A stretch of 64,000 nt of DNA from the NCBI RefSeq assembly GCF_039962115.1, contig NZ_JAMPKJ010000008.1, positions 62,001 to 126,000 on the forward strand, in the 5' to 3' direction. Every line of letters begins with the position of its first letter. Position 1 is the first letter of the stretch. Positions 1 through 64,000 of the stretch are shown in pieces. Origin of the DNA: Funiculus sociatus GB2-C1 (GTDB taxonomy: Bacteria; Cyanobacteriota; Cyanobacteriia; Cyanobacteriales; FACHB-T130). Made by a program: the position numbers and the translations under genes. The notes beneath the pieces are model-generated. The model saw only the letters and a list, made by a program, of their open reading frames with translations. It did not search any database and was not told where the DNA came from.

Positions 1-651
1 GGTCAAACCTGTGTAGCTCCAGATTACCTTTTAGTAGATAGAAAAATTAAAAAAGATTTATTAGAGCAAATTAAAAAATGTATTAGCGAATTTTATGGAG
101 AGAACCCGGAAAAAAGTCCTGATTATGCCAGAATTATTAATCAAAAACACTTTAATCGTCTTTGCAAATTTTTAGACAACGGGGAAATTGTAATTGGTGG
201 ATATACAAATCCATCTGAGAAATACATTGCTCCCACACTGATCGAAGGGGTTGACTGGCAAGATGCAGTGATGCAAGAAGAAATTTTTGGCCCCATTTTA
301 CCAGTAATCGAATATACAGAATTATCGGAAGCGATCGCGCTTGTCAACGCCAAACCCAAACCTCTAGCCCTCTACTTCTTCTCAACAGATAAACAAAAGC
401 AACAGAGAGTCTTACACCAGACATCATCAGGAGGTGCCTGCATCAATGATACAGTCATGCACCTTGCTGTCCTAGATTTACCATTTGGCGGTGTCGGGGA
501 GAGCGGTATCGGTCGTTATCACGGCAAAGCAGGTTTTGATACATTTTCCCATCAAAAAAGCGTTCTCAACAAATCTTTTTTGGTGGACGTGAAGTTAAGA
601 TACGCTCCCTACCTTGGCAAGCTCAAGTTACTCAAGTCGCTGATTAAATAG
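1..651 (+). CDS. Aldehyde dehydrogenase, C-terminal part (5' end outside window)
   Basis: The reading frame is open from base 1 and ends at the TAG at 649-651, so only the C-terminal 216 residues are present. The visible part opens with G-Q-T-C-V-A-P, the catalytic-cysteine motif of class 3 aldehyde dehydrogenases, and continues with the conserved E-E-I-F-G-P-I-L-P segment and a C-terminal P-F-G-G-V-G-E-S-G-I-G motif. The family oxidises fatty or aromatic aldehydes to acids with NAD(P)+; cyanobacterial ALDH3 enzymes are usually linked to fatty aldehyde or retinal-type substrates. The substrate here is not visible. The truncation is caused by the window edge. Confidence 0.93.
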   Translation, partial: GQTCVAPDYLLVDRKIKKDLLEQIKKCISEFYGENPEKSPDYARIINQKHFNRLCKFLDNGEIVIGGYTNPSEKYIAPTLIEGVDWQDAVMQEEIFGPILPVIEYTELSEAIALVNAKPKPLALYFFSTDKQKQQRVLHQTSSGGACINDTVMHLAVLDLPFGGVGESGIGRYHGKAGFDTFSHQKSVLNKSFLVDVKLRYAPYLGKLKLLKSLIK

Positions 652-685
652 TTATCCGTTGTCCGTTGGCGTTTGAGAGTTCTCA

Positions 686-719
686 AGTTGTCAGGTTGGA
701 TTGTTATAACCTGACAACT
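686..719. terminator. Hairpin downstream of the aldehyde dehydrogenase
   Basis: A perfect 12-bp stem (686-697 with 708-719) with a 10-nt loop lies 35 bases after the stop codon. No T-run follows, so this may be a weak terminator or an mRNA-stabilising hairpin. Confidence 0.45.
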
Positions 720-885
720 CCTTGCTGACTGCTGACAGCAGACAAGTTGTGATTTAGCTCACTCAAAAAGTAACCACTCCATCACGAAAGTTTCCCATAG
801 AACATCACAAATTTCCAGCCGAAGCATCACCAGAAGTTATACAGCCAGACTGAATACTACTTATAACGCCCAAAAGGTAGATTCT

Positions 886-1092
886 ATGACCCAAATCTGT
901 GAAGTAGTTAAACGAGTGATTCAAAATGGCTGTTTGACAATTGAAGCCGAAGACCAACTGCGGCAGCTTTTAGCTATTGACTATGACTTAGAAGACATAG
1001 AAGCTTTGACAAAATTGCAGCGCGCAGCAATAGCTGGATTTGTCAAGCAAGAGTCACGACAATTAATGAGTACGGCAAAAAAGCTTGCGTAG
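886..1092 (+). CDS. Small conserved-looking hypothetical protein (68 aa)
   Basis: A 68-residue, mostly helical and charged protein with no signal peptide and no membrane segment. It starts at the only reasonable ATG, about 230 bases after the aldehyde dehydrogenase, and is followed by a strong terminator hairpin. Composition and codon use look like a real gene, and small proteins of this kind, with an I-E-A-E-D-Q-L-R-Q-L core, occur near many cyanobacterial genes. I do not recognise a function. Confidence 0.6.
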   Translation: MTQICEVVKRVIQNGCLTIEAEDQLRQLLAIDYDLEDIEALTKLQRAAIAGFVKQESRQLMSTAKKLA

Positions 1093-1209
1093 AGAGGTTA
1101 TCTGTAACGTCTCTACTCAGTGAGCGAACATACCCGGCGACTGTTGGCGCACCCTGCGCGTTAGAGCTTATTCAAGGGCGAGCAAAAAAAGTTCGGATCG
1201 TGTGCCAAC

Positions 1210-1244
1210 ATAAATAAAGCCTGCTTGAAGCAGGCTTTATTTAT
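1210..1244. terminator. Bidirectional intrinsic terminator
   Basis: Perfect 15-bp stem (1210-1224 with 1230-1244) around a TTGAA loop. The stem foot is A/T rich on both sides, so it can end transcription of the small gene at 886-1092 on the plus strand and of the molybdopterin oxidoreductase on the minus strand. Confidence 0.8.
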
Positions 1245-1340
1245 ATAACGCAAGGCTGAAGTTATGTTAAGGAAGTGGCACGAAGTGCGCTTTTTAGTTT
1301 CTAGCCCTTCGCCTCTAACTAATGACTAATCACCAAGGGC

Positions 1341-1934
1341 TTAATAGCTATATCTCTCTTCCGCCCACGGCTCCCCCCGGCGATGGTAGCCATTCCGCTC
1401 CCAAAAACCCAACTCTTCCTGACTGAGAAATTCCAAACCATTAATCCATTTAGCGCTTTTCCAGGCATAGATGTGAGGGACAACAAGCCGCATCGGGCCA
1501 CCATGTTCGGCAGGTAATGGTTCTCCAAATAGGGTGTGAGCAAAAAAGTTTTCTTCCCGCACAAAGTCGTCCATAGAGATATTGGTGGTGTAGCCGCCAT
1601 AGCAGTGTTCCATGATATAGGCAGCTTTCGGGTCAACCTCCACCAGCTTCATAAAGTCTGTAACCTTAACGCCAGTCCACTGCACATCGAGTTTAGACCA
1701 GCGAGTAACGCAGTGGAAATCAGCAGTAAAGTCATGTTGGGGCATAGCCATAAAGTCTGCCCAACTGAAAGTTTTTTCTTTTGCCAAACCCCAGACGCGA
1801 AATTGCCAGGTATCAGCATTGACGCGGGGAGTATTGCCGTAAGTTAGCACTGGGAAGCCTTTTGTCAGATATTGACCCGGAGGAGTGCGATCGCTATCTG
1901 GCGATTCTGGTTTTTTGAAAAATTTTCCTAGCAT
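1341..1934 (-). CDS. Sulfite oxidase-like molybdopterin-dependent oxidoreductase
   Basis: 197 residues of the SUOX molybdopterin fold (YuiH/MsrP-like). The cysteine that should coordinate molybdenum is Cys75 in D-F-H-C-V-T-R-W-S, followed by the conserved W-x-G-V-K-V and H-G-G-P-M-R-L-V-V-P segments that hold the cofactor. Unlike MsrP there is no Tat or Sec signal peptide, so the enzyme is probably cytoplasmic. Its electron partner and substrate are unknown; related proteins reduce S- or N-oxides or oxidise sulfite. It shares the molybdenum cofactor need with the nitrate reductases elsewhere in the window but is not linked to them by position. Confidence 0.88.
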   Translation of the reverse strand: MLGKFFKKPESPDSDRTPPGQYLTKGFPVLTYGNTPRVNADTWQFRVWGLAKEKTFSWADFMAMPQHDFTADFHCVTRWSKLDVQWTGVKVTDFMKLVEVDPKAAYIMEHCYGGYTTNISMDDFVREENFFAHTLFGEPLPAEHGGPMRLVVPHIYAWKSAKWINGLEFLSQEELGFWERNGYHRRGEPWAEERYSY

Positions 1935-1984
1935 GAGTCAAGTAGAAAAGCGTTTTAGGTACTATATCTACTATGCACAACAGC

Positions 1985-2009
1985 TAAAAAAATAGCGCCC
2001 AAAGGCGCT
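1985..2009 (-). terminator. Intrinsic terminator of rpmF
   Basis: On the minus strand, 21 bases after the L32 stop codon, a 6-bp G/C stem (1994-1999 with 2004-2009) is followed directly by a run of seven T residues broken once by an A. Confidence 0.85.
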
Positions 2010-2030
2010 CGGACATCCCAGCAGGTCGAA

Positions 2031-2204
2031 TTATTCTTCTTCGGCTTCTTCTTCTTGTGTCGGATACACGAACTTAGAACGCCCGCTCAGAATTGACTTG
2101 CCCAACGAGAGGGCTTTCTGAGCCTGAATCGTCGCCTTGTGCTTCCAGGTAGCTTTGCGCTTATCGCGCTTGGATTTTGACGTTTTCTTCTTTGGAACAG
2201 CCAT
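2031..2204 (-). CDS. rpmF: 50S ribosomal protein L32
   Basis: 57 codons from ATG at 2204 to TAA at 2031. The product begins [13 protein letters not shown], the standard N-terminus of bacterial L32 (cyanobacterial/plastid type), is strongly basic, and ends with an unusual acidic E-E-E-A-E-E-E tail. The zinc-binding cysteines found in some bacterial L32 proteins are absent, as is normal for cyanobacterial forms. It is a structural protein of the large ribosomal subunit. It stands alone, with its own terminator. Confidence 0.95.
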
Positions 2205-2326
2205 GATTGTTAATGAGGCAATCGGTTACAGCCTTCCCATTGTAGAAGATTCCTTGACAAGTGCAATCTAGTTAACCTCTCAAGTTTGCTGGAAACCAAT
2301 TGGGCAACGACAACTTCATTCTGTAA

Positions 2327-3346
2327 TTACCGTTGTCCATTCGTTCCTGTCGCAGGTGCTGGCGTGGCAGGATTAGGAATATTCTCTGTGGGATTAGGAA
2401 TATTCTCTGTGGGATTAGGAATATTCTCTGTGGGATTAGGATTGTTCGTATTTCCCCCTGGAAGCGTTGGAGCGGAAGGAAGTGTCGGCGCGTTGGCACC
2501 TGTTCCACCTGGGCTTTGTCCAGTACCAGGAGCAGCTGCGGGGGCAGTTCCGGGTGCCTGGTTTTGTGGAGTGCCTCCAGCACCCGCTCCGCCTGGGGTT
2601 TGTCCAGTACCGGGAGCAGCTGCGGGGGCAGTTCCGGGTGCCTGGTTTCGTGGAGTACCTCCAGCACCCGCTCCACCTGGGGTTTGCCCAGTACCAGGAG
2701 CAGCTCCTGGTGCCTGGTTTCGTGGAGTACCTCCAGCCGGTGGTCGTGGGATATCTCTAACGTTACCTGGAGTTATAGTTGTTGGGGGAGTTGCCCGTGG
2801 TGCTGCTGTTGGCGCGGCTGCTGGTGCTTGTTGGGGTGCGGCTGCGGGTGCTGGTTGGGGATCTGGTATTACATCATCTCTAAAGCCGAGTAAAGCTTTG
2901 GTACTGGGAAAGTAAGTTGCCCAACGAGAGACATCAGGGCGGCTTCTCCATGCGCCGCGATTGACTTTAAGAGCCAGAATTGGCGCGATCGCACCTTGAT
3001 TTTGCCCCATAATCATCACCGCAACATCTGTTACTAAGATGTCCCGGTCAAAGCTACGCTGTGCTGCGGCTCTCGCCACCGCCTCGGCTCGGCGAATCAA
3101 GCCTTCGTAGGTTTCGTTTGGCTGACCGACCATGCGAAGGTCAATACGAGCGGTGTAAGCTTGGGCAATCTGGGGTGCAAGAGCGCTTGACACTAACCAC
3201 GTTACTCCCGTACAACCCAAGATACCAACTAAACTCAACGGTGCAAGGAATCGGTGTGCAAAAGACTTCTGGGATCTTTTGACCTTAAACTCGATTCTTG
3301 GTAGAGCCTTGAAATTAAAAGAGATAGATTCGCCCACAATCGCCAC
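2327..3346 (-). CDS. Membrane-anchored Pro/Ala-rich repeat protein of unknown function
   Basis: 339 residues. One hydrophobic segment near residues 34-57 suggests an N-terminal membrane anchor. A compact region of about residues 60-160 (R-I-D-L-R-M-V-G-Q-P, then a Y-E-G-L-I-R-R-A-E segment) looks like the folded cyanobacterial domain. The remainder is disordered: Pro/Ala-rich sequence with long repeats built on G-G-T-P-R-N-Q-A-P-G and a terminal triple N-P-T-E-N-I-P repeat encoded by three identical 21-base units near 2371-2433. The repeats also open long shadow frames on the plus strand. The likely location is the cytoplasmic membrane facing the periplasm. Function unknown. Confidence 0.8.
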   Translation of the reverse strand: MAIVGESISFNFKALPRIEFKVKRSQKSFAHRFLAPLSLVGILGCTGVTWLVSSALAPQIAQAYTARIDLRMVGQPNETYEGLIRRAEAVARAAAQRSFDRDILVTDVAVMIMGQNQGAIAPILALKVNRGAWRSRPDVSRWATYFPSTKALLGFRDDVIPDPQPAPAAAPQQAPAAAPTAAPRATPPTTITPGNVRDIPRPPAGGTPRNQAPGAAPGTGQTPGGAGAGGTPRNQAPGTAPAAAPGTGQTPGGAGAGGTPQNQAPGTAPAAAPGTGQSPGGTGANAPTLPSAPTLPGGNTNNPNPTENIPNPTENIPNPTENIPNPATPAPATGTNGQR

Positions 3347-3531
3347 CTACTTTTTACTCACAGCGTGAAATCGCCAACTTTAAGCGTTATTCTTACTAAA
3401 GATAATGCCTTACAAAAATGCAATTTACCTCTATCGTGGCGGAGAACTACTCCAGACTGTAGAGAGATTTTACCGGGAAAGCGATCGCTTTCATTAAAAT
3501 AACAACACTTCTTGTCGTTGATCTTGAAGCA

Positions 3532-4080
3532 ATGCGCCTTTCATTTCTTTTCGGCTCCACCCTAGCTGTAGCAGCAAGCATCTGGGGAATTGCCAATCCC
3601 TCGGCTGTCGCAATCCGACTGGCGGATGGAACAGTTTCTTTTGACAAGTCGCCTCGCCTGGTTAATGCTTCCACCACTTTTGAAACTGTTAATGTGTGGG
3701 GAGCTACCTATTATTTCACTGTCGGCTTACCAGAAAATGCTGGTGAACCGCTTCAACGGATTGCGATCGCTCAAAATCAAGGATTTGATGACATCCGATT
3801 TCAACTCAAAGATAGCGTGGCATTTGAAGGCACCCCTGAACGTAAAGGTGAGAAGCTAAGACTCAAAGCAGTGACAAAGGACAACAAAACAGGCACTATT
3901 ACTGTCACCTTCGCTCCCCCAGTACCTCCGGGTAAGACTGTTACTGTTGGACTCGATCCAGTACGCAACCCCTGGACTAGCGGTGTCTACCTCTTCCGAG
4001 TTACAGCTTTTCCAGCCGGCGAGAAAGCTTATGGTTTAGATTTGGGTGTCGGACGCTTGCACTTTTATCCGCCCTTCTAG
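3532..4080 (+). CDS. DUF2808 domain-containing exported protein
   Basis: 182 residues with a signal peptide (M-R-L-S-F-L-F-G-S-T-L-A-V-A-A-S, probable cleavage after residue 27-28). The mature part matches the cyanobacterial DUF2808 family: an early A-T-Y-Y-F-T segment, the central I-A-I-A-Q-N-Q-G-F-D-D-I-R-F motif, a P-P-x-P-P-G-K-T-V-T-V-G-L motif and a final G-V-Y-L-F-R-V-T-A-F-P-A-G. Family members are periplasmic or surface proteins with no established activity. It stands alone between divergently and co-directionally placed envelope-type genes. Confidence 0.87.
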   Translation: MRLSFLFGSTLAVAASIWGIANPSAVAIRLADGTVSFDKSPRLVNASTTFETVNVWGATYYFTVGLPENAGEPLQRIAIAQNQGFDDIRFQLKDSVAFEGTPERKGEKLRLKAVTKDNKTGTITVTFAPPVPPGKTVTVGLDPVRNPWTSGVYLFRVTAFPAGEKAYGLDLGVGRLHFYPPF

Positions 4081-4273
4081 AAGAAAACTGTCCTCTTTGC
4101 GATCGCTTCAAAAGCAGATTTCACTAACAAAACTCTCAAAATGTAGCTTTTAAAACCAATTGCCCTATTTTCCGGATACGCTCTTATTGGCAATGTAGCT
4201 GTTTGAATTACCTGCATAAAATGGGTAAAATTGCAAGCGGTTAATGCTCTTATTACCATATTTCAAGATCACT

Positions 4274-5866
4274 ATGGCTCAAATTTACGTCAATCCAGCA
4301 ACTGGCAATGATAACGCTGCTGGCAGTCAGTCAGCGCCTTTCAAAACGATTAGCAAAGCTCTCACTCAAGCTCAATCAGACACCACAATTCAACTGGCAG
4401 CAGGAAATTATAATGCAGCCAACGGCGAAGTGTTTCCCCTGAGAGTGCCATCTGGCGTAATAGTTATCGGTAATGAAGCGAACAAAGGCAGCGGCATCTT
4501 AATCGAAGGTAGCGGAACCTACAGCAGCCCCAGCTCCTCTGGCGGACAAAATGTGACAATGGTTTTAGGCAATAATGCCCAACTGGTAGGAGTAACCGTT
4601 ACCAATCTCTCTAGCCGTGGCACTGCCGTCTGGATTGAATCGACTGCCCCCACCGTGAAGAATTGCACCTTTATTAATAGCAAACGCGAGGGAGTTTTTG
4701 TTACAGCCAATGGCACTCCAGTAATCAGAGGTAATCTGTTTACGCAAAATCTGGGCAATGGTATTTCCTTGGCAGGGGATGCCAGAGGCGAAATCCGAGG
4801 TAATACCTGTAAGAATACAGGTTATGGAATTAGCATTGCTGAACGTGCCGCACCCCTAGTTATAGATAACCAAATTTCGGAAAATCGCTCTGGGATATTC
4901 GTTTCTGGTGATTCTCGCCCGAAACTGCGAAATAATCTTAGTGAACGAAATACTGACGATGGGCTAACAGTAATTACTACAGCTTTACCAGATTTAGGTA
5001 GTAACTCCGATCCTGGGGGAAACATCCTGCGGTATAACGATAAATTTGATTTGCAAAATACCAGTTCTAACAAGCTGGTTGCTGTGGGAAATCAGATGAA
5101 TCCGGCTAAAGTTCAGGGAAATGTGGAGTTAGTTAATAATCAAACTCCCCCCGTCGATACAACAGGCGGTGGTGGCGGAGCAGGTGGCGGAGCAGGTGAT
5201 GGAGCAGGCGGTGGTGGCGGAGCAGGTGGCGGAGCAGGTGATGGAGCAGGTGATGGAGCAGGCGGCGGAGCAGGTGGTGATACTGTTGTTGAGTTAACCG
5301 ACATTGCCGGACATTGGGCTGCTGCCTTTATTCAGGAATTAGTCGAGCAGAATATTATCAGTGGCTTTCCCGACAAAACCTTCAAGCCTAATGCGAGTAT
5401 GACACGGGCGCAGTATGCCGCCTTACTGACGAAAGCCTTCAACCCACCTGCGAAACGAAATGCGATCGCTTTCGTAGATGTACCACAGAATTTCTGGGGC
5501 TTCAACGCAATTCAACAAGCTTATCGGGGCGAATTTCTCTCCGGTTTCCCTGACAGAACTTTCAAACCAAACCAGAATGTTCAGCGCGTACAAGTGATTG
5601 TCTCCCTAGTTAATGGGCTAAAGCTAACTGGTGGCGCTGCTACTGCCCTAAACACCTTTGACGACCGCGCTAGTATTCCTGACTATGCTAAAGATGAAGT
5701 AGCAACAGCCACACAAAAACGGATTATTGTCAATCAACCGAACCTTAAAAAACTCAACCCCACCCGCGATGCTACCCGTGCGGAAGTAGCAGCGATGGTT
5801 TATCAAGCTTTGGTAGATGCCAATCGTCTACAACCGATTGACTCACCTTTTATCGTTACTGGTTGA
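4274..5866 (+). CDS. DUF1565 right-handed beta-helix protein with C-terminal SLH domains
   Basis: 530 residues from the ATG at 4274, chosen because DUF1565 proteins typically begin M-A-Q-I-Y-V-N-P; an in-frame start at 4244 would add ten residues. Residues 1-290 are DUF1565/parallel beta-helix repeats (V-N-P-A-T-G-N-D-N-A-A-G-S, then A-P-F-K-T-I). A Gly/Ala/Asp linker encoded by near-identical 12-18-base units (5162-5278) follows. The last ~190 residues hold SLH-type modules (I-S-G-F-P-D-K-T-F-K-P, L-S-G-F-P-D-R-T-F-K-P). SLH domains normally bind cell-wall polymers, so this looks like a surface protein, yet no classical signal peptide is visible. Possible carbohydrate binding is inference. 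Confidence 0.88.
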   Translation: MAQIYVNPATGNDNAAGSQSAPFKTISKALTQAQSDTTIQLAAGNYNAANGEVFPLRVPSGVIVIGNEANKGSGILIEGSGTYSSPSSSGGQNVTMVLGNNAQLVGVTVTNLSSRGTAVWIESTAPTVKNCTFINSKREGVFVTANGTPVIRGNLFTQNLGNGISLAGDARGEIRGNTCKNTGYGISIAERAAPLVIDNQISENRSGIFVSGDSRPKLRNNLSERNTDDGLTVITTALPDLGSNSDPGGNILRYNDKFDLQNTSSNKLVAVGNQMNPAKVQGNVELVNNQTPPVDTTGGGGGAGGGAGDGAGGGGGAGGGAGDGAGDGAGGGAGGDTVVELTDIAGHWAAAFIQELVEQNIISGFPDKTFKPNASMTRAQYAALLTKAFNPPAKRNAIAFVDVPQNFWGFNAIQQAYRGEFLSGFPDRTFKPNQNVQRVQVIVSLVNGLKLTGGAATALNTFDDRASIPDYAKDEVATATQKRIIVNQPNLKKLNPTRDATRAEVAAMVYQALVDANRLQPIDSPFIVTG

Positions 5867-5879
5867 TTCTTTCTCCCCT

Positions 5880-5911
5880 GCGTTCCTGGGCTGCGGCCTG
5901 GGAACGCTTTT
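5880..5911 (+). terminator. Intrinsic terminator after the SLH protein
   Basis: A 12-bp stem with two wobble pairs (5880-5891 with 5896-5907), loop TGCG, followed by TTTT. The stem is part of a dispersed repeat: a related sequence lies near 24423-24470. Confidence 0.8.
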
Positions 5912-6058
5912 AAGGAGCTTCTGCCTCCCTTTCTTTAATGAAACGTAGGCATTCCCAGGCTCAGCCTAAAACGAGAAATGGTGCCAACACTTTGATGCGA
6001 TCGCGAAAGTTGACTTACCCTAGAGAAGGCTTTCTCATCCAGCTCATCAATTTCTGAA

Positions 6059-7261
6059 ATGGTGGAACAACTCAAGCCTCGTTATTCTGTTGCCTGGATT
6101 AACAAAATCTCTGAAGTGCCTCAAGCCGAGTGGGATGCGATCGCTATGCCGCTGTTGACACCTTTCCTAGAATGGGATTGGCTCAACAATATGGAAACAT
6201 CTGGCAGCGCTACGGCAAAAGCAGGATGGCTACCCAACCATCTAACTGTGTGGCGAGACAGAAACTTAATTGCTGCTGCACCCCTATATCTGAAAGGGCA
6301 TAGTTACGGCGAATTTGTCTTCGATCATCAGTGGGCAGATTTAGCTCAACGCTTGGGTGTGCAATACTATCCAAAATTACTTGGTATGTCTCCGTTTACC
6401 CCAGCGGAAGGCTATCGTTTTTTAATTGCACCAGGTGAAGATGAGGATGAGCTAACAGAGTTAATGGTAAATGCCATTGACCATTTTTGTTCTCAAAACC
6501 GCATTTCTGGCTGTCATTTTCTTTATGTAGATCCTCAATGGAAAATGGTGCTAGAACGTCACGGTTTCATGCCTTGGCTACATCACAGCTACATCTGGCA
6601 AAATAACGGGTTTAATACTTTTGATGATTACCTAGGCGCTTTCAATGCCAATCAGCGCCGCAACATCAAGCGGGAACGCAAAGCTGTGGAGAATGCAGGT
6701 TTGCAAATGAAAACCCTAACTGGGGATGAGATTCCTAAACAGATGTTTCCGTTGATGTACACCTTCTACGCCGATACTTGCGACAAGTTTGGCTGGTGGG
6801 GGAGTAAGTATCTAACAAAGCGCTTTTTTGAGCAACTGCATTCTAACTATCGGCATCGGGTGTTATTTGTGGCGGCATACAATGAGCAGGATAACCGTCA
6901 ACCAGCGGGAATGTCTTTTTGTCTGACCAAGGGCGACAAACTTTATGGACGCTATTGGGGAAGCTTACAGGATATTGACTGTCTGCACTTTGATGCTTGT
7001 TACTATACGCCGATTGAGTGGGCGATCGCGCACAATATCCAATCTTTTGACCCAGGTGCAGGTGGGCGGCATAAAAAACGTCGCGGTTTCCCAGCTACGC
7101 CCAATCACAGTATGCACCGATTTTACAATCCACGTTTTGCTCAAATTCTACGCAATCATATCAACGAAATTAACAATTACGAACAACAAGAAATTGACGC
7201 TATTAACCAAGAGTTACCATTTGCTCAGCGCGATACCGACAAGCAAATAACTTTTGATTGA
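6059..7261 (+). CDS. FemAB-like GNAT-fold protein (DUF482/COG3146)
   Basis: 400 residues. It matches the peptidoglycan biosynthesis/recognition (COG3146, DUF482) family: an N-terminal P-F-L-E-W-D-W-L motif, a central F-N-A-N-Q-R-R-N-I-K-R-E-R segment, and a C-terminal F-D-P-G-A-G-G-R-H-K-K-R-R-G-F motif. These proteins share the FemAB/GNAT acyltransferase fold, which adds amino acids or acyl groups to cell-wall precursors or other amines, but the bacterial DUF482 substrate is not established. No signal peptide is seen, so it is probably cytoplasmic. The gene stands alone. Confidence 0.88.
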   Translation: MVEQLKPRYSVAWINKISEVPQAEWDAIAMPLLTPFLEWDWLNNMETSGSATAKAGWLPNHLTVWRDRNLIAAAPLYLKGHSYGEFVFDHQWADLAQRLGVQYYPKLLGMSPFTPAEGYRFLIAPGEDEDELTELMVNAIDHFCSQNRISGCHFLYVDPQWKMVLERHGFMPWLHHSYIWQNNGFNTFDDYLGAFNANQRRNIKRERKAVENAGLQMKTLTGDEIPKQMFPLMYTFYADTCDKFGWWGSKYLTKRFFEQLHSNYRHRVLFVAAYNEQDNRQPAGMSFCLTKGDKLYGRYWGSLQDIDCLHFDACYYTPIEWAIAHNIQSFDPGAGGRHKKRRGFPATPNHSMHRFYNPRFAQILRNHINEINNYEQQEIDAINQELPFAQRDTDKQITFD

Positions 7262-7382
7262 ACTGACATCTTGCATCTAAAGCAATCCTAAATCATTTAT
7301 AAACTTCTCTCCTTTCTCTTGCTCTGCATCCTCTGTGACTCAGCGGTTCGTTTAAAAAAGTAGCTGTCATAAGTCAAAAACG

Positions 7383-7985
7383 ATGACACAAGTCAACTTA
7401 CCCCAAGCCATTGCCGTCAATATCCCACCTACACTAACCCTTACACTCACCCACGAGCAGTTCGTTGAGTTGGCCATTGCTAACCGAGATTTACAATTAG
7501 AGCGCACTGCTACAGGAGAGTTAATTCTTATGCCACCAACAGGAGGCGAGACAGGGAATAGAAACCTGGATATGGAGGGGCAACTCTGGTTGTGGAACCG
7601 TCAGGCTAGACTCGGTAAGGCGTTCAACTCTTCAACTGGCTTTCATCTCCCCAACGGCGCGGATCGTTCTCCTGATGCAGCTTGGGTGCGTCAAGACAGA
7701 TGGGATGCTCTTAGCCCTGAAGAACGAAAAAGCTTTGTTCCTCTTTGTCCTGATTTCGTGCTGGAACTACGCTCTGAAAGTGACAACATCAAACCCCTGC
7801 GAACCAAAATGAGGGAATACATGGAAAACGGAGCGCGTTTAGGTTGGTTGATTGACCGAAAAAACACGAAGGTGGAAATTTACAGGCAAGGCCAGGATGT
7901 GGAAGTGTTGGATAATCCTGTAACTTTGTCAGGTGAAGATGTTTTACTTGGGTTTGTTCTAGATTTAACCGAAGTTTGGAATTAA
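7383..7985 (+). CDS. Uma2 family endonuclease-like protein (DUF820)
   Basis: 200 residues of the Uma2/DUF820 family, a PD-(D/E)XK nuclease fold greatly expanded in cyanobacteria. The visible landmarks are L-T-H-E-Q-F-V-E-L near residue 22, the active-site S-P-D-A-A-W-V near residue 97, and P-D-F-V-L-E-L-R-S near residue 125, which supply the acidic residues of the fold, followed by M-R-E-Y and the G-A-R-L-G-W-L-I segment. Physiological targets are unknown and most copies are of uncertain activity. A dispersed GC-rich repeat lies just upstream (7322-7352). Confidence 0.9.
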   Translation: MTQVNLPQAIAVNIPPTLTLTLTHEQFVELAIANRDLQLERTATGELILMPPTGGETGNRNLDMEGQLWLWNRQARLGKAFNSSTGFHLPNGADRSPDAAWVRQDRWDALSPEERKSFVPLCPDFVLELRSESDNIKPLRTKMREYMENGARLGWLIDRKNTKVEIYRQGQDVEVLDNPVTLSGEDVLLGFVLDLTEVWN

Positions 7986-8223
7986 CAATATTAAGTTGCG
8001 TAATTTGTGGATAAACTTTTATCACACATAAAATAAAAAGTCAAAACACAGAGTATGAGCAATTAACTAAGTTTGCTGTAGAGCAATAGAAGGATTTAGA
8101 GGAATCAGTCGCTAGGCGTTAGCATCAGATGTTAGGTAATAGCGGTTAGACCGCAAAAAAAGAGAGAAGGCATTAAACTGAAAATAGGTAGAAAAATAGT
8201 GTGTGGATGATGCCTGATTTTGT

Positions 8224-8607
8224 ATGAATCAAACTGATTTAACTTTAGCGGCAATTGATGATAAGCTTTCCAAGCGTTTTATTAACTTAGATCCGGGCGG
8301 ATATTTTATTATTTACCTGGATCGGGAAGCTGGAGAAATTTGTGCCAAACATTTCACCAATATAATTAGCGATCGCGGTTTAGCTGTCGATCCAGAAACA
8401 GGGAAACCCATCCCCGTAAGAGGCAAGGTGGAACGTACCCACGCAGCGCTATTTACTGGCAGAACCGCTAAGGAACTTTGCGTCAAAATTTTTGAGGAAA
8501 CTCAGCCCAGCCCGGTGACAATGCTGGATCATGCAGCTTATCTGGGTCGAGAATTTGTTCGGGCTGAGTTGGCTTTAGTTAATCGGCAGGAATACGTTCA
8601 GGATTAG
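8224..8607 (+). CDS. DUF4346 domain-containing protein
   Basis: 127 residues consisting of a single DUF4346-type domain: L-D-P-G-G-Y-F-I-I-Y-L-D-R near residue 23, then a T-G-R-T-A-K-E-L segment and the L-D-H-A-A-Y-L-G-R-E motif near residue 100. In several cyanobacteria this domain stands alone or is attached to dihydropteroate synthase-like proteins; its function is not established. Its stop codon overlaps the stop of the convergent psb32 gene by four bases. Confidence 0.88.
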   Translation: MNQTDLTLAAIDDKLSKRFINLDPGGYFIIYLDREAGEICAKHFTNIISDRGLAVDPETGKPIPVRGKVERTHAALFTGRTAKELCVKIFEETQPSPVTMLDHAAYLGREFVRAELALVNRQEYVQD

Positions 8608-9308
8608 CCGGAGAAGCCTTGATAGAAGAAGTAAGTTGCCATCGGAATCACGGTAGCGGCAATCAGTAAGCCAATTACCCAAACGGTAGCGTTGTCAGTG
8701 TCAGTTTCTTCTGCGGTTTTAAAGGTTCTGGCTACGTTAAGCGTATCTGTGACTTGAGGGGGGCCTGGGTCTGGCTCTCCTGAGAGTACAGCAACTAAGC
8801 GATCGCTTGCATCCGCTAAAGCTTGATTGTATTTATTGCCTTCCCGCAATGGCACCTGTACAGTTTCAGAAGCAACACTCTTGGCAATCTCATCTGTCAG
8901 AACAGACTTTACCTTGTCGCCACTGCGAATCGCAGCATCGTTAGTCAGACTATCGATAACCAGTAAGGTTTGATTAGCTTGTGCTTCTTCTGTGGGAAAC
9001 CATTTTTCAAACAGCTGATTAGTGAAACTTTGCACTGTTTCCCCGTAGTCAAGGCGGTGGATAGTCACAAATCTCACCTGATTTCCGGTAGTTTTAGCTA
9101 AATCGTCTAGATTTTTGCTAATTGCACCTTCGTTTAGACGGCTGAGGACTTCAGCTTTATCGAGAATCCAAGCGCGATCGCCTGCGGTAAGATTAGGAAT
9201 TTGATAAACGCCTGTAGCGTTTGCTGGTGCCGCAACCAGCCCCAATACCAAAACCATTAGGACGATAGGCAGTATCCGCCTGAAAATTTGCCTGAGGAGT
9301 TGTCTCAT
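8604..9308 (-). CDS. psb32: Photosystem II repair protein Psb32 (TPM domain)
   Basis: 234 residues. An N-terminal signal peptide (hydrophobic residues 12-30, A-P-A-N-A-T) is followed by a TPM domain of about residues 45-180 (W-I-L-D-K-A-E-V-L-S, V-R-F-V-T-I-H-R-L-D, L-L-V-I-D) and one C-terminal transmembrane helix (residues ~205-230). This layout is that of Psb32, a thylakoid-membrane protein that protects photosystem II from photodamage and speeds repair. The gene is convergent with the DUF4346 gene and their stop codons overlap, so no terminator separates them. Confidence 0.88.
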   Translation of the reverse strand: MRQLLRQIFRRILPIVLMVLVLGLVAAPANATGVYQIPNLTAGDRAWILDKAEVLSRLNEGAISKNLDDLAKTTGNQVRFVTIHRLDYGETVQSFTNQLFEKWFPTEEAQANQTLLVIDSLTNDAAIRSGDKVKSVLTDEIAKSVASETVQVPLREGNKYNQALADASDRLVAVLSGEPDPGPPQVTDTLNVARTFKTAEETDTDNATVWVIGLLIAATVIPMATYFFYQGFSG

Positions 9309-9470
9309 TTGATGAAATTACAAAAATAACGTTTAACAAAAATATTACATAAACGCCTGTAAAACTCACTATAAATTAGTCGGACGTGTTACGTTTAAAA
9401 AAACCTTTTGAGCGCTAGTGTCTTGTATGAGCGTGCTAGGTTAAGGAAAATATTCTTGTAGTCGCTCTGG

Positions 9471-9722
9471 ATGGTGTCAGTTATGAGTTCGCCAGAAATT
9501 TACAAGGGTTGGCTCATCGAAGCAAGACCAGTGTTCTGCGTCCAAGTTTGGAGTGCTGGCGGCGAGTGTATTATACCCGTTCACAACGCTAAGACAGAGG
9601 AAGAAGCCCTCTCCTTGGCAAAGCGCTGGATTGATATGCAATCACAACCGGAAAATAGTCAGCCGAACCCGTTCGATCCTTTTTCCACTGATAGCGACTA
9701 CGACGACGATATTCCATTTTGA
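9471..9722 (+). CDS. Small protein with an SSB-like acidic C-terminal tip
   Basis: 83 residues (79 if the in-frame ATG at 9483 is used; neither start has a convincing Shine-Dalgarno sequence). The N-terminal ~55 residues form a compact segment (Y-K-G-W-L-I-E-A-R-P) with no membrane helix. The last ten residues, D-S-D-Y-D-D-D-I-P-F, equal the tip by which single-stranded DNA-binding protein recruits repair and replication enzymes. The same D-D-D-I-P-F tip ends the RNase D-like protein at 18841-19770. I do not recognise the main domain; a link to DNA metabolism is inference from the tail alone. Confidence 0.7.
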   Translation: MVSVMSSPEIYKGWLIEARPVFCVQVWSAGGECIIPVHNAKTEEEALSLAKRWIDMQSQPENSQPNPFDPFSTDSDYDDDIPF

Positions 9723-9981
9723 GCTAGAGAGCAACGCGATCTCTGTTGAGAATATTGGCTACAGCATCGGTGCCGTTTGCTACACGCGACGCTAACCATT
9801 GATAGAACCTCCACTCAGGATAATGCAAGCGATCGCCTGTTTTCGCCGCAGCTGTAAAGATTTCTTCATGCACCTTAAAGTATTTACATCAAAAAAAAGA
9901 TTAAAAACTTAACGCATTTTTAAAGCTTAATTTGGGAAATCTATAACTAGAGAGTATTGATTAAGCCAATGAGGAAATAAT

Positions 9982-10971
9982 ATGGATGCTGAAGAACTGA
10001 AACGGCGTTATGCAGCAGGAGAAAGAGATTTTAGCGGAGAAAATCTCATCGGTGTAAACCTGGAAAAAGCAAACCTGGAAAAAGCAAACTTTTCCGGAGC
10101 GTATCTATTAGCTGCAAACCTTAGTAGAGCATTCCTGACAGGAGCAGACTTCAGTGGAGCCTTCCTGCAACGAGCCGATTTAAGTTTTGCCAAAGTGAAC
10201 GAGGCAAAACTAACTGAAGCCGACCTGACAAAAGCTAACCTTAGAGGAGCCACCCTTGTTAAGTCGCTACTGGTAAGAGCAAAACTGAGCGGTGCCATCC
10301 TCACAGCAGTAAACTTACGTTTATCTAACTTATCTGGAGTTAATCTGTGTAGCGCAGATTTGCGCGGAATTAACTTGCGTTCCGCTAACCTGATCGATGC
10401 AAACTTGAGTTGGGCAAACTTGAGTGGAGCCAGATTGAGCGGTGCCTTGTTGCGAGGCACTATACTCAACGGAGTGCAACTGAAATCTGCGTTTATGAAC
10501 GGAGTTGATCTCAATGGCGTAGACTTGGATGGTGTTAACCTCAGCGAAACCAAACTGAGTGGAGCCAACCTGAGTGGAGCCAACCTGAGTGCAGCAAATC
10601 TATCTTCCGCCCAGTTGCGCGTCACACTCCTGTCTCGCTCAAATTTGCACGCAGCCAATCTAACTGGCGCATCGCTCAATAAAGCCGACCTATGCGAAGC
10701 TAACTTGAGTAAGGCAGACTTAACTGGAGCCAACTTAAGCGAAGCAGACTTGACTGGAGCTATCTTGAATATGGCAAGTCTGCAAGAAGCCGATTTATCG
10801 AACGCTGCTTTGCGGGGAGCTTACCTGTGGGGAGCTAATCTTAATGTTGCAGAACTGCATGGCGCAGACTTAACAGGAGCCAGCCTGCGCGGAGCATGTC
10901 TCGAAGCCACAGACTGGCGTAAGGCAACTCTTACTGGCGCAACCCTGCCAGATGGAACCATTCACGAATAG
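9982..10971 (+). CDS. Pentapeptide repeat protein
   Basis: 329 residues made almost entirely of A-(D/N)-L-x-x repeats, roughly 60 pentapeptides, which fold as a right-handed four-sided beta-helix. A short non-repeat N-terminus (M-D-A-E-E-L-K-R-R-Y-A-A-G-E-R-D-F) carries the usual start motif of cyanobacterial members. There is no signal peptide or extra domain. Family roles vary (a DNA-mimic type exists, as do thylakoid-lumen types), so function stays open. The ATG at 9982 has GAGG nine bases upstream. The repeat leaves a long shadow frame on the other strand. Confidence 0.92.
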   Translation: MDAEELKRRYAAGERDFSGENLIGVNLEKANLEKANFSGAYLLAANLSRAFLTGADFSGAFLQRADLSFAKVNEAKLTEADLTKANLRGATLVKSLLVRAKLSGAILTAVNLRLSNLSGVNLCSADLRGINLRSANLIDANLSWANLSGARLSGALLRGTILNGVQLKSAFMNGVDLNGVDLDGVNLSETKLSGANLSGANLSAANLSSAQLRVTLLSRSNLHAANLTGASLNKADLCEANLSKADLTGANLSEADLTGAILNMASLQEADLSNAALRGAYLWGANLNVAELHGADLTGASLRGACLEATDWRKATLTGATLPDGTIHE

Positions 10972-11036
10972 AGACATTTTCCGAAAAGGGTCTAATTTAG
11001 AGACGCGGAATGAAAGCGTCTCTACAGCCATTGGAT

Positions 11037-11096
11037 TGGGTTTGTTCGCCGTTGGCTAAGCGCTAACGCGCAGGCTTCGCCAACAGTCGTCGAGGA
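11037..11096. repeat. Dispersed cyanobacterial repeat (TGTTGGCG family)
   Basis: A GC-rich stretch containing CGCGCAGGCTTCGCCAACAG and flanking short inverted segments. Related sequence occurs at about 1137-1172 in the opposite orientation, and its end recurs near 47790-47820. It is the kind of short multicopy element common in filamentous cyanobacteria. Confidence 0.55.
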
Positions 11097-11104
11097 TTCT
11101 TCAA

Positions 11105-11428
11105 CTACTTTAATGGATCGTATCCCCAATTCATCAGCGAGTAGCGCCAGCGCGTATGCTCCACATCCCCTGATGGTTTTTGAGCGCTGTGGCGATGAAC
11201 GTAACTAATGACTTTTTTCATGTGCGCTAAGTCATCCTCGCTGTAGTCATTCTTCTGCAACAATTCAATGATACGCTTACCAGACTTGTGACCAGTTGAT
11301 TCCTCATCGCCATCCTTTTGTCCAACAGCTTTGGAATCTTCCGTCTCCAGCCAAGATTCCAGTTCCTTTGCTGTCATGTTAACTGCTTCTTCAAACTCGC
11401 CAATTACCGTTTTTGTATCTTTAGTCAT
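11105..11428 (-). CDS. DUF3140 domain-containing protein
   Basis: 107 residues matching DUF3140: an N-terminal F-x-x-A-V-N-M-T-A-K-E-L-E-S-W-L-E-T motif, the S-G-K-R-I-I-E-L-L core, and a C-terminal W-R-Y-S-L-M-N-W-G-Y-D-P sequence. The family is small, soluble and often described as possibly DNA-binding, without proof. It lies 8 bases downstream of the DUF2945 gene on the same strand, so the two form an operon, a pairing seen in many bacteria. Confidence 0.88.
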   Translation of the reverse strand: MTKDTKTVIGEFEEAVNMTAKELESWLETEDSKAVGQKDGDEESTGHKSGKRIIELLQKNDYSEDDLAHMKKVISYVHRHSAQKPSGDVEHTRWRYSLMNWGYDPLK

Positions 11429-11436
11429 AATTGGCT

Positions 11437-11652
11437 TTACTCCTCTATCTTTTCTAAAGCATCAGGTTTGTGAGCAGCTTCTTTTCCAGTTTTGTCGCTC
11501 TCAACCAAGTATTCCGGGTTATCTTTTGATGCTGCAACGTGATGTCCTTTAATTTCTATAGGTGAGGTAAGCTTTTTTTTCACTTCCCCTGTGATTTCAC
11601 CTTGAGAAGTCTTCCACTTCACCTTGTCGCCTTTCTTAAATTCGTCAGCCAA
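11437..11652 (-). CDS. DUF2945 / Hva1-TUDOR domain protein
   Basis: 71 residues: F-K-K-G-D-K-V-K-W-K-T-S-Q-G, then T-G-E-V-K-K-K-L, then the A-S-K-D-N-P-E-Y-L-V-E-S-D-K-T-G-K segment and A-A-H-K-P-D-A-L at the end, which are the landmarks of the DUF2945 (Hva1_TUDOR) family. The fold is a small beta-barrel of the SH3/Tudor type. It is the first gene of a two-gene operon with DUF3140. Function not established; the co-occurrence suggests they act together. Confidence 0.88.
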   Translation of the reverse strand: MADEFKKGDKVKWKTSQGEITGEVKKKLTSPIEIKGHHVAASKDNPEYLVESDKTGKEAAHKPDALEKIEE

Positions 11653-11895
11653 TGTTTTGCTCCTGCTTAATATTCCTTTACTTGCTTAATTATGTTTGCG
11701 GCTGAAAACAAATTAATCAGTCTAGTTGCAGATTAGCAACCTAGAAATTATCCACCAGAAATACGCCTTATGTGCGTGGCTAGTTGCGTGTTAATTTATT
11801 AAGTACCCCTAGTTAGCCTAAGGGTTGTATTTACCACAGAAGTCAAAATTTTTCAAATCGCATATTTTTCTTTTAGCGCGATCGCATTCTCTTTT

Positions 11896-12276
11896 TTACC
11901 CCAGCGTCAACACTCCCGTCGCAAAGTTAACCGATAGTGGCAGCCTTTTTAACCACTGTAAACCTAGTAGAGGTTCAGCAATTCCTACCCCTGCCAAAAC
12001 TGGGATAATGTACTCAACTTCATCTATTACAACTCTTCCCTCATATATATCAAAATATTCCTCACCTCTTGCTGTCTGCATTGTCCAATTATTTTCCCTT
12101 AAAGGCCAACCCAAGCTGTCAGCATCTTGATTATCAAGTGCTAGCCAGTCTGTTGTAAAACCCGTATCTAATAACACTTCAATTGGTAATCTTTCTCCAT
12201 CAGCGGCAATCAAATCAATTTCAAAAATTAGCTCTCCAATCTCGCCGAATTTTCCTAAAATCATATCCTGCCACAA
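11896..12276 (-). CDS. Retropepsin-like (clan AA) aspartic protease family protein
   Basis: 126 residues. The sequence V-L-L-D-T-G-F-T-T-D-W-L near residues 34-45 is the Asp-Thr-Gly active site of clan AA, and the C-terminal L-L-G-L-Q-W-L-K-R-L is the typical hydrophobic-Gly flap-end motif. Small proteins of this kind are abundant in cyanobacteria and would act as dimers, each chain giving one catalytic Asp. The first 16 bases overlap the end of the upstream gene, indicating translational coupling. An in-frame ATG at 12264 is an alternative start. Confidence 0.82.
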   Translation of the reverse strand: MWQDMILGKFGEIGELIFEIDLIAADGERLPIEVLLDTGFTTDWLALDNQDADSLGWPLRENNWTMQTARGEEYFDIYEGRVVIDEVEYIIPVLAGVGIAEPLLGLQWLKRLPLSVNFATGVLTLG

Positions 12277-12578
12277 GTGCCTGTCTCATTAAGACGAAAA
12301 GTCACAAGCCAGCCACTAGGGTAGTTTAGACGCGCTTTTTGATAAGCTAATTCCTCACTAGCATCGATAAAGTAATCGCCACTATTAGGCTCAATGATAA
12401 TGAACCAGTTGTAATGATTGTCGATCAGTTGAGGGCAAATTTTATCAAAAAAACTGCGAGCTTTTTGACAACGAGCATTTTTTTCGGCTTCGCGTTTGGC
12501 TAACTCTTCTGATGGTGTTGTGTATTCTGGGAATAATCTGCCTCTACCACGAGGACGAGTTGGTTTTGTTTGAGTCAT
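12261..12578 (-). CDS. Hypothetical protein coupled to the retropepsin-like protein
   Basis: 105 residues with a basic N-terminus (P-T-R-P-R-G-R-G-R-L-F) and a folded half containing N-W-F-I-I-I-E-P-N-S-G-D-Y-F-I-D and a Y-P-S-G-W-L-V-T-F-R-L-N-E-T-G-T-C-G-R-I end. Gene pairs of such a protein with a clan AA aspartic protease are frequent in cyanobacteria. I do not recognise a family name. The overlap with the next gene implies one operon; a partner or substrate role is only a guess. Confidence 0.7.
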   Translation of the reverse strand: MTQTKPTRPRGRGRLFPEYTTPSEELAKREAEKNARCQKARSFFDKICPQLIDNHYNWFIIIEPNSGDYFIDASEELAYQKARLNYPSGWLVTFRLNETGTCGRI

Positions 12579-12634
12579 GGCTTGGCTTCCTTATTAAAGG
12601 ATAAGTGTGGTTTTTATTATTTACTAATGATACG

Positions 12635-15600
12635 TTACCTATTGTTGGCAATTCCATAACCTCCCCCTCCGGGTGTTTCTATTACAAATACGTCCCCAGG
12701 TTGCATTTCAACAACAGAGGTACTTCCTAATTTTTCTAAAGTTCCATCACTGCGTTCAACGCTATTTTTCCCTACTTCTCCCGCGTCACCACCGTGCAAA
12801 CCAAAGGGTGAAATAAGGCGATGGTTTGAGAGAATTCCTGCTGTCATTGATTCGAGAAAACGCAGACGACGAATAACGCCATTACCACCTCGATGATGTC
12901 CATTACCGCCACTATTAGGACGAATAGTAAAATTTTCTAGGAGAACGGGAAAGCGCCATTCTAAAACTTCCGGATCAGTGAGGCGGGAATTTGTCATGTG
13001 AGTTTGTACAGCATCAGTACCATTGAAATCTGCGCCAGCACCAGAACCGCCGCAGATGGTTTCATAATATTGATAGCGATCGCTTCCAAAGGTGAAGTTA
13101 TTCATCGTCCCTTGGGAAGCTGCCAGCACGCCCAGCGCACCGTACAGCGCATCGGTTATAGATTGCGACGTTTCCACATTTCCGGCAACTACAGCAGCAG
13201 GATAACGCGGATTTAGCATACAACCTTCGGGAATGATAATTTCTAAAGGTTTGAGACAACCGGCATTTAGAGGAATATCGTCATTTACCAAAGTGCGGAA
13301 AACGTATAAAACTGCTGCTTTGCACACTGCTGCTGGGGCATTAAAATTGGTATTTTGCTGTTCAGAAGTGCCATTAAAATCAATCTTGGCGCTGCGAGTA
13401 TATTTGTTGATGGTAATTGCAACTTGAATCGTACTACCATTATCCAGAGGATAGGTAAAATTCCCATCATTGAGAACCTCAATAACACGACGCACTGATT
13501 CTTCAGCATTATCTTGCACAAAGCCCATGTAAGCTTGTACAGTTTCTAAGCTGTAGTGTTCTACCATTTTTTGCAGTTCCTGCACGCCGCGTTTATTTGC
13601 CGCAATTTGTGCTTGCAAATCTGCAATATTTTGAGTTATATTCCTTGCTGGATAAGACGTTTGCGAAAGCGCTTCAATTAGTTCTTTTTCCCGAAATATT
13701 TCTTCAGCAACTAGCTGGAAATTATCTAGTAAAATGCCTTCTTCTTCTACACTTGTACTGTTGGGAGGCATGGAACCCGGAGTGATACCGCCGATGTCTG
13801 CATGGTGTCCCCGCGAGGCGACGTAGAAGAGGGGAAGAGTGGCATCAGCAAAAACTGGTGTAATAACTGTTACATCTGGCAGGTGAGTGCCGCCGTTGTA
13901 AGGGTTGTTGGATGCAAACACATCGCCGGGCTTGAGGGCGTTGCCACGCGCTGCAATCAGGCTTGTAACACTTTCACTCATCGAACCCAGATGCACGGGA
14001 ATATGTGGGGCATTGGCGACTAGCTGCCCGTGTTGGTTAAAAATAGCACAAGAAAAATCTAAGCGTTCCTTGATGTTAACTGAGGAACTGGTGTTTTGCA
14101 GAGTGATGCCCATTTGTTCAGCGATCGCGCGAAACAAATTATTCAAAATCTCCAGCATCACTGGATCTTGCGATTTTAGATTTTGGATCTTCAATTTTGG
14201 ATTGATATCGGCAGAACGCTGCAAAATGAGATGGTTGCGATCGCTTAATTCTACTCGCCAACCAGGTTCAATCACATTCGTCCCCGTTGCCTCCATAATG
14301 ATCGCAGGGCCAGAAATACAGTCTCCCGGTTGCAAATCTTCGCGCTGATACACCGGAGTCGAGTGCCACGCATCAGCAGCATACATTTGCACAGTATCAA
14401 GCGGCACAGGTGCATCCTCTGAAGTACGCGAAATAACTGCCTCCTCCAGAACTTGACTCTTACTCACCACCTCAACCGAAACCGACTGAACAATCAGCGT
14501 CTTTTCCGGGACAACAAAACCATAACGCTGGCGGTGCGCCTCCTCAAACCGCCCCCGCATCGCCCCAACATCCCCAAAATCCACCACCAGAGACGAATCA
14601 CTTCCCTCATACCGCAAATGCACCCTCCAAAAAACCTCCTCCTTCTCTTCCTCAGCGTCCTCAGCGCCTCTGCGGTTCGTTTCCTCCCTCCCCTGCGCCT
14701 CTAACTGAGTTAAAACCTGACTCAGCCCCAACTCCTCACTCAGTTTCGCCTCCACCGCCCGTTCCCGAATAGTTCGCACATCAGCCAAACCGATACCATA
14801 AGCAGACAAAACCCCAGCATAAGGATGAATAAATACCTGCTTCATCCCCAACGCATCAGCAATCAGACAAGCGTGTTGCCCACCAGCACCACCAAAACAA
14901 CACAAAGTATATTCCGACACATCATAACCACGTTGAAGAGAGATTTTTTTAATCGCACTTGCCATCTTTTCGACTGCGATCGCTAAAAATCCAGCCGCAA
15001 CCGCCTCCGGTGTCCGGTTGTCGCCAATGGACACCGCTAGTTGAGTAAACTTTTGCCGCACCACTTCTGCATCCAGTGGCAAATCCCCATTTGGCCCAAA
15101 CAACTTCGGGAACAACGCAGATTGCAACTTACCCACCATCACATTGCAATCCGTCACCGTTAACGGGCCACCTTTGCAATAACATGCAGGGCCAGGATTT
15201 GCGCCAGCTGACTCTGGCCCCACCCGATACCGCGATCCATCGAATTGCAGAATCGAACCACCACCAGCAGCAACTGTATGAATTGCCATCATCGGCGTTC
15301 GCAGACGCACACCAGCAACTTCCGTCTCAAAGGTGCGTTCATATTCGCCTGCATAGTGGGCGACATCGGTGGAAGTACCGCCCATGTCAAAGCTGATAAT
15401 TTTGTTAAATCCCGCCATTCGGCTTGTTTGCACCGCCCCAACAATTCCCCCAGCAGGGCCAGAGAGAATGCTATCTTTACCTTGAAAAGCTTTAGCATCC
15501 GCAAGCCCGCCGTTAGATTGCATGAATTGTAAGGACGGGGAAAATCCACTACTGTTCGGATTGGGCAAACCTAACCCCTCTCCCCCTTCCCTACTAGGAA

Positions 15601-16375
15601 AGGAGGAGTGGCCTCTCTCCTCATAGGAGGGTTGGGGAGAGGTTAACCCAGATATATTGTTTCCGCCCGTACCACCCAACTGACTTGCAACTCGATCCAC
15701 ATATCGCCGCAGAATGGGTGACAAATAAGCATCAACAACAGTGGTATCGCCGCGACTCACCAACTTCATTAATGGGCTGACTTCGTGAGATACCGAGACT
15801 TGAGTAAACCCAATTTTTTGCGCCAATGCTGCAACTTGTTTCTCGTGTTCCGGGTAGCGATAACCGTGCATGAATGCGATCGCGCACGAACGAATGCCGT
15901 CATCGTATGCTTGTTGTAAAGATGTTGCATACGTCTCTACCAGCGGAATTAACTCTTCCCCTTGGGCGCTGTAGCGTTCCTCCACCTCGATTGTTCGCTC
16001 ATACAACATCTCTGGGAGTACAATGTCACGGGCGAAAATATCGGGACGGTTTTGATAACCAATGCGGAGGGCATCGCCGAAACCTTTGGTGATAATTAGG
16101 AGAGTGCGATCGCCTTTGCGTTCCAGCAGCGCATTCGTCGCCACTGTCGTTCCCATTTTCACCACCGCAATCTGTTGGGAGGGAATCGGTGCATCAGCAG
16201 CAATACCCAAAATATCCCGAATTCCCTGCACAGGCGCATCAGCGTAGCGTTCCGGATTCTCCGACAGCAGCTTATGAATCACCAACTGCCCATCGGGACG
16301 ACGCGCCACAATATCAGTAAACGTACCACCCCGATCGATCCAGAATTGCCAACGGTTATCAAAGGTGGTATTCAT
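12635..16375 (-). CDS. 5-oxoprolinase/hydantoinase family protein (HyuA-HyuB fusion)
   Basis: 1246 residues, the usual length for fused ATP-dependent 5-oxoprolinases. Residues ~1-690 are the HyuA half ([11 protein letters not shown], then D-M-G-G-T-S-T-D-V and G-G-A-G-G-Q-H nucleotide-binding motifs). Residues ~730-1240 are the HyuB half ([24 protein letters not shown]). The family opens 5-oxoproline or hydantoin rings with ATP, so a glutathione-cycle or salvage role is likely. Two stretches look like repeat-derived inserts in frame: residues ~242-269 (palindromic C/G-run element) and ~564-575 (N-R-R-G-A-E-D-A-E). Both keep the frame open. Cytoplasmic, stand-alone gene. Confidence 0.92.
14650..14682. 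repeat. Dispersed repeat inside the oxoprolinase gene
   Basis: The stretch containing CTCAGCGCCTCTGCGGTTCG belongs to a family seen also at 7322-7352, 38842-38878 and (inverted) 41178-41215. Here it is translated, giving N-R-R-G-A-E-D-A-E. Confidence 0.7.
15567..15652. repeat. Palindromic element inserted in frame in the oxoprolinase gene
   Basis: The ends read TAACCCCTCTCCCCC and, inverted, TAACCTCTCCCCAACCC, so the ~85 bases form an imperfect inverted repeat. It adds about 28 residues (with P-Q-P-S-Y-E-E-R-G) between conserved blocks without breaking the frame. Confidence 0.65.
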
Positions 16376-16748
16376 CGCTATTGCTCCTCAAAATAAAAGG
16401 ATTTCTATAGCAATCCTAAGCGATTTGTAAAATGCTACTCAGAGGTCATTGATCAAGAAAATTTTATCGCCCCAACCCTTCATCAATTGCGGAGCTTTTA
16501 ATAGTATCCAGTTCCGCCTCGTTAAACAGGGAAGAGATGGGATCGCCACAGGAGTAAGAACTGTACTATTAATCGTAATTTTATATATCCCCTTTTAGAG
16601 TAATGAATTATTTTTTTTTGCAGCCGTGCCTCTGTTAGTTCGATCAGAGATAAAAGTTTGGGCTGGTATTGGTAATAACAATTCTTAATAAATTGCATTT
16701 GTTTTTGCAATCATGGTATTTCATATATATATCTAAGTATAGAAATAA

Positions 16749-16786
16749 ATAGATCAAATCTATAGTAATCATAGATTTTTATCTAT
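16749..16786. promoter_or_regulatory. Operator-like array upstream of bicA
   Basis: Four alternating 6-bp half-sites, ATAGAT (16749-16754), ATCTAT (16758-16763), ATAGAT (16771-16776) and ATCTAT (16781-16786), form three overlapping inverted repeats, including a perfect 8-bp pair AAATCTAT/ATAGATTT with a 7-base spacer. It ends 36 bases before the bicA start. It may bind a dimeric regulator, for example a LysR-type carbon regulator, but this is inference. The rest of the 445-base gap 16376-16821 shows no convincing gene. Confidence 0.45.
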
Positions 16787-16821
16787 ATAAGTTTGTAGTC
16801 ACCTTCTAATCTCCATTCCCC

Positions 16822-18531
16822 ATGCAACTCACGAACCGTATCCATTTCAGGAACCTGCGCGGCGACCTCTTCGGCGGACTCACAGCTGCGATTGTCTCCC
16901 TACCCCTGGCGCTAGCATTCGGCGTTGCCTCTGGTGCTGGGCCTGTCGCCGGACTATATGGCGCAGTCTGTGTTGGCTTTTTTGCCGCCCTCTTCGGAGG
17001 TACTCCAACCCTGATTTCTGAGCCAACTGGCCCCATGACCGTAATCATGACCGCCATCGTGGCGAGTCTTACAGCTACCAATCCAGAAAACGGCATGGCG
17101 ATGGCGTTTACGGTGGTGATGCTTGCGGGGTTATTCCAAATTATCTTCGGTATCTTTCGGCTGGGGAAATACATCACGCTCATGCCCTACAGCGTGATTT
17201 CCGGCTTTATGTCTGGAATTGGTGTAATCCTAATTATCCTGCAAATTGCCCCATTCCTCGGACAGGCAAGCCCAAAAGGTGGTGTACTCGGTACAATCTC
17301 TAACTTGCCCCAGCTTTTAGCAAATATTAATCCTGCTGAGGCGGCTTTGGGAGCGCTGACAGTGGCGATTCTCTTCTTAACACCATCGAAACTGAAGCGT
17401 TTCGTTCCACCCCAACTGCTGGCACTGGTAATAGGCACAGTTGTTTCTCTGATCGTGTTCCAAGGCACTGACATCCGACGGATTGGTGAGATTCCAATGG
17501 GTCTGCCGAGCTTGATTATGCCAACCTTTACCCCGAATCAACTCACGGTGATGCTAGTTGATGGGGTAATGTTGGGGATGTTGGGATGTATTGATACATT
17601 GCTCACTGCTGTGATTGCAGACAGCTTAACTCGCACCCAGCACAACTCTGATAAAGAACTGATTGGTCAAGGTATTGGCAACTTGGTTTCGGGACTGGTT
17701 GGTGGATTGCCCGGTGCAGGGGCAACAATGGGTACAGTGGTCAATATCCAAACGGGTGCTAGCACGGCAGTTTCAGGTCTGACTCGTGCATTGCTGTTGC
17801 TGGTTGTTGTCCTCTGGGCAGCACCTCTGACGCAGCCGATTCCGATGGCAGTGCTGGCGGGGATTGCCCTCAAGGTGGGGATTGATATTCTGGACTGGAG
17901 TTTCCTGAAACGCTCACATCAGGTTTCCGTCAAGGGTTCACTGATCATGTACGGCGTGTTGTTTCTGACTGTGTTTGTTGACTTGATTGTGGCAGTTGGC
18001 GTTGGCGTGTTCATTGCCAATATCTTGACAATCGAACGTTTGTCGAATTTGCAAGCTCAAGATGTGAAGACAATTACCGATGCAGACGATGCGATTTTGC
18101 TCTCCGAAGAAGAGAAGCAACTGTTTAATCAAGCAGATGGGCGTGTGCTGCTATTTTACTTGAGCGGGCCGATGATCTTTGGTGTGGCGAAAGCGATCGC
18201 TCGCGAACACGCAGCTATACAAAACTCTCAAGCCCTGATTCTTGATCTGAGTGATGTTCCTCTGCTGGGTGTGACAGCTTCGCTGGCAATTGAGAATGCT
18301 ATCAAAGATGCTTGTGATAAAGGTCTTGAGGTGTTCATTGTCGGTGCTACTGAAAAGATCGAGCAACGCCTGGAACGCTTTGGCATTCTGAAGCTCATCC
18401 CACGAAATCACCTGGTGCGGAATCGTGTTGACGCATTACGCCAAGCGGTTGCGTTAGTAAATGGACAACCAGCGATGGCGAGAAATACAGCTCAAGGGGA
18501 CATTGGTGATATTGGATACCAGCCTGCATAA
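16822..18531 (+). CDS. bicA: BicA-type SulP bicarbonate transporter
   Basis: 569 residues. The N-terminus (M-Q-L-T-N-R-I-H-F-R-N-L-R-G-D-L-F-G-G) and core motifs (T-L-I-S-E-P-T-G-P-M-T-V, S-G-F-M-S-G-I-G, G-C-I-D-T-L-L-T-A-V-I-A-D-S) closely resemble the characterised Synechococcus BicA, a sodium-dependent bicarbonate importer of the plasma membrane. About 12-14 membrane helices span residues ~15-415, and a cytoplasmic STAS domain (V-L-L-F-Y-L-S-G-P-M-I-F-G-V-A-K to L-G-V-T-A-S-L-A) covers ~440-550. It feeds the CO2-concentrating mechanism. A sulfate role is less likely given the close BicA likeness. No clear Shine-Dalgarno sequence; an operator-like repeat lies upstream. Confidence 0.92.
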   Translation: MQLTNRIHFRNLRGDLFGGLTAAIVSLPLALAFGVASGAGPVAGLYGAVCVGFFAALFGGTPTLISEPTGPMTVIMTAIVASLTATNPENGMAMAFTVVMLAGLFQIIFGIFRLGKYITLMPYSVISGFMSGIGVILIILQIAPFLGQASPKGGVLGTISNLPQLLANINPAEAALGALTVAILFLTPSKLKRFVPPQLLALVIGTVVSLIVFQGTDIRRIGEIPMGLPSLIMPTFTPNQLTVMLVDGVMLGMLGCIDTLLTAVIADSLTRTQHNSDKELIGQGIGNLVSGLVGGLPGAGATMGTVVNIQTGASTAVSGLTRALLLLVVVLWAAPLTQPIPMAVLAGIALKVGIDILDWSFLKRSHQVSVKGSLIMYGVLFLTVFVDLIVAVGVGVFIANILTIERLSNLQAQDVKTITDADDAILLSEEEKQLFNQADGRVLLFYLSGPMIFGVAKAIAREHAAIQNSQALILDLSDVPLLGVTASLAIENAIKDACDKGLEVFIVGATEKIEQRLERFGILKLIPRNHLVRNRVDALRQAVALVNGQPAMARNTAQGDIGDIGYQPA

Positions 18532-18566
18532 AGCGGAATCCGCCTGTTAAACTGAACTTTGCTTTT

Positions 18567-18613
18567 AAAAAATCGCTCTACCTCACAGAATCTATGAGGT
18601 AGGGCGATTTTTT
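18567..18613. terminator. Bidirectional terminator after bicA
   Basis: A 19-bp stem (18567-18585 with 18595-18613) with a single G-T wobble; the foot is A6 on one side and T6 on the other. The remainder of the gap up to 18840 holds no convincing gene. Confidence 0.85.
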
Positions 18614-18840
18614 AGGGCGGAGTTAGTGGGTTTATTAAGCTGAATGCGCTTTGAATTCAGCCTCTTTCTGGCGCTAGGGTGAAATTGCTGGCTGTTATAC
18701 CGCTGATTAGGAGTAGAACAGCCAAACTGCGATTAAGATACATATATTTCCCGATTGAATAAATAAGCAATCTGCGTCATTAGACTAAGATTTTGCTTTC
18801 ATTGGTTTAATCTGACATTTAAGATCCACTCCTTCCGGCA

Positions 18841-19770
18841 ATGCCATATATCACCAACCCTAACGATATCAGTTCACAGATTGCAGCATATACTCAGGCG
18901 AAAACTCTCTGGGTTGATACAGAAGTTGCTGACTACAAAACCAAAAAACCGCGACTATCTTTGATTCAGGTATTAGATGAATCCACAGACTTGAGTGGCG
19001 ATCGCGTCTTTATCTTAGATATCTTAGAATACCCGGATATTGCCGATATATTTATAGAAAAAATTATGTTAAATCCGGCGATTGAAAAGGTATTTCACAA
19101 TTCCAGCTTTGACCTAAAATTCTTGGGTAAAACTAAAGCTAAAAATGTAATCTGCACTTTAGAGATAGCCAAAACAATTCCCTACTATCTGCTACCAGTG
19201 CCGAATCTGCAACTGAAAACCTTGGCAGAAAACCTATGTTATTTCCCAAATGTAGACAAAACCCAAAGCCAAAGCGATTGGGGACAGCGACCTTTGACAA
19301 AAAGCCAGCTACACTATGCAAAAATGGATCCAGTTTATCTGGCTCACGTACATCATCGGCTGTTGCAATTAACTCAGCTAATTAATCCAAATCCAGCTAA
19401 CGAAGATTTAACAGCACTTGGTCAACGCTATCGAGAAATTGAGCATGACTGGAAATCGTTGGATACAGAAATCAACCATCTTAAAGACCGAATTAAAGCA
19501 GGAATGCAGGCACAGAATTTATCAGAAAGCGATTATTTTAAACTCTCCAGCTATGAGAAAACCACTAAAAAAGTTTCTTTTGACGAGTTGGCAAAATTTG
19601 CCCAAGAGCGAGGTATCAACTTAGATTTTCCGATAACGCTGACGCAAAATTTACAAAAACAATTAGGATTGACAGATGGCTTGCCCATACAAGAGGAGAA
19701 AAGCATTACCTCACGGCTGAATTTCAAAGAAAAAGAACAAGATGAGACGGATGATGATATTCCGTTTTAG
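18841..19770 (+). CDS. RNase D-like 3'-5' exonuclease with an SSB-like C-terminal tip
   Basis: 309 residues. The DEDDy exonuclease fold fills residues ~1-190: Asp26 and Glu28 in W-V-D-T-E-V-A, Asp91 in H-N-S-S-F-D-L-K-F-L, and Tyr159/Asp163 in Y-A-K-M-D-P-V-Y-L. Such enzymes trim RNA or DNA 3' ends with two metal ions. The C-terminal ~110 residues lack an evident HRDC domain but contain a coiled-coil-like stretch and a lysine-rich region. The chain ends D-E-T-D-D-D-I-P-F, the same tip as bacterial SSB. RNase D proteins do not normally carry it, which hints at recruitment to SSB partners and a DNA substrate. That is inference. Confidence 0.85.
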   Translation: MPYITNPNDISSQIAAYTQAKTLWVDTEVADYKTKKPRLSLIQVLDESTDLSGDRVFILDILEYPDIADIFIEKIMLNPAIEKVFHNSSFDLKFLGKTKAKNVICTLEIAKTIPYYLLPVPNLQLKTLAENLCYFPNVDKTQSQSDWGQRPLTKSQLHYAKMDPVYLAHVHHRLLQLTQLINPNPANEDLTALGQRYREIEHDWKSLDTEINHLKDRIKAGMQAQNLSESDYFKLSSYEKTTKKVSFDELAKFAQERGINLDFPITLTQNLQKQLGLTDGLPIQEEKSITSRLNFKEKEQDETDDDIPF

Positions 19771-20049
19771 AAAATATAAATTTGTGAAAATGCTACTTTC
19801 TTATGTGGGGCAGTCGTTTTACCTGCAATAGCCATAAATAGTAGCTTGGGTTAAGCGATCGCGCAACCCAACTCACACCTTAATGAAACTTACGCGAGGT
19901 TCCTCCAATCACTCTACAGAGATTATGGGTTGAAGATCGGGTTTGATATGATGGGTAACACCCACCATACTAACTTTTATCCGGAATAGCATAATACTCT
20001 CTTGTAAGCAACCTCCGTAACTCGCCAAATTCTTAAAGAGGTGTATATT

Positions 20050-22038
20050 ATGCTTCCAGATTTATTGAACCGCAAACAGACTCACTTTGTATTGTGGCGA
20101 CCAGGAAAAATTGACCCACCAGCAACGCTTTACATCGGCAATTTTCAAAAAAATAGTTCAGATGAATTTGCATTTCAAGAATTAGACCTCATTCAATCGA
20201 AAGAATTTCCCGAAGTATGGGAAATACCAGCCGCAGATTGCAATTTAAAAAACGGACAAGTGTACTTTTACTGGTTCAAAGTACGCGATACCGATGCCTA
20301 TCATGGTAAAAATGAAATTTATTACTGCACCGATCCCACAGCTTATACAGTTGATCGACGTTTCATTGCTCCGAAGGGATTATCAGAAGAAGGTAGTAAA
20401 GACCCAGCCAGTGTAATACTTTATCAGGATGGAATGCTGATTCCGTGCGATCCGGAGGGGCAAACTGCGAGTTGGCAAGGAGATACTACAGAAAAGCTGC
20501 AACCGAATAATCGGCTAGTTATTTACGAGTTGCCTACGCGCTGGACTAAAATTAATTCGGATGGGGAAATTCCCGAAGGAAACGGCACTTTTCGCGATGT
20601 ACTGGCGCTAGTAGAAAAACAAGCGATCGCGCCTAGTTTTCTTGAAGTTAAAGAACTTCAGCAAGGTCACGCTCATTTAGTTGAATTGGGTGTTAACGCT
20701 TTAGAACTTTTACCACCGCAAGATAGCGATGATAAAACAAAGTGGGGCTACGGTACAGCTAACTATTTCGCCGCAGATTTTGATTTAGGTCGCCCGGATA
20801 GCCACAATGCACCCACCGCTTCTATTGATTTAGTGGATTTAATCAGAGTTTGTCATCAGTATGGAGTGCGGTTTTTCCTTGATGTGGTGATGGCTTTTTC
20901 GCGCAACAATCCTTACCACAACGTCAATTTTCTGGATTTATACATCAAGTTTGGTAGCGGCGATCCAGAACAAGGAAATCGGGATGGATTTGGCGGAGAT
21001 TTATTTAAGTACAATTATTGGGTGGAAGGTTATCACCCAATTACAGGCAAATTTTCCCGATATGTTCCGGCGCGTGAATACATGAAAGCCCACATTGCCC
21101 ACTGGATAGATTATTATCGCGTGGATGGTTTACGGCTGGATAGTGTTAATAATGTTAGCAATTATGACTTTTTACAAGAATTCAAAGACTATGCGCGATC
21201 GCTTTGGCAAGAACGAAGCGGAAAGGGCGATAAATTTACTGTAATTGGTGAAGAACTAAGCGTACCTCTGGATTTAGTTTATCAAAATCGTCTCGATGGG
21301 CTGTGGAACGAAAAATTTAAGCAGATTATCCGCCGGGTAATTTTAGGAAATAGTGCTTTTGATGAACCCAGCTTTGAATGGAGTGTCCGGAAACTCATTG
21401 ATTGTAGAAACTTAGGTTTTACGGATGGTTCGCAAGCTGTTAACTATCTAACTTCTCATGACGTGGGAGGTTTTGGAAACGAGCGAATTTACAGCTACTT
21501 GACTAATAATGGAGTTGTTGACACAGAAAATCGTATTAAATTAGCCTTTGTTTGTCTTCTCACTGCTGTAGGAATTCCGATGATTTTAGCAGGAGATGAA
21601 TTTGCCGATCAAAATGACTTGTCTACTTCAGATGACCATAAAAAACAAGTTGATCCAGTTAACTACAGCCGCATGGATGATGATTGGCGAAAGCGTATTT
21701 TCGGCTACGTTTCCAGATTAGTAAAGTTCCGCACTACTTCTGACGCATTAGCAGTAAACGACACGAACTTTATCCATGTTGATTTCAATGAAGGTAAGCG
21801 GGTTATTGTTTGGCAGCGAGGTAAAGACGAAAACTTAGTGGTCGTCGTGGCGAATTTTTCCGAATATGGCACGCCCGATCCTAATAATCCTAACGCTAAG
21901 TATGTTGTACCCAATTGGCCGGCAACGCCCCCTGGCAAGCAGTGGAAAGAAATAACACAAGATCGCATCGTTCCCGGAGAATGGGCTGGGAAAGAGCCAA
22001 TTTTTCCGTGGGAAGCTAAAGTGTACGCGCTAGTTTAA
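20050..22038 (+). CDS. Alpha-amylase family (GH13) glycoside hydrolase
   Basis: 662 residues from the ATG at 20050, which has A-G-A-G-G bases just upstream; the in-frame GTG at 20041 overlaps that ribosome site. An N-terminal beta-sandwich (residues ~10-105, CBM48-like) precedes the catalytic barrel (~155-560). The GH13 catalytic triad is visible: Asp364 in G-L-R-L-D-S-V, Glu401 in V-I-G-E-E-L, Asp471 in T-S-H-D. There is no signal peptide, so it probably acts on internal glycogen or maltodextrins as a debranching, branching-like or trehalose-type enzyme; the exact specificity cannot be read from the sequence. Confidence 0.9.
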   Translation: MLPDLLNRKQTHFVLWRPGKIDPPATLYIGNFQKNSSDEFAFQELDLIQSKEFPEVWEIPAADCNLKNGQVYFYWFKVRDTDAYHGKNEIYYCTDPTAYTVDRRFIAPKGLSEEGSKDPASVILYQDGMLIPCDPEGQTASWQGDTTEKLQPNNRLVIYELPTRWTKINSDGEIPEGNGTFRDVLALVEKQAIAPSFLEVKELQQGHAHLVELGVNALELLPPQDSDDKTKWGYGTANYFAADFDLGRPDSHNAPTASIDLVDLIRVCHQYGVRFFLDVVMAFSRNNPYHNVNFLDLYIKFGSGDPEQGNRDGFGGDLFKYNYWVEGYHPITGKFSRYVPAREYMKAHIAHWIDYYRVDGLRLDSVNNVSNYDFLQEFKDYARSLWQERSGKGDKFTVIGEELSVPLDLVYQNRLDGLWNEKFKQIIRRVILGNSAFDEPSFEWSVRKLIDCRNLGFTDGSQAVNYLTSHDVGGFGNERIYSYLTNNGVVDTENRIKLAFVCLLTAVGIPMILAGDEFADQNDLSTSDDHKKQVDPVNYSRMDDDWRKRIFGYVSRLVKFRTTSDALAVNDTNFIHVDFNEGKRVIVWQRGKDENLVVVVANFSEYGTPDPNNPNAKYVVPNWPATPPGKQWKEITQDRIVPGEWAGKEPIFPWEAKVYALV

Positions 22039-22046
22039 TAAAACCC

Positions 22047-22084
22047 AAAGGGACGCAAAGTAGAATTTTCCTCTGCGTCCCTTT
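22047..22084 (+). terminator. Hairpin after the GH13 gene
   Basis: 11-bp perfect stem AAAGGGACGCA/TGCGTCCCTTT (22047-22057 with 22074-22084) beginning 8 bases after the stop codon. No T-run follows, so it is a possible terminator only. It lies between convergent genes. Confidence 0.55.
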
Positions 22085-22117
22085 GCGATTACCTTTGCGT
22101 TAAAAATTATTCCCCCT

Positions 22118-22993
22118 TTACAGACGGCGAATACCCTCGCTTAAACCGCGACAAACTCCGGTGAGGAAGTCTAAATCGAGGGTGTCGATGCGATCGCTTG
22201 TCTGATGGTAGTGCGGATTTCGCATAAAAGCCGTATCCGTCACCATCATCGCCCGATAACCATTGTCCCAAAAAGGAGCATGGTCACTTAGTCGCGTCTG
22301 ACGTACAATTAAACCTCTATTAGGGACAGGTAACCACTCCGCTGGCGTTCCAACTTTACGAATATTACTGCTAAGGCGAATCAAGTCAGGAATTGCCGTT
22401 AAATTGCCAATTAAAGCAATAAAATTACCCCGATTTGGGTAAAAGCGTTCTAAACCAGCCGGATAGCGTTGCGAACCAGGGGTAGAATCGCAATATCCCA
22501 ACATTTCTAAAGACAGCATCAAGCGTATTGGTTGCCCTTGTTTTTTCAAATCAGCTGCATATTGCTGACTACCCAATAAGCCATATTCTTCCATATCAAA
22601 CGCCACAAATTGCATTGGATATTTCGTTGGTTCTGCTGCGAAAATTCTCGCCAACTCCAACAGTGCGGCGACACCAGTAGCATTATCATCTGCACCAGGA
22701 GTTCCGGGTACAGCATCATAATGAGCGCCGATTAAAATCGGTGGTTTTTGATTCTTGGCACTAGCTGGTAAGTTCAGGATTAAATTTTGATGGGTTTTAC
22801 CCCTTATCTGGAATTCATGGGTTTCTACTGTTCCCCACTGTGCCAAATGTTCGCGGATGTATTGCTGGACATAAAAATGTCCAGAACTTGCCAGATAAGG
22901 ATCGCGATCGCGGACTATCTGCTTAAGATGTGTATGTAGCTGCTCTTTTAAATCCAATTTCTTATCCCTCCTGATTTTCCCACTAGGTGACAA
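22118..22993 (-). CDS. M28 family zinc aminopeptidase-like protein
   Basis: 291 residues. Zinc ligands of M28 peptidases are in place: G-A-H-Y-D-A-V near residue 92, A-D-D-N-A-T-G-V near 101, D-M-E-E-Y-G-L-L-G-S near 130, and the final H-Y-H-Q-T-S-D near 262. The family releases N-terminal residues from peptides or acts as glutaminyl cyclase-type enzymes. There is no signal peptide, so it is likely cytoplasmic. It ends 23 bases upstream of nothing else on its strand; the broken Rpn gene lies 22 bases before its start, so the two may once have been co-transcribed. Confidence 0.9.
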   Translation of the reverse strand: MSPSGKIRRDKKLDLKEQLHTHLKQIVRDRDPYLASSGHFYVQQYIREHLAQWGTVETHEFQIRGKTHQNLILNLPASAKNQKPPILIGAHYDAVPGTPGADDNATGVAALLELARIFAAEPTKYPMQFVAFDMEEYGLLGSQQYAADLKKQGQPIRLMLSLEMLGYCDSTPGSQRYPAGLERFYPNRGNFIALIGNLTAIPDLIRLSSNIRKVGTPAEWLPVPNRGLIVRQTRLSDHAPFWDNGYRAMMVTDTAFMRNPHYHQTSDRIDTLDLDFLTGVCRGLSEGIRRL

Positions 22994-23015
22994 AAATAGT
23001 CTCCCCTGTGAGTGC

Positions 23016-23879
23016 TTATGAGGAATGAACCTCTAGCCAATTAATTAAATCGGTTACATTGGAAAATTCTAAAAATGCTTCTGCCAAATCTTCCAATTGG
23101 GAGATAGATAAAGTACGAATCTGTTCTTGCAATTGAGGGGTAATAGTACCAAACCGACGAGTAAGCTGACGCAGTAGCAACGCCACCTCTCCCTCTTGGA
23201 TTCCCTCTTGGCGTCCCTCTTGGCGTCCCTCTTGGCGGATGTATTGATAGAACTTAGATTCTCGCATAATGTCCTCCCTCAATAATTGACGAATTAAATT
23301 ATCGTTAAACCGCAACCCCGCGAGAACCCCAGCACAAGCTGACAGATTCGCTCGTTCTTCGCGTGACTCAATCCTAGCGACTTGTGCGGCGACTTGCTCT
23401 AGTAAAGTATTAGGTGAGTCACTTTGAGCTAAAGTGGCGAAAGGTAAAAGCGCAGGGTTTGCCAGGAGTGGCGCGGGGTCTTGCTCCCACAGACGAATTA
23501 CTCGGTAGCGATGTCTGGTATTGACAGCTTCAAACTGCTCGGTAAAAGCAACTTCTGAGGTAGTACGCTTTAAAAATAGGACAACCTGCTCAATGTGACA
23601 ACCGTACTGGCGATGAAGTCTCATCCAGTAGTCAAGCATCCGCAGTGGTAATGGCGAGTTAGATACTAGTAGGGTTTGAAATTCTACGTGCAGGATTTGG
23701 TTATCGGTTTACAGAAATGTTAGAGAATCAGCGCGAATTGGTTCTAGACTCAGTTCAGTTTTCAGTACCTGGATATCGTCAGTGTCAACTGAGAGTAACC
23801 AACGGGCAAATTGGCGCGGATACTTTTGGGCAAGATATTTACAAGCGTTGTCGTAGTTCAAGAAAGATTCGGTGTAGAT
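23016..23879 (-). pseudogene. Rpn-type PD-(D/E)XK family protein, broken by a nonsense mutation
   Basis: The open frame begins at ATG 23639 and encodes 207 residues with a C-terminal G-R-Q-E-G repeat and a C-terminal L-T-R-R-F-G segment, typical of the cyanobacterial Rpn-like/DUF4351 family. Reading the same frame upstream gives the missing N-terminal half: Y-T-E-S-F-L-N-Y-D-N-A-C-K-Y-L-A-Q-K-Y-P, then P-I-R-A-D-S-L, then a TAA at 23709-23711, then D-N-Q-I-L-H-V-E-F-Q-T joining the ORF. The TAA stands where CAA (Gln) would fit. No ATG is seen at the natural start near 23879, so the start may also be lost. Confidence 0.8.
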
Positions 23880-24040
23880 AGATGATTTAAAATATTATTC
23901 TCTCACCGAGAGTAACTGATGAAAGTACACAATATAAAGTAGTAGCGTAGGTTGGGACTGAGGATGGGAAACCCAACTATGCCAGTCAAATTCACGTTGG
24001 GTTTCTTTCGGGCTTAAGACAACCTACAAACTTATTAATC

Positions 24041-24382
24041 CTACGCAATTTCGGCTGGCAATGTAAACAAGCCATCTTCACCAGGCTCAAAGTCCAGCAC
24101 TTGCACCACAGCACTGATATTCAAAGCACCGTAAATGTGAGGAAACTGCTCTCCTGCATCTAATCCTTCATATCGGATTTCTGGCTCTACTTTTTCAGAT
24201 TCAATACACAGGATAACTAAACCAGTCTGGTAGCGAAAAAAGTTATTAGCTACTTTAATGACTTGCTGCGGTGTTGAGCAATGAATAAAACCCTCAGAGT
24301 CTAGAGTATCGCCGCAATATATTTTTGTTGACTGTGCTTCTTTCCATTGTTCGCGCTTCGTGATATGCAATATGATATTCAT
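24041..24382 (-). CDS. DUF952 domain-containing protein
   Basis: 113 residues spanning one DUF952 domain: an N-terminal I-L-H-I-T-K-R-E-Q-W, the E-G-F-I-H-C-S-T-P-Q-Q motif near residue 30, and F-P-H-I-Y-G-A-L-N near residue 80. The fold is related to ADP-ribosyltransferase-like proteins and its activity is not established. It stands alone, with a dispersed repeat just upstream (24423-24470). Confidence 0.9.
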   Translation of the reverse strand: MNIILHITKREQWKEAQSTKIYCGDTLDSEGFIHCSTPQQVIKVANNFFRYQTGLVILCIESEKVEPEIRYEGLDAGEQFPHIYGALNISAVVQVLDFEPGEDGLFTLPAEIA

Positions 24383-24528
24383 ACAAATCTCAAATTTTAG
24401 GTACGTAGTTATCAGGAGTCTCGGCCTCCCTATTCATTCCCAGACCGCAACCTAGGAACGATATTTTTAAAGCTTGGGTAGGTAGGCTTTGTTTATTTAG
24501 CTATAATTCCCCTTTGTCGGGGCTATTA

Positions 24529-25416
24529 TTAAACAAATTCTCCTTTTGCTACCATAATCACCTTTCCCCCTACAAATACGTCAATTGAATCAGCATTCTT
24601 TTCAGCTTTTAACAACAGCAAGGAAGGTCTGCCAATTTCATATCCCTGTTCCACTCGGATATTAATCGGTTTTTCTCCAAAATAGGAATGCTGCGCTAAA
24701 TATCCAGCCAAACAACCATTCGCACTTCCCGTGGCTGGATCTTCTGGAACCCCAAGATAATCGGCGAATACGCGCACGCTTAGGTCATTTTCTGCATGGT
24801 AGGTTTCCGGACAAAAAACCAGTATGGATTTTGCCTGAGTGGTATCTACAAGCTCAAAGTATTTATCTTTGTTGATTTTGATCCGCTTTAGGGAGGAGTG
24901 AGTTTTCAATGGAACGATGATAAACGGAACTCCAGTGGAAACTTCTTGAATTGGAAATCGGTTATCTATCTCGCTTGAATCTAGATTTAAAACTTTGGCA
25001 AGTGTATCTATTTCCAAGTTTTGGTTAAAAACAGGCGCTTTTTGCTGCATCCATAACCATTCAACTGCTTGCTCAGCGTAATGCAGGGTTACAGGAATTT
25101 GTCCAACTTTTAAGTTTAGATTCAGGGATTCAACTGGTTTATTAATAATTTTCTGCTGCAAGATGTAGGCAGTACCTAGTGTAGGATGACCTGCGAAAGG
25201 TAGTTCTTGCTCTGGCGTAAAGATTCGCACGTCATAACCACCTTCGCGAATATCTGGAGATATCACAAAGGTGGTTTCTGAATAATTCATTTCTTTAGCG
25301 ATTCGTTGCATTTCACCATCAGAAAGTTCACCGATATTGGTAAAAACTGCTAACTGGTTTCCGGTGTATTTTTCTAGAGCAAATACATCCACAATGTAGA
25401 AGGTGAGGTTGTCCAT
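24529..25416 (-). CDS. PhzF family isomerase/epimerase-like protein
   Basis: 295 residues from the ATG at 25416; an in-frame ATG at 25491 would add 25 residues with no homology. The N-terminal Y-I-V-D-V-F-A-L-E-K-Y-T-G-N-Q-L-A-V motif, the E-M-N-Y-S-E-T-T-F-V segment holding the conserved catalytic Glu, the F-T-P-E-Q-E-L-P-F-A-G-H-P-T-L-G motif and the C-terminal P-A-T-G-S-A-N-G-C-L-A motif are all present. This is the two-lobed diaminopimelate-epimerase-like fold. Family members isomerise small acids, but this one's substrate is unknown and no phenazine genes are nearby. Confidence 0.9.
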   Translation of the reverse strand: MDNLTFYIVDVFALEKYTGNQLAVFTNIGELSDGEMQRIAKEMNYSETTFVISPDIREGGYDVRIFTPEQELPFAGHPTLGTAYILQQKIINKPVESLNLNLKVGQIPVTLHYAEQAVEWLWMQQKAPVFNQNLEIDTLAKVLNLDSSEIDNRFPIQEVSTGVPFIIVPLKTHSSLKRIKINKDKYFELVDTTQAKSILVFCPETYHAENDLSVRVFADYLGVPEDPATGSANGCLAGYLAQHSYFGEKPINIRVEQGYEIGRPSLLLLKAEKNADSIDVFVGGKVIMVAKGEFV

Positions 25417-25585
25417 ATTTGGTAAAAATTGTTGCGTTGTTGCGATCGCTATTACGGTACCCAGAGGCTGGGATCGCCCTAGACTGTACAATTAAGGATT
25501 GAGCAGATATACTCTTATTGGAGTTATGTATACTGGGTAACGATTAGCTACCCAGAGTGCATTGTAACCAAATATTTAACTGCTC

Positions 25586-26881
25586 ATGCCATTCTTCGGA
25601 CTTTTTTGGGTGACATCCTGGTTCAGTTATTTTTTATCGTCTAACCAGGCGTTGTTGAGGGTACCAGATTATTTGTCGGCTGCTCTTCCGTCCAAGGTTT
25701 TGTCGGCTGTGGGTAATCCCCTGGAAACTTATAATCCCGTAGTTTTTCCGGCACAATTCAACTTAGGGGGCTTGCATTCTCAGAAATTTAGTGCGGTTTT
25801 ACCTAGCTTGGGTTTGCAGGCTGGATCGGGAATAGGAGAGCCTCTACCAAACAAAGACAAAGTAAAATCGGCTGTTCAATCTATCCGCTGGATGGATGCG
25901 TTAGACAATGATCTCTGTGTTCCAGCGTCAGAGCAAAGCAATGAATCTGCGCCCTTTACACCAACAATTATTTCCAAATCTGCCTCATGGATTGAAGTAC
26001 CAGGCAGTAGAGTATCAAAGATTAGTTTCCCTCAAAGAATAATGCAGGTTGTGCAGAATTTGTTAAACTGGCCTGCTCGTTTTGAGCCTAATGAAAAAGC
26101 AAAGCCTGCGCCTGTTGCTGTGGTTCGGACTCGCTACAAAAGTGAAGCAGGGGAGAATTTAAACAGCTCTAAACTCAGTCAGCGGCGAGGATTTTGGCTG
26201 TCATTGGCGAAGGGAAAAAAGAATTCTTCTGGCAAAAAAGCCACAGAACACGAGCAGTTTCAAGTCTGGGTGAAGGGAAATTTGATTGCCGAAATTCCCG
26301 ACAAAGTTGAAGCTGAAGCTTTTGCCAAGCGTGTAGCGAAACTTTTGCAAAACCCCAATTTGGATGGTTCACAAGTGCAACCAATGCTATTGTATGGGAT
26401 GCCTGGGGGGAGGTTAGGCAATAACCAGTTGTTTGTCATTGATGAAGCGATCGCATCCAATCTCGATCGCAATGGAGAACTATTGGCAATCGAATGGGTA
26501 AATAATCTCCGCGTCGCTTTGGGCGCTGCACCTTTAACCTTGGTAAAAGCACAGGCGCAACTGCACGGATTAGTCTCCACAGATGACAAATTTGAAGGTT
26601 TTGCCTCCTGGTATGGAGACTATTTTCACGGGCGCTTAACAGCAAACGGCGAGAAGTATAATCAGTACGCACTAACGGCAGCGCATCCCTCTCTACCGTT
26701 TAATACCTTTCTCAAGGTGACAAATACGAAAAATGGGGATGCTACCATCGTCCGAATCAACGATCGCGGCCCCTACATTGCCCCCAGGACGCTTGATTTA
26801 TCGCGGACTGCGGCACGCTGTATTAAAAGTGAAAAAGCTGGTGTCGTGCCGTATGAAGCGGTCGTTATGAAGCAGCTGTAG
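25586..26881 (+). CDS. RlpA family septal ring lytic transglycosylase
   Basis: 431 residues. The last ~95 residues are the double-psi beta-barrel: [18 protein letters not shown], then [10 protein letters not shown], then V-R-I-N-D-R-G-P-Y and L-D-L-S-R-T-A-A. The conserved Asp of the N-D-R-G-P motif is the predicted acid. RlpA proteins cleave naked glycan strands in the envelope during division. The first ~330 residues are a long region found in cyanobacterial RlpA proteins, with an N-terminal hydrophobic stretch (residues ~3-20) that may export or anchor it. It lacks the SPOR domain of E. coli RlpA. Confidence 0.88.
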
Positions 26882-26920
26882 CCTAAGCCAAATCCCGTTG
26901 ATTACCCGCAATGAAGAGTC

Positions 26921-26968
26921 ACCCCAGCCCCTCCCCGGTTGATCTCTCTAGGGGTTGGGAGTGGGGTT
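26921..26968. repeat. Palindromic C/G-run repeat between rlpA and trpE
   Basis: ACCCCAGCCCCTCCCC is followed 14 bases later by AGGGGTTGGGAGTGGGGTT, an imperfect inverted repeat of the same family as 15567-15652. It lies between convergent genes and may form a hairpin. Confidence 0.6.
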
Positions 26969-27005
26969 CTTTGATTATGGACAACTAGACAGACGGATTT
27001 GAAAT

Positions 27006-27038
27006 TATTAGCCAGTAGCAGCGGGCTACTGGCTAATA
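27006..27038 (-). terminator. Hairpin overlapping the trpE stop codon
   Basis: Perfect 14-bp stem TATTAGCCAGTAGC/GCTACTGGCTAATA (27006-27019 with 27025-27038). The right arm includes the stop codon of trpE (27026-27028), and A/T-rich bases follow on the minus strand. Probably ends trpE transcription. Confidence 0.65.
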
Positions 27039-28552
27039 GCTAAACAGCGAATCGCCTCTAAAAGCCCTCTGGCTTTATTGAGAGTTTCTTCATATTCTTT
27101 TTCCGGGTCAGAATCCGCAACCAAACCAGCACCAGCCTGAACTGAAACGGTATGTTTACCGCCGTCTTGGGGGCGGACAACCATCGTGCGGATAGCGATC
27201 GCAGTATTCAATTGTCCCTCAAAGTCATACCAGCCATAAGCCCCAGAATATGGCCCGCGACGACAAGGTTCTAATTCCTTAATAATCTCCATCGCCCGAA
27301 TCTTGGGCGCACCGCTGACTGTCCCAGCGGGGAAGCAAGCTTTAAGTAAATCCCAAGCGGTTTTATCGGGGGCCAGGAGTCCCACAACGTTGCTGACAAT
27401 GTGCATCACATGAGAGTAACGCTCAATTACCATCAGTTGATCGACTCTCACGGTACCGCTGGTGCAAACGCGCCCCATGTCATTGCGTCCCAAGTCAACT
27501 AGCATGACGTGTTCGGCAATTTCCTTGGGGTCTTGAAGTAAGTTTTCCGCAAGGCTGTCATCCTCCTTCGGCGTTTTCCCTCGCGGGCGCGTTCCAGCAA
27601 TTGGTCTGACGGTAGCGATCGCTTTCCCTTCTGGAGAAAGATCCGCTTTCACCATCACCTCTGGAGAAGAACCAATAATTTGCCAGTCGCCAAAGTTGAA
27701 ATAAGCCATGTAAGGCGAAGGGTTAATTAAGCGCAGGGAACGATACAAAGCAAAGGGGTCGCCGCTATACTCAGCCGAGAGTCGCTGGGAAAGTACAACT
27801 TGGAAAATATCCCCAGCGCGAATATAATCTTTTGCCTTTTGGACGTTGGCGCAGTATTGTTCGCGGGAAGTATTGCTGGTATATTCACTCCCCTCTCCGG
27901 TTGGCGGAGTCCATTCTAAAACTGTGTCTTTTCCGGATAAGGGTAGCTGGAGTTTGCTTACCAGTTGCTTAACGCGATCACCAGCTAACTTATACGCAGT
28001 AGCCAAATCCACATCAGGATCGCGCAAATCTGCATAAGCGATCGCCCAAATTTTCCGCTTCACCTGATCGAAAATAATCAGGTTGTCCACCTGCATCCAC
28101 AACCCATCCGGCAAATCCTCTTCAGTAGCTGGATAAATCGGTACGCGAGGTTCAATCCAGTTAATTAATTCATATCCCCAGAAGCCAAACAATCCCCCAA
28201 TTCCTGGCGGTAATTGAGGCAGCTTTACTGGGTGAAAGGGTTTTAGACAATATGCCAATGCCTTAAACGGGTCGCCTTCAAATGCGATCGCATTCCCGTC
28301 CCGATGAATTTGCCTAGTCTTCTCTCCCCTCGCCTCCAACACCCACAACGGATCGCATCCCAAAAAACTGTAGCGTCCGATATTCTCCCCACCTTCCACT
28401 GATTCCAGCAAAAAGCTATAAGGCTGTCCCGCGCAGACTTTGTACCAAGCAGACACAGGGGTTTCTAAATCCGCTACCCATTCCTGGTAGACAGGTACAA
28501 AGTTGCCTTCTTTAGCTAAATCGGAAAATTGAGTAAAGTCAGGAAAAATCAT
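27026..28552 (-). CDS. trpE: Anthranilate synthase component I
   Basis: 508 residues. N-terminal TrpE domain (residues ~25-170, with Y-S-F-L-L-E-S-V-E-G-G), then the chorismate-binding domain (~235-500) with the landmarks I-A-G-T-R-P-R-G-K-T, H-V-M-L-V-D-L-G-R-N-D-M-G-R-V and F-P-A-G-T-V-S-G-A-P-K. The enzyme makes anthranilate from chorismate with glutamine-derived ammonia and is feedback-inhibited by tryptophan. No glutamine amidotransferase (TrpG) lies next to it, so the partner is encoded elsewhere. The C-terminus is covered by a terminator hairpin. Confidence 0.92.
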   Translation of the reverse strand: MIFPDFTQFSDLAKEGNFVPVYQEWVADLETPVSAWYKVCAGQPYSFLLESVEGGENIGRYSFLGCDPLWVLEARGEKTRQIHRDGNAIAFEGDPFKALAYCLKPFHPVKLPQLPPGIGGLFGFWGYELINWIEPRVPIYPATEEDLPDGLWMQVDNLIIFDQVKRKIWAIAYADLRDPDVDLATAYKLAGDRVKQLVSKLQLPLSGKDTVLEWTPPTGEGSEYTSNTSREQYCANVQKAKDYIRAGDIFQVVLSQRLSAEYSGDPFALYRSLRLINPSPYMAYFNFGDWQIIGSSPEVMVKADLSPEGKAIATVRPIAGTRPRGKTPKEDDSLAENLLQDPKEIAEHVMLVDLGRNDMGRVCTSGTVRVDQLMVIERYSHVMHIVSNVVGLLAPDKTAWDLLKACFPAGTVSGAPKIRAMEIIKELEPCRRGPYSGAYGWYDFEGQLNTAIAIRTMVVRPQDGGKHTVSVQAGAGLVADSDPEKEYEETLNKARGLLEAIRCLAISQ

Positions 28553-28727
28553 AAATTTATTGGGTATTGTTCCTCAAGTGTAAAAAACACAATAAGCCTT
28601 TCAAACAAATAGGGCAGGCATTAAGAAGGAAAAAGCAATAGGAAAAAGGGAAAAATGAATAATTTTGCCTTTTTACCTTTGCCGTTTGCCTTTTTCTTGC
28701 CCACCCTACTATTTTTTATGTATTTTT

Positions 28728-28826
28728 GAGAACAATTGGGGCTATGTGCCTAAAGTTATGCACAACGGCGTACCGCGCCACAAAACTATCGACATTGACC
28801 CCAAAAACGGACGCTACACCTCGTAA
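28728..28826 (+). pseudogene. Possible remnant: C-terminal piece of an unidentified protein
   Basis: A plus-strand frame without a start codon reads E-N-N-W-G-Y-V-P-K-V-M-H-N-G-V-P, then [16 protein letters not shown] and a TAA at 28824-28826. It is polar and protein-like, unlike the low-complexity sequence before it, and overlaps the last codons of psaD head-on. I do not recognise the family. It may be a decayed gene tail or chance. Confidence 0.25.
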
Positions 28827-29248
28827 GTTTTACGACCGCTAAACTTCACTTTTGGAGGTTCTACATTCTCTCCTAGCCGGCGTTCTTTCTTACCTACATA
28901 GGGACGACCGGGGTTTACCTTCTCAGGGAACACGCCATCCTTCGGATGCAGATACTCCATTTCACCGTTAGGGAAGACACGGTAAATTTTGTAGTTGTTG
29001 ATTTTGAACTTGGCGCGTAGTTGCTGTCCACCCAACATAATGCAATATTCTTTGCGGGCGAGGAACAGCAAGTTTTCGCCTTGCCGCATGATGGCAGAAC
29101 CACCAGTCGGCATTTCAAACACTTGCTCTTTGGGGCTTGTCCAGGTGATAGCGTACTTTTCTTCGGTTTGGGCTTTTGTTAGCAAGCCTCCGGTACTGCC
29201 ACCAAATATCGGGGTTTGTCCAGTTAGAGTCTCTACCGTTTCTGGCAT
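28814..29248 (-). CDS. psaD: Photosystem I reaction center subunit II (PsaD)
   Basis: 144 residues from the ATG at 29248, supported by GGGAG about 8 bases upstream; an in-frame ATG at 29284 would add twelve unrelated residues. The N-terminal [13 protein letters not shown] motif, the I-T-W-T-S-P-K-E-Q segment and the C-terminal V-N-P-G-R-P and S-G-R-K-T-Y-E-V match cyanobacterial PsaD. It sits on the stromal (cytoplasmic) face of photosystem I and docks ferredoxin. Monocistronic, with a hairpin separating it from the histidine kinase gene upstream. Confidence 0.96.
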
Positions 29249-29362
29249 AGATTTTTCTCCCAACGTTTTAGGGCATCCTATCACCCAGCAAACGTCTCTA
29301 TTGCCACTCTGTCAAGAACTGTAACAGTTCGTCATTAGTCAAGGGGTTAGAGGGTGGAAGGT

Positions 29363-29394
29363 GGAAGGTGGGAACTACAACATTCCCACCTTCC
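29363..29394. terminator. Hairpin between the histidine kinase and psaD
   Basis: Perfect 12-bp stem (29363-29374 with 29383-29394) and an 8-base loop, 6 bases after the kinase stop codon. No T-run follows on the minus strand, so termination is likely but not certain. Confidence 0.5.
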
Positions 29395-29399
29395 CACGG

Positions 29400-31469
29400 C
29401 TACTGACTACTAACCATTGACTGCTTTGCCACGATGGGAACGGTGAAGTGAAACTTACTGCCTTTGTCCTTACCAGCAGATTCAGCCCAAATCTCACCAC
29501 CCCAACCGCTGACAATCTGGCGACAAATTGCCAGTCCTAAACCAGTACCGCTAGTAGTTCGCCGCAAAGCGCCTTCTTCCTGATAGAACCGATCAAAAAC
29601 AGCCTCAAGTCGATTGGGTTCAATACCGCGTCCCGTATCAGCAACAGTAACTTCCAGCATAGAGCCACCATTACTGCTAGCTTTAATGCTAATTTTTCCT
29701 TTAGACGTGGTAAATTTACAAGCGTTATCTAGCAGCTTGGCAAGAACCTCAACCAACCACTCGCCATCGGCTCTCACCAAAGGCAGGGGATTGGGGACTT
29801 GGGTAATAATCTTTGGCAATTGAGCATCAGAATGACGGGCGCGGATACTGCTGAGGGCCAGATCAATGCACTCTTGCAATTCCAGTGATTCTGGGTGCCA
29901 TTGTACGCGACCGCTTTCTAACCGCGAAAGGGTGAGGAAATCCTGCACGAGTTTACGCATCCGTTCCGCGTCGGAGAGAGCAGTGTTAAGCATTACCTGC
30001 CGCATTTCTGGAGACATATCAGGTTCGGTTGCCAGACTTTCCAGACAGACTTGGATGGTAGATAAAGGGGTGCGTAATTCGTGACCAGTAATGGCGACCA
30101 AGTTGCTGCGGGTGCGGTCGAGGGCTTCTAGCTGCTGGTTGAGGTCTTGCAGGTTAGCGTAGGCTTCAGCTTGAATTAAAGCACCACCGATCTGAGTAGC
30201 GATCGCTTCCACCAATTCCAGTTCATCTTCCTCACACTCATACGGTGTCCCGCCGCAATAATGCAACTCCACCATCCCCAGCAACCGATCCTGATACAGC
30301 ACTGGTACCATTAGCCACGAAGAAATAGAAAAATTGCTCACAATAGCTTGTAGCTGGCTATTAGAGCCTGATTTCAACCCATCCCCGACAATCCGAGAAT
30401 CTGTATGAGTATCAGTTACATACACTTGTTCTCGCTTCTGTACAACTTCCTCAAACAGAGGATTATTCTCCAAAGGCCAAGTCTGACCTAGCGTTGAGAC
30501 AAGTCGAGAATCCCCGCTACTACTCACACCCAAAAATTCATGATTAATTGTCGTAGCTGTATCCGTTGAGACGCGATATATTAGACACCGACAAGCAAAC
30601 AAAGCCTGACCCAACTCCTGCACTGCCACTTCCAGAATTTCATCCGGATGTAGCGGCTGCCCTGTATTGCTACCCCTGCGGATGGCAGTGGTAATCGAGT
30701 TTACCAAACGCTCTTTGCGTTCCTGAGCAGAAATAGAGCGATAAGCTTTTAGCAGTTTATACTGCCCAGCTTGCAAGTAAGTCAGCAGGCACTCAACAAA
30801 CGGATCGGGGTTAGTGGCTGTTGCATTTTGAGCTAATAAATTCTCCCCAACCCCTACAATCCGTGCTACCGACGCAATGCCGTAAGCGTTTTGCGCTTGA
30901 GCGATCTTCTCTTCCAACTCCGGGCGATACTGTAAAATCCGATTCAGTAACAATCCAGCAACAGTACAGCTTACTTGCCGATCAAAAGTCCAGATTCCCT
31001 CAAATCGCCGGGCTGTGTCCATCTCCAAAGGAGCCGACAGGCGAGACTTTTCTCCTCTGGCTTCTTCCTTCTTAACTCTCGTTTCTTCAGCTGTTCTTTC
31101 CCGACACACTAAGCAGGTGGCATAGTGCTGTCCTATCACCACTAAGTGCCATTCTTTACTCAAGCCGTCCTCAGGCTCAAAAGCCACAGTTTCGTAATAG
31201 CCCGATCCGTTGGTAAAGGATGTTTCCGGTGCCGCCATCACATATACCTGATCCGTCCGTTCAGCAATCCGTCGATACCGATGAGCCTCCTGACGATAGA
31301 AACGCTCTCGCTGGAAGCTGGCAATCACTAGATGCTTGTCTAAAGATGCCAGAATTTGGTCTTCCATAGCATGAGAGAGTGCCGTTAAGGAAGACTTGAA
31401 ATACATTTGGGTTCGCAGCTGAGGCAGGGCCCAGAGCAGCTCTGTCAGCACAGAAGTCGGTATGATCAT
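29400..31469 (-). CDS. DICT-GAF sensor histidine kinase
   Basis: 689 residues, cytoplasmic. The N-terminus (~1-215) matches the DICT sensory domain (L-T-A-L-S-H-A-M-E-D-Q-I-L; R-R-I-A-E-R-T). A GAF domain covers ~245-425 (W-L-M-V-P-V-L-Y-Q-D-R-L-L-G-M-V-E-L). HisKA follows, with His463 in I-T-G-H-E-L-R-T-P-L, then the HATPase domain with N-box L-L-D-N-A-C-K, G1 D-T-G-R-G-I and G2 G-T-G-L-G-L. DICT domains often occur with GAF, GGDEF or kinase domains and are thought to sense light or redox-type signals in cyanobacteria. No response regulator gene is next to it. It precedes psaD on the same strand, but a hairpin separates them. Confidence 0.9.
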   Translation of the reverse strand: MIIPTSVLTELLWALPQLRTQMYFKSSLTALSHAMEDQILASLDKHLVIASFQRERFYRQEAHRYRRIAERTDQVYVMAAPETSFTNGSGYYETVAFEPEDGLSKEWHLVVIGQHYATCLVCRERTAEETRVKKEEARGEKSRLSAPLEMDTARRFEGIWTFDRQVSCTVAGLLLNRILQYRPELEEKIAQAQNAYGIASVARIVGVGENLLAQNATATNPDPFVECLLTYLQAGQYKLLKAYRSISAQERKERLVNSITTAIRRGSNTGQPLHPDEILEVAVQELGQALFACRCLIYRVSTDTATTINHEFLGVSSSGDSRLVSTLGQTWPLENNPLFEEVVQKREQVYVTDTHTDSRIVGDGLKSGSNSQLQAIVSNFSISSWLMVPVLYQDRLLGMVELHYCGGTPYECEEDELELVEAIATQIGGALIQAEAYANLQDLNQQLEALDRTRSNLVAITGHELRTPLSTIQVCLESLATEPDMSPEMRQVMLNTALSDAERMRKLVQDFLTLSRLESGRVQWHPESLELQECIDLALSSIRARHSDAQLPKIITQVPNPLPLVRADGEWLVEVLAKLLDNACKFTTSKGKISIKASSNGGSMLEVTVADTGRGIEPNRLEAVFDRFYQEEGALRRTTSGTGLGLAICRQIVSGWGGEIWAESAGKDKGSKFHFTVPIVAKQSMVSSQ

Positions 31470-31763
31470 TAATTTTGCCGAGTTTTGTACCCGTTCTAAT
31501 GCTTATCGTACAAAACAGCGCTGCATTCTAACTTTTAAATAGGGTTTCTGTATTTATTTGCTACACATTAGATAGCAAAAAGAAAATTATTATTTATCAG
31601 TTATTAATTAAAAAATCTTATATTTTCTCTTTCCTCACTCTCCATCCCCTAATTCCTAGTCTTTATAACCATAATCAGCCCTACTTATCAATCTTTCTTA
31701 AGTAGGAGCTGATGTCAAATTAGCATAAGAATTATGCAGAAACTTCATTTACATTAATATTTT

Positions 31764-31805
31764 GTAACTTTGTATACGAATTTCCTCAGTCAGTCCGCAT
31801 AACTT
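31764..31805 (+). promoter_or_regulatory. NtcA-activated promoter of nirA-nrtABCD-narB
   Basis: A perfect NtcA site GTA-N8-TAC (31764-31777, GTAACTTTGTATAC) is followed by a TA-N3-T -10 box TAACTT at 31800-31805. The site centre is 29.5 bases upstream of the -10 start, which places it at -41.5 for a start of transcription near 31812. That is the class II geometry known for NtcA. The leader to the nirA ATG is about 70 bases. The gap 31470-31763 holds no gene. Confidence 0.85.
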
Positions 31806-31881
31806 ATCATCAACGAGCGATTGACGAAACACCTGAAATCGGTTTGGGGGCAGTTGAGCGCTAAGTAATGAGGACACACCC

Positions 31882-33417
31882 ATGACAAGCACAGCCACGC
31901 CAACAGCAAGTCTGAACAAGTTTGAAAAATTTAAAGCCGAAAAAGATGGTCTGGCAGTAAAGTCAGAACTGGAACACTTCGCCCGCATTGGCTGGGAGGC
32001 GATGGACGAAACAGACCGTGACCACCGTCTGAAGTGGGTGGGTGTGTTCTTTCGACCAGTCACTCCCGGAAAGTTTATGATGCGGCTGCGGATGCCAAGC
32101 GGCATTCTCACAGCTAGTCAAATGCGGGTGTTAGCTGAAGTCGTGCAACAGTATGGCGAAGATGGCAATGCTGATATTACCACTCGGCAAAACATTCAAC
32201 TGCGGGGAATCCGGATTGAGGATCTGCCAGAGATTTTCAATCGGTTTAACCAAGTCGGTTTAACTAGCGTCCAGTCTGGGATGGACAACGTTCGCAACAT
32301 CACAGGGTCGCCAGTAGCGGGAATTGATGCGGATGAATTGTTCGATACCAGAGAACTTGTGCAGCAAGTTCAAGACATGATTACCAGTAAGGGGGAAGGC
32401 AACAAAGCCTTCTCGAATCTGCCGAGAAAATTTAATATAGCGATCGCAGGTTGTCGCGACAACTCGGTTCACGCCGAAATCAACGACCTCGCCTTCGTCC
32501 CCGCCTTCAAAAACGGCACCTTCGGTTTTAACATTCTCGTCGGTGGCTTCTTCTCCGCAAAACGCTGCGACGCAGCAATTCCCCTAAATGCCTGGGTTCC
32601 TCCCGAAGATGTTGTGGATGTATCCAGAGCAGTTCTCGAAGTTTTTCGCGACCAAGGCCCCAGATCCAATCGGCAAAAAGCCCGGTTGATGTGGCTTATC
32701 GATGAACTTGGACTCGAAAATTTCCGGGCATTAGTAGAAAAATATCTCTGTAAACCACTGCAACCAGCAGTCGAAAAAGACGAAATCGACTGGGAAAAAC
32801 GCGACCACCTCGGCGTATATCCTCAAAAGCAGTCCGGCTTAAACTACGTCGGTTTGCACGTTCCCGTCGGGCGTTTGTTTGCCCAAGATATGTTTGACCT
32901 CGCCCGAATAGCCGAAGTCTATGGCAGCAGCGAAATTCGCCTCACCGTTGAACAAAACGTCATCATCCCCAACATCCCAAACTCAAGGATGGAGGCATTC
33001 CTAGCCGAACCCCTCTTAGAAAAATTCTCCACCAGTCCCCAACCCTTAACAAAAGCACTTGTTTCATGCACCGGGTCACAGTTCTGCAACTTTGCCCTAA
33101 TTGAAACCAAAAACCGCGCCGTGGCAATGATTCAGGAGCTAGAAGCAGAACTTTCCCTAACCCAACCCGTGCGAATTCACTGGACAGGTTGCCCCAACTC
33201 CTGCGCCCAGCCACAAGTCGCTGACATCGGTTTAATGGGGACAAAGGTACGCAAAAACGGCAAAACCGTTGAAGGTGTGGATCTTTACATGGGCGGCAAA
33301 GTGGGTAAAGAAGCCGAACTCGGCACCTGCGTCCAGAAAAGCATTCCCTGCGAAGACCTCAAACCAGTGTTGCGCGATTTACTCATCCAGCAATTCAAAG
33401 CGGAAATCAAAAATTAG
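31882..33417 (+). CDS. nirA: Ferredoxin-nitrite reductase (first copy)
   Basis: 511 residues. Reduces nitrite to ammonium with six electrons from ferredoxin, using siroheme and a [4Fe-4S] cluster. The cluster ligands are Cys396 and Cys402 (C-T-G-S-Q-F-C) and Cys437 and Cys441 (C-P-N-S-C); two nitrite/sulfite reductase half-domains surround N-I-T-G-S-P-V-A-G-I-D and N-I-A-I-A-G-C-R-D-N. It starts at an ATG with GAGG about nine bases upstream and leads the operon with nrtA 29 bases downstream. The first of two nirA genes in the window. Confidence 0.95.
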   Translation: MTSTATPTASLNKFEKFKAEKDGLAVKSELEHFARIGWEAMDETDRDHRLKWVGVFFRPVTPGKFMMRLRMPSGILTASQMRVLAEVVQQYGEDGNADITTRQNIQLRGIRIEDLPEIFNRFNQVGLTSVQSGMDNVRNITGSPVAGIDADELFDTRELVQQVQDMITSKGEGNKAFSNLPRKFNIAIAGCRDNSVHAEINDLAFVPAFKNGTFGFNILVGGFFSAKRCDAAIPLNAWVPPEDVVDVSRAVLEVFRDQGPRSNRQKARLMWLIDELGLENFRALVEKYLCKPLQPAVEKDEIDWEKRDHLGVYPQKQSGLNYVGLHVPVGRLFAQDMFDLARIAEVYGSSEIRLTVEQNVIIPNIPNSRMEAFLAEPLLEKFSTSPQPLTKALVSCTGSQFCNFALIETKNRAVAMIQELEAELSLTQPVRIHWTGCPNSCAQPQVADIGLMGTKVRKNGKTVEGVDLYMGGKVGKEAELGTCVQKSIPCEDLKPVLRDLLIQQFKAEIKN

Positions 33418-33446
33418 TCAGCAATTAGCAAGAACCAACAAACAAA

Positions 33447-34793
33447 ATGACCAGACTTTCCAGAAGGCAATTCATCATTACCGCAGGAGCAGCTACAGCT
33501 GCATCTTTACTCGCTCATGGCTGTAGCTCTGGCCCTACCAACACCTCCACAAGTGCCAATAGCTCCACAGGTGGTTCAGGTTCCTCACCCGCCACCCTAG
33601 CGGCTAACGCACCAAAAGTAGAAACACCCAACGCCAAGTTAGGATTCATCGCCCTTACCGACTCCGCACCCCTGATTATTGCCAAAGAAAAGGGTTTATT
33701 TGATAAGTACGGCATGACAGGTGTCGAAATCCTCAAGCAAGCTTCTTGGCCTGTAACTCGCGACAACTTGGAAATAGGCTCTCAAGGCGGTGGTATCGAT
33801 GGGGCGCATATCTTAAGCCCCATGCCTTACTTCATGACCTTGGGTCAGACCAAGAACAAGCAACCCGTACCGATGTACATTTTGGCGCGGTTGAATACCA
33901 ACGGTCAGGCGATTTCCATTGCCAATACTTACAAAGATGCAAAAGTTGGTTTAGAAAGCAAGGGGCTGAAAGAAGCCTTTGCTCAAGCCAAAGCAGGTGG
34001 TAAAAATGACCTCAAAGCTGCGATTACGTTTCCTGGCGGCACCCACGACCTATGGATGCGCTACTGGTTAGCCGCTGGTGGTATTGATCCTAACCAGGAT
34101 ATTTCTGTTGTTCCTATCCCACCGCCGCAGATGGTGGCAAATATGAAAACGGGCAACATGGAAACCTTCTGCGTAGGCGAACCTTGGAACGCGCAGTTAG
34201 TTAACCAGGGACAGGGTTACACCGCATTAGTGACAGGTGAACTGTGGAAAGACCACCCAGAGAAAGCTTTTGCCATGCGACAAGATTGGGTGGATAAAAA
34301 TCCCAATTCTGCCAAAGCGTTGCTGATGGCGGTACAGGAAGCCCAGCAATGGTGCGACAAAGCAGAAAACAAAGAGGAGATGTGCCAAATTGTCTCCCAG
34401 GCGAAGTGGTTCAAGGTGCCAGCCAAAGATATTATCGAGCGTTCTAAAGGCAATATTGACTACGGCGACGGTCGTCCAGTGGTTACGGGTAGCCCGCTAC
34501 AGATGAAGTTCTGGGCAGATAATGCGTCTTATCCTTACAAGAGTCATGACACCTGGTTCTTAACTGAAAACATCCGCTGGGGCAATATTCCCGCTGACAC
34601 AAATCTTAAGGAACTCGTGGACAAAGTAAACCGCGAAGATTTGTGGAAAGAAGCGGCTAAGGCGCTTGGTGTTCCCAATGCAGAAATTCCTACTAGCAGT
34701 TCTCGTGGCATTGAAACGTTCTTCGATGGTGTCAAGTTTGACCCCGAAAAGCCAGAAGAATACTTGAAGAGTCTCAAGATTAAAAAGGCATAA
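33447..34793 (+). CDS. nrtA: Nitrate/nitrite ABC transporter, substrate-binding lipoprotein
   Basis: 448 residues. The N-terminus has a twin-arginine motif (S-R-R-Q-F-I) and a lipobox L-A-H-G-C with the modified cysteine at residue 26, then a Ser/Thr-rich tether. The mature domain matches the NrtA/CmpA family (L-G-F-I-A-L-T-D-S-A-P-L-I-I-A-K-E-K-G, then P-G-G-T-H-D-L-W-M-R-Y-W and F-C-V-G-E-P-W-N). It captures nitrate/nitrite at the outer side of the plasma membrane; CmpA binds bicarbonate instead, but the nirA and narB neighbours fix the nitrate role. Confidence 0.94.
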   Translation: MTRLSRRQFIITAGAATAASLLAHGCSSGPTNTSTSANSSTGGSGSSPATLAANAPKVETPNAKLGFIALTDSAPLIIAKEKGLFDKYGMTGVEILKQASWPVTRDNLEIGSQGGGIDGAHILSPMPYFMTLGQTKNKQPVPMYILARLNTNGQAISIANTYKDAKVGLESKGLKEAFAQAKAGGKNDLKAAITFPGGTHDLWMRYWLAAGGIDPNQDISVVPIPPPQMVANMKTGNMETFCVGEPWNAQLVNQGQGYTALVTGELWKDHPEKAFAMRQDWVDKNPNSAKALLMAVQEAQQWCDKAENKEEMCQIVSQAKWFKVPAKDIIERSKGNIDYGDGRPVVTGSPLQMKFWADNASYPYKSHDTWFLTENIRWGNIPADTNLKELVDKVNREDLWKEAAKALGVPNAEIPTSSSRGIETFFDGVKFDPEKPEEYLKSLKIKKA

Positions 34794-34810
34794 ATGGCTG
34801 ATTGAAGGAT

Positions 34811-34850
34811 AGCTAATTGCTAATTGCTTTTAAACAATTAGCAATTAGTT
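34811..34850 (+). promoter_or_regulatory. Stem-loop between nrtA and nrtB
   Basis: Perfect 14-bp stem CTAATTGCTAATTG/CAATTAGCAATTAG (34813-34826 with 34835-34848), 8-base loop, made of TTAGCAA-type repeats. Without a T-run it is more likely a 3' mRNA stabiliser for nrtA than a terminator. Confidence 0.6.
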
Positions 34851-34881
34851 GATGACTAATAACCAACAATTAGGAAGAAGA

Positions 34882-35724
34882 ATGACTGCTAAAGCTGACC
34901 GCCGCCTGCAAACTAACAATCCTCAACAGTTACTGACAAGTTTTTTTCAGAAGCAAGCTAAATATATTGTGCCGCCCCTGGTTGCACTAGCATTGTTTCT
35001 GCTAGTATGGCAACTCCTCTGCCCTCCCGGTTCTAAAGGTTTGCCAGGGCCAATCCAAGTGATTGGTGATACTTGGAACCCTTACATTATTAATCCTTTT
35101 TTCGATAATGGCGGTACAGATAAAGGTTTGGCATTGCAAATTTTAGCCAGCTTAGGAAGGGTAGCAATTGGTTTTTCTTTATCTGCGATAGTTGGCATAA
35201 CTGTAGGTATTATAGTTGGGGCGAATGATTTTGCTTATCGGGCTGTAGACCCAATTTTCCAAGTGTTACGTACTATTCCCCCGTTGGCGTGGTTGCCTAT
35301 ATCTCTGGCAGCACTACAACAAAGCAACCCTTCAGCTATTTTCGTGATTTTTATTACCTCAGTATGGCCTATTATTATTAACACAACTGTAGGCGTACAG
35401 CAGCTACCACAAGACTACAGAAATGTCGCCAGAGTGTTGCGGCTATCTAAACAAAAGTATTTCTTGAAAATTCTACTTCCCGCAGCAGTTCCTTACATTT
35501 TTACGGGATTAAGAATTGGAATTGGTTTGTCTTGGTTGGCGATTGTTGCGGCTGAAATGTTGGTAGGCGGTGTGGGTATCGGCTTCTTTATCTGGGATGC
35601 CTACAACAATTCTTTGATGAGTCAAATTATCATCGCGCTTGTGTATGTCGGTATTGTTGGTCTGCTGCTAGATAGAATAGTGGCTTTTATCGCTTCAATG
35701 GTAGTTCCAGAAGAACAAAAATAG
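34882..35724 (+). CDS. nrtB: Nitrate ABC transporter permease
   Basis: 280 residues from the ATG at 34882, preceded by AGGAAG; in-frame starts at 34849 (TTG) and 34852 lie inside a repeat stem and are less likely. About six membrane helices with the binding-protein-dependent permease fold; the ABC-coupling loop reads near L-R-L-S-K-Q-K-Y-F-L-K-I-L-L-P-A-A-V-P. It forms the membrane channel of NrtABCD in the plasma membrane. Next gene nrtC starts 142 bases downstream, across a heptamer repeat tract. Confidence 0.93.
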   Translation: MTAKADRRLQTNNPQQLLTSFFQKQAKYIVPPLVALALFLLVWQLLCPPGSKGLPGPIQVIGDTWNPYIINPFFDNGGTDKGLALQILASLGRVAIGFSLSAIVGITVGIIVGANDFAYRAVDPIFQVLRTIPPLAWLPISLAALQQSNPSAIFVIFITSVWPIIINTTVGVQQLPQDYRNVARVLRLSKQKYFLKILLPAAVPYIFTGLRIGIGLSWLAIVAAEMLVGGVGIGFFIWDAYNNSLMSQIIIALVYVGIVGLLLDRIVAFIASMVVPEEQK

Positions 35725-35727
35725 AGG

Positions 35728-35866
35728 GTTGGGGACTAGGGACTAGGGACTGGGGACTAGGGACTAGAGACTAGGTAAGAATTATCCCCAAGCCCCAATT
35801 CTCAATTCCCAATTCCCAATCCCCAATCCCCAATTCCCAGTCCCCAATCCCCAATCCCCAATCCCT
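35728..35866. repeat. Heptamer tandem repeats between nrtB and nrtC
   Basis: GGGACTA-type units (35728-35775) are followed by CCCCAAT-type units (35785-35865) of roughly opposite sequence, so they can pair into a long imperfect hairpin. They resemble the short tandemly repeated repetitive (STRR) sequences of filamentous cyanobacteria. The tract ends at the nrtC start codon and supplies no Shine-Dalgarno sequence. Confidence 0.85.
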
Positions 35867-37867
35867 ATGTCTTTTGTAGAAATCGACCACGTAGACCGAA
35901 TTTACCCACTTGCCAATGGTGGCACTTATGTAGCACTTAGGAATGTCGATTTAAAAATTAAACAGGGTGAGTTTATATCTTTAATTGGACACTCTGGCTG
36001 TGGCAAATCCACCTTATTAAATATGGTGGCTGGTTTAGATAAACCAACCAGAGGAGGTGTGATTTTAGAGGGGAAACAAATCACTTCGCCGGGGCCAGAC
36101 CGGATGGTGGTCTTCCAAAATTATTCGTTGCTACCTTGGCTTTCTGTTCGGGAAAATATATCTCTAGCGGTAGATGAAGTATTTCAGAACAAGCCGAGAG
36201 GGGAGCGAAAAGGTATTGTAGAACATCACATTGATATGGTGGGGCTGCGGCAAGCGGCTGATAAACGACCGGGGCAGCTGTCGGGAGGGATGAAACAGCG
36301 GGTAGCGATCGCCCGCGCCCTCGCCCTGCGTCCAAAAGTGTTGTTGTTGGATGAACCTTTTGGGGCGCTGGATGCACTGACACGCGGCGGTTTGCAAGAA
36401 AAATTGATGCAAATTTGCGAGGAAAGCCACGTTACCTCAATTATGGTGACGCACGACGTGGATGAGGCGCTGTTGCTATCAGACCGAATTGTGATGCTGA
36501 CCAACGGCCCGGAAGCGCATATCGGGCAAATTCTGGATGTGTCGATCCCCCGCCCCCGCAGGCGCATGGACGTGGTGAATCATCCCAGCTACTACGTGTT
36601 GCGAAACGAGATGATTTACTTCCTCAACCAGCAGAAAAAAGCCAAGAAGCGCCAGATCCAGGCACCTATGGCAATTTCCCGCAATGGGTTGGAGAAAGTA
36701 AATCTGGAAATTGGCTTTATTCCTTTAACTGACTGCGCCCCCTTGGTGGTGGCGAAGGAAAAAGGATTTTTTGCCAAACATGGGTTAGAGGAAGTCACCT
36801 TAAACCGCGAACCCAGCTGGAAAGCGATCGCAGAAGGTGTGGGGACGGGACGGCTGGATGCTGCCCAAATGGTCGCCGGAATGCCGATGTCAATGACTTT
36901 GGGTGGTGGGGGAAAGCCGCCAGTACCAATTTGTACAGCATTGACCTTATCCCGCAACGGCAACGCAATTACTTTAAGTAAGGAATTATACAATCAAGGC
37001 GTTCGTACTCTGGCAGACTTAAAAGGAGCGATCGCCCAAAATCCTGACAAAATTTACAATTTCGCGGTAGTGCATCCAGCCTCAATGCACAATCTGATGT
37101 TGCGTTCTTGGCTGGCTTCCGCTGGGATAGATCCAGATCGAGATGTCAACCTCACAGTGATTCCGCCCCCGCAAATGGTAGCCAACCTGAAAGCTGGAAA
37201 TATTGATGGTTACTGCGTCGGCGAACCCTGGAACTCTCGCGCCGTTCAGGAAGGTTTAGGGTTTGTCATCACTACAGATATGCAGCTGTGGGCTGGACAT
37301 CCGGAGAAGGTACTCGGATGCAAGGAAGAATGGGCAAATAAATACCCCCAAACCCACGTAGCTTTAATTAAAGCGCTGCTGGAAGCTTGCGAATACTGCG
37401 ATGACCACCGCCATCGGGAAGAAGTTCTGAAATTACTTTGTAAGCCTGATTATGTAGGTGCTGCCGCCGAACATATTCGTCCCGGCTTTATTGACCCCTA
37501 CGATCGCGGGACAGGCGAAGAACCTCAGATGATGTTGCGTTACAACCAGTTCTTTGTTGACAAGGCAAACTTCCCAGAACGGGAGGAAGGACTATGGGTG
37601 ATGACTCAGCTGGCACGATGGGGGATTATTCCGTTCCCGAAAAACTGGTTAGACGTTACAGAACGGGTGCGGCGCGTGGACGTTTATGGGCAAGCGGCAC
37701 GGGAATTAGGGCTGACAGACATTGGACGCGATCGCGAACCCATCAAAATGTTTGACGGAACAATTTTCAACCCCGACGACCCCCTGCAATACCTCAACAG
37801 CGTCAAAATTAAGCGCCCAATCACCATCGAAGAAATCAACATCGACCAATTAGTCATTAGTAAATAG
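35867..37867 (+). CDS. nrtC: Nitrate ABC transporter ATP-binding protein with fused NrtA-like domain
   Basis: 666 residues. Residues ~1-250 are an ABC ATPase (Walker [10 protein letters not shown], signature L-S-G-G-M-K-Q-R, Walker B V-L-L-L-D-E-P, Asp loop G-A-L-D). After a linker, residues ~280-660 repeat the NrtA fold ([18 protein letters not shown]) without a signal peptide, facing the cytoplasm. In characterised NrtC this domain senses substrate and mediates ammonium inhibition of uptake. It heterodimerises with NrtD. Confidence 0.94.
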
Positions 37868-37870
37868 CTA

Positions 37871-38779
37871 ATGGCTGATGGCAAAAACAATAGTAATCCT
37901 TCATCCCCCATCCTTCTCATGCAAACTGTAAACAACAGCAACACCTCATCAGTCAGTCCGCAGCCGTCAGCCTTTAGTCCGGTAATTAACCGCGACCCGT
38001 ATTTGGTAATTGAGAATGTCTCCAAAGTCTATCCTTCTGCCCAAGGGCCATGCACCGTTCTGGATGGGGTAAACCTCACCGTTTACGAAGGCGAATTTAT
38101 CTGCCTGATTGGTCACTCTGGTTGTGGCAAATCCACACTGTTAAACATGGTGTCAGGTTTCAACAAGCCGACTCATGGGGAAGTGCGCCTGCAAACTGCG
38201 ACAATTCGCGAACCAGGCCCAGATCGGATGATGGTGTTTCAAAACTATTGTCTCCTGCCCTGGATGACTGCCTTTGATAACGTATATTTGGCAGTAGATT
38301 CCGTCTTCCCAGACAAACCCCACAAAGAAAAAGTCGCCATCGTCAAAGAACATTTGGCGATGGTGGGACTCACCGAAGCCGCTGACAAAAAGCCAACGCA
38401 ACTATCTGGGGGGATGAAACAGCGGGTAGCGATCGCCCGCGCCCTTTCCATACGCCCCAAAGTTCTGATTTTAGATGAGCCTTTCGGCGCATTAGATGCC
38501 ATCACCAAAGAAGAATTACAAGAAGAACTCCTGACAATTTGGCGGGAACATCGGGTAACAGTCTTAATGATTACCCACGACATCGACGAAGCGCTGTTTC
38601 TAGCAGATCGGTTAGTAATGATGACCAACGGCCCAAAAGCTAAAATCGGCGAAATCTTGAATATTCCCTTCTCCCGTCCCCGCAACCGCGCCCAGATCAT
38701 GGAAAATCCCGAATACTACAACTTGCGTAACTACGCCTTAGACTTCCTGTATAACCGATTTGCTCATGACGATGAATAG
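37871..38779 (+). CDS. nrtD: Nitrate ABC transporter ATP-binding protein
   Basis: 302 residues. A single ABC ATPase domain (Walker [10 protein letters not shown], signature L-S-G-G-M-K-Q-R, Walker [13 protein letters not shown]) with an N-terminal extension of ~45 residues rich in Asn/Ser/Pro, which could begin at the in-frame ATG at 37919 instead. It pairs with NrtC to power NrtB. It follows nrtC by three bases, so translation is likely coupled. Confidence 0.94.
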   Translation: MADGKNNSNPSSPILLMQTVNNSNTSSVSPQPSAFSPVINRDPYLVIENVSKVYPSAQGPCTVLDGVNLTVYEGEFICLIGHSGCGKSTLLNMVSGFNKPTHGEVRLQTATIREPGPDRMMVFQNYCLLPWMTAFDNVYLAVDSVFPDKPHKEKVAIVKEHLAMVGLTEAADKKPTQLSGGMKQRVAIARALSIRPKVLILDEPFGALDAITKEELQEELLTIWREHRVTVLMITHDIDEALFLADRLVMMTNGPKAKIGEILNIPFSRPRNRAQIMENPEYYNLRNYALDFLYNRFAHDDE

Positions 38780-38790
38780 TCGGCTAATTG

Positions 38791-38820
38791 AAGGATTGCT
38801 AATAGCTAATAGCAATCCTT
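38791..38820 (+). promoter_or_regulatory. Stem-loop between nrtD and narB
   Basis: Perfect 11-bp stem AAGGATTGCTA/TAGCAATCCTT (38791-38801 with 38810-38820) with an 8-base loop, no T-run, upstream of a dispersed repeat copy at 38842-38878. Probably an RNA-processing or stability element. Confidence 0.55.
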
Positions 38821-38841
38821 GCAGGAGTTGTAAATTCTCTT

Positions 38842-38878
38842 ACTCTGCGCCCTCTGCGCCTCAGCAGTTCGTTTTTTT
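38842..38878. repeat. Dispersed repeat in the nrtD-narB gap
   Basis: A copy of the family at 7322-7352, 14650-14682 and (inverted) 41178-41215, here with the sequence CTCTGCGCCCTCTGCGCCTC. Confidence 0.6.
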
Positions 38879-38923
38879 CATCAAACTAGGACTGCTTAGC
38901 CATTAGCAATAAACTATAGACTA

Positions 38924-41137
38924 ATGACAACTGACACTACAAAAACCCTTTGCCCTTACTGCGGTGTTGGTTGCGGACTGGAGGTATCACCTCCAGCACA
39001 ACCAGGTAAAGCAGTAAATAGGGATAGTCAAGGAACTCCCATCTGGAAAGTGCAGGGCGATCGCACTCACCCTTCCAGTCAGGGTATGGTGTGTGTCAAG
39101 GGTGCAACCGTTGCCGAGTCTCTGTCCAAAGACCGACTTCTGTATCCAATGGTGCGCGATTCCCTAGACGAACCCTTCCGCCGCGCCTCCTGGGAAGAAG
39201 CTTTAGATCGTGTGGCGAGTCGGATTAAAACCGTTCTCTCGACTCAAGGGCCAGAAGCCGTCTGTATGTATGGCTCTGGACAACTGCAAACAGAAGATTA
39301 TTATGTTGCTCAGAAACTCCTGAAAGGGTGTCTGGGTACTAATAATTTTGACTCCAATTCTCGCCTCTGTATGTCCTCCGCCGTGGCGGGTTATTCTCAG
39401 AGCTTTGGAAGCGATGGCCCTCCCTGCTGCTACGAAGATTTAGATGTAACCGATTGTGCCTTTATCATCGGTAGCAACACGGCAGAATGTCACCCAATTA
39501 TTTTTAACCGCCTGCGGAAACACCACAAGAAAAATCCCAAGGTGAAAATGATTGTGGTCGATCCCAGAAAAACCACCACAGCGGAAGCAGCAGATTTACA
39601 CTTAGCGATAAAACCAGGGACTGATATCGATTTACTCAACGGTATCGCCCACCTGTTAATGCGTTGGGGCAGAATTGATACTTTTTTTATTGACGAATGC
39701 ACCTCCAATTTTCCGGCTTATGCTGAGGTGATTCAGCACTATCCGCCGGAAGTTGTCGCCAAACGCTGCGGCATATCCGTAAAAGAACTGGAAACAGCTG
39801 CTCGCTACTGGGCTGATTCTGAGCGGGTGCTGTCTATGTGGTCGATGGGCGTGAATCAGTCTTCGGAAGGGACTGCCAAGGTACGGACTATTATTAATCT
39901 ACATCTGATGACCGCTCAGATTGGTAAACCGGGGAGCGGCCCTTTTTCCCTGACAGGTCAGCCAAACGCGATGGGCGGACGAGAAACTGGGGGACTTTCC
40001 CACATCCTACCAGGCTATAGAGTGGTAAAAAATCCCCAACATCGCGCGGAATTAGAAGAATTTTGGCAACTTCCCGCCGGACAGATTTCGCCTGTTCCAG
40101 GTTTGGCGGCGTGGGACATCATCACGGGTCTAGAAACTGGTGATGTCGGAATGCTCTGGATTGTAGCAACTAACCCGGCTGTGAGTTTACCCGATTTGGA
40201 ACGTTCTAAGGCAGCGTTAATGCGATCGCCTTTTACGGTATACCAAGACGCATATTACCCCACCGAAACTGCCGAATTTGCTCACGTCTTGCTTCCGGCG
40301 GCGCAGTGGAGCGAAAAAACTGGGACAATGACTAACTCTGAGCGAGTTGTCACTTTATGTAAGGCGTTTCGTACTCCTCCCGGTGAAGCGAAAGCCGATT
40401 GGAAAATCTTTGTGGAAGTAGCACTGCGACTGGGCTTCGGCGACAAATTTCCTTACTCTACCTCAGCTGAAGTTTACGACGAATATGCTCAGGTAACACG
40501 CGATCGCGTCTGCGATATGAGTGGCATCAGTCACGCACGACTAGCAGCGCAAGGCCCGCTACAATGGCCCCTCCCAAAGGAAAAGGAATCTAGACTCCCG
40601 GCTGTGAAGCGATTGTATACAGATGGCCGCTTTCCTTCGCCTGATGGACGGGCGCGTTTTGGGGCATACCATTCACGCGGTTTGGCAGAACCACCAGATC
40701 CAGACTATCCCTATGTCCTAACTACAGGCAGACTTTACGGCCATTGGCACACCCAAACCCGCACGGGACGGATTGATAAAATCAAGCAGATGCACCCGAA
40801 TCCATTTATTGAGATTCATCCCCGCGATGCTGCCAATTTAGATGTTCAGGAGAATGATTTGGTGGAAGTGCGAACTCGTCGTGGCACATCTCGTTTTCCA
40901 GCTAAAGTAACAAAAGCAATTTCCCCCGGAACTGTCTTTGTCCCAATGCACTGGGGCGCACTTTGGGCAGACAAAGCAGAAGCTAATGCCCTAACTCATC
41001 ACATATCCTGTCCCGACTCGCTGCAACCAGAATTAAAGGCTTGTGCGGTGCAACTTGTACCTGTTGCTGCCGAAAAATCTGAGGGAGGTTATTTGCGTTG
41101 TGACACTAAATCTCCGGCTTTTTCTTCACGAGTTTAG
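38924..41137 (+). CDS. narB: Ferredoxin-nitrate reductase (first copy)
   Basis: 737 residues of the bis-molybdopterin-guanine-dinucleotide family. A [4Fe-4S] cluster is bound by Cys10, Cys13, Cys17 and Cys57, and Cys149 (S-R-L-C-M-S-S) is the likely molybdenum ligand. Other landmarks: [29 protein letters not shown]. It reduces nitrate to nitrite with electrons from ferredoxin and, as in the cyanobacterial type, lacks the NAD(P)H domains. The last gene of the nirA-nrtABCD-narB operon. Strongly similar to the second copy at 43193-45415. Confidence 0.95.
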
Positions 41138-41177
41138 CTTGCCAGAAATTTGTGAAAAATTAGTCCTTTTTGGTGGA

Positions 41178-41215
41178 ACGAACCGCCGAGGCGCTGAGGG
41201 CGCTGAGTCAGAGAA
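41178..41215. repeat. Dispersed repeat (inverted copy) downstream of narB
   Basis: Contains GAACCGCCGAGGCGCTGAGG, the complement of the family at 7322-7352, 14650-14682 and 38842-38878. Its presence opens a short spurious frame here. Confidence 0.65.
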
Positions 41216-41314
41216 GCACACATCCAAAGAGAGTTTTAGCAATCTTCCAAAAGAAAGAGTTAAAAAATTATAAATATTTCAAAAGGTGGGGTTCTGGGTA
41301 AATAGGCATCTTCT

Positions 41315-41356
41315 GTAACAAAGTCTACCGATTCCTGGCATAAGAGGGCATAAGGT
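41315..41356 (+). promoter_or_regulatory. NtcA-activated promoter of the second nirA-narB pair
   Basis: Perfect NtcA site GTA-N8-TAC (41315-41328, GTAACAAAGTCTAC) and a TA-N3-T -10 box TAAGGT at 41351-41356, at exactly the same spacing as the promoter at 31764. Predicted transcription start near 41363, leader about 86 bases. Confidence 0.85.
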
Positions 41357-41448
41357 TAGATAAAAATCTGGCTAGATTGTCCAATAAATAGCTGTTGAGG
41401 CGAGTCGTGCGCTCGCTACAGACATAATATGCAACGAGGCTAAAACTT

Positions 41449-43107
41449 ATGACGGAAGCAACCGAAGTACCAGGAAAGGTAGGTAAAGCTCAGGTGGAAG
41501 CGAACGGCTCCCCAGCAACCGTCGAATCATCTGAAAATTTGACAAATGCAGGCGAAGCAACACCAACCCAAAACAAATTTGAAAGGATTAAATCCGAAAA
41601 AGATGGTCTGGTATTAAAGCAAGAACTAGACTATTTAGCAGAGATTGGCTGGGAAGCGATGGAAGAAGCCGATAGAGACTATCGGTTGCGAGTTTTGGGT
41701 TTATTTTACCGCACGGTGACACCAGGCAAATTTATGCTGCGGATGCGGCTGGCGAATGGGATTTTAAGTGCTTACCAAATGCGGGTTTTGGCTGAAATTG
41801 TGCAGCATTACGGAGATGAGGGAAACGCCGATATCACCACACGGCAAAATATTCAACTGCGACAGATACGTCTTGAAGATGTACCAGACATCTACCGAAA
41901 ATTAGAACAAGCTGGATTAACATCGGTTCAGTCTGGCGTGGACAATGTTCGCAATATTACGGGTTCACCTTTAGCAGGAATCGATCCAGATGAATTGGTC
42001 GATACGCGGGGATTGTGTCGCATGGTGCAGGACATGATCACTAATATGGGCAAAGGGAATCCAGAGTTTACGAATTTGCCAAGAAAATTTAATATTGCGA
42101 TCGCAGGTTGTCGTGACAATTCAGTTCACGCCGAACTTAACGATATTGGTTTCATCCCAGCTTACAAAAACGACACCATCGGCTTTAATGTCATCGTCGG
42201 CGGGATGTTCTCGCCCAAACGTTACGAAGCTTCAGTTCCCATGAATGCTTGGGTTCCACCAGAAGACGTGGTGGCTTTGAGTCGAGCCATTTTAGAAGTT
42301 TATCGCGACCACGGACTTCGGGCAAATCGGCAAAAGTCGCGGCTGATGTATCTAATTGATAAATGGGGAATTGAGAAGTTTAGAGAAGAGGTAGAAAAAC
42401 GCTTTGGTGAAGTTGGCGGAACTATACCTTTACAATCGGCTGCTGAAAAAGATGAATTCCTATGGGAAAAGAAAGATTACATCGGAGTTTATAAACAGAA
42501 GCAACCTGGATTAAACTTTGTGGGTTTACATATTCCCGTCGGTCGGATGTATGCCCAAGATATGTTTGACTTAGCCAGAATTGCCGAAGTGTATGGCAGT
42601 GGTGAAATTCGCTTTACAGTCGAGCAAAATTTGATTATTCCCAATATTCCCGATACTCGTATGGAAGCGTTTTTAAAAGAACCACTTTTAGAACGTTTTT
42701 CATTCGATCCAGAAAACTTGATGCGCGGGTTAGTTTCCTGCACAGGAAGTCAATTCTGCGGCTTTGCACTAATAGAAACTAAGAACCGCGCTTTGGCTTT
42801 TGTTAAAGCATTGGAAGCAGAATTAACTTTACCTCAACCAATACGAATTCACTGGACGGGATGCCCCAATTCCTGCGGTCAACCGCAAGTGGCAGATATT
42901 GGGTTGATGGGAACAAAGGGACGCAAAAATGGCAAAGTCGTCGAAGCCGTGGATATCTGGATGGGCGGAAAAGTCGGCTATGAAGCTGAACTTGGTAGCC
43001 GGGTGATGAAATCGATTCCCTGCGACGATCTTAAGCCAGTGCTGCGAGATTTACTGGTTGAACACTTTGGGGCAAAACCTAAGCAGTCATTAGTTCTTAG
43101 TCATTAG
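41449..43107 (+). CDS. nirA: Ferredoxin-nitrite reductase (second copy, long N-terminus)
   Basis: 552 residues. Same fold and cofactors as the first copy: [4Fe-4S]/siroheme ligands Cys431, Cys437 (C-T-G-S-Q-F-C), Cys472 and Cys476 (C-P-N-S-C). It differs by an extra N-terminal ~40 residues rich in Glu, Ala, Thr and Pro before the conserved F-E-R-I-K-S-E-K-D-G-L-V, and by an insert near residue 320 (E-V-G-G-T-I-P-L-Q). The extension is low-complexity and not a transit signal I recognise. It has its own NtcA promoter and is followed by narB. Confidence 0.94.
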   Translation: MTEATEVPGKVGKAQVEANGSPATVESSENLTNAGEATPTQNKFERIKSEKDGLVLKQELDYLAEIGWEAMEEADRDYRLRVLGLFYRTVTPGKFMLRMRLANGILSAYQMRVLAEIVQHYGDEGNADITTRQNIQLRQIRLEDVPDIYRKLEQAGLTSVQSGVDNVRNITGSPLAGIDPDELVDTRGLCRMVQDMITNMGKGNPEFTNLPRKFNIAIAGCRDNSVHAELNDIGFIPAYKNDTIGFNVIVGGMFSPKRYEASVPMNAWVPPEDVVALSRAILEVYRDHGLRANRQKSRLMYLIDKWGIEKFREEVEKRFGEVGGTIPLQSAAEKDEFLWEKKDYIGVYKQKQPGLNFVGLHIPVGRMYAQDMFDLARIAEVYGSGEIRFTVEQNLIIPNIPDTRMEAFLKEPLLERFSFDPENLMRGLVSCTGSQFCGFALIETKNRALAFVKALEAELTLPQPIRIHWTGCPNSCGQPQVADIGLMGTKGRKNGKVVEAVDIWMGGKVGYEAELGSRVMKSIPCDDLKPVLRDLLVEHFGAKPKQSLVLSH

Positions 43108-43111
43108 TTTG

Positions 43112-43159
43112 TTGCTAATGGGTAATAGGTAATTCTTAACTGCCATTAGCCATTAGCAA
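43112..43159 (+). promoter_or_regulatory. Stem-loop between the second nirA and narB
   Basis: TTGCTAATGG (43112-43121) pairs with CCATTAGCAA (43150-43159) across 28 bases of further repeats of the TTAGCAA type. No T-run. Same kind of element as at the nrtA-nrtB and nrtD-narB junctions. Confidence 0.5.
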
Positions 43160-43192
43160 ATGACTAATTACCAATAACAAATAACTAATAAT

Positions 43193-45415
43193 ATGAGTGA
43201 TTTAATCAAAACGCTCTGCCCTTACTGTGGTGTTGGGTGTGGTTTAGAAGTTTCGCCGCCAGCCCAAGCTAATCGGGAAACGAATCGAGATAGTAAAGGC
43301 AATCCTGTCTGGAAAGTTCGGGGCGATCGCGCTCATCCTTCGAGTCAGGGTATGGTATGTGTCAAAGGAGCCACAGTTACAGAGTCCATCAGTAAAGACC
43401 GACTGATGTATCCAATGATGCGCGATTCCCTGGATGAACCTTTCCGTCGCGCCTCTTGGGACGAAGCCTTAGATGCGATCGCAAGCCGCATTAAAACTGT
43501 GCGTGACACCTCTGGTGCAGATGCAATCTGCCTCTATGGTTCCGGTCAATTCCTCACGGAAGATTATTATCTTGCCCAAAAACTTTTTAAAGGTATTTTG
43601 GGTACTAATAACTTTGATACCAACTCGCGTCTGTGTATGTCTTCCGCCACAGCCGGGTATTATTACAGCTTAGGTTCAGACGGCCCCCCCTGTTGCTACG
43701 AAGACCTGGAATTAACAGATTGTGCCTTTATCATCGGTTCCAATGCGGCAGAATGTCACCCGATTATCTTTAACCGACTGCGGAAACACCACAAACAAAA
43801 CAATAATGTCAAAATGATTGTGGTCGATCCGCGCCGCACTACCACAGCTGAGGCCGCAGATTTGCATCTGGCAATTCGACCAGGTACAGACATCGATCTA
43901 CTCAATGGTATTGCTTATCTGCTGCTGCGCTGGAACCGCCTCAACATCGAATTTATAGACGAATGCACCACAGGTTTTCCATCCTACACTGAGGTAATTC
44001 AGCAGTATCCGCCGGAAGTTGTCTCTGAACGATGCGGTATTTCCATCCATGACTTGATAACAGCCGCAAAAGCTTGGGCTGAATCGAAGCGTGTGCTGTC
44101 TATGTGGACAATGGGTTTAAACCAGTCTTCAGAAGGTACCGCCAAAGTGTGCAGTCTGATCAATTTGCACCTCATGACTGGTCAAATTGGCTTTCCCGGA
44201 AGCGGCCCTTTTTCGCTGACAGGTCAGCCGAACGCGATGGGAGGAAGGGAAGTTGGCGGTTTGGCTCATCTTTTGCCAGGGTATCGTTTGGTGAAGAATG
44301 AGCAGCACAGAACTGAAGTTGAGCAGTTTTGGGGATTACAACCTGGGCAAATTTCGCCAGTTCCCGGCCGCAGCGCTTGGGAAATTATTACTGGACTAGA
44401 GGCGGGAGAAGTAGAATTTTTGTGGATTGCGGCGACTAACCCAGCGGTGAGTATGCCGGATTTGGAACGGACAAAAGCCGCCCTTAAGACTTCGCCTTTT
44501 ACTGTCTATCAAGACGCTTACTATCCCACAGAAACTGCCGAATTTGCTCACGTTTTGTTACCAGCAGCGCAGTGGGGCGAAAAAACTGGAACGATGACCA
44601 ATTCTGAGCGAGTAGTAACGCTTTGTCCAGCTTTCCGTCCGCCAGTAGGACAGGCGAGAGCAGATTGGGAAATCTTTGCAGAAGTCGGTCGTCGCTTGGG
44701 ATTTGCTGAACACTTTGCTTTTACTTCTTCAGCAGAAGTTTATGCGGAATTTGTGCAGTTGACACGCGATCGCGTCTGCGAACAAACTGGCATCAGTCAT
44801 GCACGACTAGCAGCACAAGGCCCTATACAATGGCCCGAACCGGACAAAAAAGAACCCAAATCTTTACCAAGCACGGTAAAAAGGCTGTATACAAATTTCC
44901 GTTTTTCCACGCCTGATGGAAGGGCGCGTTTTGTTGCCCATCATTCGCGGGGTTTAGCAGAACCACCAGATCCAGACTATCCCTTTGTCCTCACGACTGG
45001 CAGACTTTACGGACATTGGCACACTCAAACCCGCACTGGACGCATTGAGAAAATTTCCCAGATGCACCCGAATCCGTTTATTGAGATTCATCCGCGCGAT
45101 GCTACAAAGCTGGGTATTCAGGAGAACGATTTGCTGGAAGTCCGAAGTCGTCGCGGTACATCCCGATTTCCAGCCAAAGTCACAAAGACAATTTCCCCCG
45201 GAACTGTCTTTGTCCCCATACACTGGGGCTATCTTTGGGCAGACAAGGCAGAAGCCAACGCCCTTACCCATCCAGTCTCTTGTCCTCAATCCCTGCAACC
45301 AGAGTTAAAAGCCTGTGCGGTGCAACTTGTACCCGTTGCTACCCAGATGGATTCATCTGAATATCTGCCGTCAAACGCTTACTCTGAGACTTTTTCTCCA
45401 CCAATTTCGGTTTGA
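43193..45415 (+). CDS. narB: Ferredoxin-nitrate reductase (second copy)
   Basis: 740 residues, the same architecture as the first copy: [4Fe-4S] ligands Cys9, Cys12, Cys16 and Cys56, molybdenum-ligand Cys148 in S-R-L-C-M-S-S, and the [11 protein letters not shown] motif. Most residues are shared by eye with the first narB, but surface-type positions differ throughout, so this is not a very recent copy. It follows the second nirA with an 85-base gap and has no Shine-Dalgarno sequence, which suggests translation depends on the shared transcript. Confidence 0.95.
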
Positions 45416-45615
45416 GGAATCTTTTACCTCCGCAACCCCTCCGCAATGGAGGGAAGGATGGCATCAAAATAAAAACGCTAGGGCAGGTGGAAGATATGAG
45501 TTAACAAAAACATCAAAATAGTGGCAACTTTTCTATTATCTCAAGATTAATTGTAAGTTAAGCTCTGGGAACGGATGCTGTTGGTATCCTATAACCCTAA
45601 TTAGTTCCTGGGGAG

Positions 45616-45679
45616 TGGTTGGGTGAGAAGGAAACCTAAGGAATTCATGAGTGCTGTTAGGTTTCACGTTGTTCAACCA
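45616..45679. other. Structured intergenic segment downstream of narB (possible RNA)
   Basis: An outer pairing TGGTTG/CAACCA (45616-45621 with 45674-45679) encloses a perfect 9-bp stem GAAACCTAA/TTAGGTTTC (45631-45639 with 45657-45665). The 764-base gap 45416-46179 has no convincing gene besides this fold and the nrtP promoter. A small RNA is possible but unproven. Confidence 0.3.
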
Positions 45680-45937
45680 TTCTCTAGGTAGGGTTGGGAT
45701 TTTTAGCTTTCAGTGAACTGTATTGGATTATAAATTAGGCGATTTTTAGGGACGCGATCGCTTCGGACGCGCCAACGTGTGGTAACACAAATTGGGCTTT
45801 TTGGGTTGTATAGCACAACGCATTAGGCACTTTTTGCATCCAATGGTTGCGTAAATTGCAATACTGGATTAACTAATAATTATAAAAATAGATTCAATTA
45901 TCAAAATAAAAGAGATTTAAAAATAAATTGAACTTTG

Positions 45938-45979
45938 GTAACAGAGTATACGAAAATCCTAGACAAACCTAATTAATCT
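45938..45979 (+). promoter_or_regulatory. NtcA-activated promoter of nrtP
   Basis: Perfect NtcA site GTA-N8-TAC (45938-45951, GTAACAGAGTATAC) and a -10 box TAATCT (45974-45979) at the same spacing as the other two nitrate promoters. Predicted start near 45986, giving an unusually long leader of about 194 bases. Confidence 0.85.
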
Positions 45980-46179
45980 AACAGGAAAGCCCTCTCCCGA
46001 ACAAAATGAAATTAATTACCTGCATTTCAGCTCAAATCCCTAAAGAAAAATTTGATATTGAACAATTAAAGAAAGCCTAAGCATTCAAAATTAGTTTTCG
46101 GGTAAACAAAAACTTTGTTTTGACTAAGTTGTGTGAGAGGAAGATTGTTGTACTTTTTTTTAAAAAAGGAGATTTTTAA

Positions 46180-47688
46180 ATGTCTGGAGTCTGGTCATTT
46201 AGCGGTCGATACCGCATCTTACACTTAACCTGGTTTGCTTTCTTTCTGACATTTGTGGTTTGGTTTAACTTTGCCCCATTTGCCACAGCAGTAAAAGCAG
46301 ACTTCGGTTTAACGGAACCACAACTTAGAACTTTGGCTATTTGTAATGTCGCTCTCACAGTTCCAGCCAGAATTATTGTGGGGATGATATTAGATCGCTT
46401 TGGCCCTCGGATTACCTATTCATGCCTGCTAGTTTATGCTGCCATACCTTGTTTAGCGTTTGCCTTGGCACAGAACTTTGAACAATTAGTTTATAGCCGC
46501 TTAGCATTGAGTATTGTCGGGTGTGGCTTTGTGATTGGTATCCGAATGGTGGCGGAGTGGTTTCCTGCCAAAGAAATTGGCTTAGCGGAAGGTATTTATG
46601 GCGGCTGGGGTAACTTTGGGTCGGCGGGTGCTGCGTTCACTTTACCGACTATTGCCGCCGCCGTCGCCTTTTTAAGTGCGGGTCAAGTTAACTGGCGGTT
46701 TGCGATCGCACTCACCGGAATTGTTTCTGCTATCTACGGGGTAATTTATTACTTTAACGTCCAAAATACACCTCCCGGCAAAGTTTACGAGCGCCCAGAA
46801 AGCAGCGCGGGGATGGAAGTCACAACCCAGAAAGATTTCTGGTTTATGATGCTGATGAACATTCCCTTAGTGGGAGTTTTGGGCTTAATTGCTTGGCGTT
46901 TAAATCGAGTTGACTTCATCAACACTACGCAACTGTATACCGCTTGGTTTCTGCTGGTCTGCTTATATGCGTTCCAGGCTTACAATTGCTGGAAAGCCAA
47001 TAAGAATTTGATGAATGGTACAAAACGATATCCCGCTGAAGAACGCTACAAATTTTCTCAAGTAGCTAATTTAGAATTGGCTTACCTCGCTTGTTTTGGT
47101 TCTGAGCTTGCAGTTGTTTCCATGCTGCCTACATTTTTTCAAAGAAGCTTTGGCTTAACTGCGGCGATCGCTGGGGCAGTTGCTGGAACTTACGCATTTA
47201 TGAACTTAGTAGCTCGTCCGGGAGGTGGCTTGATTTCTGACAAAATCGGCAGCCGGAAATGGACGCTGGCGGCGACACTGGCAGGAACTGGAACTGGGTA
47301 TTTAGTATTTAGCAGTTTGGGTGGTAATATACCGCTTTTGGTTGTAGTAATTATGACCATGACTGCTTCCTTCTTTGTAATGGCAGCAGAAGGGGCAACT
47401 TACGCGATTGTCCCGCTGATTAAGCGGCGAGTGACGGGACAAATTGCTGGTAACGTCGGTGCTTACGGCAATGTGGGGGCGGTGATTTTCCTCACTGTAT
47501 ATAGCTTGTTACCTCAAGGTGCTGCGGGCGATCGCATCTTTTTCCAGATGCTAGGCTTAGTTGGCTTAATTGCAGCTAGTTTTTGTGCATTCTTCCTCAA
47601 AGAACCGGAAGGCTCTCATGAAGGTGAAGAAGCAGAAGTTTTATCTCCAAAAACTGAAGTTTTTTCCCACGAACAGGAACGACATTAA
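46180..47688 (+). CDS. nrtP: MFS nitrate/nitrite transporter
   Basis: 502 residues, about 12 membrane helices. The NNP-family signature lies at G-F-V-I-G-I-R-M-V-A-E-W-F-P, then G-G-W-G-N-F-G-S-A-G, and its second-half counterpart at N-L-V-A-R-P-G-G-G-L-I-S-D. Such permeases import nitrate and nitrite with protons or sodium across the plasma membrane. Start supported by AAAAAAGGAG eight bases upstream. It stands alone after a ~490-base leader region and is followed by two hairpins. The strain thus carries both transporter types. Confidence 0.94.
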   Translation: MSGVWSFSGRYRILHLTWFAFFLTFVVWFNFAPFATAVKADFGLTEPQLRTLAICNVALTVPARIIVGMILDRFGPRITYSCLLVYAAIPCLAFALAQNFEQLVYSRLALSIVGCGFVIGIRMVAEWFPAKEIGLAEGIYGGWGNFGSAGAAFTLPTIAAAVAFLSAGQVNWRFAIALTGIVSAIYGVIYYFNVQNTPPGKVYERPESSAGMEVTTQKDFWFMMLMNIPLVGVLGLIAWRLNRVDFINTTQLYTAWFLLVCLYAFQAYNCWKANKNLMNGTKRYPAEERYKFSQVANLELAYLACFGSELAVVSMLPTFFQRSFGLTAAIAGAVAGTYAFMNLVARPGGGLISDKIGSRKWTLAATLAGTGTGYLVFSSLGGNIPLLVVVIMTMTASFFVMAAEGATYAIVPLIKRRVTGQIAGNVGAYGNVGAVIFLTVYSLLPQGAAGDRIFFQMLGLVGLIAASFCAFFLKEPEGSHEGEEAEVLSPKTEVFSHEQERH

Positions 47689-47708
47689 TTTCAACTACTA
47701 CCAAATAC

Positions 47709-47733
47709 AGCCACACCCTACAAGGGTGTGGCT
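47709..47733. terminator. First hairpin after nrtP
   Basis: Perfect 11-bp stem AGCCACACCCT/AGGGTGTGGCT (47709-47719 with 47723-47733) with a 3-base loop, about 20 bases after the stop codon. No T-run directly after it. Confidence 0.5.
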
Positions 47734-47741
47734 ACACAAAC

Positions 47742-47763
47742 AAAGCCCGCGAAAGCGGGCTTT
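47742..47763. terminator. Second hairpin after nrtP
   Basis: Stem AAAGCCCGC/GCGGGCTTT with a GAAA loop (47742-47763), a stable tetraloop hairpin ending in TTT. Together with the first hairpin it probably terminates nrtP. A dispersed repeat continues to about 47821. Confidence 0.65.
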
Positions 47764-47862
47764 ATACGCGAGCGCCAAGATTAAGCGAAGAGAGCGCAGG
47801 CTCTCGCGTACAGTCGTCGGGCTTCAGTCTTATTTTTCTAAAAGTGGAAGGCTATCAAGGGA

Positions 47863-48363
47863 TTAGTTTTGGGTAGTTTGCTTCCACAACTTCTCCAAAA
47901 CCTCTATTTTCTGATTGAGAGCCGTAGCGCGATGAAGGCAATACTTGTCATACAACAATATTCCTACACAAGCGCCACTAGGAATAAGATAGGTAAGCCA
48001 GAGAAGAATATTTGCAAGTGACTCTTGCTCTTGGGGAGTGAGCATTTGCAAGTTAATAGTGACAGTAGATGATTTTAGGCTTTCAGGTGTTTGGTTGGGA
48101 GCCGAGGCGCGATCGCTAGTCTTTTCCACCTCGCACAGCAAACGCTCTCCCTGTTTTACACAGGATAAATGCTGTACCTGTTCTGCATCTAAAAGCGGCT
48201 CTCCGCTAGCCGCAAATGCGCCTGTCGCAGAAGCAAGCAATCCCGAAGCCACTAAACACGCAGCTAGAAAATTAAATTTGAATTTTCTAACTGATTGAAC
48301 GCCCGTTGGACTGTTTGACAAGCTGGAAGCGCTAAACCGTGCCTGTGTTTTACCTAAAACCAT
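47863..48363 (-). CDS. Hypothetical membrane protein
   Basis: 166 residues with two hydrophobic segments: residues ~30-50 (F-L-A-A-C-L-V-A-S-G-L-L-A-S-A-T-G-A-F-A, signal-like) and ~118-137 (I-L-L-W-L-T-Y-L-I-P-S-G). Between them is a region with two cysteines (S-C-V-K-Q-G and L-L-C-E-V) that could form a disulfide outside the cytoplasm. The C-terminus is charged and possibly a short coiled coil. I do not recognise the family. It lies between nrtP and the ClC gene on the opposite strand. Confidence 0.65.
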   Translation of the reverse strand: MVLGKTQARFSASSLSNSPTGVQSVRKFKFNFLAACLVASGLLASATGAFAASGEPLLDAEQVQHLSCVKQGERLLCEVEKTSDRASAPNQTPESLKSSTVTINLQMLTPQEQESLANILLWLTYLIPSGACVGILLYDKYCLHRATALNQKIEVLEKLWKQTTQN

Positions 48364-48741
48364 TTTCCCTGCCTTCCCCGCTGCACAAATTTTAAAAGTA
48401 TTTTGTAGTCATTGATACTATTGTACATTTCTGGGACAAGACATTCATCACCAGATCAGGTCAATTTTGGAATTGTCCCGATCTGAAAGGCTTGCTAACA
48501 ATACATCTCGGTTAGTGATGAAAAGGCTAGGTGGGAGCGAGTCTTAACCCAGTATTGGGGTTGAGAAGCGATCGCGTCTGTGGAAAGTGCCGTTTGAGCT
48601 AACCAGGATGCCAAACTTGCATCTGGGTTATGTCATCTATTTTTAACTTCAGCGCTAAAAGCTACTTTCAATACATTTTCACTTTTACTGCTTGGGTAGG
48701 TTTAATTGTCTAGAGATTTGAAAAAGGCCATTCATTATTTC

Positions 48742-48895
48742 AGAGGATGTCTGAAAAGTCATAACCGAGACGCTTAGACGGTGGAGATCCCCCTTGCATC
48801 CCCCTGAAAAAGGGGGACTAAGACTTGATTCTCCCCCCAATTCATTGGGGGGTTGGGGGATCAAGCTAACTTTTGACACTTCTGGGACATCCTCT
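48742..48895. mobile_element. MITE-like element (no transposase)
   Basis: Terminal inverted repeats AGAGGATGTC (48742-48751) and GACATCCTCT (48886-48895), continuing imperfectly inward (TGAAAAGTC versus CCAGAAGTG on the complementary strand), enclose a C/G-run palindrome (48786-48862). About 154 bases, non-coding. The rest of the 710-base gap 48364-49074 holds no convincing gene. Confidence 0.55.
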
Positions 48896-49074
48896 CAACT
48901 GTCTGGGGAGAAACAGCGGATTTCTTCTCAAAGAACCCCAGATAGTTAATTAGGAAGATTTCCTGGACGATGCAGCAATAATCGGGCATTAGCAATTTTT
49001 CCCCTCGTTCTTTGTCTCCAACTACAAACGAGAAACTCTTTTGATTCGATGGCTACTAAAATTGAGGATATTTC

Positions 49075-50430
49075 ATGTCATCAAATGCTCAATCTCAAAC
49101 AACGGCGACCGATACACCAGAAAGTAGCGATCGCGAACTTACCTACCAGCAAACAATCCTTTGTGCCGCAGTAATTGGCATTGCTGGAGGATTAGTTGCA
49201 ACAGCTTACTACTACGTGCTGGAAGGAAGTTTACATTTTGTCTGGCACACACTTCCTGATGTTCTCAACCCCTACTTCCCCAGCAACTTCCCCGCATGGA
49301 ATTACGTGTGGATTGCCACTACCATTGGCGGATTTCTGGTTGGTGTCACGCTGCACTTAATGGGACTTCCCGGTGAAGTTGCCTTTGTCGTCGATAAGGT
49401 ACACGATCCAGGGCGAATTTCTGTGCGCCAAACTCCAGCGATGATTCTAGCATCCTTATTTTCGATTACCGCAGGCGGTAGCGCTGGCCCAGAAGCCCCA
49501 CTTGTACAGATTAATGGCAGTTTTGGCGGCTGGCTTGGTCAAAAGCTCCACCTGACCCTAACAGCAACCCGCGTGCTGACCTTTTGCGGGATGAGTGCTG
49601 CCCTTGGAGCCTTCTTCGGTGCGCCTCTTGGTGGCGCACTCTTCGCCTTGGAACTTCCCCATCGTCGAGGCTTGGAATACTACGAAGCCCTAATCCCAGC
49701 CGTACTTTCAGCGATTTTGAGCTTTGTTGTGTTTCGGTTTAATACCGGGTTAACGATTGGTGGGATGTACCACTTTGCCGCTATTCCGAAACTGTCGCTA
49801 ACTAATTTAGCTCAGGGTGCAATTCTAGGAATATTAGGGGCGCTAATTGCTGTTATCTTTATTTATCTGTTCCGGATGGTCGGGCATCTGAGTGAGTACC
49901 TGCGACACCAGACGATTCTACTTGCCACGCTGGGAGGATTATCAATTGGTTTGATTGCTTTGGTTTTCCCCCAAACGCTGTTTTTTGGCGAGAAAGAAAT
50001 TCAAACCGTCGTTGAAACAGGTTCTACTTTTGGGATGACGATGTTGCTTGCGATCGCTTTTGCGAAAATGTTAGCGGTATGTTGCACCCTGCACTCCGGT
50101 TTCCGGGGTGGATTCATCTTTCCACTGTTTTACATTGGTGCAGCGGTGGGTTTAGCTATTTCACTGGCTTTCCCGGAAATCCATCCGACAATTGGGATGA
50201 TTTGCATGATGGCGGCGGTGAATGTGGCGGTGACAAAAACGCCCATCAGTACCACTGTGATTTTGGGCGTACTCTCCGATACCGCGATGGTTCCAGTGCT
50301 GGTAATTGCCAGTTTTGTGAGTTTCCTGTTGACCACTCAAGTATCATTGATTAAAACACAGCGATCGCGTACTGTCTTTGGCGGAGAAGCCCAGGAAGTA
50401 AGATTAGCTGCTGGCATTGCAAATACTTAA
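49075..50430 (+). CDS. ClC-type chloride channel/antiporter
   Basis: 451 residues, about 10-12 membrane helices. The gating region is G-G-S-A-G-P-E-A-P-L-V-Q-I, so the gating glutamate is present though the usual G-R-E-G-P is altered. Upstream, where ClC-ec1 has its G-S-G-I-P filter, the sequence reads M-G-L-P-G-E-V, so the canonical selectivity serine is not obvious. C-terminal T-K-T-P-I-S-T is typical. ClC proteins move chloride, nitrate or fluoride, coupled to protons in many cases; specificity here cannot be read. Its place in the nitrate neighbourhood is suggestive. Confidence 0.87.
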   Translation: MSSNAQSQTTATDTPESSDRELTYQQTILCAAVIGIAGGLVATAYYYVLEGSLHFVWHTLPDVLNPYFPSNFPAWNYVWIATTIGGFLVGVTLHLMGLPGEVAFVVDKVHDPGRISVRQTPAMILASLFSITAGGSAGPEAPLVQINGSFGGWLGQKLHLTLTATRVLTFCGMSAALGAFFGAPLGGALFALELPHRRGLEYYEALIPAVLSAILSFVVFRFNTGLTIGGMYHFAAIPKLSLTNLAQGAILGILGALIAVIFIYLFRMVGHLSEYLRHQTILLATLGGLSIGLIALVFPQTLFFGEKEIQTVVETGSTFGMTMLLAIAFAKMLAVCCTLHSGFRGGFIFPLFYIGAAVGLAISLAFPEIHPTIGMICMMAAVNVAVTKTPISTTVILGVLSDTAMVPVLVIASFVSFLLTTQVSLIKTQRSRTVFGGEAQEVRLAAGIANT

Positions 50431-50514
50431 GAATGTAGCGTTTCTCAGCCGGGTGGAATATATCGCAGTTCTTTTGTTTTTGTCACCTTGGTAGGGACAT
50501 GGCAATGCTCATTT

Positions 50515-50690
50515 GCGTCAACTTAAGCCCTGGCGACTGGAAGTCGCGGCTAAACAAACGAAGTCCGCCTACCCTTCGGGAACGCTAAAGCAAACGCGGA
50601 CTGACGAAATATCAAGGTTCTTTTAACCCGCGCAGGCGGGTTTTGTTTGTCTAGCTGCGGTTTCAACCGCCAAGCTAACGTTAAGTTGAC
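50515..50690. repeat. Dispersed cyanobacterial repeat block
   Basis: A string of short inverted repeats (GGAAGTCGCGGCTAAACAAA, ACCCGCGCAGGCGGGT, CGGTTTCAACCG) typical of multicopy intergenic elements. Much of the 537-base gap 50431-50967 is made of this; no gene is seen. Confidence 0.55.
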
Positions 50691-50967
50691 TTACCCAAAT
50701 CTTCGGGCAAGACAGGGGTCTAAGAAAAGCCATTAGCTTAGCGGTAAAAAAGTGAATTGCTATTAGTTTCTCAAACGCCACGTCTCTCACGAGGGAAACC
50801 CGCGCACGGGGGTGGCTCCCTAACTTTACAATTATCCTTAACTTCAGTTTTGGCAATCGTCGGAGCAATGAACAAATCCGATGTTCGCAAAATCACGCGC
50901 GTTGTTTTGGGAAGAATTAACCTCCCAAAAATTCCTTCAAAATCCAAAATCCAAACTCTAAAATCAA

Positions 50968-51420
50968 ATGGCTGATTTCTTTCAATTTGAAGCAGACTTC
51001 GTAGATTCCCTACGCTGCATTCCCATGCAAGTGCGGATGAAATTAGACACTTGCGGCGTAAAATTAAAATTACCCCACTGGCACCAATTTAGCCAAGCTG
51101 AGCGTCAATCTGTGGTAGATATGCCCTGCACCACACCAGACGAAATTCAAGCATATCGCCAATTTCTCCACCAGCGCGTTATCGAACACACAGGCATTCC
51201 CCCAACTGACTTGCCAGTAGAACCTCACCCTCCCTGGATGGATGCAATCAACGTGCCAGATAGCATTCAGGAAAAAGCAGCTGAATTTGGGGTAACGGTG
51301 ACACCCCAACAGTGGGTAGCCTTGACTCCCGCCCAACGCTTTGCCCTAATTAAACTCAGTCGCCCCAGCCACGAAAACATGAACTTTTTACCAGCACTCA
51401 AGGAATTTCACTTAATGTAA
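50968..51420 (+). CDS. Nitrate reductase-associated protein
   Basis: 150 residues matching the family annotated as nitrate reductase-associated protein (Nitr_red_assoc): F-Q-F-E-A-D-F-V-D-S-L-R-C-I-P-M near the start, then H-W-H-Q-F and V-D-M-P-C near the middle, and W-V-A-L-T-P-A-Q-R-F-A-L-I-K-L-S-R near the end. Found near narB in cyanobacteria; it may help maturation or regulation, but its role is not settled. It is separated from the nitrate operons by the ClC gene and repeats. Confidence 0.9.
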   Translation: MADFFQFEADFVDSLRCIPMQVRMKLDTCGVKLKLPHWHQFSQAERQSVVDMPCTTPDEIQAYRQFLHQRVIEHTGIPPTDLPVEPHPPWMDAINVPDSIQEKAAEFGVTVTPQQWVALTPAQRFALIKLSRPSHENMNFLPALKEFHLM

Positions 51421-51563
51421 GGCATCAAGAAATGTAAAAAATCTTCCTCCAACCTTGCTACAGCATAATTATTTGGTTAAAAATGAGGCGCTTAGAGAAA
51501 AATGCTCAGACTTTAGTAGTTAGGCTCATTTCTCTGCCAGTAAGCATTAGAGGAAGTATCAAA

Positions 51564-52493
51564 ATGCCTTTCACCGCTAGCGTCATTTCATCCCAAGAAT
51601 GGGGAGCCAGACCTCCTAAAAAGTGGCCTGCCGAAACAGTGCCTAAATACGTTATTATCCACCACACCGATACGCCAAATTCCCCAAGCGATATCTCGAA
51701 AGCAACTGTGGATGGAGCTAAAAGATTTGCCAAAAGTGTCCAGAATACACATATGGATGTTTTTGGATGGGATGATTCCGGACACAACTTTTTAAACACA
51801 ACTGGGGGCATTCTTTTAGAAGGAAGACAGGGTTCTTTAGCAAAAGTAAAACGGGGTTTGTGCGTTAAATCAGCTCATTCTGGCAACCCGGTTGGTAACG
51901 AATCGCCGGGGATAGAAAATGAAGGCAGGTTCATGACCTACCAAATGGGCGAAAAACAATGGAATAGCTTAGTGGAATTATGTGTTTCGATTTGCGATTC
52001 CTGCAAAATTTCCCCTGACAATATCAAAGGACATCGAGACTTTTCTGCTACTGATTGTCCTGGTGATTGGCTATATGCTCAACTGCCACGTTTACGTCAA
52101 GCTGTGCGCCAAAAGTTGTCTACAGGAGGCGTGCCGCTAAGTGATGATTCTTTAAGGGTAGGATCTAGTGGTGCAAAAGTAAAAGAGTTGCAGCAGTTGT
52201 TGAAAGACAGAGGCTTTAATCCTGGCCCAATTGACGGGAGTTTCGGTAGCGGTACAGAAACCGCTGTAATTGCTTTTCAAAAGTCGCAAGGGCTAAAGGC
52301 TGATGGAATTGTTGGTACTACTACCTGGAATGCGTTAACAAAACCTGCTACACCCCCTCCAATTAATCTGGTTAATATGTGTAAATATTACCAGGGGTTG
52401 CCTCATCAAGATGATGCGATGGAGTGGCTGCAAACGCAAATTCCTAAAGCAACTCTGGAAGAGTTTGCCAAAAGATGGCGTAACCAAAAGTAG
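51564..52493 (+). CDS. N-acetylmuramoyl-L-alanine amidase (PGRP-type) with peptidoglycan-binding domain
   Basis: 309 residues from the ATG at 51564 (AGAGGA upstream); an in-frame ATG at 51483 would add 27. The amidase_2/PGRP domain (residues ~1-180) shows the zinc site Y-V-I-I-H-H-T-D-T-P and G-H-R-D-F-S-A-T-D-C-P-G. A PG_binding_1 domain follows (~190-260, L-R-V-G-S-S-G-A-K-V-K-E-L-Q-Q-L-L). It cuts the bond between muramic acid and the peptide stem. No signal peptide is obvious, so it may leave the cell by another route or act in lysis. Confidence 0.9.
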   Translation: MPFTASVISSQEWGARPPKKWPAETVPKYVIIHHTDTPNSPSDISKATVDGAKRFAKSVQNTHMDVFGWDDSGHNFLNTTGGILLEGRQGSLAKVKRGLCVKSAHSGNPVGNESPGIENEGRFMTYQMGEKQWNSLVELCVSICDSCKISPDNIKGHRDFSATDCPGDWLYAQLPRLRQAVRQKLSTGGVPLSDDSLRVGSSGAKVKELQQLLKDRGFNPGPIDGSFGSGTETAVIAFQKSQGLKADGIVGTTTWNALTKPATPPPINLVNMCKYYQGLPHQDDAMEWLQTQIPKATLEEFAKRWRNQK

Positions 52494-52739
52494 TAATTGA
52501 GTAGGGTGGGCAATGCTCGCCCTACAGAATTTCAATTAAGGAAAATTTACATATGGTAGGGGCAATAAGCAGAATACAAAGCCTCACAACCTTCGTTATT
52601 AAGGTAAGCAGGAAACGAGTAATAAATCTAAATATTAGAGTTTTCTTTAAAATTTAAGGGCGATGTCACGTTGCGACTACCGCACCCTATACCTAAAAGT
52701 GGATGCCATTTAGAGGTAGCATTTTTTAAAATTTTCATC

Positions 52740-53621
52740 ATGTACAAACACACGCGAAAACGTAAACCCGAAAATATATGGTCGAAGGAATGCAACGACC
52801 TAATTCGGGGCGCAGCGGGTGGGTTTTTATTTGGAATTCCGCTGCTGTATACGATGGAAGTTTGGTGGATAGGATCGTTTACCAAACCGCCCGTACTTTT
52901 GGGGGCGATCGCATCCAGTTTTGTTGCAGTTTTTATGCTAACTCGCACGGAAGGATTCCGCAAAGCCAAGGGAATTAAAGCAAGTGATGCACTGATGGAT
53001 AGCGTGGAGGCGATCGCTATCGGCATCGTCTGCGCTACTATTCTCCTGATTTTGTTGCGCGAAATCACCCAGGATACCTCTTTGAGTGAGGCAGTGGGAA
53101 AAGCGATTTTCGAGGGTATCCCATTTTCGCTAGGCGTGGCGCTTTCTCGTGCCTTGTTGAGTGGCGATCGCTATCAGCCTTCAGATGGTCAGGATACGCC
53201 TCCACCCCCAAACCAAACCAGCATGAATGCCACCCTTGCAGACATCGGTGCCACTTTAATTGGTGCCACCATCGTTGGTTTTAATATTGCGCCGACTGAC
53301 GAAGTACCAATGCTTGCCGCCGCCTCCTCACCCCCTTGGCAACTGGCTATTATCGCCGCATCGCTGCTGATTTCTTATGGCATCGTGTTTCAGGCTGGCT
53401 TTACTGGTGAAGGCAAGCGTATCAAGCAGCGAGGTCTTTTCCAGCGCCCCCTGAGTGAAACTGTTATGTCCTATTTAGTGTCGCTTTTTGCCGCAACATT
53501 AATGTTGTGGTTCTTCCACAAATTAAGCTTTGACGATCCGTGGCAAACTTGGTTGAGTTACACATTGTTACTAGGGCTACCAGCAACGATTGGCGGTGCT
53601 GCCGGAAGGTTAGCAGTATGA
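52740..53621 (+). CDS. TIGR02587 family membrane protein
   Basis: 293 residues from the ATG at 52740. About seven to eight membrane helices, with an N-terminal polar segment and a conserved W-S-K-E-C-N-D-L-I-R-G-A-A-G-G-F-L-F-G-I-P-L-L block that typifies TIGR02587. Function not established. The stop codon overlaps the start of the next gene (ATGA), so both are translationally coupled; the pair with TIGR02588 is a known co-occurrence. Confidence 0.9.
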   Translation: MYKHTRKRKPENIWSKECNDLIRGAAGGFLFGIPLLYTMEVWWIGSFTKPPVLLGAIASSFVAVFMLTRTEGFRKAKGIKASDALMDSVEAIAIGIVCATILLILLREITQDTSLSEAVGKAIFEGIPFSLGVALSRALLSGDRYQPSDGQDTPPPPNQTSMNATLADIGATLIGATIVGFNIAPTDEVPMLAAASSPPWQLAIIAASLLISYGIVFQAGFTGEGKRIKQRGLFQRPLSETVMSYLVSLFAATLMLWFFHKLSFDDPWQTWLSYTLLLGLPATIGGAAGRLAV

Positions 53622-54046
53622 CTCAGACAAATCAAGACAGCAATCCATCAGAAAAAGAGGAAAAGCAACCGCACCGATCGCCTGCGGAATGGACTACCTT
53701 TGGTATAGCTATATCTATTTTGGCCGCGCTCGTCGGACTGGTCCTTTATAACTGGGTTAACGATAAAGATCGTCCACCAGTTCTATCTGTCACGCCCAAC
53801 ATTGAAATTAGGCAAGCCCAAGGGCAATTTTACGTCCCATTTGAAATTATTAACTCTGGCGGAGAAACAGCCGAATCAGTGCAGATTATCGCCGAGTTGC
53901 GCGTCAATGGGGAAGTGGAGGAAACTGGGGAACAGAATATCGACTTTCTCTCCGGCGGTGAAAAACAAGAAGGCGCATTTATCTTTAGCCGCAACCCACG
54001 AGAAGGCGAATTAATCTTGCGAGTTGCCAGCTACAAATTACCTTAA
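53618..54046 (+). CDS. TIGR02588 family protein
   Basis: 142 residues from the ATG at 53618, which overlaps the stop codon of the TIGR02587 gene in an ATGA. One membrane helix (residues ~30-52) follows a charged N-terminus, and a beta-rich C-terminal domain (F-Y-V-P-F-E-I-I-N-S-G-G-E-T-A-E-S-V) presumably faces the periplasm. This matches TIGR02588, which is almost always encoded beside TIGR02587, so they probably form a membrane complex of unknown role. Confidence 0.88.
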   Translation: MTQTNQDSNPSEKEEKQPHRSPAEWTTFGIAISILAALVGLVLYNWVNDKDRPPVLSVTPNIEIRQAQGQFYVPFEIINSGGETAESVQIIAELRVNGEVEETGEQNIDFLSGGEKQEGAFIFSRNPREGELILRVASYKLP

Positions 54047-54102
54047 AAATTTAATTATTGCCAGCTTTAAATCGCCTAGTTATGAGTAGGAAAAGTTAGC
54101 TG

Positions 54103-55227
54103 ATGAAAAATAAAATTGTCGCTGCTAACACTAGATTTGCCTTTAAGCTTTTTGGGAAACTTACAAAACAGGAACCTGACAAAAACATCTTTGTCTCGCC
54201 AGCAAGTGTTGGTATCGCTCTGGCAATGACCTATAACGGTGCTGTGGGACAGACACAAGCGGCAATGGCAATCGCTTTGGAATTGCAAGAAATGAGCTTG
54301 CTACAAGTCAACAAAGCTAACGCACAGCTTTTGAAGACGCTAGAAAATTTGGACGATCAGGTAGAGTTAGCGATCGCTAATTCACTCTGGGCGCAGCAGG
54401 AATTCCCGTTTAAGCGGGATTTTTTAGAACGCACTCAGGATTTCTACAAAGCTAAAGTTACCAATCTCGACTTTAGTGCTGCCGATTCCCTGGCAACTAT
54501 TAACAACTGGGTGAGCGAAAATACCAACGGCAAAATCGAGACAATACTCAAGAAACTCAATCCCCAAACTATTTTAATCCTGATCAACGCCATCTATTTC
54601 AAAGGTATTTGGACAAACCCTTTCGACAAAAAAAATACGCACAATAGAGTTTTTACCCTGCTTTATGGCACGCCCAAACAGCACCCGATGATGTCTCTGG
54701 ACGAAACCGACCACCGCTACTACCGGGGTGATAACTTTCAGGCGGTCAGCTTGCCTTATGGTACTGGACGGGTGAGTATGTATATCTTCCTCCCAGATCA
54801 AGACTCAAGCCTGGAAGCATTCCACACCAATCTGAACGCTGAGAACTGGGATAAATGGATGAACCAGTTCGACAAAATGAAAGGAAAGGTCATCTTACCT
54901 CGCTTTCAATTGGAGTATGAAGTACAACTCAAAGATGCCCTGATTGCCTTAGGCATGGGAGCAGCTTTTGAGGAGGGAAATTTTGACCAGATGTGTGCGG
55001 AACCCGTCTGTGTGGGAAAGGTTATCCACAAAACCTTTCTAGAAGTCAACGAAGAAGGCACCGAAGCCGCCGCCGTCACTGCTGTGGAGATGCAAAGAGG
55101 GCTTTCAGCACCGGCTTTTACCATGATTGTTGACCGCCCATTCTTCTGCTGCATCCGGGACAATCAAACTGGAACTGTGCTATTTATGGGTTCAATCGTG
55201 GAGCCAAAATCTCCAACATCCGATTAA
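54103..55227 (+). CDS. Serpin family protease inhibitor
   Basis: 374 residues, full serpin length, without a signal peptide. Landmarks: [15 protein letters not shown] near residue 28 and, near the end, the reactive-loop hinge [11 protein letters not shown] followed by P-F-F-C-C-I-R-D. The hinge has the small residues (Gly, Thr, Ala, Ala) needed for loop insertion, so it looks like an inhibitory serpin. The loop bond is probably near M-Q-R-G-L-S-A-P; an exact P1 cannot be fixed. Serpins are uncommon in bacteria. Presumably it blocks serine or cysteine proteases inside the cell. Confidence 0.93.
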
Positions 55228-55246
55228 TAAAGCAGGAGTACAGAAA

Positions 55247-55846
55247 ATGGCTGCAAAGAAAATATTAATGATTGTGGGCGACTTTGTGGAAGACTACGAA
55301 GTGATGGTTCCCTTCCAAGCATTGCAAATGGTTGGTTACACCGTCCATGCTATCTGCCCCAACAAGAAATCTGGGGAAAAAGTGCGGACAGCGATTCACG
55401 ACTTTGAAGGCGACCAAACTTATAGCGAAAAACCAGGTCACAACTTCATCTTAAACGCTACTTTTGATGAAGTGGAAGCGACAGAATATGACGCTTTGGT
55501 AATTCCTGGTGGACGTGCGCCAGAGTATATTCGTCTGAACGAGAAAGTATTAGAAATAACCCGCCACTTTTCCGAAACAAATAAACCTATTGCTGCAATT
55601 TGTCACGGGTTACAAGTTTTGGCGGCTGCTGGGGTTTTAGAAGGCAAAAGTTGCACGGCTTATCCCGCCTGCGGGCCAGATGTATGCCGCGCCGGGGGTC
55701 TTTATGTGCATATTCCCCCAGATGAGGCGATGGTTGATGGTAATTTGGTGACAGCACCAGCATGGCCTGCACATCCCCGCTGGTTGGCGGAATTTATGAA
55801 ACTTATGGGAACGAAAATTGAACATCCAGAGATGGCGATCGCGTGA
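55247..55846 (+). CDS. DJ-1/PfpI family protein
   Basis: 199 residues from the ATG at 55247, with AGGAG upstream and 19 bases after the serpin stop, so the two are likely co-transcribed. Landmarks are [12 protein letters not shown], the conserved Glu before the active site, and [10 protein letters not shown] with the nucleophilic cysteine in the sharp turn. Relatives (PfpI, YhbO, DJ-1) act as glyoxalases, deglycases, chaperones or proteases; the sequence does not decide between them. A stress-protection role is plausible. Confidence 0.93.
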
Positions 55847-55876
55847 TATATTCTCCCGTTTTGATGCAACAAATTT

Positions 55877-55950
55877 GCTCCCCCCTAGCCCCCTTTTTTA
55901 GGGGGTGAAGTTCTTATTAGCCCCCCTTAAAAAGGGGGGTTGGGGGGATC
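55877..55950. repeat. Palindromic C/G-run repeat between convergent genes
   Basis: Two nested palindromes, GCCCCCTTTTTTAGGGGG and GCCCCCCTTAAAAAGGGGGG, related to elements at 48786-48862 and 61208-61258. Located between the DJ-1 and CAX genes, where it may also act as a terminator. Confidence 0.65.
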
Positions 55951-55958
55951 GTATTTTA

Positions 55959-57056
55959 TTACGCTGGATGGAAGTAGAAAGCTGCTCCTAGAATTGTGTA
56001 AGTAGCCAAAAGTAGCACCCCTTCTAACCAATTAGAACGTCCGTCTAGACTGATAAGATTGGCAACTATAACTGCGATCGCTACTGCCACCACTTCAAAA
56101 GGATTGAAATTCAAATCCATTGGTTGACCAATTATCACACCTACCAAAACTAAAATCGGCGCTACAAGTAAGGCAACTAGCAAGCTGGAACCCATCGCTA
56201 CAGAAACCGATAGATCCATATTATTTTTCAGTGCTACACTAACCGCCGTTACATATTCTGCTGCACCGCCAACTAAAGGCAAAAGAATCACACCTGTAAA
56301 AAGTGGAGTTAAACCCAGTTGTTTTGTTGTTTCCTCTACAACTCCGACAAAAATCTCCGACTCAAAAGCAACCCCAATAGTAGCGGCAACTAAAACACCC
56401 ATCCACAGCCATAAATTCGGCTTGTGTTCAGTCGCCTCACCTCCAGAATCATGCGACGTTTCTGCCTCTAAGTCTAGTAATCCCACATCGTAAAGATAGC
56501 TGTGAGTTTTCAAGGAAAACAGCAGCGTTAGAGCATAAACTACGATTAAAACTGTAGCTACTGTGAGGGAGAGATTGCGAATCGCTGTAGGTTCTACCCC
56601 ATTTGAGGTGTAGATTACTGTTGTAGGTAAGATGATAGCGATCGCTGCTAGCGTCATCGAGGAACCATTCACCCGCGCCACAATTGGTTTAAAATCCTGT
56701 TCCTTGTAGCGCAGACCTCCTAAAAGCATGGAAAGTCCCATTACTAGCAGTAAGTTACTGATAATCGTGCCAGTAATACTTGCTTTCACAATATCAACCA
56801 ATCCTGCATTTAGGGCAACTAAAGCAATAATTAACTCAGTCGCATTCCCAAAAACTGCATTTAACAAAGCGCCAATAGAAGGGCCAGTAACGACAGCTAC
56901 TTCTTCAGTGGCAGTGCTTAACCAAATCGCTAAGGGTACAATGGCTATAGCTGATGTGATGAATACACTCAGCGTACCCCATTTAAAAAATTCCGCTGCA
57001 ATTGAGATGGGGATAAAGATTAACAGTCCCAAAGAAATTAATTTCTTTATTTTCAT
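55959..57056 (-). CDS. Calcium/proton exchanger (CAX family)
   Basis: About 365 residues from the ATG at 57056 (a start at 57089 would add eleven). Around ten to eleven membrane helices. The two cation-binding repeats are F-G-N-A-T-E-L-I-I-A-L near residue 72 and G-G-A-A-E-Y-V-T-A near 275, the characteristic c-1 and c-2 motifs. CAX proteins export calcium using the proton gradient. Its membrane is not clear from the sequence; plasma membrane or thylakoid is possible. Convergent with the DJ-1 gene. Confidence 0.93.
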   Translation of the reverse strand: MKIKKLISLGLLIFIPISIAAEFFKWGTLSVFITSAIAIVPLAIWLSTATEEVAVVTGPSIGALLNAVFGNATELIIALVALNAGLVDIVKASITGTIISNLLLVMGLSMLLGGLRYKEQDFKPIVARVNGSSMTLAAIAIILPTTVIYTSNGVEPTAIRNLSLTVATVLIVVYALTLLFSLKTHSYLYDVGLLDLEAETSHDSGGEATEHKPNLWLWMGVLVAATIGVAFESEIFVGVVEETTKQLGLTPLFTGVILLPLVGGAAEYVTAVSVALKNNMDLSVSVAMGSSLLVALLVAPILVLVGVIIGQPMDLNFNPFEVVAVAIAVIVANLISLDGRSNWLEGVLLLATYTILGAAFYFHPA

Positions 57057-57353
57057 AGAGTTCTGGCGGTAATTTAAGGGCATTGCCACTTTAACCGAGA
57101 TCCTGCACCAAGTGACAAGTAGTAGGGTAGGTGCGATTGAAAAAAAATCAACCGCAGAGGCGCGCCAGAACCGACAGGTAAGAGAGATAAAAGCGAAGCT
57201 GCCTAAAACTTGCTAAAAATCATCTAGCTGTTTACACAGTTCCTCTGGAACACTACCAGTGTGGAATTACTTCTAGTAGCCGATCCCTAAGTAGTACCTA
57301 CAACGTTATCCCATAAAAAGGTATCAAATTATCCTTTGCAAGGAGAACACTTA

Positions 57354-58895
57354 ATGACTTTACCTGGGACATCTGTATCTGTTTGGCTGGACACTACTAC
57401 AGGCATTTCTTTTCCCCAATTAGCAGATGATATTTATGTAGATGTTGCCATTGTTGGCGGCGGTATCACTGGCTTAACTGCTGCCTTGCTGCTGAAACGC
57501 GCTGGATTAACGGTTGCTGTTATTGAAGCATCGCAAATTGGTAGCGGTGTCACAGGATACACGACTGCACACATCACCGAAGCTGCTGACGAACGTTACA
57601 AAGATTTGATTTCTTCGCTGGGGGAAGAAAATGCCAAACTGGTAGCGGAATCTAGTCGGGCAGCAATTGAACGTATTGCTCAATTTGTGAGTGAGGAGCA
57701 AATTGATTGCGATTTTGAGCGAGTGCCGGGATATCTTTACACCCAGAAATCTCCAGATGTTTCTGAAATTGAATCAGAGGCGGAAGCAGCAAGTAAGTTG
57801 GGAATTCCTAGTGCTTTGACAAAAGATGTGCCACTGCCATTCGGAGTAGAATCTGCGGTGTTGTTCCCAAATCAAGGGCAGTTCAATTCTCTTAGTTACC
57901 TGCAAGGACTCGCTAAGGCTATTACCAAAGACGGCGAAAGCTTCATTTTTGAAAATTCGTTTGTTGTCGATATTACTGGCGACAAACCGAGTCGGGTTTC
58001 TACCGAACAAGGTACTGTGACGGCTCAAAATGTCATTATTGCTACTCATACGCCAATTCATGACTTATCGAGTCTCCCAGACTTGTATGTAATGACTACA
58101 AAAATTGCGCCGTATCGTTCTTACGTGCTGGGCGTGCGGTTGAATTCAGCCTTACCGTCCGGTTTATTTTGGGATACAGATGAGCCTTATCATTACACGC
58201 GCAGCTACAAAGATTTGCTGATTGTCGGCGGTGAAGACCATAAGACAGGGGAGGATGTGGATACCGAGGATTGTTTTCGGCATTTGGAAGCGTATGCGCG
58301 ATCGCATTTTGATGTCGCATCCATCGATTATCGCTGGTCAGCCCAACTTTACGAACCAGTCGATGGCATACCCTACATCGGCAAAACCGCAGCCCACTCT
58401 CACATTTACATTGCTACAGGCTATTCTGGCAACGGCATGACCTTCGGCACCGTTGGCGGAATGCTCGTCAGCGACCTCATCTTGGAGCGCGAAAACCCCT
58501 GGAGCGAAGTTTTTGACCCTAACCGCGTCAACCTCCTCGCCAGCGCCCAAAAGTTTGTCACAGAAAATTTGGGAGTTGCCAAGCACTTTATCGCTGACAG
58601 GTTATTCAAGTCGGATGGAGAGGAACCGTCTGAAGTTCAAGTAGGCGAGGGCAAAATTCTTGACATCGACGGGAAAAAATATGCCGTTTACCGCGATGAA
58701 ACTGGTTATCTCTGCTCTCTGTCTCCAGTGTGTACCCATGCTGGATGCATTGTTAGCTGGAACAACGCCGAAAATACCTGGGATTGTCCTTGCCACGGAG
58801 GACGTTTCAGCCCTACGGGTGAGGTATTAAATGGGCCGCCAATTAATGATTTGGATCAAAAACAACTTCCCAATAGTTATACATCCAAAGGTTGA
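57354..58895 (+). CDS. FAD-dependent oxidoreductase with C-terminal Rieske domain
   Basis: 513 residues from the ATG at 57354, with AAGGAG eight bases upstream; a TTG at 57336 is weaker. Residues ~20-400 are a DAO-like FAD domain with the nucleotide motif V-G-G-G-I-T-G-L-T-A-A. The C-terminal ~100 residues are a Rieske domain with C-T-H-A-G-C and C-P-C-H-G-G, giving two Cys and two His for a [2Fe-2S] cluster. The layout suggests electron transfer between flavin and the cluster inside one chain. The substrate is unknown. No Tat signal peptide is seen. Confidence 0.92.
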   Translation: MTLPGTSVSVWLDTTTGISFPQLADDIYVDVAIVGGGITGLTAALLLKRAGLTVAVIEASQIGSGVTGYTTAHITEAADERYKDLISSLGEENAKLVAESSRAAIERIAQFVSEEQIDCDFERVPGYLYTQKSPDVSEIESEAEAASKLGIPSALTKDVPLPFGVESAVLFPNQGQFNSLSYLQGLAKAITKDGESFIFENSFVVDITGDKPSRVSTEQGTVTAQNVIIATHTPIHDLSSLPDLYVMTTKIAPYRSYVLGVRLNSALPSGLFWDTDEPYHYTRSYKDLLIVGGEDHKTGEDVDTEDCFRHLEAYARSHFDVASIDYRWSAQLYEPVDGIPYIGKTAAHSHIYIATGYSGNGMTFGTVGGMLVSDLILERENPWSEVFDPNRVNLLASAQKFVTENLGVAKHFIADRLFKSDGEEPSEVQVGEGKILDIDGKKYAVYRDETGYLCSLSPVCTHAGCIVSWNNAENTWDCPCHGGRFSPTGEVLNGPPINDLDQKQLPNSYTSKG

Positions 58896-59159
58896 GTAGA
58901 TAGTTTTTCGGTTTCAACCCACAGGTTGATAAACTCCCTTTGAGCGGTTGCTAGTGTTTAACAGTGACAAACACAAACAACCGTGCATTAGATGAGGATA
59001 ATCTAGCTGTAACTCAGCATCGTATGTAGAAAGAAGTTTAATCCGTAGGATAAATGCTTTTTTGGTGCAAAAGTAGCAATAAGTTGTCCGGTTTTGTCGC
59101 TTTCTCTACTTAATTATTACCAAGATGGGATGCAACTTTAGAGCTGAGCGCTTTGAAGT

Positions 59160-59223
59160 ATAGATGTCTATTGTGACAAGGTTATCCCAAATCAAGCATA
59201 GATATAGATGTCTATATCTATGC
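59160..59223. promoter_or_regulatory. Twin palindromic operator candidate upstream of the SDR gene
   Basis: A 28-base palindrome GCATAGATATAGA-TG-TCTATATCTATGC (59196-59223) and, 44 bases earlier centre to centre, ATAGA-TG-TCTAT (59160-59171) share the core ATAGATGTCTAT. Their spacing is close to four helical turns. They end 82 bases before the SDR start codon. No regulator is identified. The 410-base gap 58896-59305 shows no gene. Confidence 0.55.
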
Positions 59224-59305
59224 AAACTTTAATCTTGAATTGAGGGTAATTCAAGGGAACGGTTTTTTTCAATTTAAAAGTTCACTCACGCGCAAGGAGA
59301 ATTGT

Positions 59306-60166
59306 ATGTCACCAGAGCAAACCTTACAGCCACCCCAGCATCAAGATCATCGACCGGGTACTGAGTCAGAAATGACACCAAAACCCAAGTCCGACGATCC
59401 TAAATATCGCGGTAGTGATAAGTTACGCGACAAAGTAGCGCTGATTACTGGTGGTGATAGCGGTATTGGTCGTGCGGTTGCTATCTTTTTTGCTAAAGAA
59501 GGAGCCAATGTTGCGATCGCATACTTAAACGAACACGATGATGCCGAAGAAACCAAGCGATTAATCGAACAAGAAGGGCGTAAATGTATCACAATTCCTG
59601 GCGATATTGGCGACGAGAAAGTTTGTCAACAAGCTGTACAACAGACAGTTGACGAATTTGGAAAACTTGATATTCTCGTCAACAATGCTGCCGAACAGCA
59701 TCCTCAACAAAGCATTGAAGATATCACAGCCGAACAGTTAGAGCGCACTTTCCGCACCAATATTTTCTCAATGTTTTTCATGACCAAAGCTGCACTCAAA
59801 TACCTCAAAGAAGGCAGCGCGATTATCAACACTACTTCGGTAACGGCTTATAAAGGAAATCAGCAGTTGCTCGACTATTCCTCCACTAAAGGGGCAATTG
59901 TTGCCTTTACGCGATCGCTCTCTCAATCCTTAGTTGAAAAAGGAATTCGCGTTAATGGCGTGGCACCAGGCCCCATCTGGACACCGCTAATTACCTCAAC
60001 TTTCCCAGAAGAAAAAGTTGCAAACTTTGGTGAACAAGTGCCAATGAAGCGGGCTGGACAACCCGAAGAACTTGCACCAAGCTATGTCTTTTTGGCATCG
60101 GATGACTCTTCTTATATGTCAGGTCAGATTCTGCATCCCAACGGCGGCGAAGTCGTCAACGGCTAA
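59306..60166 (+). CDS. SDR family oxidoreductase (general stress GSP39-like)
   Basis: 286 residues from the ATG at 59306 (AAGGAGA five bases upstream). The Rossmann motif T-G-G-D-S-G-I-G-R-A-V lies near residue 47, and the catalytic Y-S-S-T-K near residue 190. The N-terminal ~40 residues, rich in Gln, Pro and His, resemble the extension of Bacillus general stress protein 39 and YhdF/YhxC types. It probably reduces a carbonyl with NAD(P)H. Behind the twin palindrome, so it may be stress-inducible. Confidence 0.92.
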   Translation: MSPEQTLQPPQHQDHRPGTESEMTPKPKSDDPKYRGSDKLRDKVALITGGDSGIGRAVAIFFAKEGANVAIAYLNEHDDAEETKRLIEQEGRKCITIPGDIGDEKVCQQAVQQTVDEFGKLDILVNNAAEQHPQQSIEDITAEQLERTFRTNIFSMFFMTKAALKYLKEGSAIINTTSVTAYKGNQQLLDYSSTKGAIVAFTRSLSQSLVEKGIRVNGVAPGPIWTPLITSTFPEEKVANFGEQVPMKRAGQPEELAPSYVFLASDDSSYMSGQILHPNGGEVVNG

Positions 60167-60247
60167 CAATTTAAGACAGTCTCATTACTCGTTCAAAGTA
60201 AGGCAAGCATCTTGTCTGCCTTACTGAAAAAAACTCAAAAGATTACC

Positions 60248-61102
60248 ATGAATACCCGAAATCAGAAAAATTCTATCAAAACGCTTTTCAGCTTGCTCGG
60301 AGTTGCCAGCGCTAGTGTTTTACTCAGTTTTCCAGCATTGGCATCTCTGAATGAAGTCAGTAGTAGTGCTAATTCTACTGGCAAAAGTAGAGAATTATTA
60401 GCTCAGACTACTCCCGGTGGCACGACTACAACTCCCGGTAGCACCACTACTCCGGGAAGGACAACTCCCAGTGGCACAACAACTCCCGGTGGCACAACAA
60501 CTCCCGGTGGTGTAGGTACGACAACTCCCGGTGGCACAACAACTCCGGGAAGGACAACTCCCGGTGGTACAACAACTCCCAGTGGTACGACAACAACTCC
60601 CGGTGGCGCAATAACTCCCGGTGGTACGACAACAACTCCTGGTGGTACAGGTACAACAACTCCCGGTGGCACAACAACTCCTGGTGGCGCAGGTACAACA
60701 ACTCCTGGCGGTACAACAACTCCCGGTGGCACAACAACTCCTGGTGGTACAGGTATAACTACTCCCGGTGGCGCAGGTACAACAACTCCCGGTGGCACAA
60801 CAACTCCTGGTGGTACAGGTATAACTACTCCCGGTGGTACAGGTACAACAACTCCCGGTGGCACAACAACTCCTGGTGGCGCAGGTACAACAACTCCCGG
60901 TGCCTCTACTCCGAGCAATGGGCCATCCAATCGAGCGCAGAATTATACTCAATCCATGAGAATTGGGTACGCTGCAACCCAAAGAGGAGACTACCAAACT
61001 GCTTTGATTAACTTTAGAAGAGCGCTTCAGGCACGTCCTAACGATTCTTATGCTACACAAGCGATTCGCAATGTAGAAACTTACATTCAACGCGCTCAGT
61101 AG
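60248..61102 (+). CDS. Secreted TTPGG-repeat protein with C-terminal TPR-like region
   Basis: 284 residues from the ATG at 60248 with a signal peptide (hydrophobic residues 12-30, cleavage near F-P-A-L-A). The central ~165 residues are a low-complexity Thr/Pro/Gly array of T-T-P-G-G units encoded by 15-base repeats, which also opens long shadow frames on the other strand. The final ~55 residues read G-Y-A-A-T-Q-R-G-D-Y-Q-T-A-L-I-N-F-R-R-A-L, a tetratricopeptide-type motif. It probably sits in the periplasm or envelope. Function unknown. Starts 81 bases after the SDR gene. Confidence 0.82.
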   Translation: MNTRNQKNSIKTLFSLLGVASASVLLSFPALASLNEVSSSANSTGKSRELLAQTTPGGTTTTPGSTTTPGRTTPSGTTTPGGTTTPGGVGTTTPGGTTTPGRTTPGGTTTPSGTTTTPGGAITPGGTTTTPGGTGTTTPGGTTTPGGAGTTTPGGTTTPGGTTTPGGTGITTPGGAGTTTPGGTTTPGGTGITTPGGTGTTTPGGTTTPGGAGTTTPGASTPSNGPSNRAQNYTQSMRIGYAATQRGDYQTALINFRRALQARPNDSYATQAIRNVETYIQRAQ

Positions 61103-61126
61103 TCAAAACCAGGCTGTCCATTAAAA

Positions 61127-61160
61127 AAAAGAGGGGGATGCGATCGCATCCCCCTCTTTT
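61127..61160. terminator. Bidirectional terminator with a HIP1 octamer at its tip
   Basis: A 34-base perfect palindrome (61127-61160) with AAAA/TTTT ends and GCGATCGC at the centre, 25 bases after the stop codon of the TTPGG protein. It serves the convergent hemerythrin gene too. Confidence 0.8.
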
Positions 61161-61207
61161 CTTAACCCTAACTACTTATAGTAGTTAGACTTCATTTTTC
61201 TCCCTGC

Positions 61208-61258
61208 GCTAATCCCCTTTCTTAAGCCCCCTTTTTAAGGGGGCTTGGGGGTATCAGA
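61208..61258. repeat. C/G-run palindromic repeat
   Basis: Contains AAGCCCCCTTTTTAAGGGGG, the third or fourth copy of the family seen at 48786-48862 and 55877-55950. Lies between the two convergent genes. Confidence 0.55.
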
Positions 61259-61285
61259 TGTCTGCCTGGCAAAAGTAAAATGGTA

Positions 61286-62332
61286 TTACTTCATAGAAGC
61301 TGCCATTTCTTCCTGAATCTTGGCCTTAGCTGCTTTAAATTCAGTAGCCATTTGCTCTTTTTGCTCGTCGCTACAATTTTTGTCAATTGCAGCGAACATG
61401 GTGCTTTCTTCTTGACGAATGTGATCGCCAACCGCTTCCATCAACTGTTTGATTTTCGAGCGGAACGCATCAGCATCAGCAGGACTCATAGACTTGATTT
61501 CATCCAGCATCTGCTTCATTTCGGCTTGCTCATCATACAGCTCTTGAGTATCACCTTCACCGTAGAAGGGGCGAACTTTCGGATACACAACTTGCTCTTC
61601 TGCTATAGCATGAGCCGTCAAATCTTTGTAAATCTGCCCAAAATACTCTTGGAGCTTTTGAGGATCTTTAGTAGTTCCAACTTCCGTAAACAGGGTATTA
61701 ACCTTGTTGTGATCCAGCCGGATTAGGGTCTGGATGTTCATATCCTGCTTGTCAGTGTTTTGGGTGATGACACTACCCGCTACGCCTGATAGTGCTGCTA
61801 CAGCATCCTGAACCCGCGCCCACAGTCCCTGATCTGCGTCTTTCCCAGTTAGTTCGCGGACACCAACAAGTTCCAGCAATCCTTTAAGCTGTTCCTGATG
61901 AGCGCGGTTTTCAAAGTTAACCGTGTTCAAAGGCCCGATTGCCACTTCAATATCAGCGCCAACAACTTGAGCCGCTTTATGAACAACAATTCCGCTCATT
62001 ACCTGACCGTGCTTGAGCAGTTCGTGTTGAATTAATTTCTGGTAAAAAGACAGTTCCGAGCCTGACATCATTTGCTCAGCCTGTTCCACAAATTTTTTCA
62101 TGGTGTCGTGGGGTTCAGACTGAATGCCGTACTGAACAAGAACTGTTTCCAGAACGCCCAAGTTTTTCTGGTCGTCAGCGAGCATATGTTGCAAACGTTC
62201 CCGAACATCTTGATGGGGAGCAGAACTTATCAGTTTTTGCTCAGTGGAAATTAATAAATTTTGGATCGCTCTCATGTCTGCCAATTTTTGTGCGATCGCC
62301 ATGCGCTTTGTATCATCAAGCGTCGTTACCAT
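61286..62332 (-). CDS. Hemerythrin-domain protein with an N-terminal helical domain (copy 1)
   Basis: 348 residues from the ATG at 62332, preceded by AGGAG. Residues ~1-165 are helical, with D-D-Q-K-N-L-G-V-L and F-E-N-R-A-H-Q-E-Q-L, which look ferritin-like. The C-terminal ~145 residues are a hemerythrin HHE domain (I-R-L-D-H-N-K-V, L-T-A-H-A-I-A-E-E, D-H-I-R-Q-E-E), which binds a di-iron centre for O2, NO or iron. A paralogue lies 300 bases upstream at 62633-63664. Soluble. Confidence 0.88.
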   Translation of the reverse strand: MVTTLDDTKRMAIAQKLADMRAIQNLLISTEQKLISSAPHQDVRERLQHMLADDQKNLGVLETVLVQYGIQSEPHDTMKKFVEQAEQMMSGSELSFYQKLIQHELLKHGQVMSGIVVHKAAQVVGADIEVAIGPLNTVNFENRAHQEQLKGLLELVGVRELTGKDADQGLWARVQDAVAALSGVAGSVITQNTDKQDMNIQTLIRLDHNKVNTLFTEVGTTKDPQKLQEYFGQIYKDLTAHAIAEEQVVYPKVRPFYGEGDTQELYDEQAEMKQMLDEIKSMSPADADAFRSKIKQLMEAVGDHIRQEESTMFAAIDKNCSDEQKEQMATEFKAAKAKIQEEMAASMK

Positions 62333-62535
62333 TTGTATTTCTCCTGTCAAATTCTCATTAAAGATATATCCTAATCATGTCACAGTAATTTTAGTAATTA
62401 CATCCTTCTCTCGACCGATCAAAAAAGCTAATTATTTGATTAAATATCGCAGTACCGTTGGCGACAGGCAGAATGCCTATTGTACAGTTTTACAAATGAA
62501 ATAGCATCGCTATATGCGCCTTCATACACAGCCTA

Positions 62536-62571
62536 ATAAAAAAATTTCCACCACTAACCATGTGGTGGAAA
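62536..62571 (-). terminator. Intrinsic terminator of the second hemerythrin gene
   Basis: 10-bp stem TTTCCACCAC/GTGGTGGAAA (62545-62554 with 62562-62571) with a run of T residues after it on the minus strand (complement of 62536-62544). Confidence 0.8.
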
Positions 62572-62632
62572 TAAAGAACTCTAGCCTTTAAAGGCGATTA
62601 TTAAATTGCCCTTATTATGAATTTGCTTCAGC

Positions 62633-63664
62633 TTACTTACTGGAAGCAGCAAACTGATCTTGTACCTTGCTCTTAGCAGTTTTGAACTGGGTAGCCATTT
62701 GCTTCTCTTGCTCGTCGCTGAAGTTGTCGCGAATTTTCGCAAACATTTCGTTCTCTTCTTGCTGTACGTGATGCATAACAGCTTGCATCAACTGAGAAAG
62801 GTGTTGTTTGAAATTGGAGGCAGAGGGGTTGAGAGACTTAATTTGCTCCAACATCTGCTTCATTTCAGCTTGCTCATTGTACAGATTCTGAGTGTCTTGG
62901 TAGTAAGAACGAACTGCGGGATAAACAATTTGTTCTTCAGCTTCCGAGTGTGCAGTTAGGTCTTTGTAGATTTGACCGAAATACTCTTGCAGCTTTTGAG
63001 GATCGTCAGTAGCTTGAGCTTGCGCGAACAGGGTATTTACTTTAGCGTGATCCATTCTGATAAGATCGCGGATCTTCATCTCATCATCAGTGCGAGTAAC
63101 CACACTACCCGCCACGCCAGTTAATGCAGCAACAGCATCTTGTACGCGGCCCCACAGCCCTTGATCTGGCTGTTTCCCAGTCAGTTCGCGAACACCTAAA
63201 ATTTCTAGAATACCTTTCAGTTGCTCTTGGTGAGCGCGGTTCTCAAAGTTAAGGGTATTTAAAGGAGTGATGGCAGCTTCAATATCAGCACCAACAACTT
63301 GTGCCGCTTTATGAATGAGCAGTCCAGTCATAGTTTGCTTATGCTTAAGCAATTCATGCTGAGCTACTTTTTCAAAAATAGTAAGTTCAGAACCTTCCAT
63401 TAGTTTCTGAACTTCTTCAATCACTTTTGTGCTTCCTTGTGAGGGTTCGGATTTGATACCGTATTGCACAATTACAGTGTCTAGAACGCCAAGGTTTTTC
63501 TGATCGTCGTTGAGCATATCTTGTATGCGGTGACGAATATCATCATCGGCAACCGCAGAGATAAATTTTTGCTCGTTGGCAATAAGAAGATTTTGCAGAG
63601 CTTTCATGTCTGCCAACTTCATGCCAATTGCCATGCGCTTTGCATCATCAATTGTCGTTACCAT
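62633..63664 (-). CDS. Hemerythrin-domain protein with an N-terminal helical domain (copy 2)
   Basis: 343 residues from the ATG at 63664, preceded by GGAGA eight bases upstream; an in-frame start at 63736 would add 24 residues of unlike sequence. Same architecture as the downstream copy, with I-R-M-D-H-A-K-V and L-T-A-H-S-E-A-E-E as iron-ligand motifs and strong similarity throughout (F-E-N-R-A-H-Q-E-Q-L-K-G). They probably arose by tandem duplication and may have differently regulated roles in oxygen, NO or iron handling. Confidence 0.88.
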   Translation of the reverse strand: MVTTIDDAKRMAIGMKLADMKALQNLLIANEQKFISAVADDDIRHRIQDMLNDDQKNLGVLDTVIVQYGIKSEPSQGSTKVIEEVQKLMEGSELTIFEKVAQHELLKHKQTMTGLLIHKAAQVVGADIEAAITPLNTLNFENRAHQEQLKGILEILGVRELTGKQPDQGLWGRVQDAVAALTGVAGSVVTRTDDEMKIRDLIRMDHAKVNTLFAQAQATDDPQKLQEYFGQIYKDLTAHSEAEEQIVYPAVRSYYQDTQNLYNEQAEMKQMLEQIKSLNPSASNFKQHLSQLMQAVMHHVQQEENEMFAKIRDNFSDEQEKQMATQFKTAKSKVQDQFAASSK

Positions 63665-64000
63665 TCGTTGTTCTCCACTGATAAACATAGGATCGGAATC
63701 TATACTTACGATCACATTCGTTTTCAGTATATTCATCTCTCTTTTGACTGATACCCTTTGCTATCTAGGAAAACTCTATTAAACGGTAACTATATTATAC
63801 AAAAATCTAAAAACCGAATTTTATACAAAACGCTTATTTTATTTATGGTTTTATTGAGTGTAGAGATGTTTATATTAAAAAAAATATCATCTATCTAAAA
63901 TAGGATTTTGAAGCATAACAATCAACTATTTAGTTATAGGTACTTATATTTACCTCCAGAGGAATAGCTCTTTGCTTGTTTATTGAGAATAAAAGCTTAA
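63665..64000. other. Upstream region of the hemerythrin gene, A/T rich
   Basis: About 336 bases with no recognisable gene, repeat or binding site; the base composition is strongly A/T rich, as expected for a promoter region. Confidence 0.4.

Follow-up and report, generated by a model that had tools for sequence, protein, structure and literature searches.

The nitrate cluster of Funiculus sociatus GB2-C1 carries three predicted class II NtcA promoters (P1, P2 and P3), and we put at about 0.8 the probability that NtcA serves them as a shared switch with a different second input at each. The first-pass annotation of the window, the whole 64,000-nucleotide stretch of DNA analysed here, had held that the three are controlled together by NtcA. 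The NtcA part of this claim stands, on chance statistics, on conservation across nirA genes and on two relatives with all three promoters, whereas "together" says too little, since P1, P2 and P3 have unlike modules upstream. Joint NtcA control of the three units is very likely and identical control of them unlikely.

Three predicted NtcA promoters with one geometry

Each NtcA site was located together with its -10 box:

31764-31777, + strand: P1 NtcA site GTAACTTTGTATAC, then N22 and -10 box TAACTT at 31800-31805; predicted start about 31812
41315-41328, + strand: P2 NtcA site GTAACAAAGTCTAC, then N22 and -10 box TAAGGT at 41351-41356; predicted start about 41363
45938-45951, + strand: P3 NtcA site GTAACAGAGTATAC, then N22 and -10 box TAATCT at 45974-45979; predicted start about 45986

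The gap is 22 bases at each promoter, and the -10 box therefore begins 29.5 bases past the site centre; every coordinate of the earlier description, GTAAC-N6-TAC with TA-N3-T at that distance, is borne out. The elements that define a class II NtcA promoter, GTA-N8-TAC and TA-N3-T at N22, are present at P1, P2 and P3, which by their sequence are canonical members of the class, with starts that are predicted only. That the spacing is not a product of chance also holds: GTAAC-N6-TAC-N22-TA-N3-T occurs three times in the window versus 0.01 expected from 100 dinucleotide shuffles of it, the looser GTA-N8-TAC-N22-TA-N3-T five times versus 0.22, and a scan of gaps from 10 to 39 bases returned five matches at 22 and between 0 and 3 at any other gap. 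The number of bare GTA-N8-TAC matches had been misjudged, at about 15 by chance in 64 kb; the computed expectation is 7.8 and the observed count 19. The genome-wide count of the strict form, proposed earlier as a check, gave six matches on the forward strand and none on the reverse (backwards control, one), of which three are P1, P2 and P3 and three fall outside the nitrate cluster. The second A of GTAAC is variable, the P2 site reading GTAGC in Trichocoleus FACHB-40 and in another genome of the window's species. An NtcA gene is present in the genome (TIGR03697, 388.3 bits; cut-off 244.95).

The same geometry recurs in relatives. GTA-N8-TAC-N22-TA-N3-T (the N22 form) was found in 58 of 83 distinct nirA upstreams, the window's own two among the 58, compared with 0.34 in shuffles and 2 on the reverse strand; the exact form is absent from the other 25, some of which have a looser GT-N10-AC. 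It is kept upstream of nirA1 in genomes G002, G003 and G004, upstream of nirA2 in these three and FACHB-40, and upstream of nrtP in FACHB-40, G003 and G004. The family members G003 and G004 thus have it at all three units, with the nirA1 cluster elsewhere on the contig. For nrtP such a promoter of its own is rare (5 of 54 nrtP upstreams, counting the window's). Since the shared geometry is the norm of the class, it is by itself no sign that the three promoters are tied together, and the use made of it in the first-pass annotation as an argument for such a tie falls away.

Excerpts of PMC3898017 list nirA, glnA, urtA and ntcB of Anabaena PCC 7120 as class II NtcA-activated promoters, and the nirA line there has the same 22-base gap. 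The window shares GTA-N8-TAC, the gap and TA-N3-T with the promoters in these excerpts but differs from that set in packing three within 14 kb, where they serve a pair of paralogous reductase sets and transporters of two types.

Two nitrate-reduction gene sets and two transporters

P1 precedes nirA1-nrtABCD-narB1, P2 nirA2-narB2 and P3 nrtP, and the cluster as a whole holds two nitrate-reduction gene sets and two nitrate transporters:

31882..33417, + strand: nirA1, ferredoxin-nitrite reductase (NF007125, 916.8 bits; cut-off 594)
33447..38779, + strand: nrtABCD, ABC-type nitrate transporter (profile matches and gene place)
38924..41137, + strand: narB1, assimilatory nitrate reductase (named by pathway and gene order)
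41449..43107, + strand: nirA2, second ferredoxin-nitrite reductase (NF007125, 855.5 bits)
43193..45415, + strand: narB2, second nitrate reductase (named on the same grounds as narB1)
46180..47688, + strand: nrtP, NarK/NNP-type nitrate transporter of the major facilitator superfamily (TIGR00886, 356.9 bits; cut-off 311.7)

Within nrtABCD, nrtB (TIGR01183) and nrtC and nrtD (TIGR01184) score above cut-off, nrtA is named from weak SsuA/TauA-family matches and its place only, and the best NCBIfam matches of narB1 lie under their cut-offs. NirA2 is 70% identical to NirA1 and has an N-terminal extension; NarB2 and NarB1 share 78% identity. In a tree, the window's NirA2 falls in a NirA2 clade with support of 100/98, which marks NirA1 and NirA2 as old paralogues. 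The window has the genes of both the nirA-nrtABCD-narB and the nirA-nrtP-narB clusters of other cyanobacteria; it departs from those in placing the two sets side by side and in giving nrtP a separate NtcA promoter.

Two other candidate elements were rejected. For a bare GTA-N8-TAC in front of narB1, at 38830, the 600 bases upstream of narB1 in FACHB-40 contain no equivalent. A 24-residue leader frame before nrtP (46005-46079), considered as a regulatory peptide, is broken in FACHB-40 and has no counterpart by eye in 14 other nrtP upstreams.

Upstream modules differ between P1, P2 and P3

Upstream of the NtcA sites we identified two kinds of element, an NtcB-like tandem and a second conserved box, here called the B box:

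31712..31748, + strand: P1 tandem LysR-type (NtcB-like) element ATGTCAAATTAGCAT-N7-ATGCAGAAACTTCAT, boxes at 31712-31726 and 31734-31748
41245-41254, + strand: second CAAAAG copy, a repeat 32 bp upstream of the P2 B box
41277..41296, + strand: P2 conserved B box TTTCAAAAGGTGGGGTTCTG; family consensus about AAAGRYAGRTTT
45825..45861, + strand: P3 degenerate tandem LysR-like element, 12/15 read on the - strand and 11 on the +
45902..45921, + strand: P3 weak B-box-like stretch CAAAATAAAAGAGATTTAAA (z 2.2, p 0.02)

Scored against a 15-position consensus taken from anchored nirA promoters, the P1 element matches at 15 of 15 and is the sole such match in the window on either strand; within 4 bases of that position the best scores are 15 at P1, 5 at P2 and 7 at P3. 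P2 has no LysR-like element in the 250 bp upstream, where the best score is 7/15. Scores of at least 10/15 were reached at 32 of the 43 sites in the NirA1 clade and at 7 of the 24 in the NirA2 clade, versus 18 of 2,680 shuffles. The 11 NirA1-clade sites that do not have the element include the nirA1 sites of G002 and G047, two genomes with both nitrate sets (best 8/15 in both). By analogy, the element is a putative NtcB site. PMC7699953 and PMC4390856 cite Frias 2000 and Aichi 2001 for a nir promoter co-activated by NtcA and NtcB. P1 resembles it in having the tandem element next to the NtcA site on its upstream side, like most NirA1-type sites; P2 has no such element, and the copy at P3 is weak and lies some 60 bp farther upstream than that of P1.

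The genome holds seven LysR-type loci, four of which were scanned. One LysR gene on contig C55 is paired with a TrpD-like gene, and G047 has a comparable pair downstream of its nirA2. The candidate ntcB gene is assigned by its neighbourhood, since the NCBIfam families listed include none for NtcB, and the TrpD-like gene of the pair is presumably linked to CnaT.

The LysR-like element of P3 starts at -112, as in FACHB-40, and at -111 in G003 and G004, a place conserved in the family; scores of at least 12/15 are reached at seven places in the window, and among nine other nirA2 promoters scanned one (L138) also has a LysR-like 12. The element overlaps most of a bare GTA-N8-TAC match (45851-45864) that we considered as a second NtcA site. 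There G003 and G004 keep the LysR-like element and not GTA-N8-TAC, and we therefore prefer the LysR reading.

With neither the window nor FACHB-40 in the training set of the matrix, the P2 B box scores z 4.2. It departs from the consensus, with GTGGGG where RYAGR is expected, and the exact pattern misses it along with the boxes of several other nirA2 genomes. In leave-one-out scoring, 10 of 14 training rows reached p<0.01 and four do not show the box; none of 44 LysR-bearing promoters has it at p<0.05. Among held-out loci it was found at 9/9 LysR-less and 0/3 LysR-bearing NirA2-type promoters, six of these nine matches coming from training-set genera (only L173, L192 and L203 do not) and the shuffle null ignoring kinship, and at 2/9 LysR-less and 0/12 LysR-bearing NirA1-type promoters. 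The box precedes NirA1-clade genes at L180 and L196, both from a single genus, and nrtP in G266. Order-wide, the exact B box with an NtcA site gave 29 matches (backwards control, 5); the nine that were checked comprise four nirA2 promoters, one nrtP promoter and four places with no adjoining nitrate gene. Its G positions are conserved in an AT-rich setting, and this conservation exceeds the shuffle maximum at its 95% level. The P2 box is probably a site for a factor other than NtcB. We looked for a regulator gene beside nirA2, as a possible source of the P2-box factor, in the open frames around 13 loci; seven frame families are common to at least three loci, and by position and first residues none of these was evidently a regulator.

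Shared switch and second inputs

From the elements observed, their conservation and the two NirA groups, we infer the following on binding, direction of effect and factor identity. As in published NtcA work, an NtcA dimer with 2-oxoglutarate would, under nitrogen limitation, bind GTA-N8-TAC centred at -41.5, stand in for the -35 element and bring RNA polymerase to the TA-N3-T box. The promoters would then drive ABC uptake with the first reductase set (nirA1-nrtABCD-narB1), the second reductase set (nirA2-narB2) and MFS uptake (nrtP). Nitrite or nitrate should boost P1 via NtcB at the tandem element directly upstream; P2, without an NtcB-type element, may respond through the other conserved box, typical of nirA2 promoters and probably for a different factor; P3 has both kinds of element in weak form, the NtcB-like one in a distal place. 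With the same NtcA switch and different extra boxes, the units probably respond together to nitrogen shortage and differ in the second signal, and the paralogous units, sharing nitrogen control, have probably divided substrate or other control.

A simpler scheme would have NtcA alone, or NtcA with NtcB, act identically at all three promoters, the upstream differences being without effect. The equal NtcA geometry fits it, and the distal LysR-like element of P3 could do the job of P1's; yet the best LysR-like score upstream of P2 stands against a perfect element at P1, and the P2 box tracks nirA2-type promoters in the held-out set, which makes the scheme improbable. We consider it very improbable that any of the three matches is fortuitous, with transcription starting elsewhere: bare sites are common in the window and half of the strict genome matches lie outside the nitrate cluster, but the strict form is hardly expected in the window even once, and relatives retain the promoter form at the same genes.

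More weight, short of a likely explanation, goes to the P2 box being an A-tract or UP-like stretch, or a remnant of the shared ancestry of nirA2 promoters, and no protein site. An AT-rich composition, a place near -76 relative to the predicted start and the kinship of most rows at genus or family level speak for this; the conserved G positions within the AT-rich setting, and the recurrence of the box before an nrtP and before NirA1-clade genes, speak against it.

The NtcA part, under our preferred reading of a shared switch with differing second inputs, bears out textbook regulation, here in a cyanobacterium that has been little studied. Of more use is that two paralogous nitrate-reduction sets have the same nitrogen switch and different second boxes, making the cluster a test case for the division of control between duplicated operons. 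The P2-type box, conserved across several families, offers a definite stretch of DNA with which another nitrate-use regulator might be sought. A split-control nirA paralogue pair or the P2 box was not found in the literature covered (titles and abstract openings, with few subscription journals). Taken further, nirA2-type and some cyanobacterial nrtP promoters could form a second class that uses NtcA and an undescribed factor at AAAGRYAGRTTT instead of NtcB, dual-set genomes splitting the inputs between paralogous operons; we give this even odds, and if true, the window would represent a complete split for its two reductase operons. On this view, some genomes (G029, G035, G057, G006 and L192-L194) would have both promoter types stacked in tandem before one nirA2.

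Predicted NtcA sites and their geometry

Three nitrate units in the window follow the predicted NtcA promoters P1, P2 and P3, whose NtcA sites lie at 31764, 41315 and 45938:

P1 (NtcA site at 31764): nirA1-nrtABCD-narB1
P2 (NtcA site at 41315): nirA2-narB2
P3 (NtcA site at 45938): nrtP

The names narB and nrtA were given by gene order and pathway; even the best NCBIfam hits of these genes fall below cut-off. Identity is 70% between NirA1 and NirA2, 78% between NarB1 and NarB2, and 98% between the window's nrtP and its counterpart in Trichocoleus sp. FACHB-40. The genome carries an NtcA gene (388.3 bits vs a cut-off of 244.95). The first-pass annotation had located the three sites correctly, with -10 boxes beginning exactly 29.5 bases past the site centres, and the gap between site and box is 22 bases at all three promoters; its estimate of about 15 chance matches to the bare GTA-N8-TAC site was wrong, as the window has 19 and the expectation is 7.8. 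The strict pattern GTAAC-N6-TAC-N22-TA-N3-T matches three times in the window vs 0.01 expected from 100 dinucleotide shuffles, and six times in the whole genome of 6,465,592 bases, three of these being P1, P2 and P3 (backwards control, 1). Varying the gap from 10 to 39 bases gave 5 matches at 22 and at most 3 at any other gap. Judged by these sequences, P1, P2 and P3 are very probably all NtcA class II promoters. A hemerythrin-domain gene (62633-63736, minus strand) has a match to the wider N22 form, GTA-N8-TAC-N22-TA-N3-T, about 180 bases upstream on the same strand (63912-63953) and may also be controlled by NtcA.

We assembled 83 distinct nirA upstreams of at least 300 bases, drawing on 60 genomes (59 relatives besides the window's own), the cyanobacterial part of 80 named loci and extra fetched stretches. 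The bare site occurs in 70 of them (13.8 in shuffles), the N22 form in 58 (0.34 in shuffles; 2 on the reverse strand) and its GTAAC version in 33. The shared geometry is the norm for nirA promoters, and the gap is likewise 22 bases in the Anabaena nirA promoter (excerpt of PMC3898017). Two genomes from the family of the window's genome, G003 and G004, keep the N22 form at all three units. An nrtP with an NtcA promoter of its own is rare: the N22 form stands in 5 of 54 nrtP upstreams, the window's included, though many of these 54 genes come after nirA. Five nrtP upstreams (L040, L047, L048, L050, L051) have in common a stretch of approximately TTTTGTAA-N4-TTACACA, some 270-300 bases before nrtP, which differs from the NtcA form.

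Putative second elements at P1, P2 and P3

The three promoters are not copies of one design, and their sequences most likely reflect a common nitrogen switch with second inputs divided among them. When 58 nirA promoters were aligned at their NtcA sites and positions counted from the G of GTA, conserved ATG at -51, GCAT at -40, ATGCA at -29 and CAT at -17 stood out, a predicted pair of 15-bp LysR-type boxes 22 bp apart. At least 10 of the 15 consensus positions are matched at 32 of 43 NirA1-clade and 7 of 24 NirA2-clade sites (67 scored); among the NirA1-clade sites that fall short of this score are those before nirA1 in G002 and G047. The P1 element (31712-31748) scores 15/15, the sole such place on either strand of the window, and 14 when read backwards; near the same position P2 scores 5/15 and P3 7/15. 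By analogy, the obvious candidate to bind it is NtcB, a nitrite-responsive co-activator of the nir operon (excerpts of PMC7699953 and PMC4390856), and P1 would combine NtcA with this putative NtcB-type control.

LysR-less promoters of NirA2-clade genes have in common a second box at -37 to -18, approximately TCAAAAGRYAGRTTT, which at P2 would act together with NtcA. Leave-one-out scoring recognised this P2 box in 10 of 14 promoters at p<0.01, and P2 itself reached z 4.2 with a matrix built without the window and FACHB-40; p-values for the box, here and below, overstate independence because the rows are related. Matrix scoring did not find the box at P1, and 0 of 44 LysR-bearing promoters have it at p<0.05. 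A held-out set of 39 loci yielded 12 NirA2-type sites, with the box in 9/9 LysR-less and 0/3 LysR-bearing ones, and 21 NirA1-type sites, with the box in 2/9 and 0/12, respectively. Six of the nine held-out positives are from genera of the training rows and three (L173, L192, L203) from none; L173 is the window's own species. Both promoter kinds stand in tandem, the LysR-type outside and the box-type inside, at the new NirA2-type loci L192-L194, and likewise in G029, G035, G057 and G006. CAAAAG occurs twice upstream of P2 (41245-41254 and 41277-41286, 32 bp apart), and G003 seems, by eye, to have a similar pair.

An order-wide exact search for AAAGNNAGNTTT-N21-GTA-N8-TAC gave 29 matches, spread over 27 of the 388 genomes (backwards control, 5), and missed the window's own P2 box, which is too divergent. 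Of the nine loci that were checked, four proved to be nirA2 promoters (the already sampled G003, G004 and G047 account for three), four lack a nitrate gene, and the ninth, in G266, has nrtD on one side and nrtP on the other, with 22 bases between its NtcA site and TAATCT. The remaining 20 places include many near-identical strings from a single family (f33).

P3 bears weak signs of both elements. Its P2-box score is z 2.2 (p 0.02), and the similar nrtP promoters of G003 and G004 give p 0.017 and 0.013. A LysR-like tandem element (12/15) starts at -112, about 60 bp further upstream than that of P1, and overlaps most of a bare NtcA match at 45851; its counterparts start at -112 in FACHB-40 and -111 in G003 and G004. 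Since seven places in the window score at least 12/15, the case for the P3 element rests on this conserved position. Other nrtP upstreams score 14/15 in Aliterella (L039) and 11 in G266.

Two nitrate sets and their neighbours

Two full NirA matches are present in 11 of the 60 genomes; order-wide, 31 of 388 genomes have two matches with an E-value of 1e-200 or lower. In a maximum-likelihood tree built from 83 NirA rows, NirA2 falls in a 20-row clade (support 100/98) that spans many families, and the window's NirA1 with those of G003, G004 and G002, so the two genes did not arise by recent tandem duplication. Of the 11 dual-set genomes, 9 have nrtA after NirA1 (exceptions G007 and G017); NirA1-clade genes elsewhere are followed by nrtA or nrtP, and NirA2 genes mostly adjoin nrtP or narB. 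Many relatives' NirA frames span about 620-690 residues, roughly 100 longer than the window's; the extra length may be an added ferredoxin domain, as in other cyanobacteria.

Three further genes lie near these units:

29400-31469, minus strand: histidine kinase with DICT, CHASE6_C and GAF domains, divergent from nirA1
49075-50430, plus strand: ClC-type channel/exchanger, close to nrtP
50968-51420, plus strand: nitrate-reductase-associated protein, PF09655

The ClC-type protein could be a nitrate carrier. Frames resembling its gene lie near the nitrate genes of L037, L038, L039, L128 and L129, and frames resembling the PF09655 gene near those of L037, L128, L129, L134, L135, L136 and L138.
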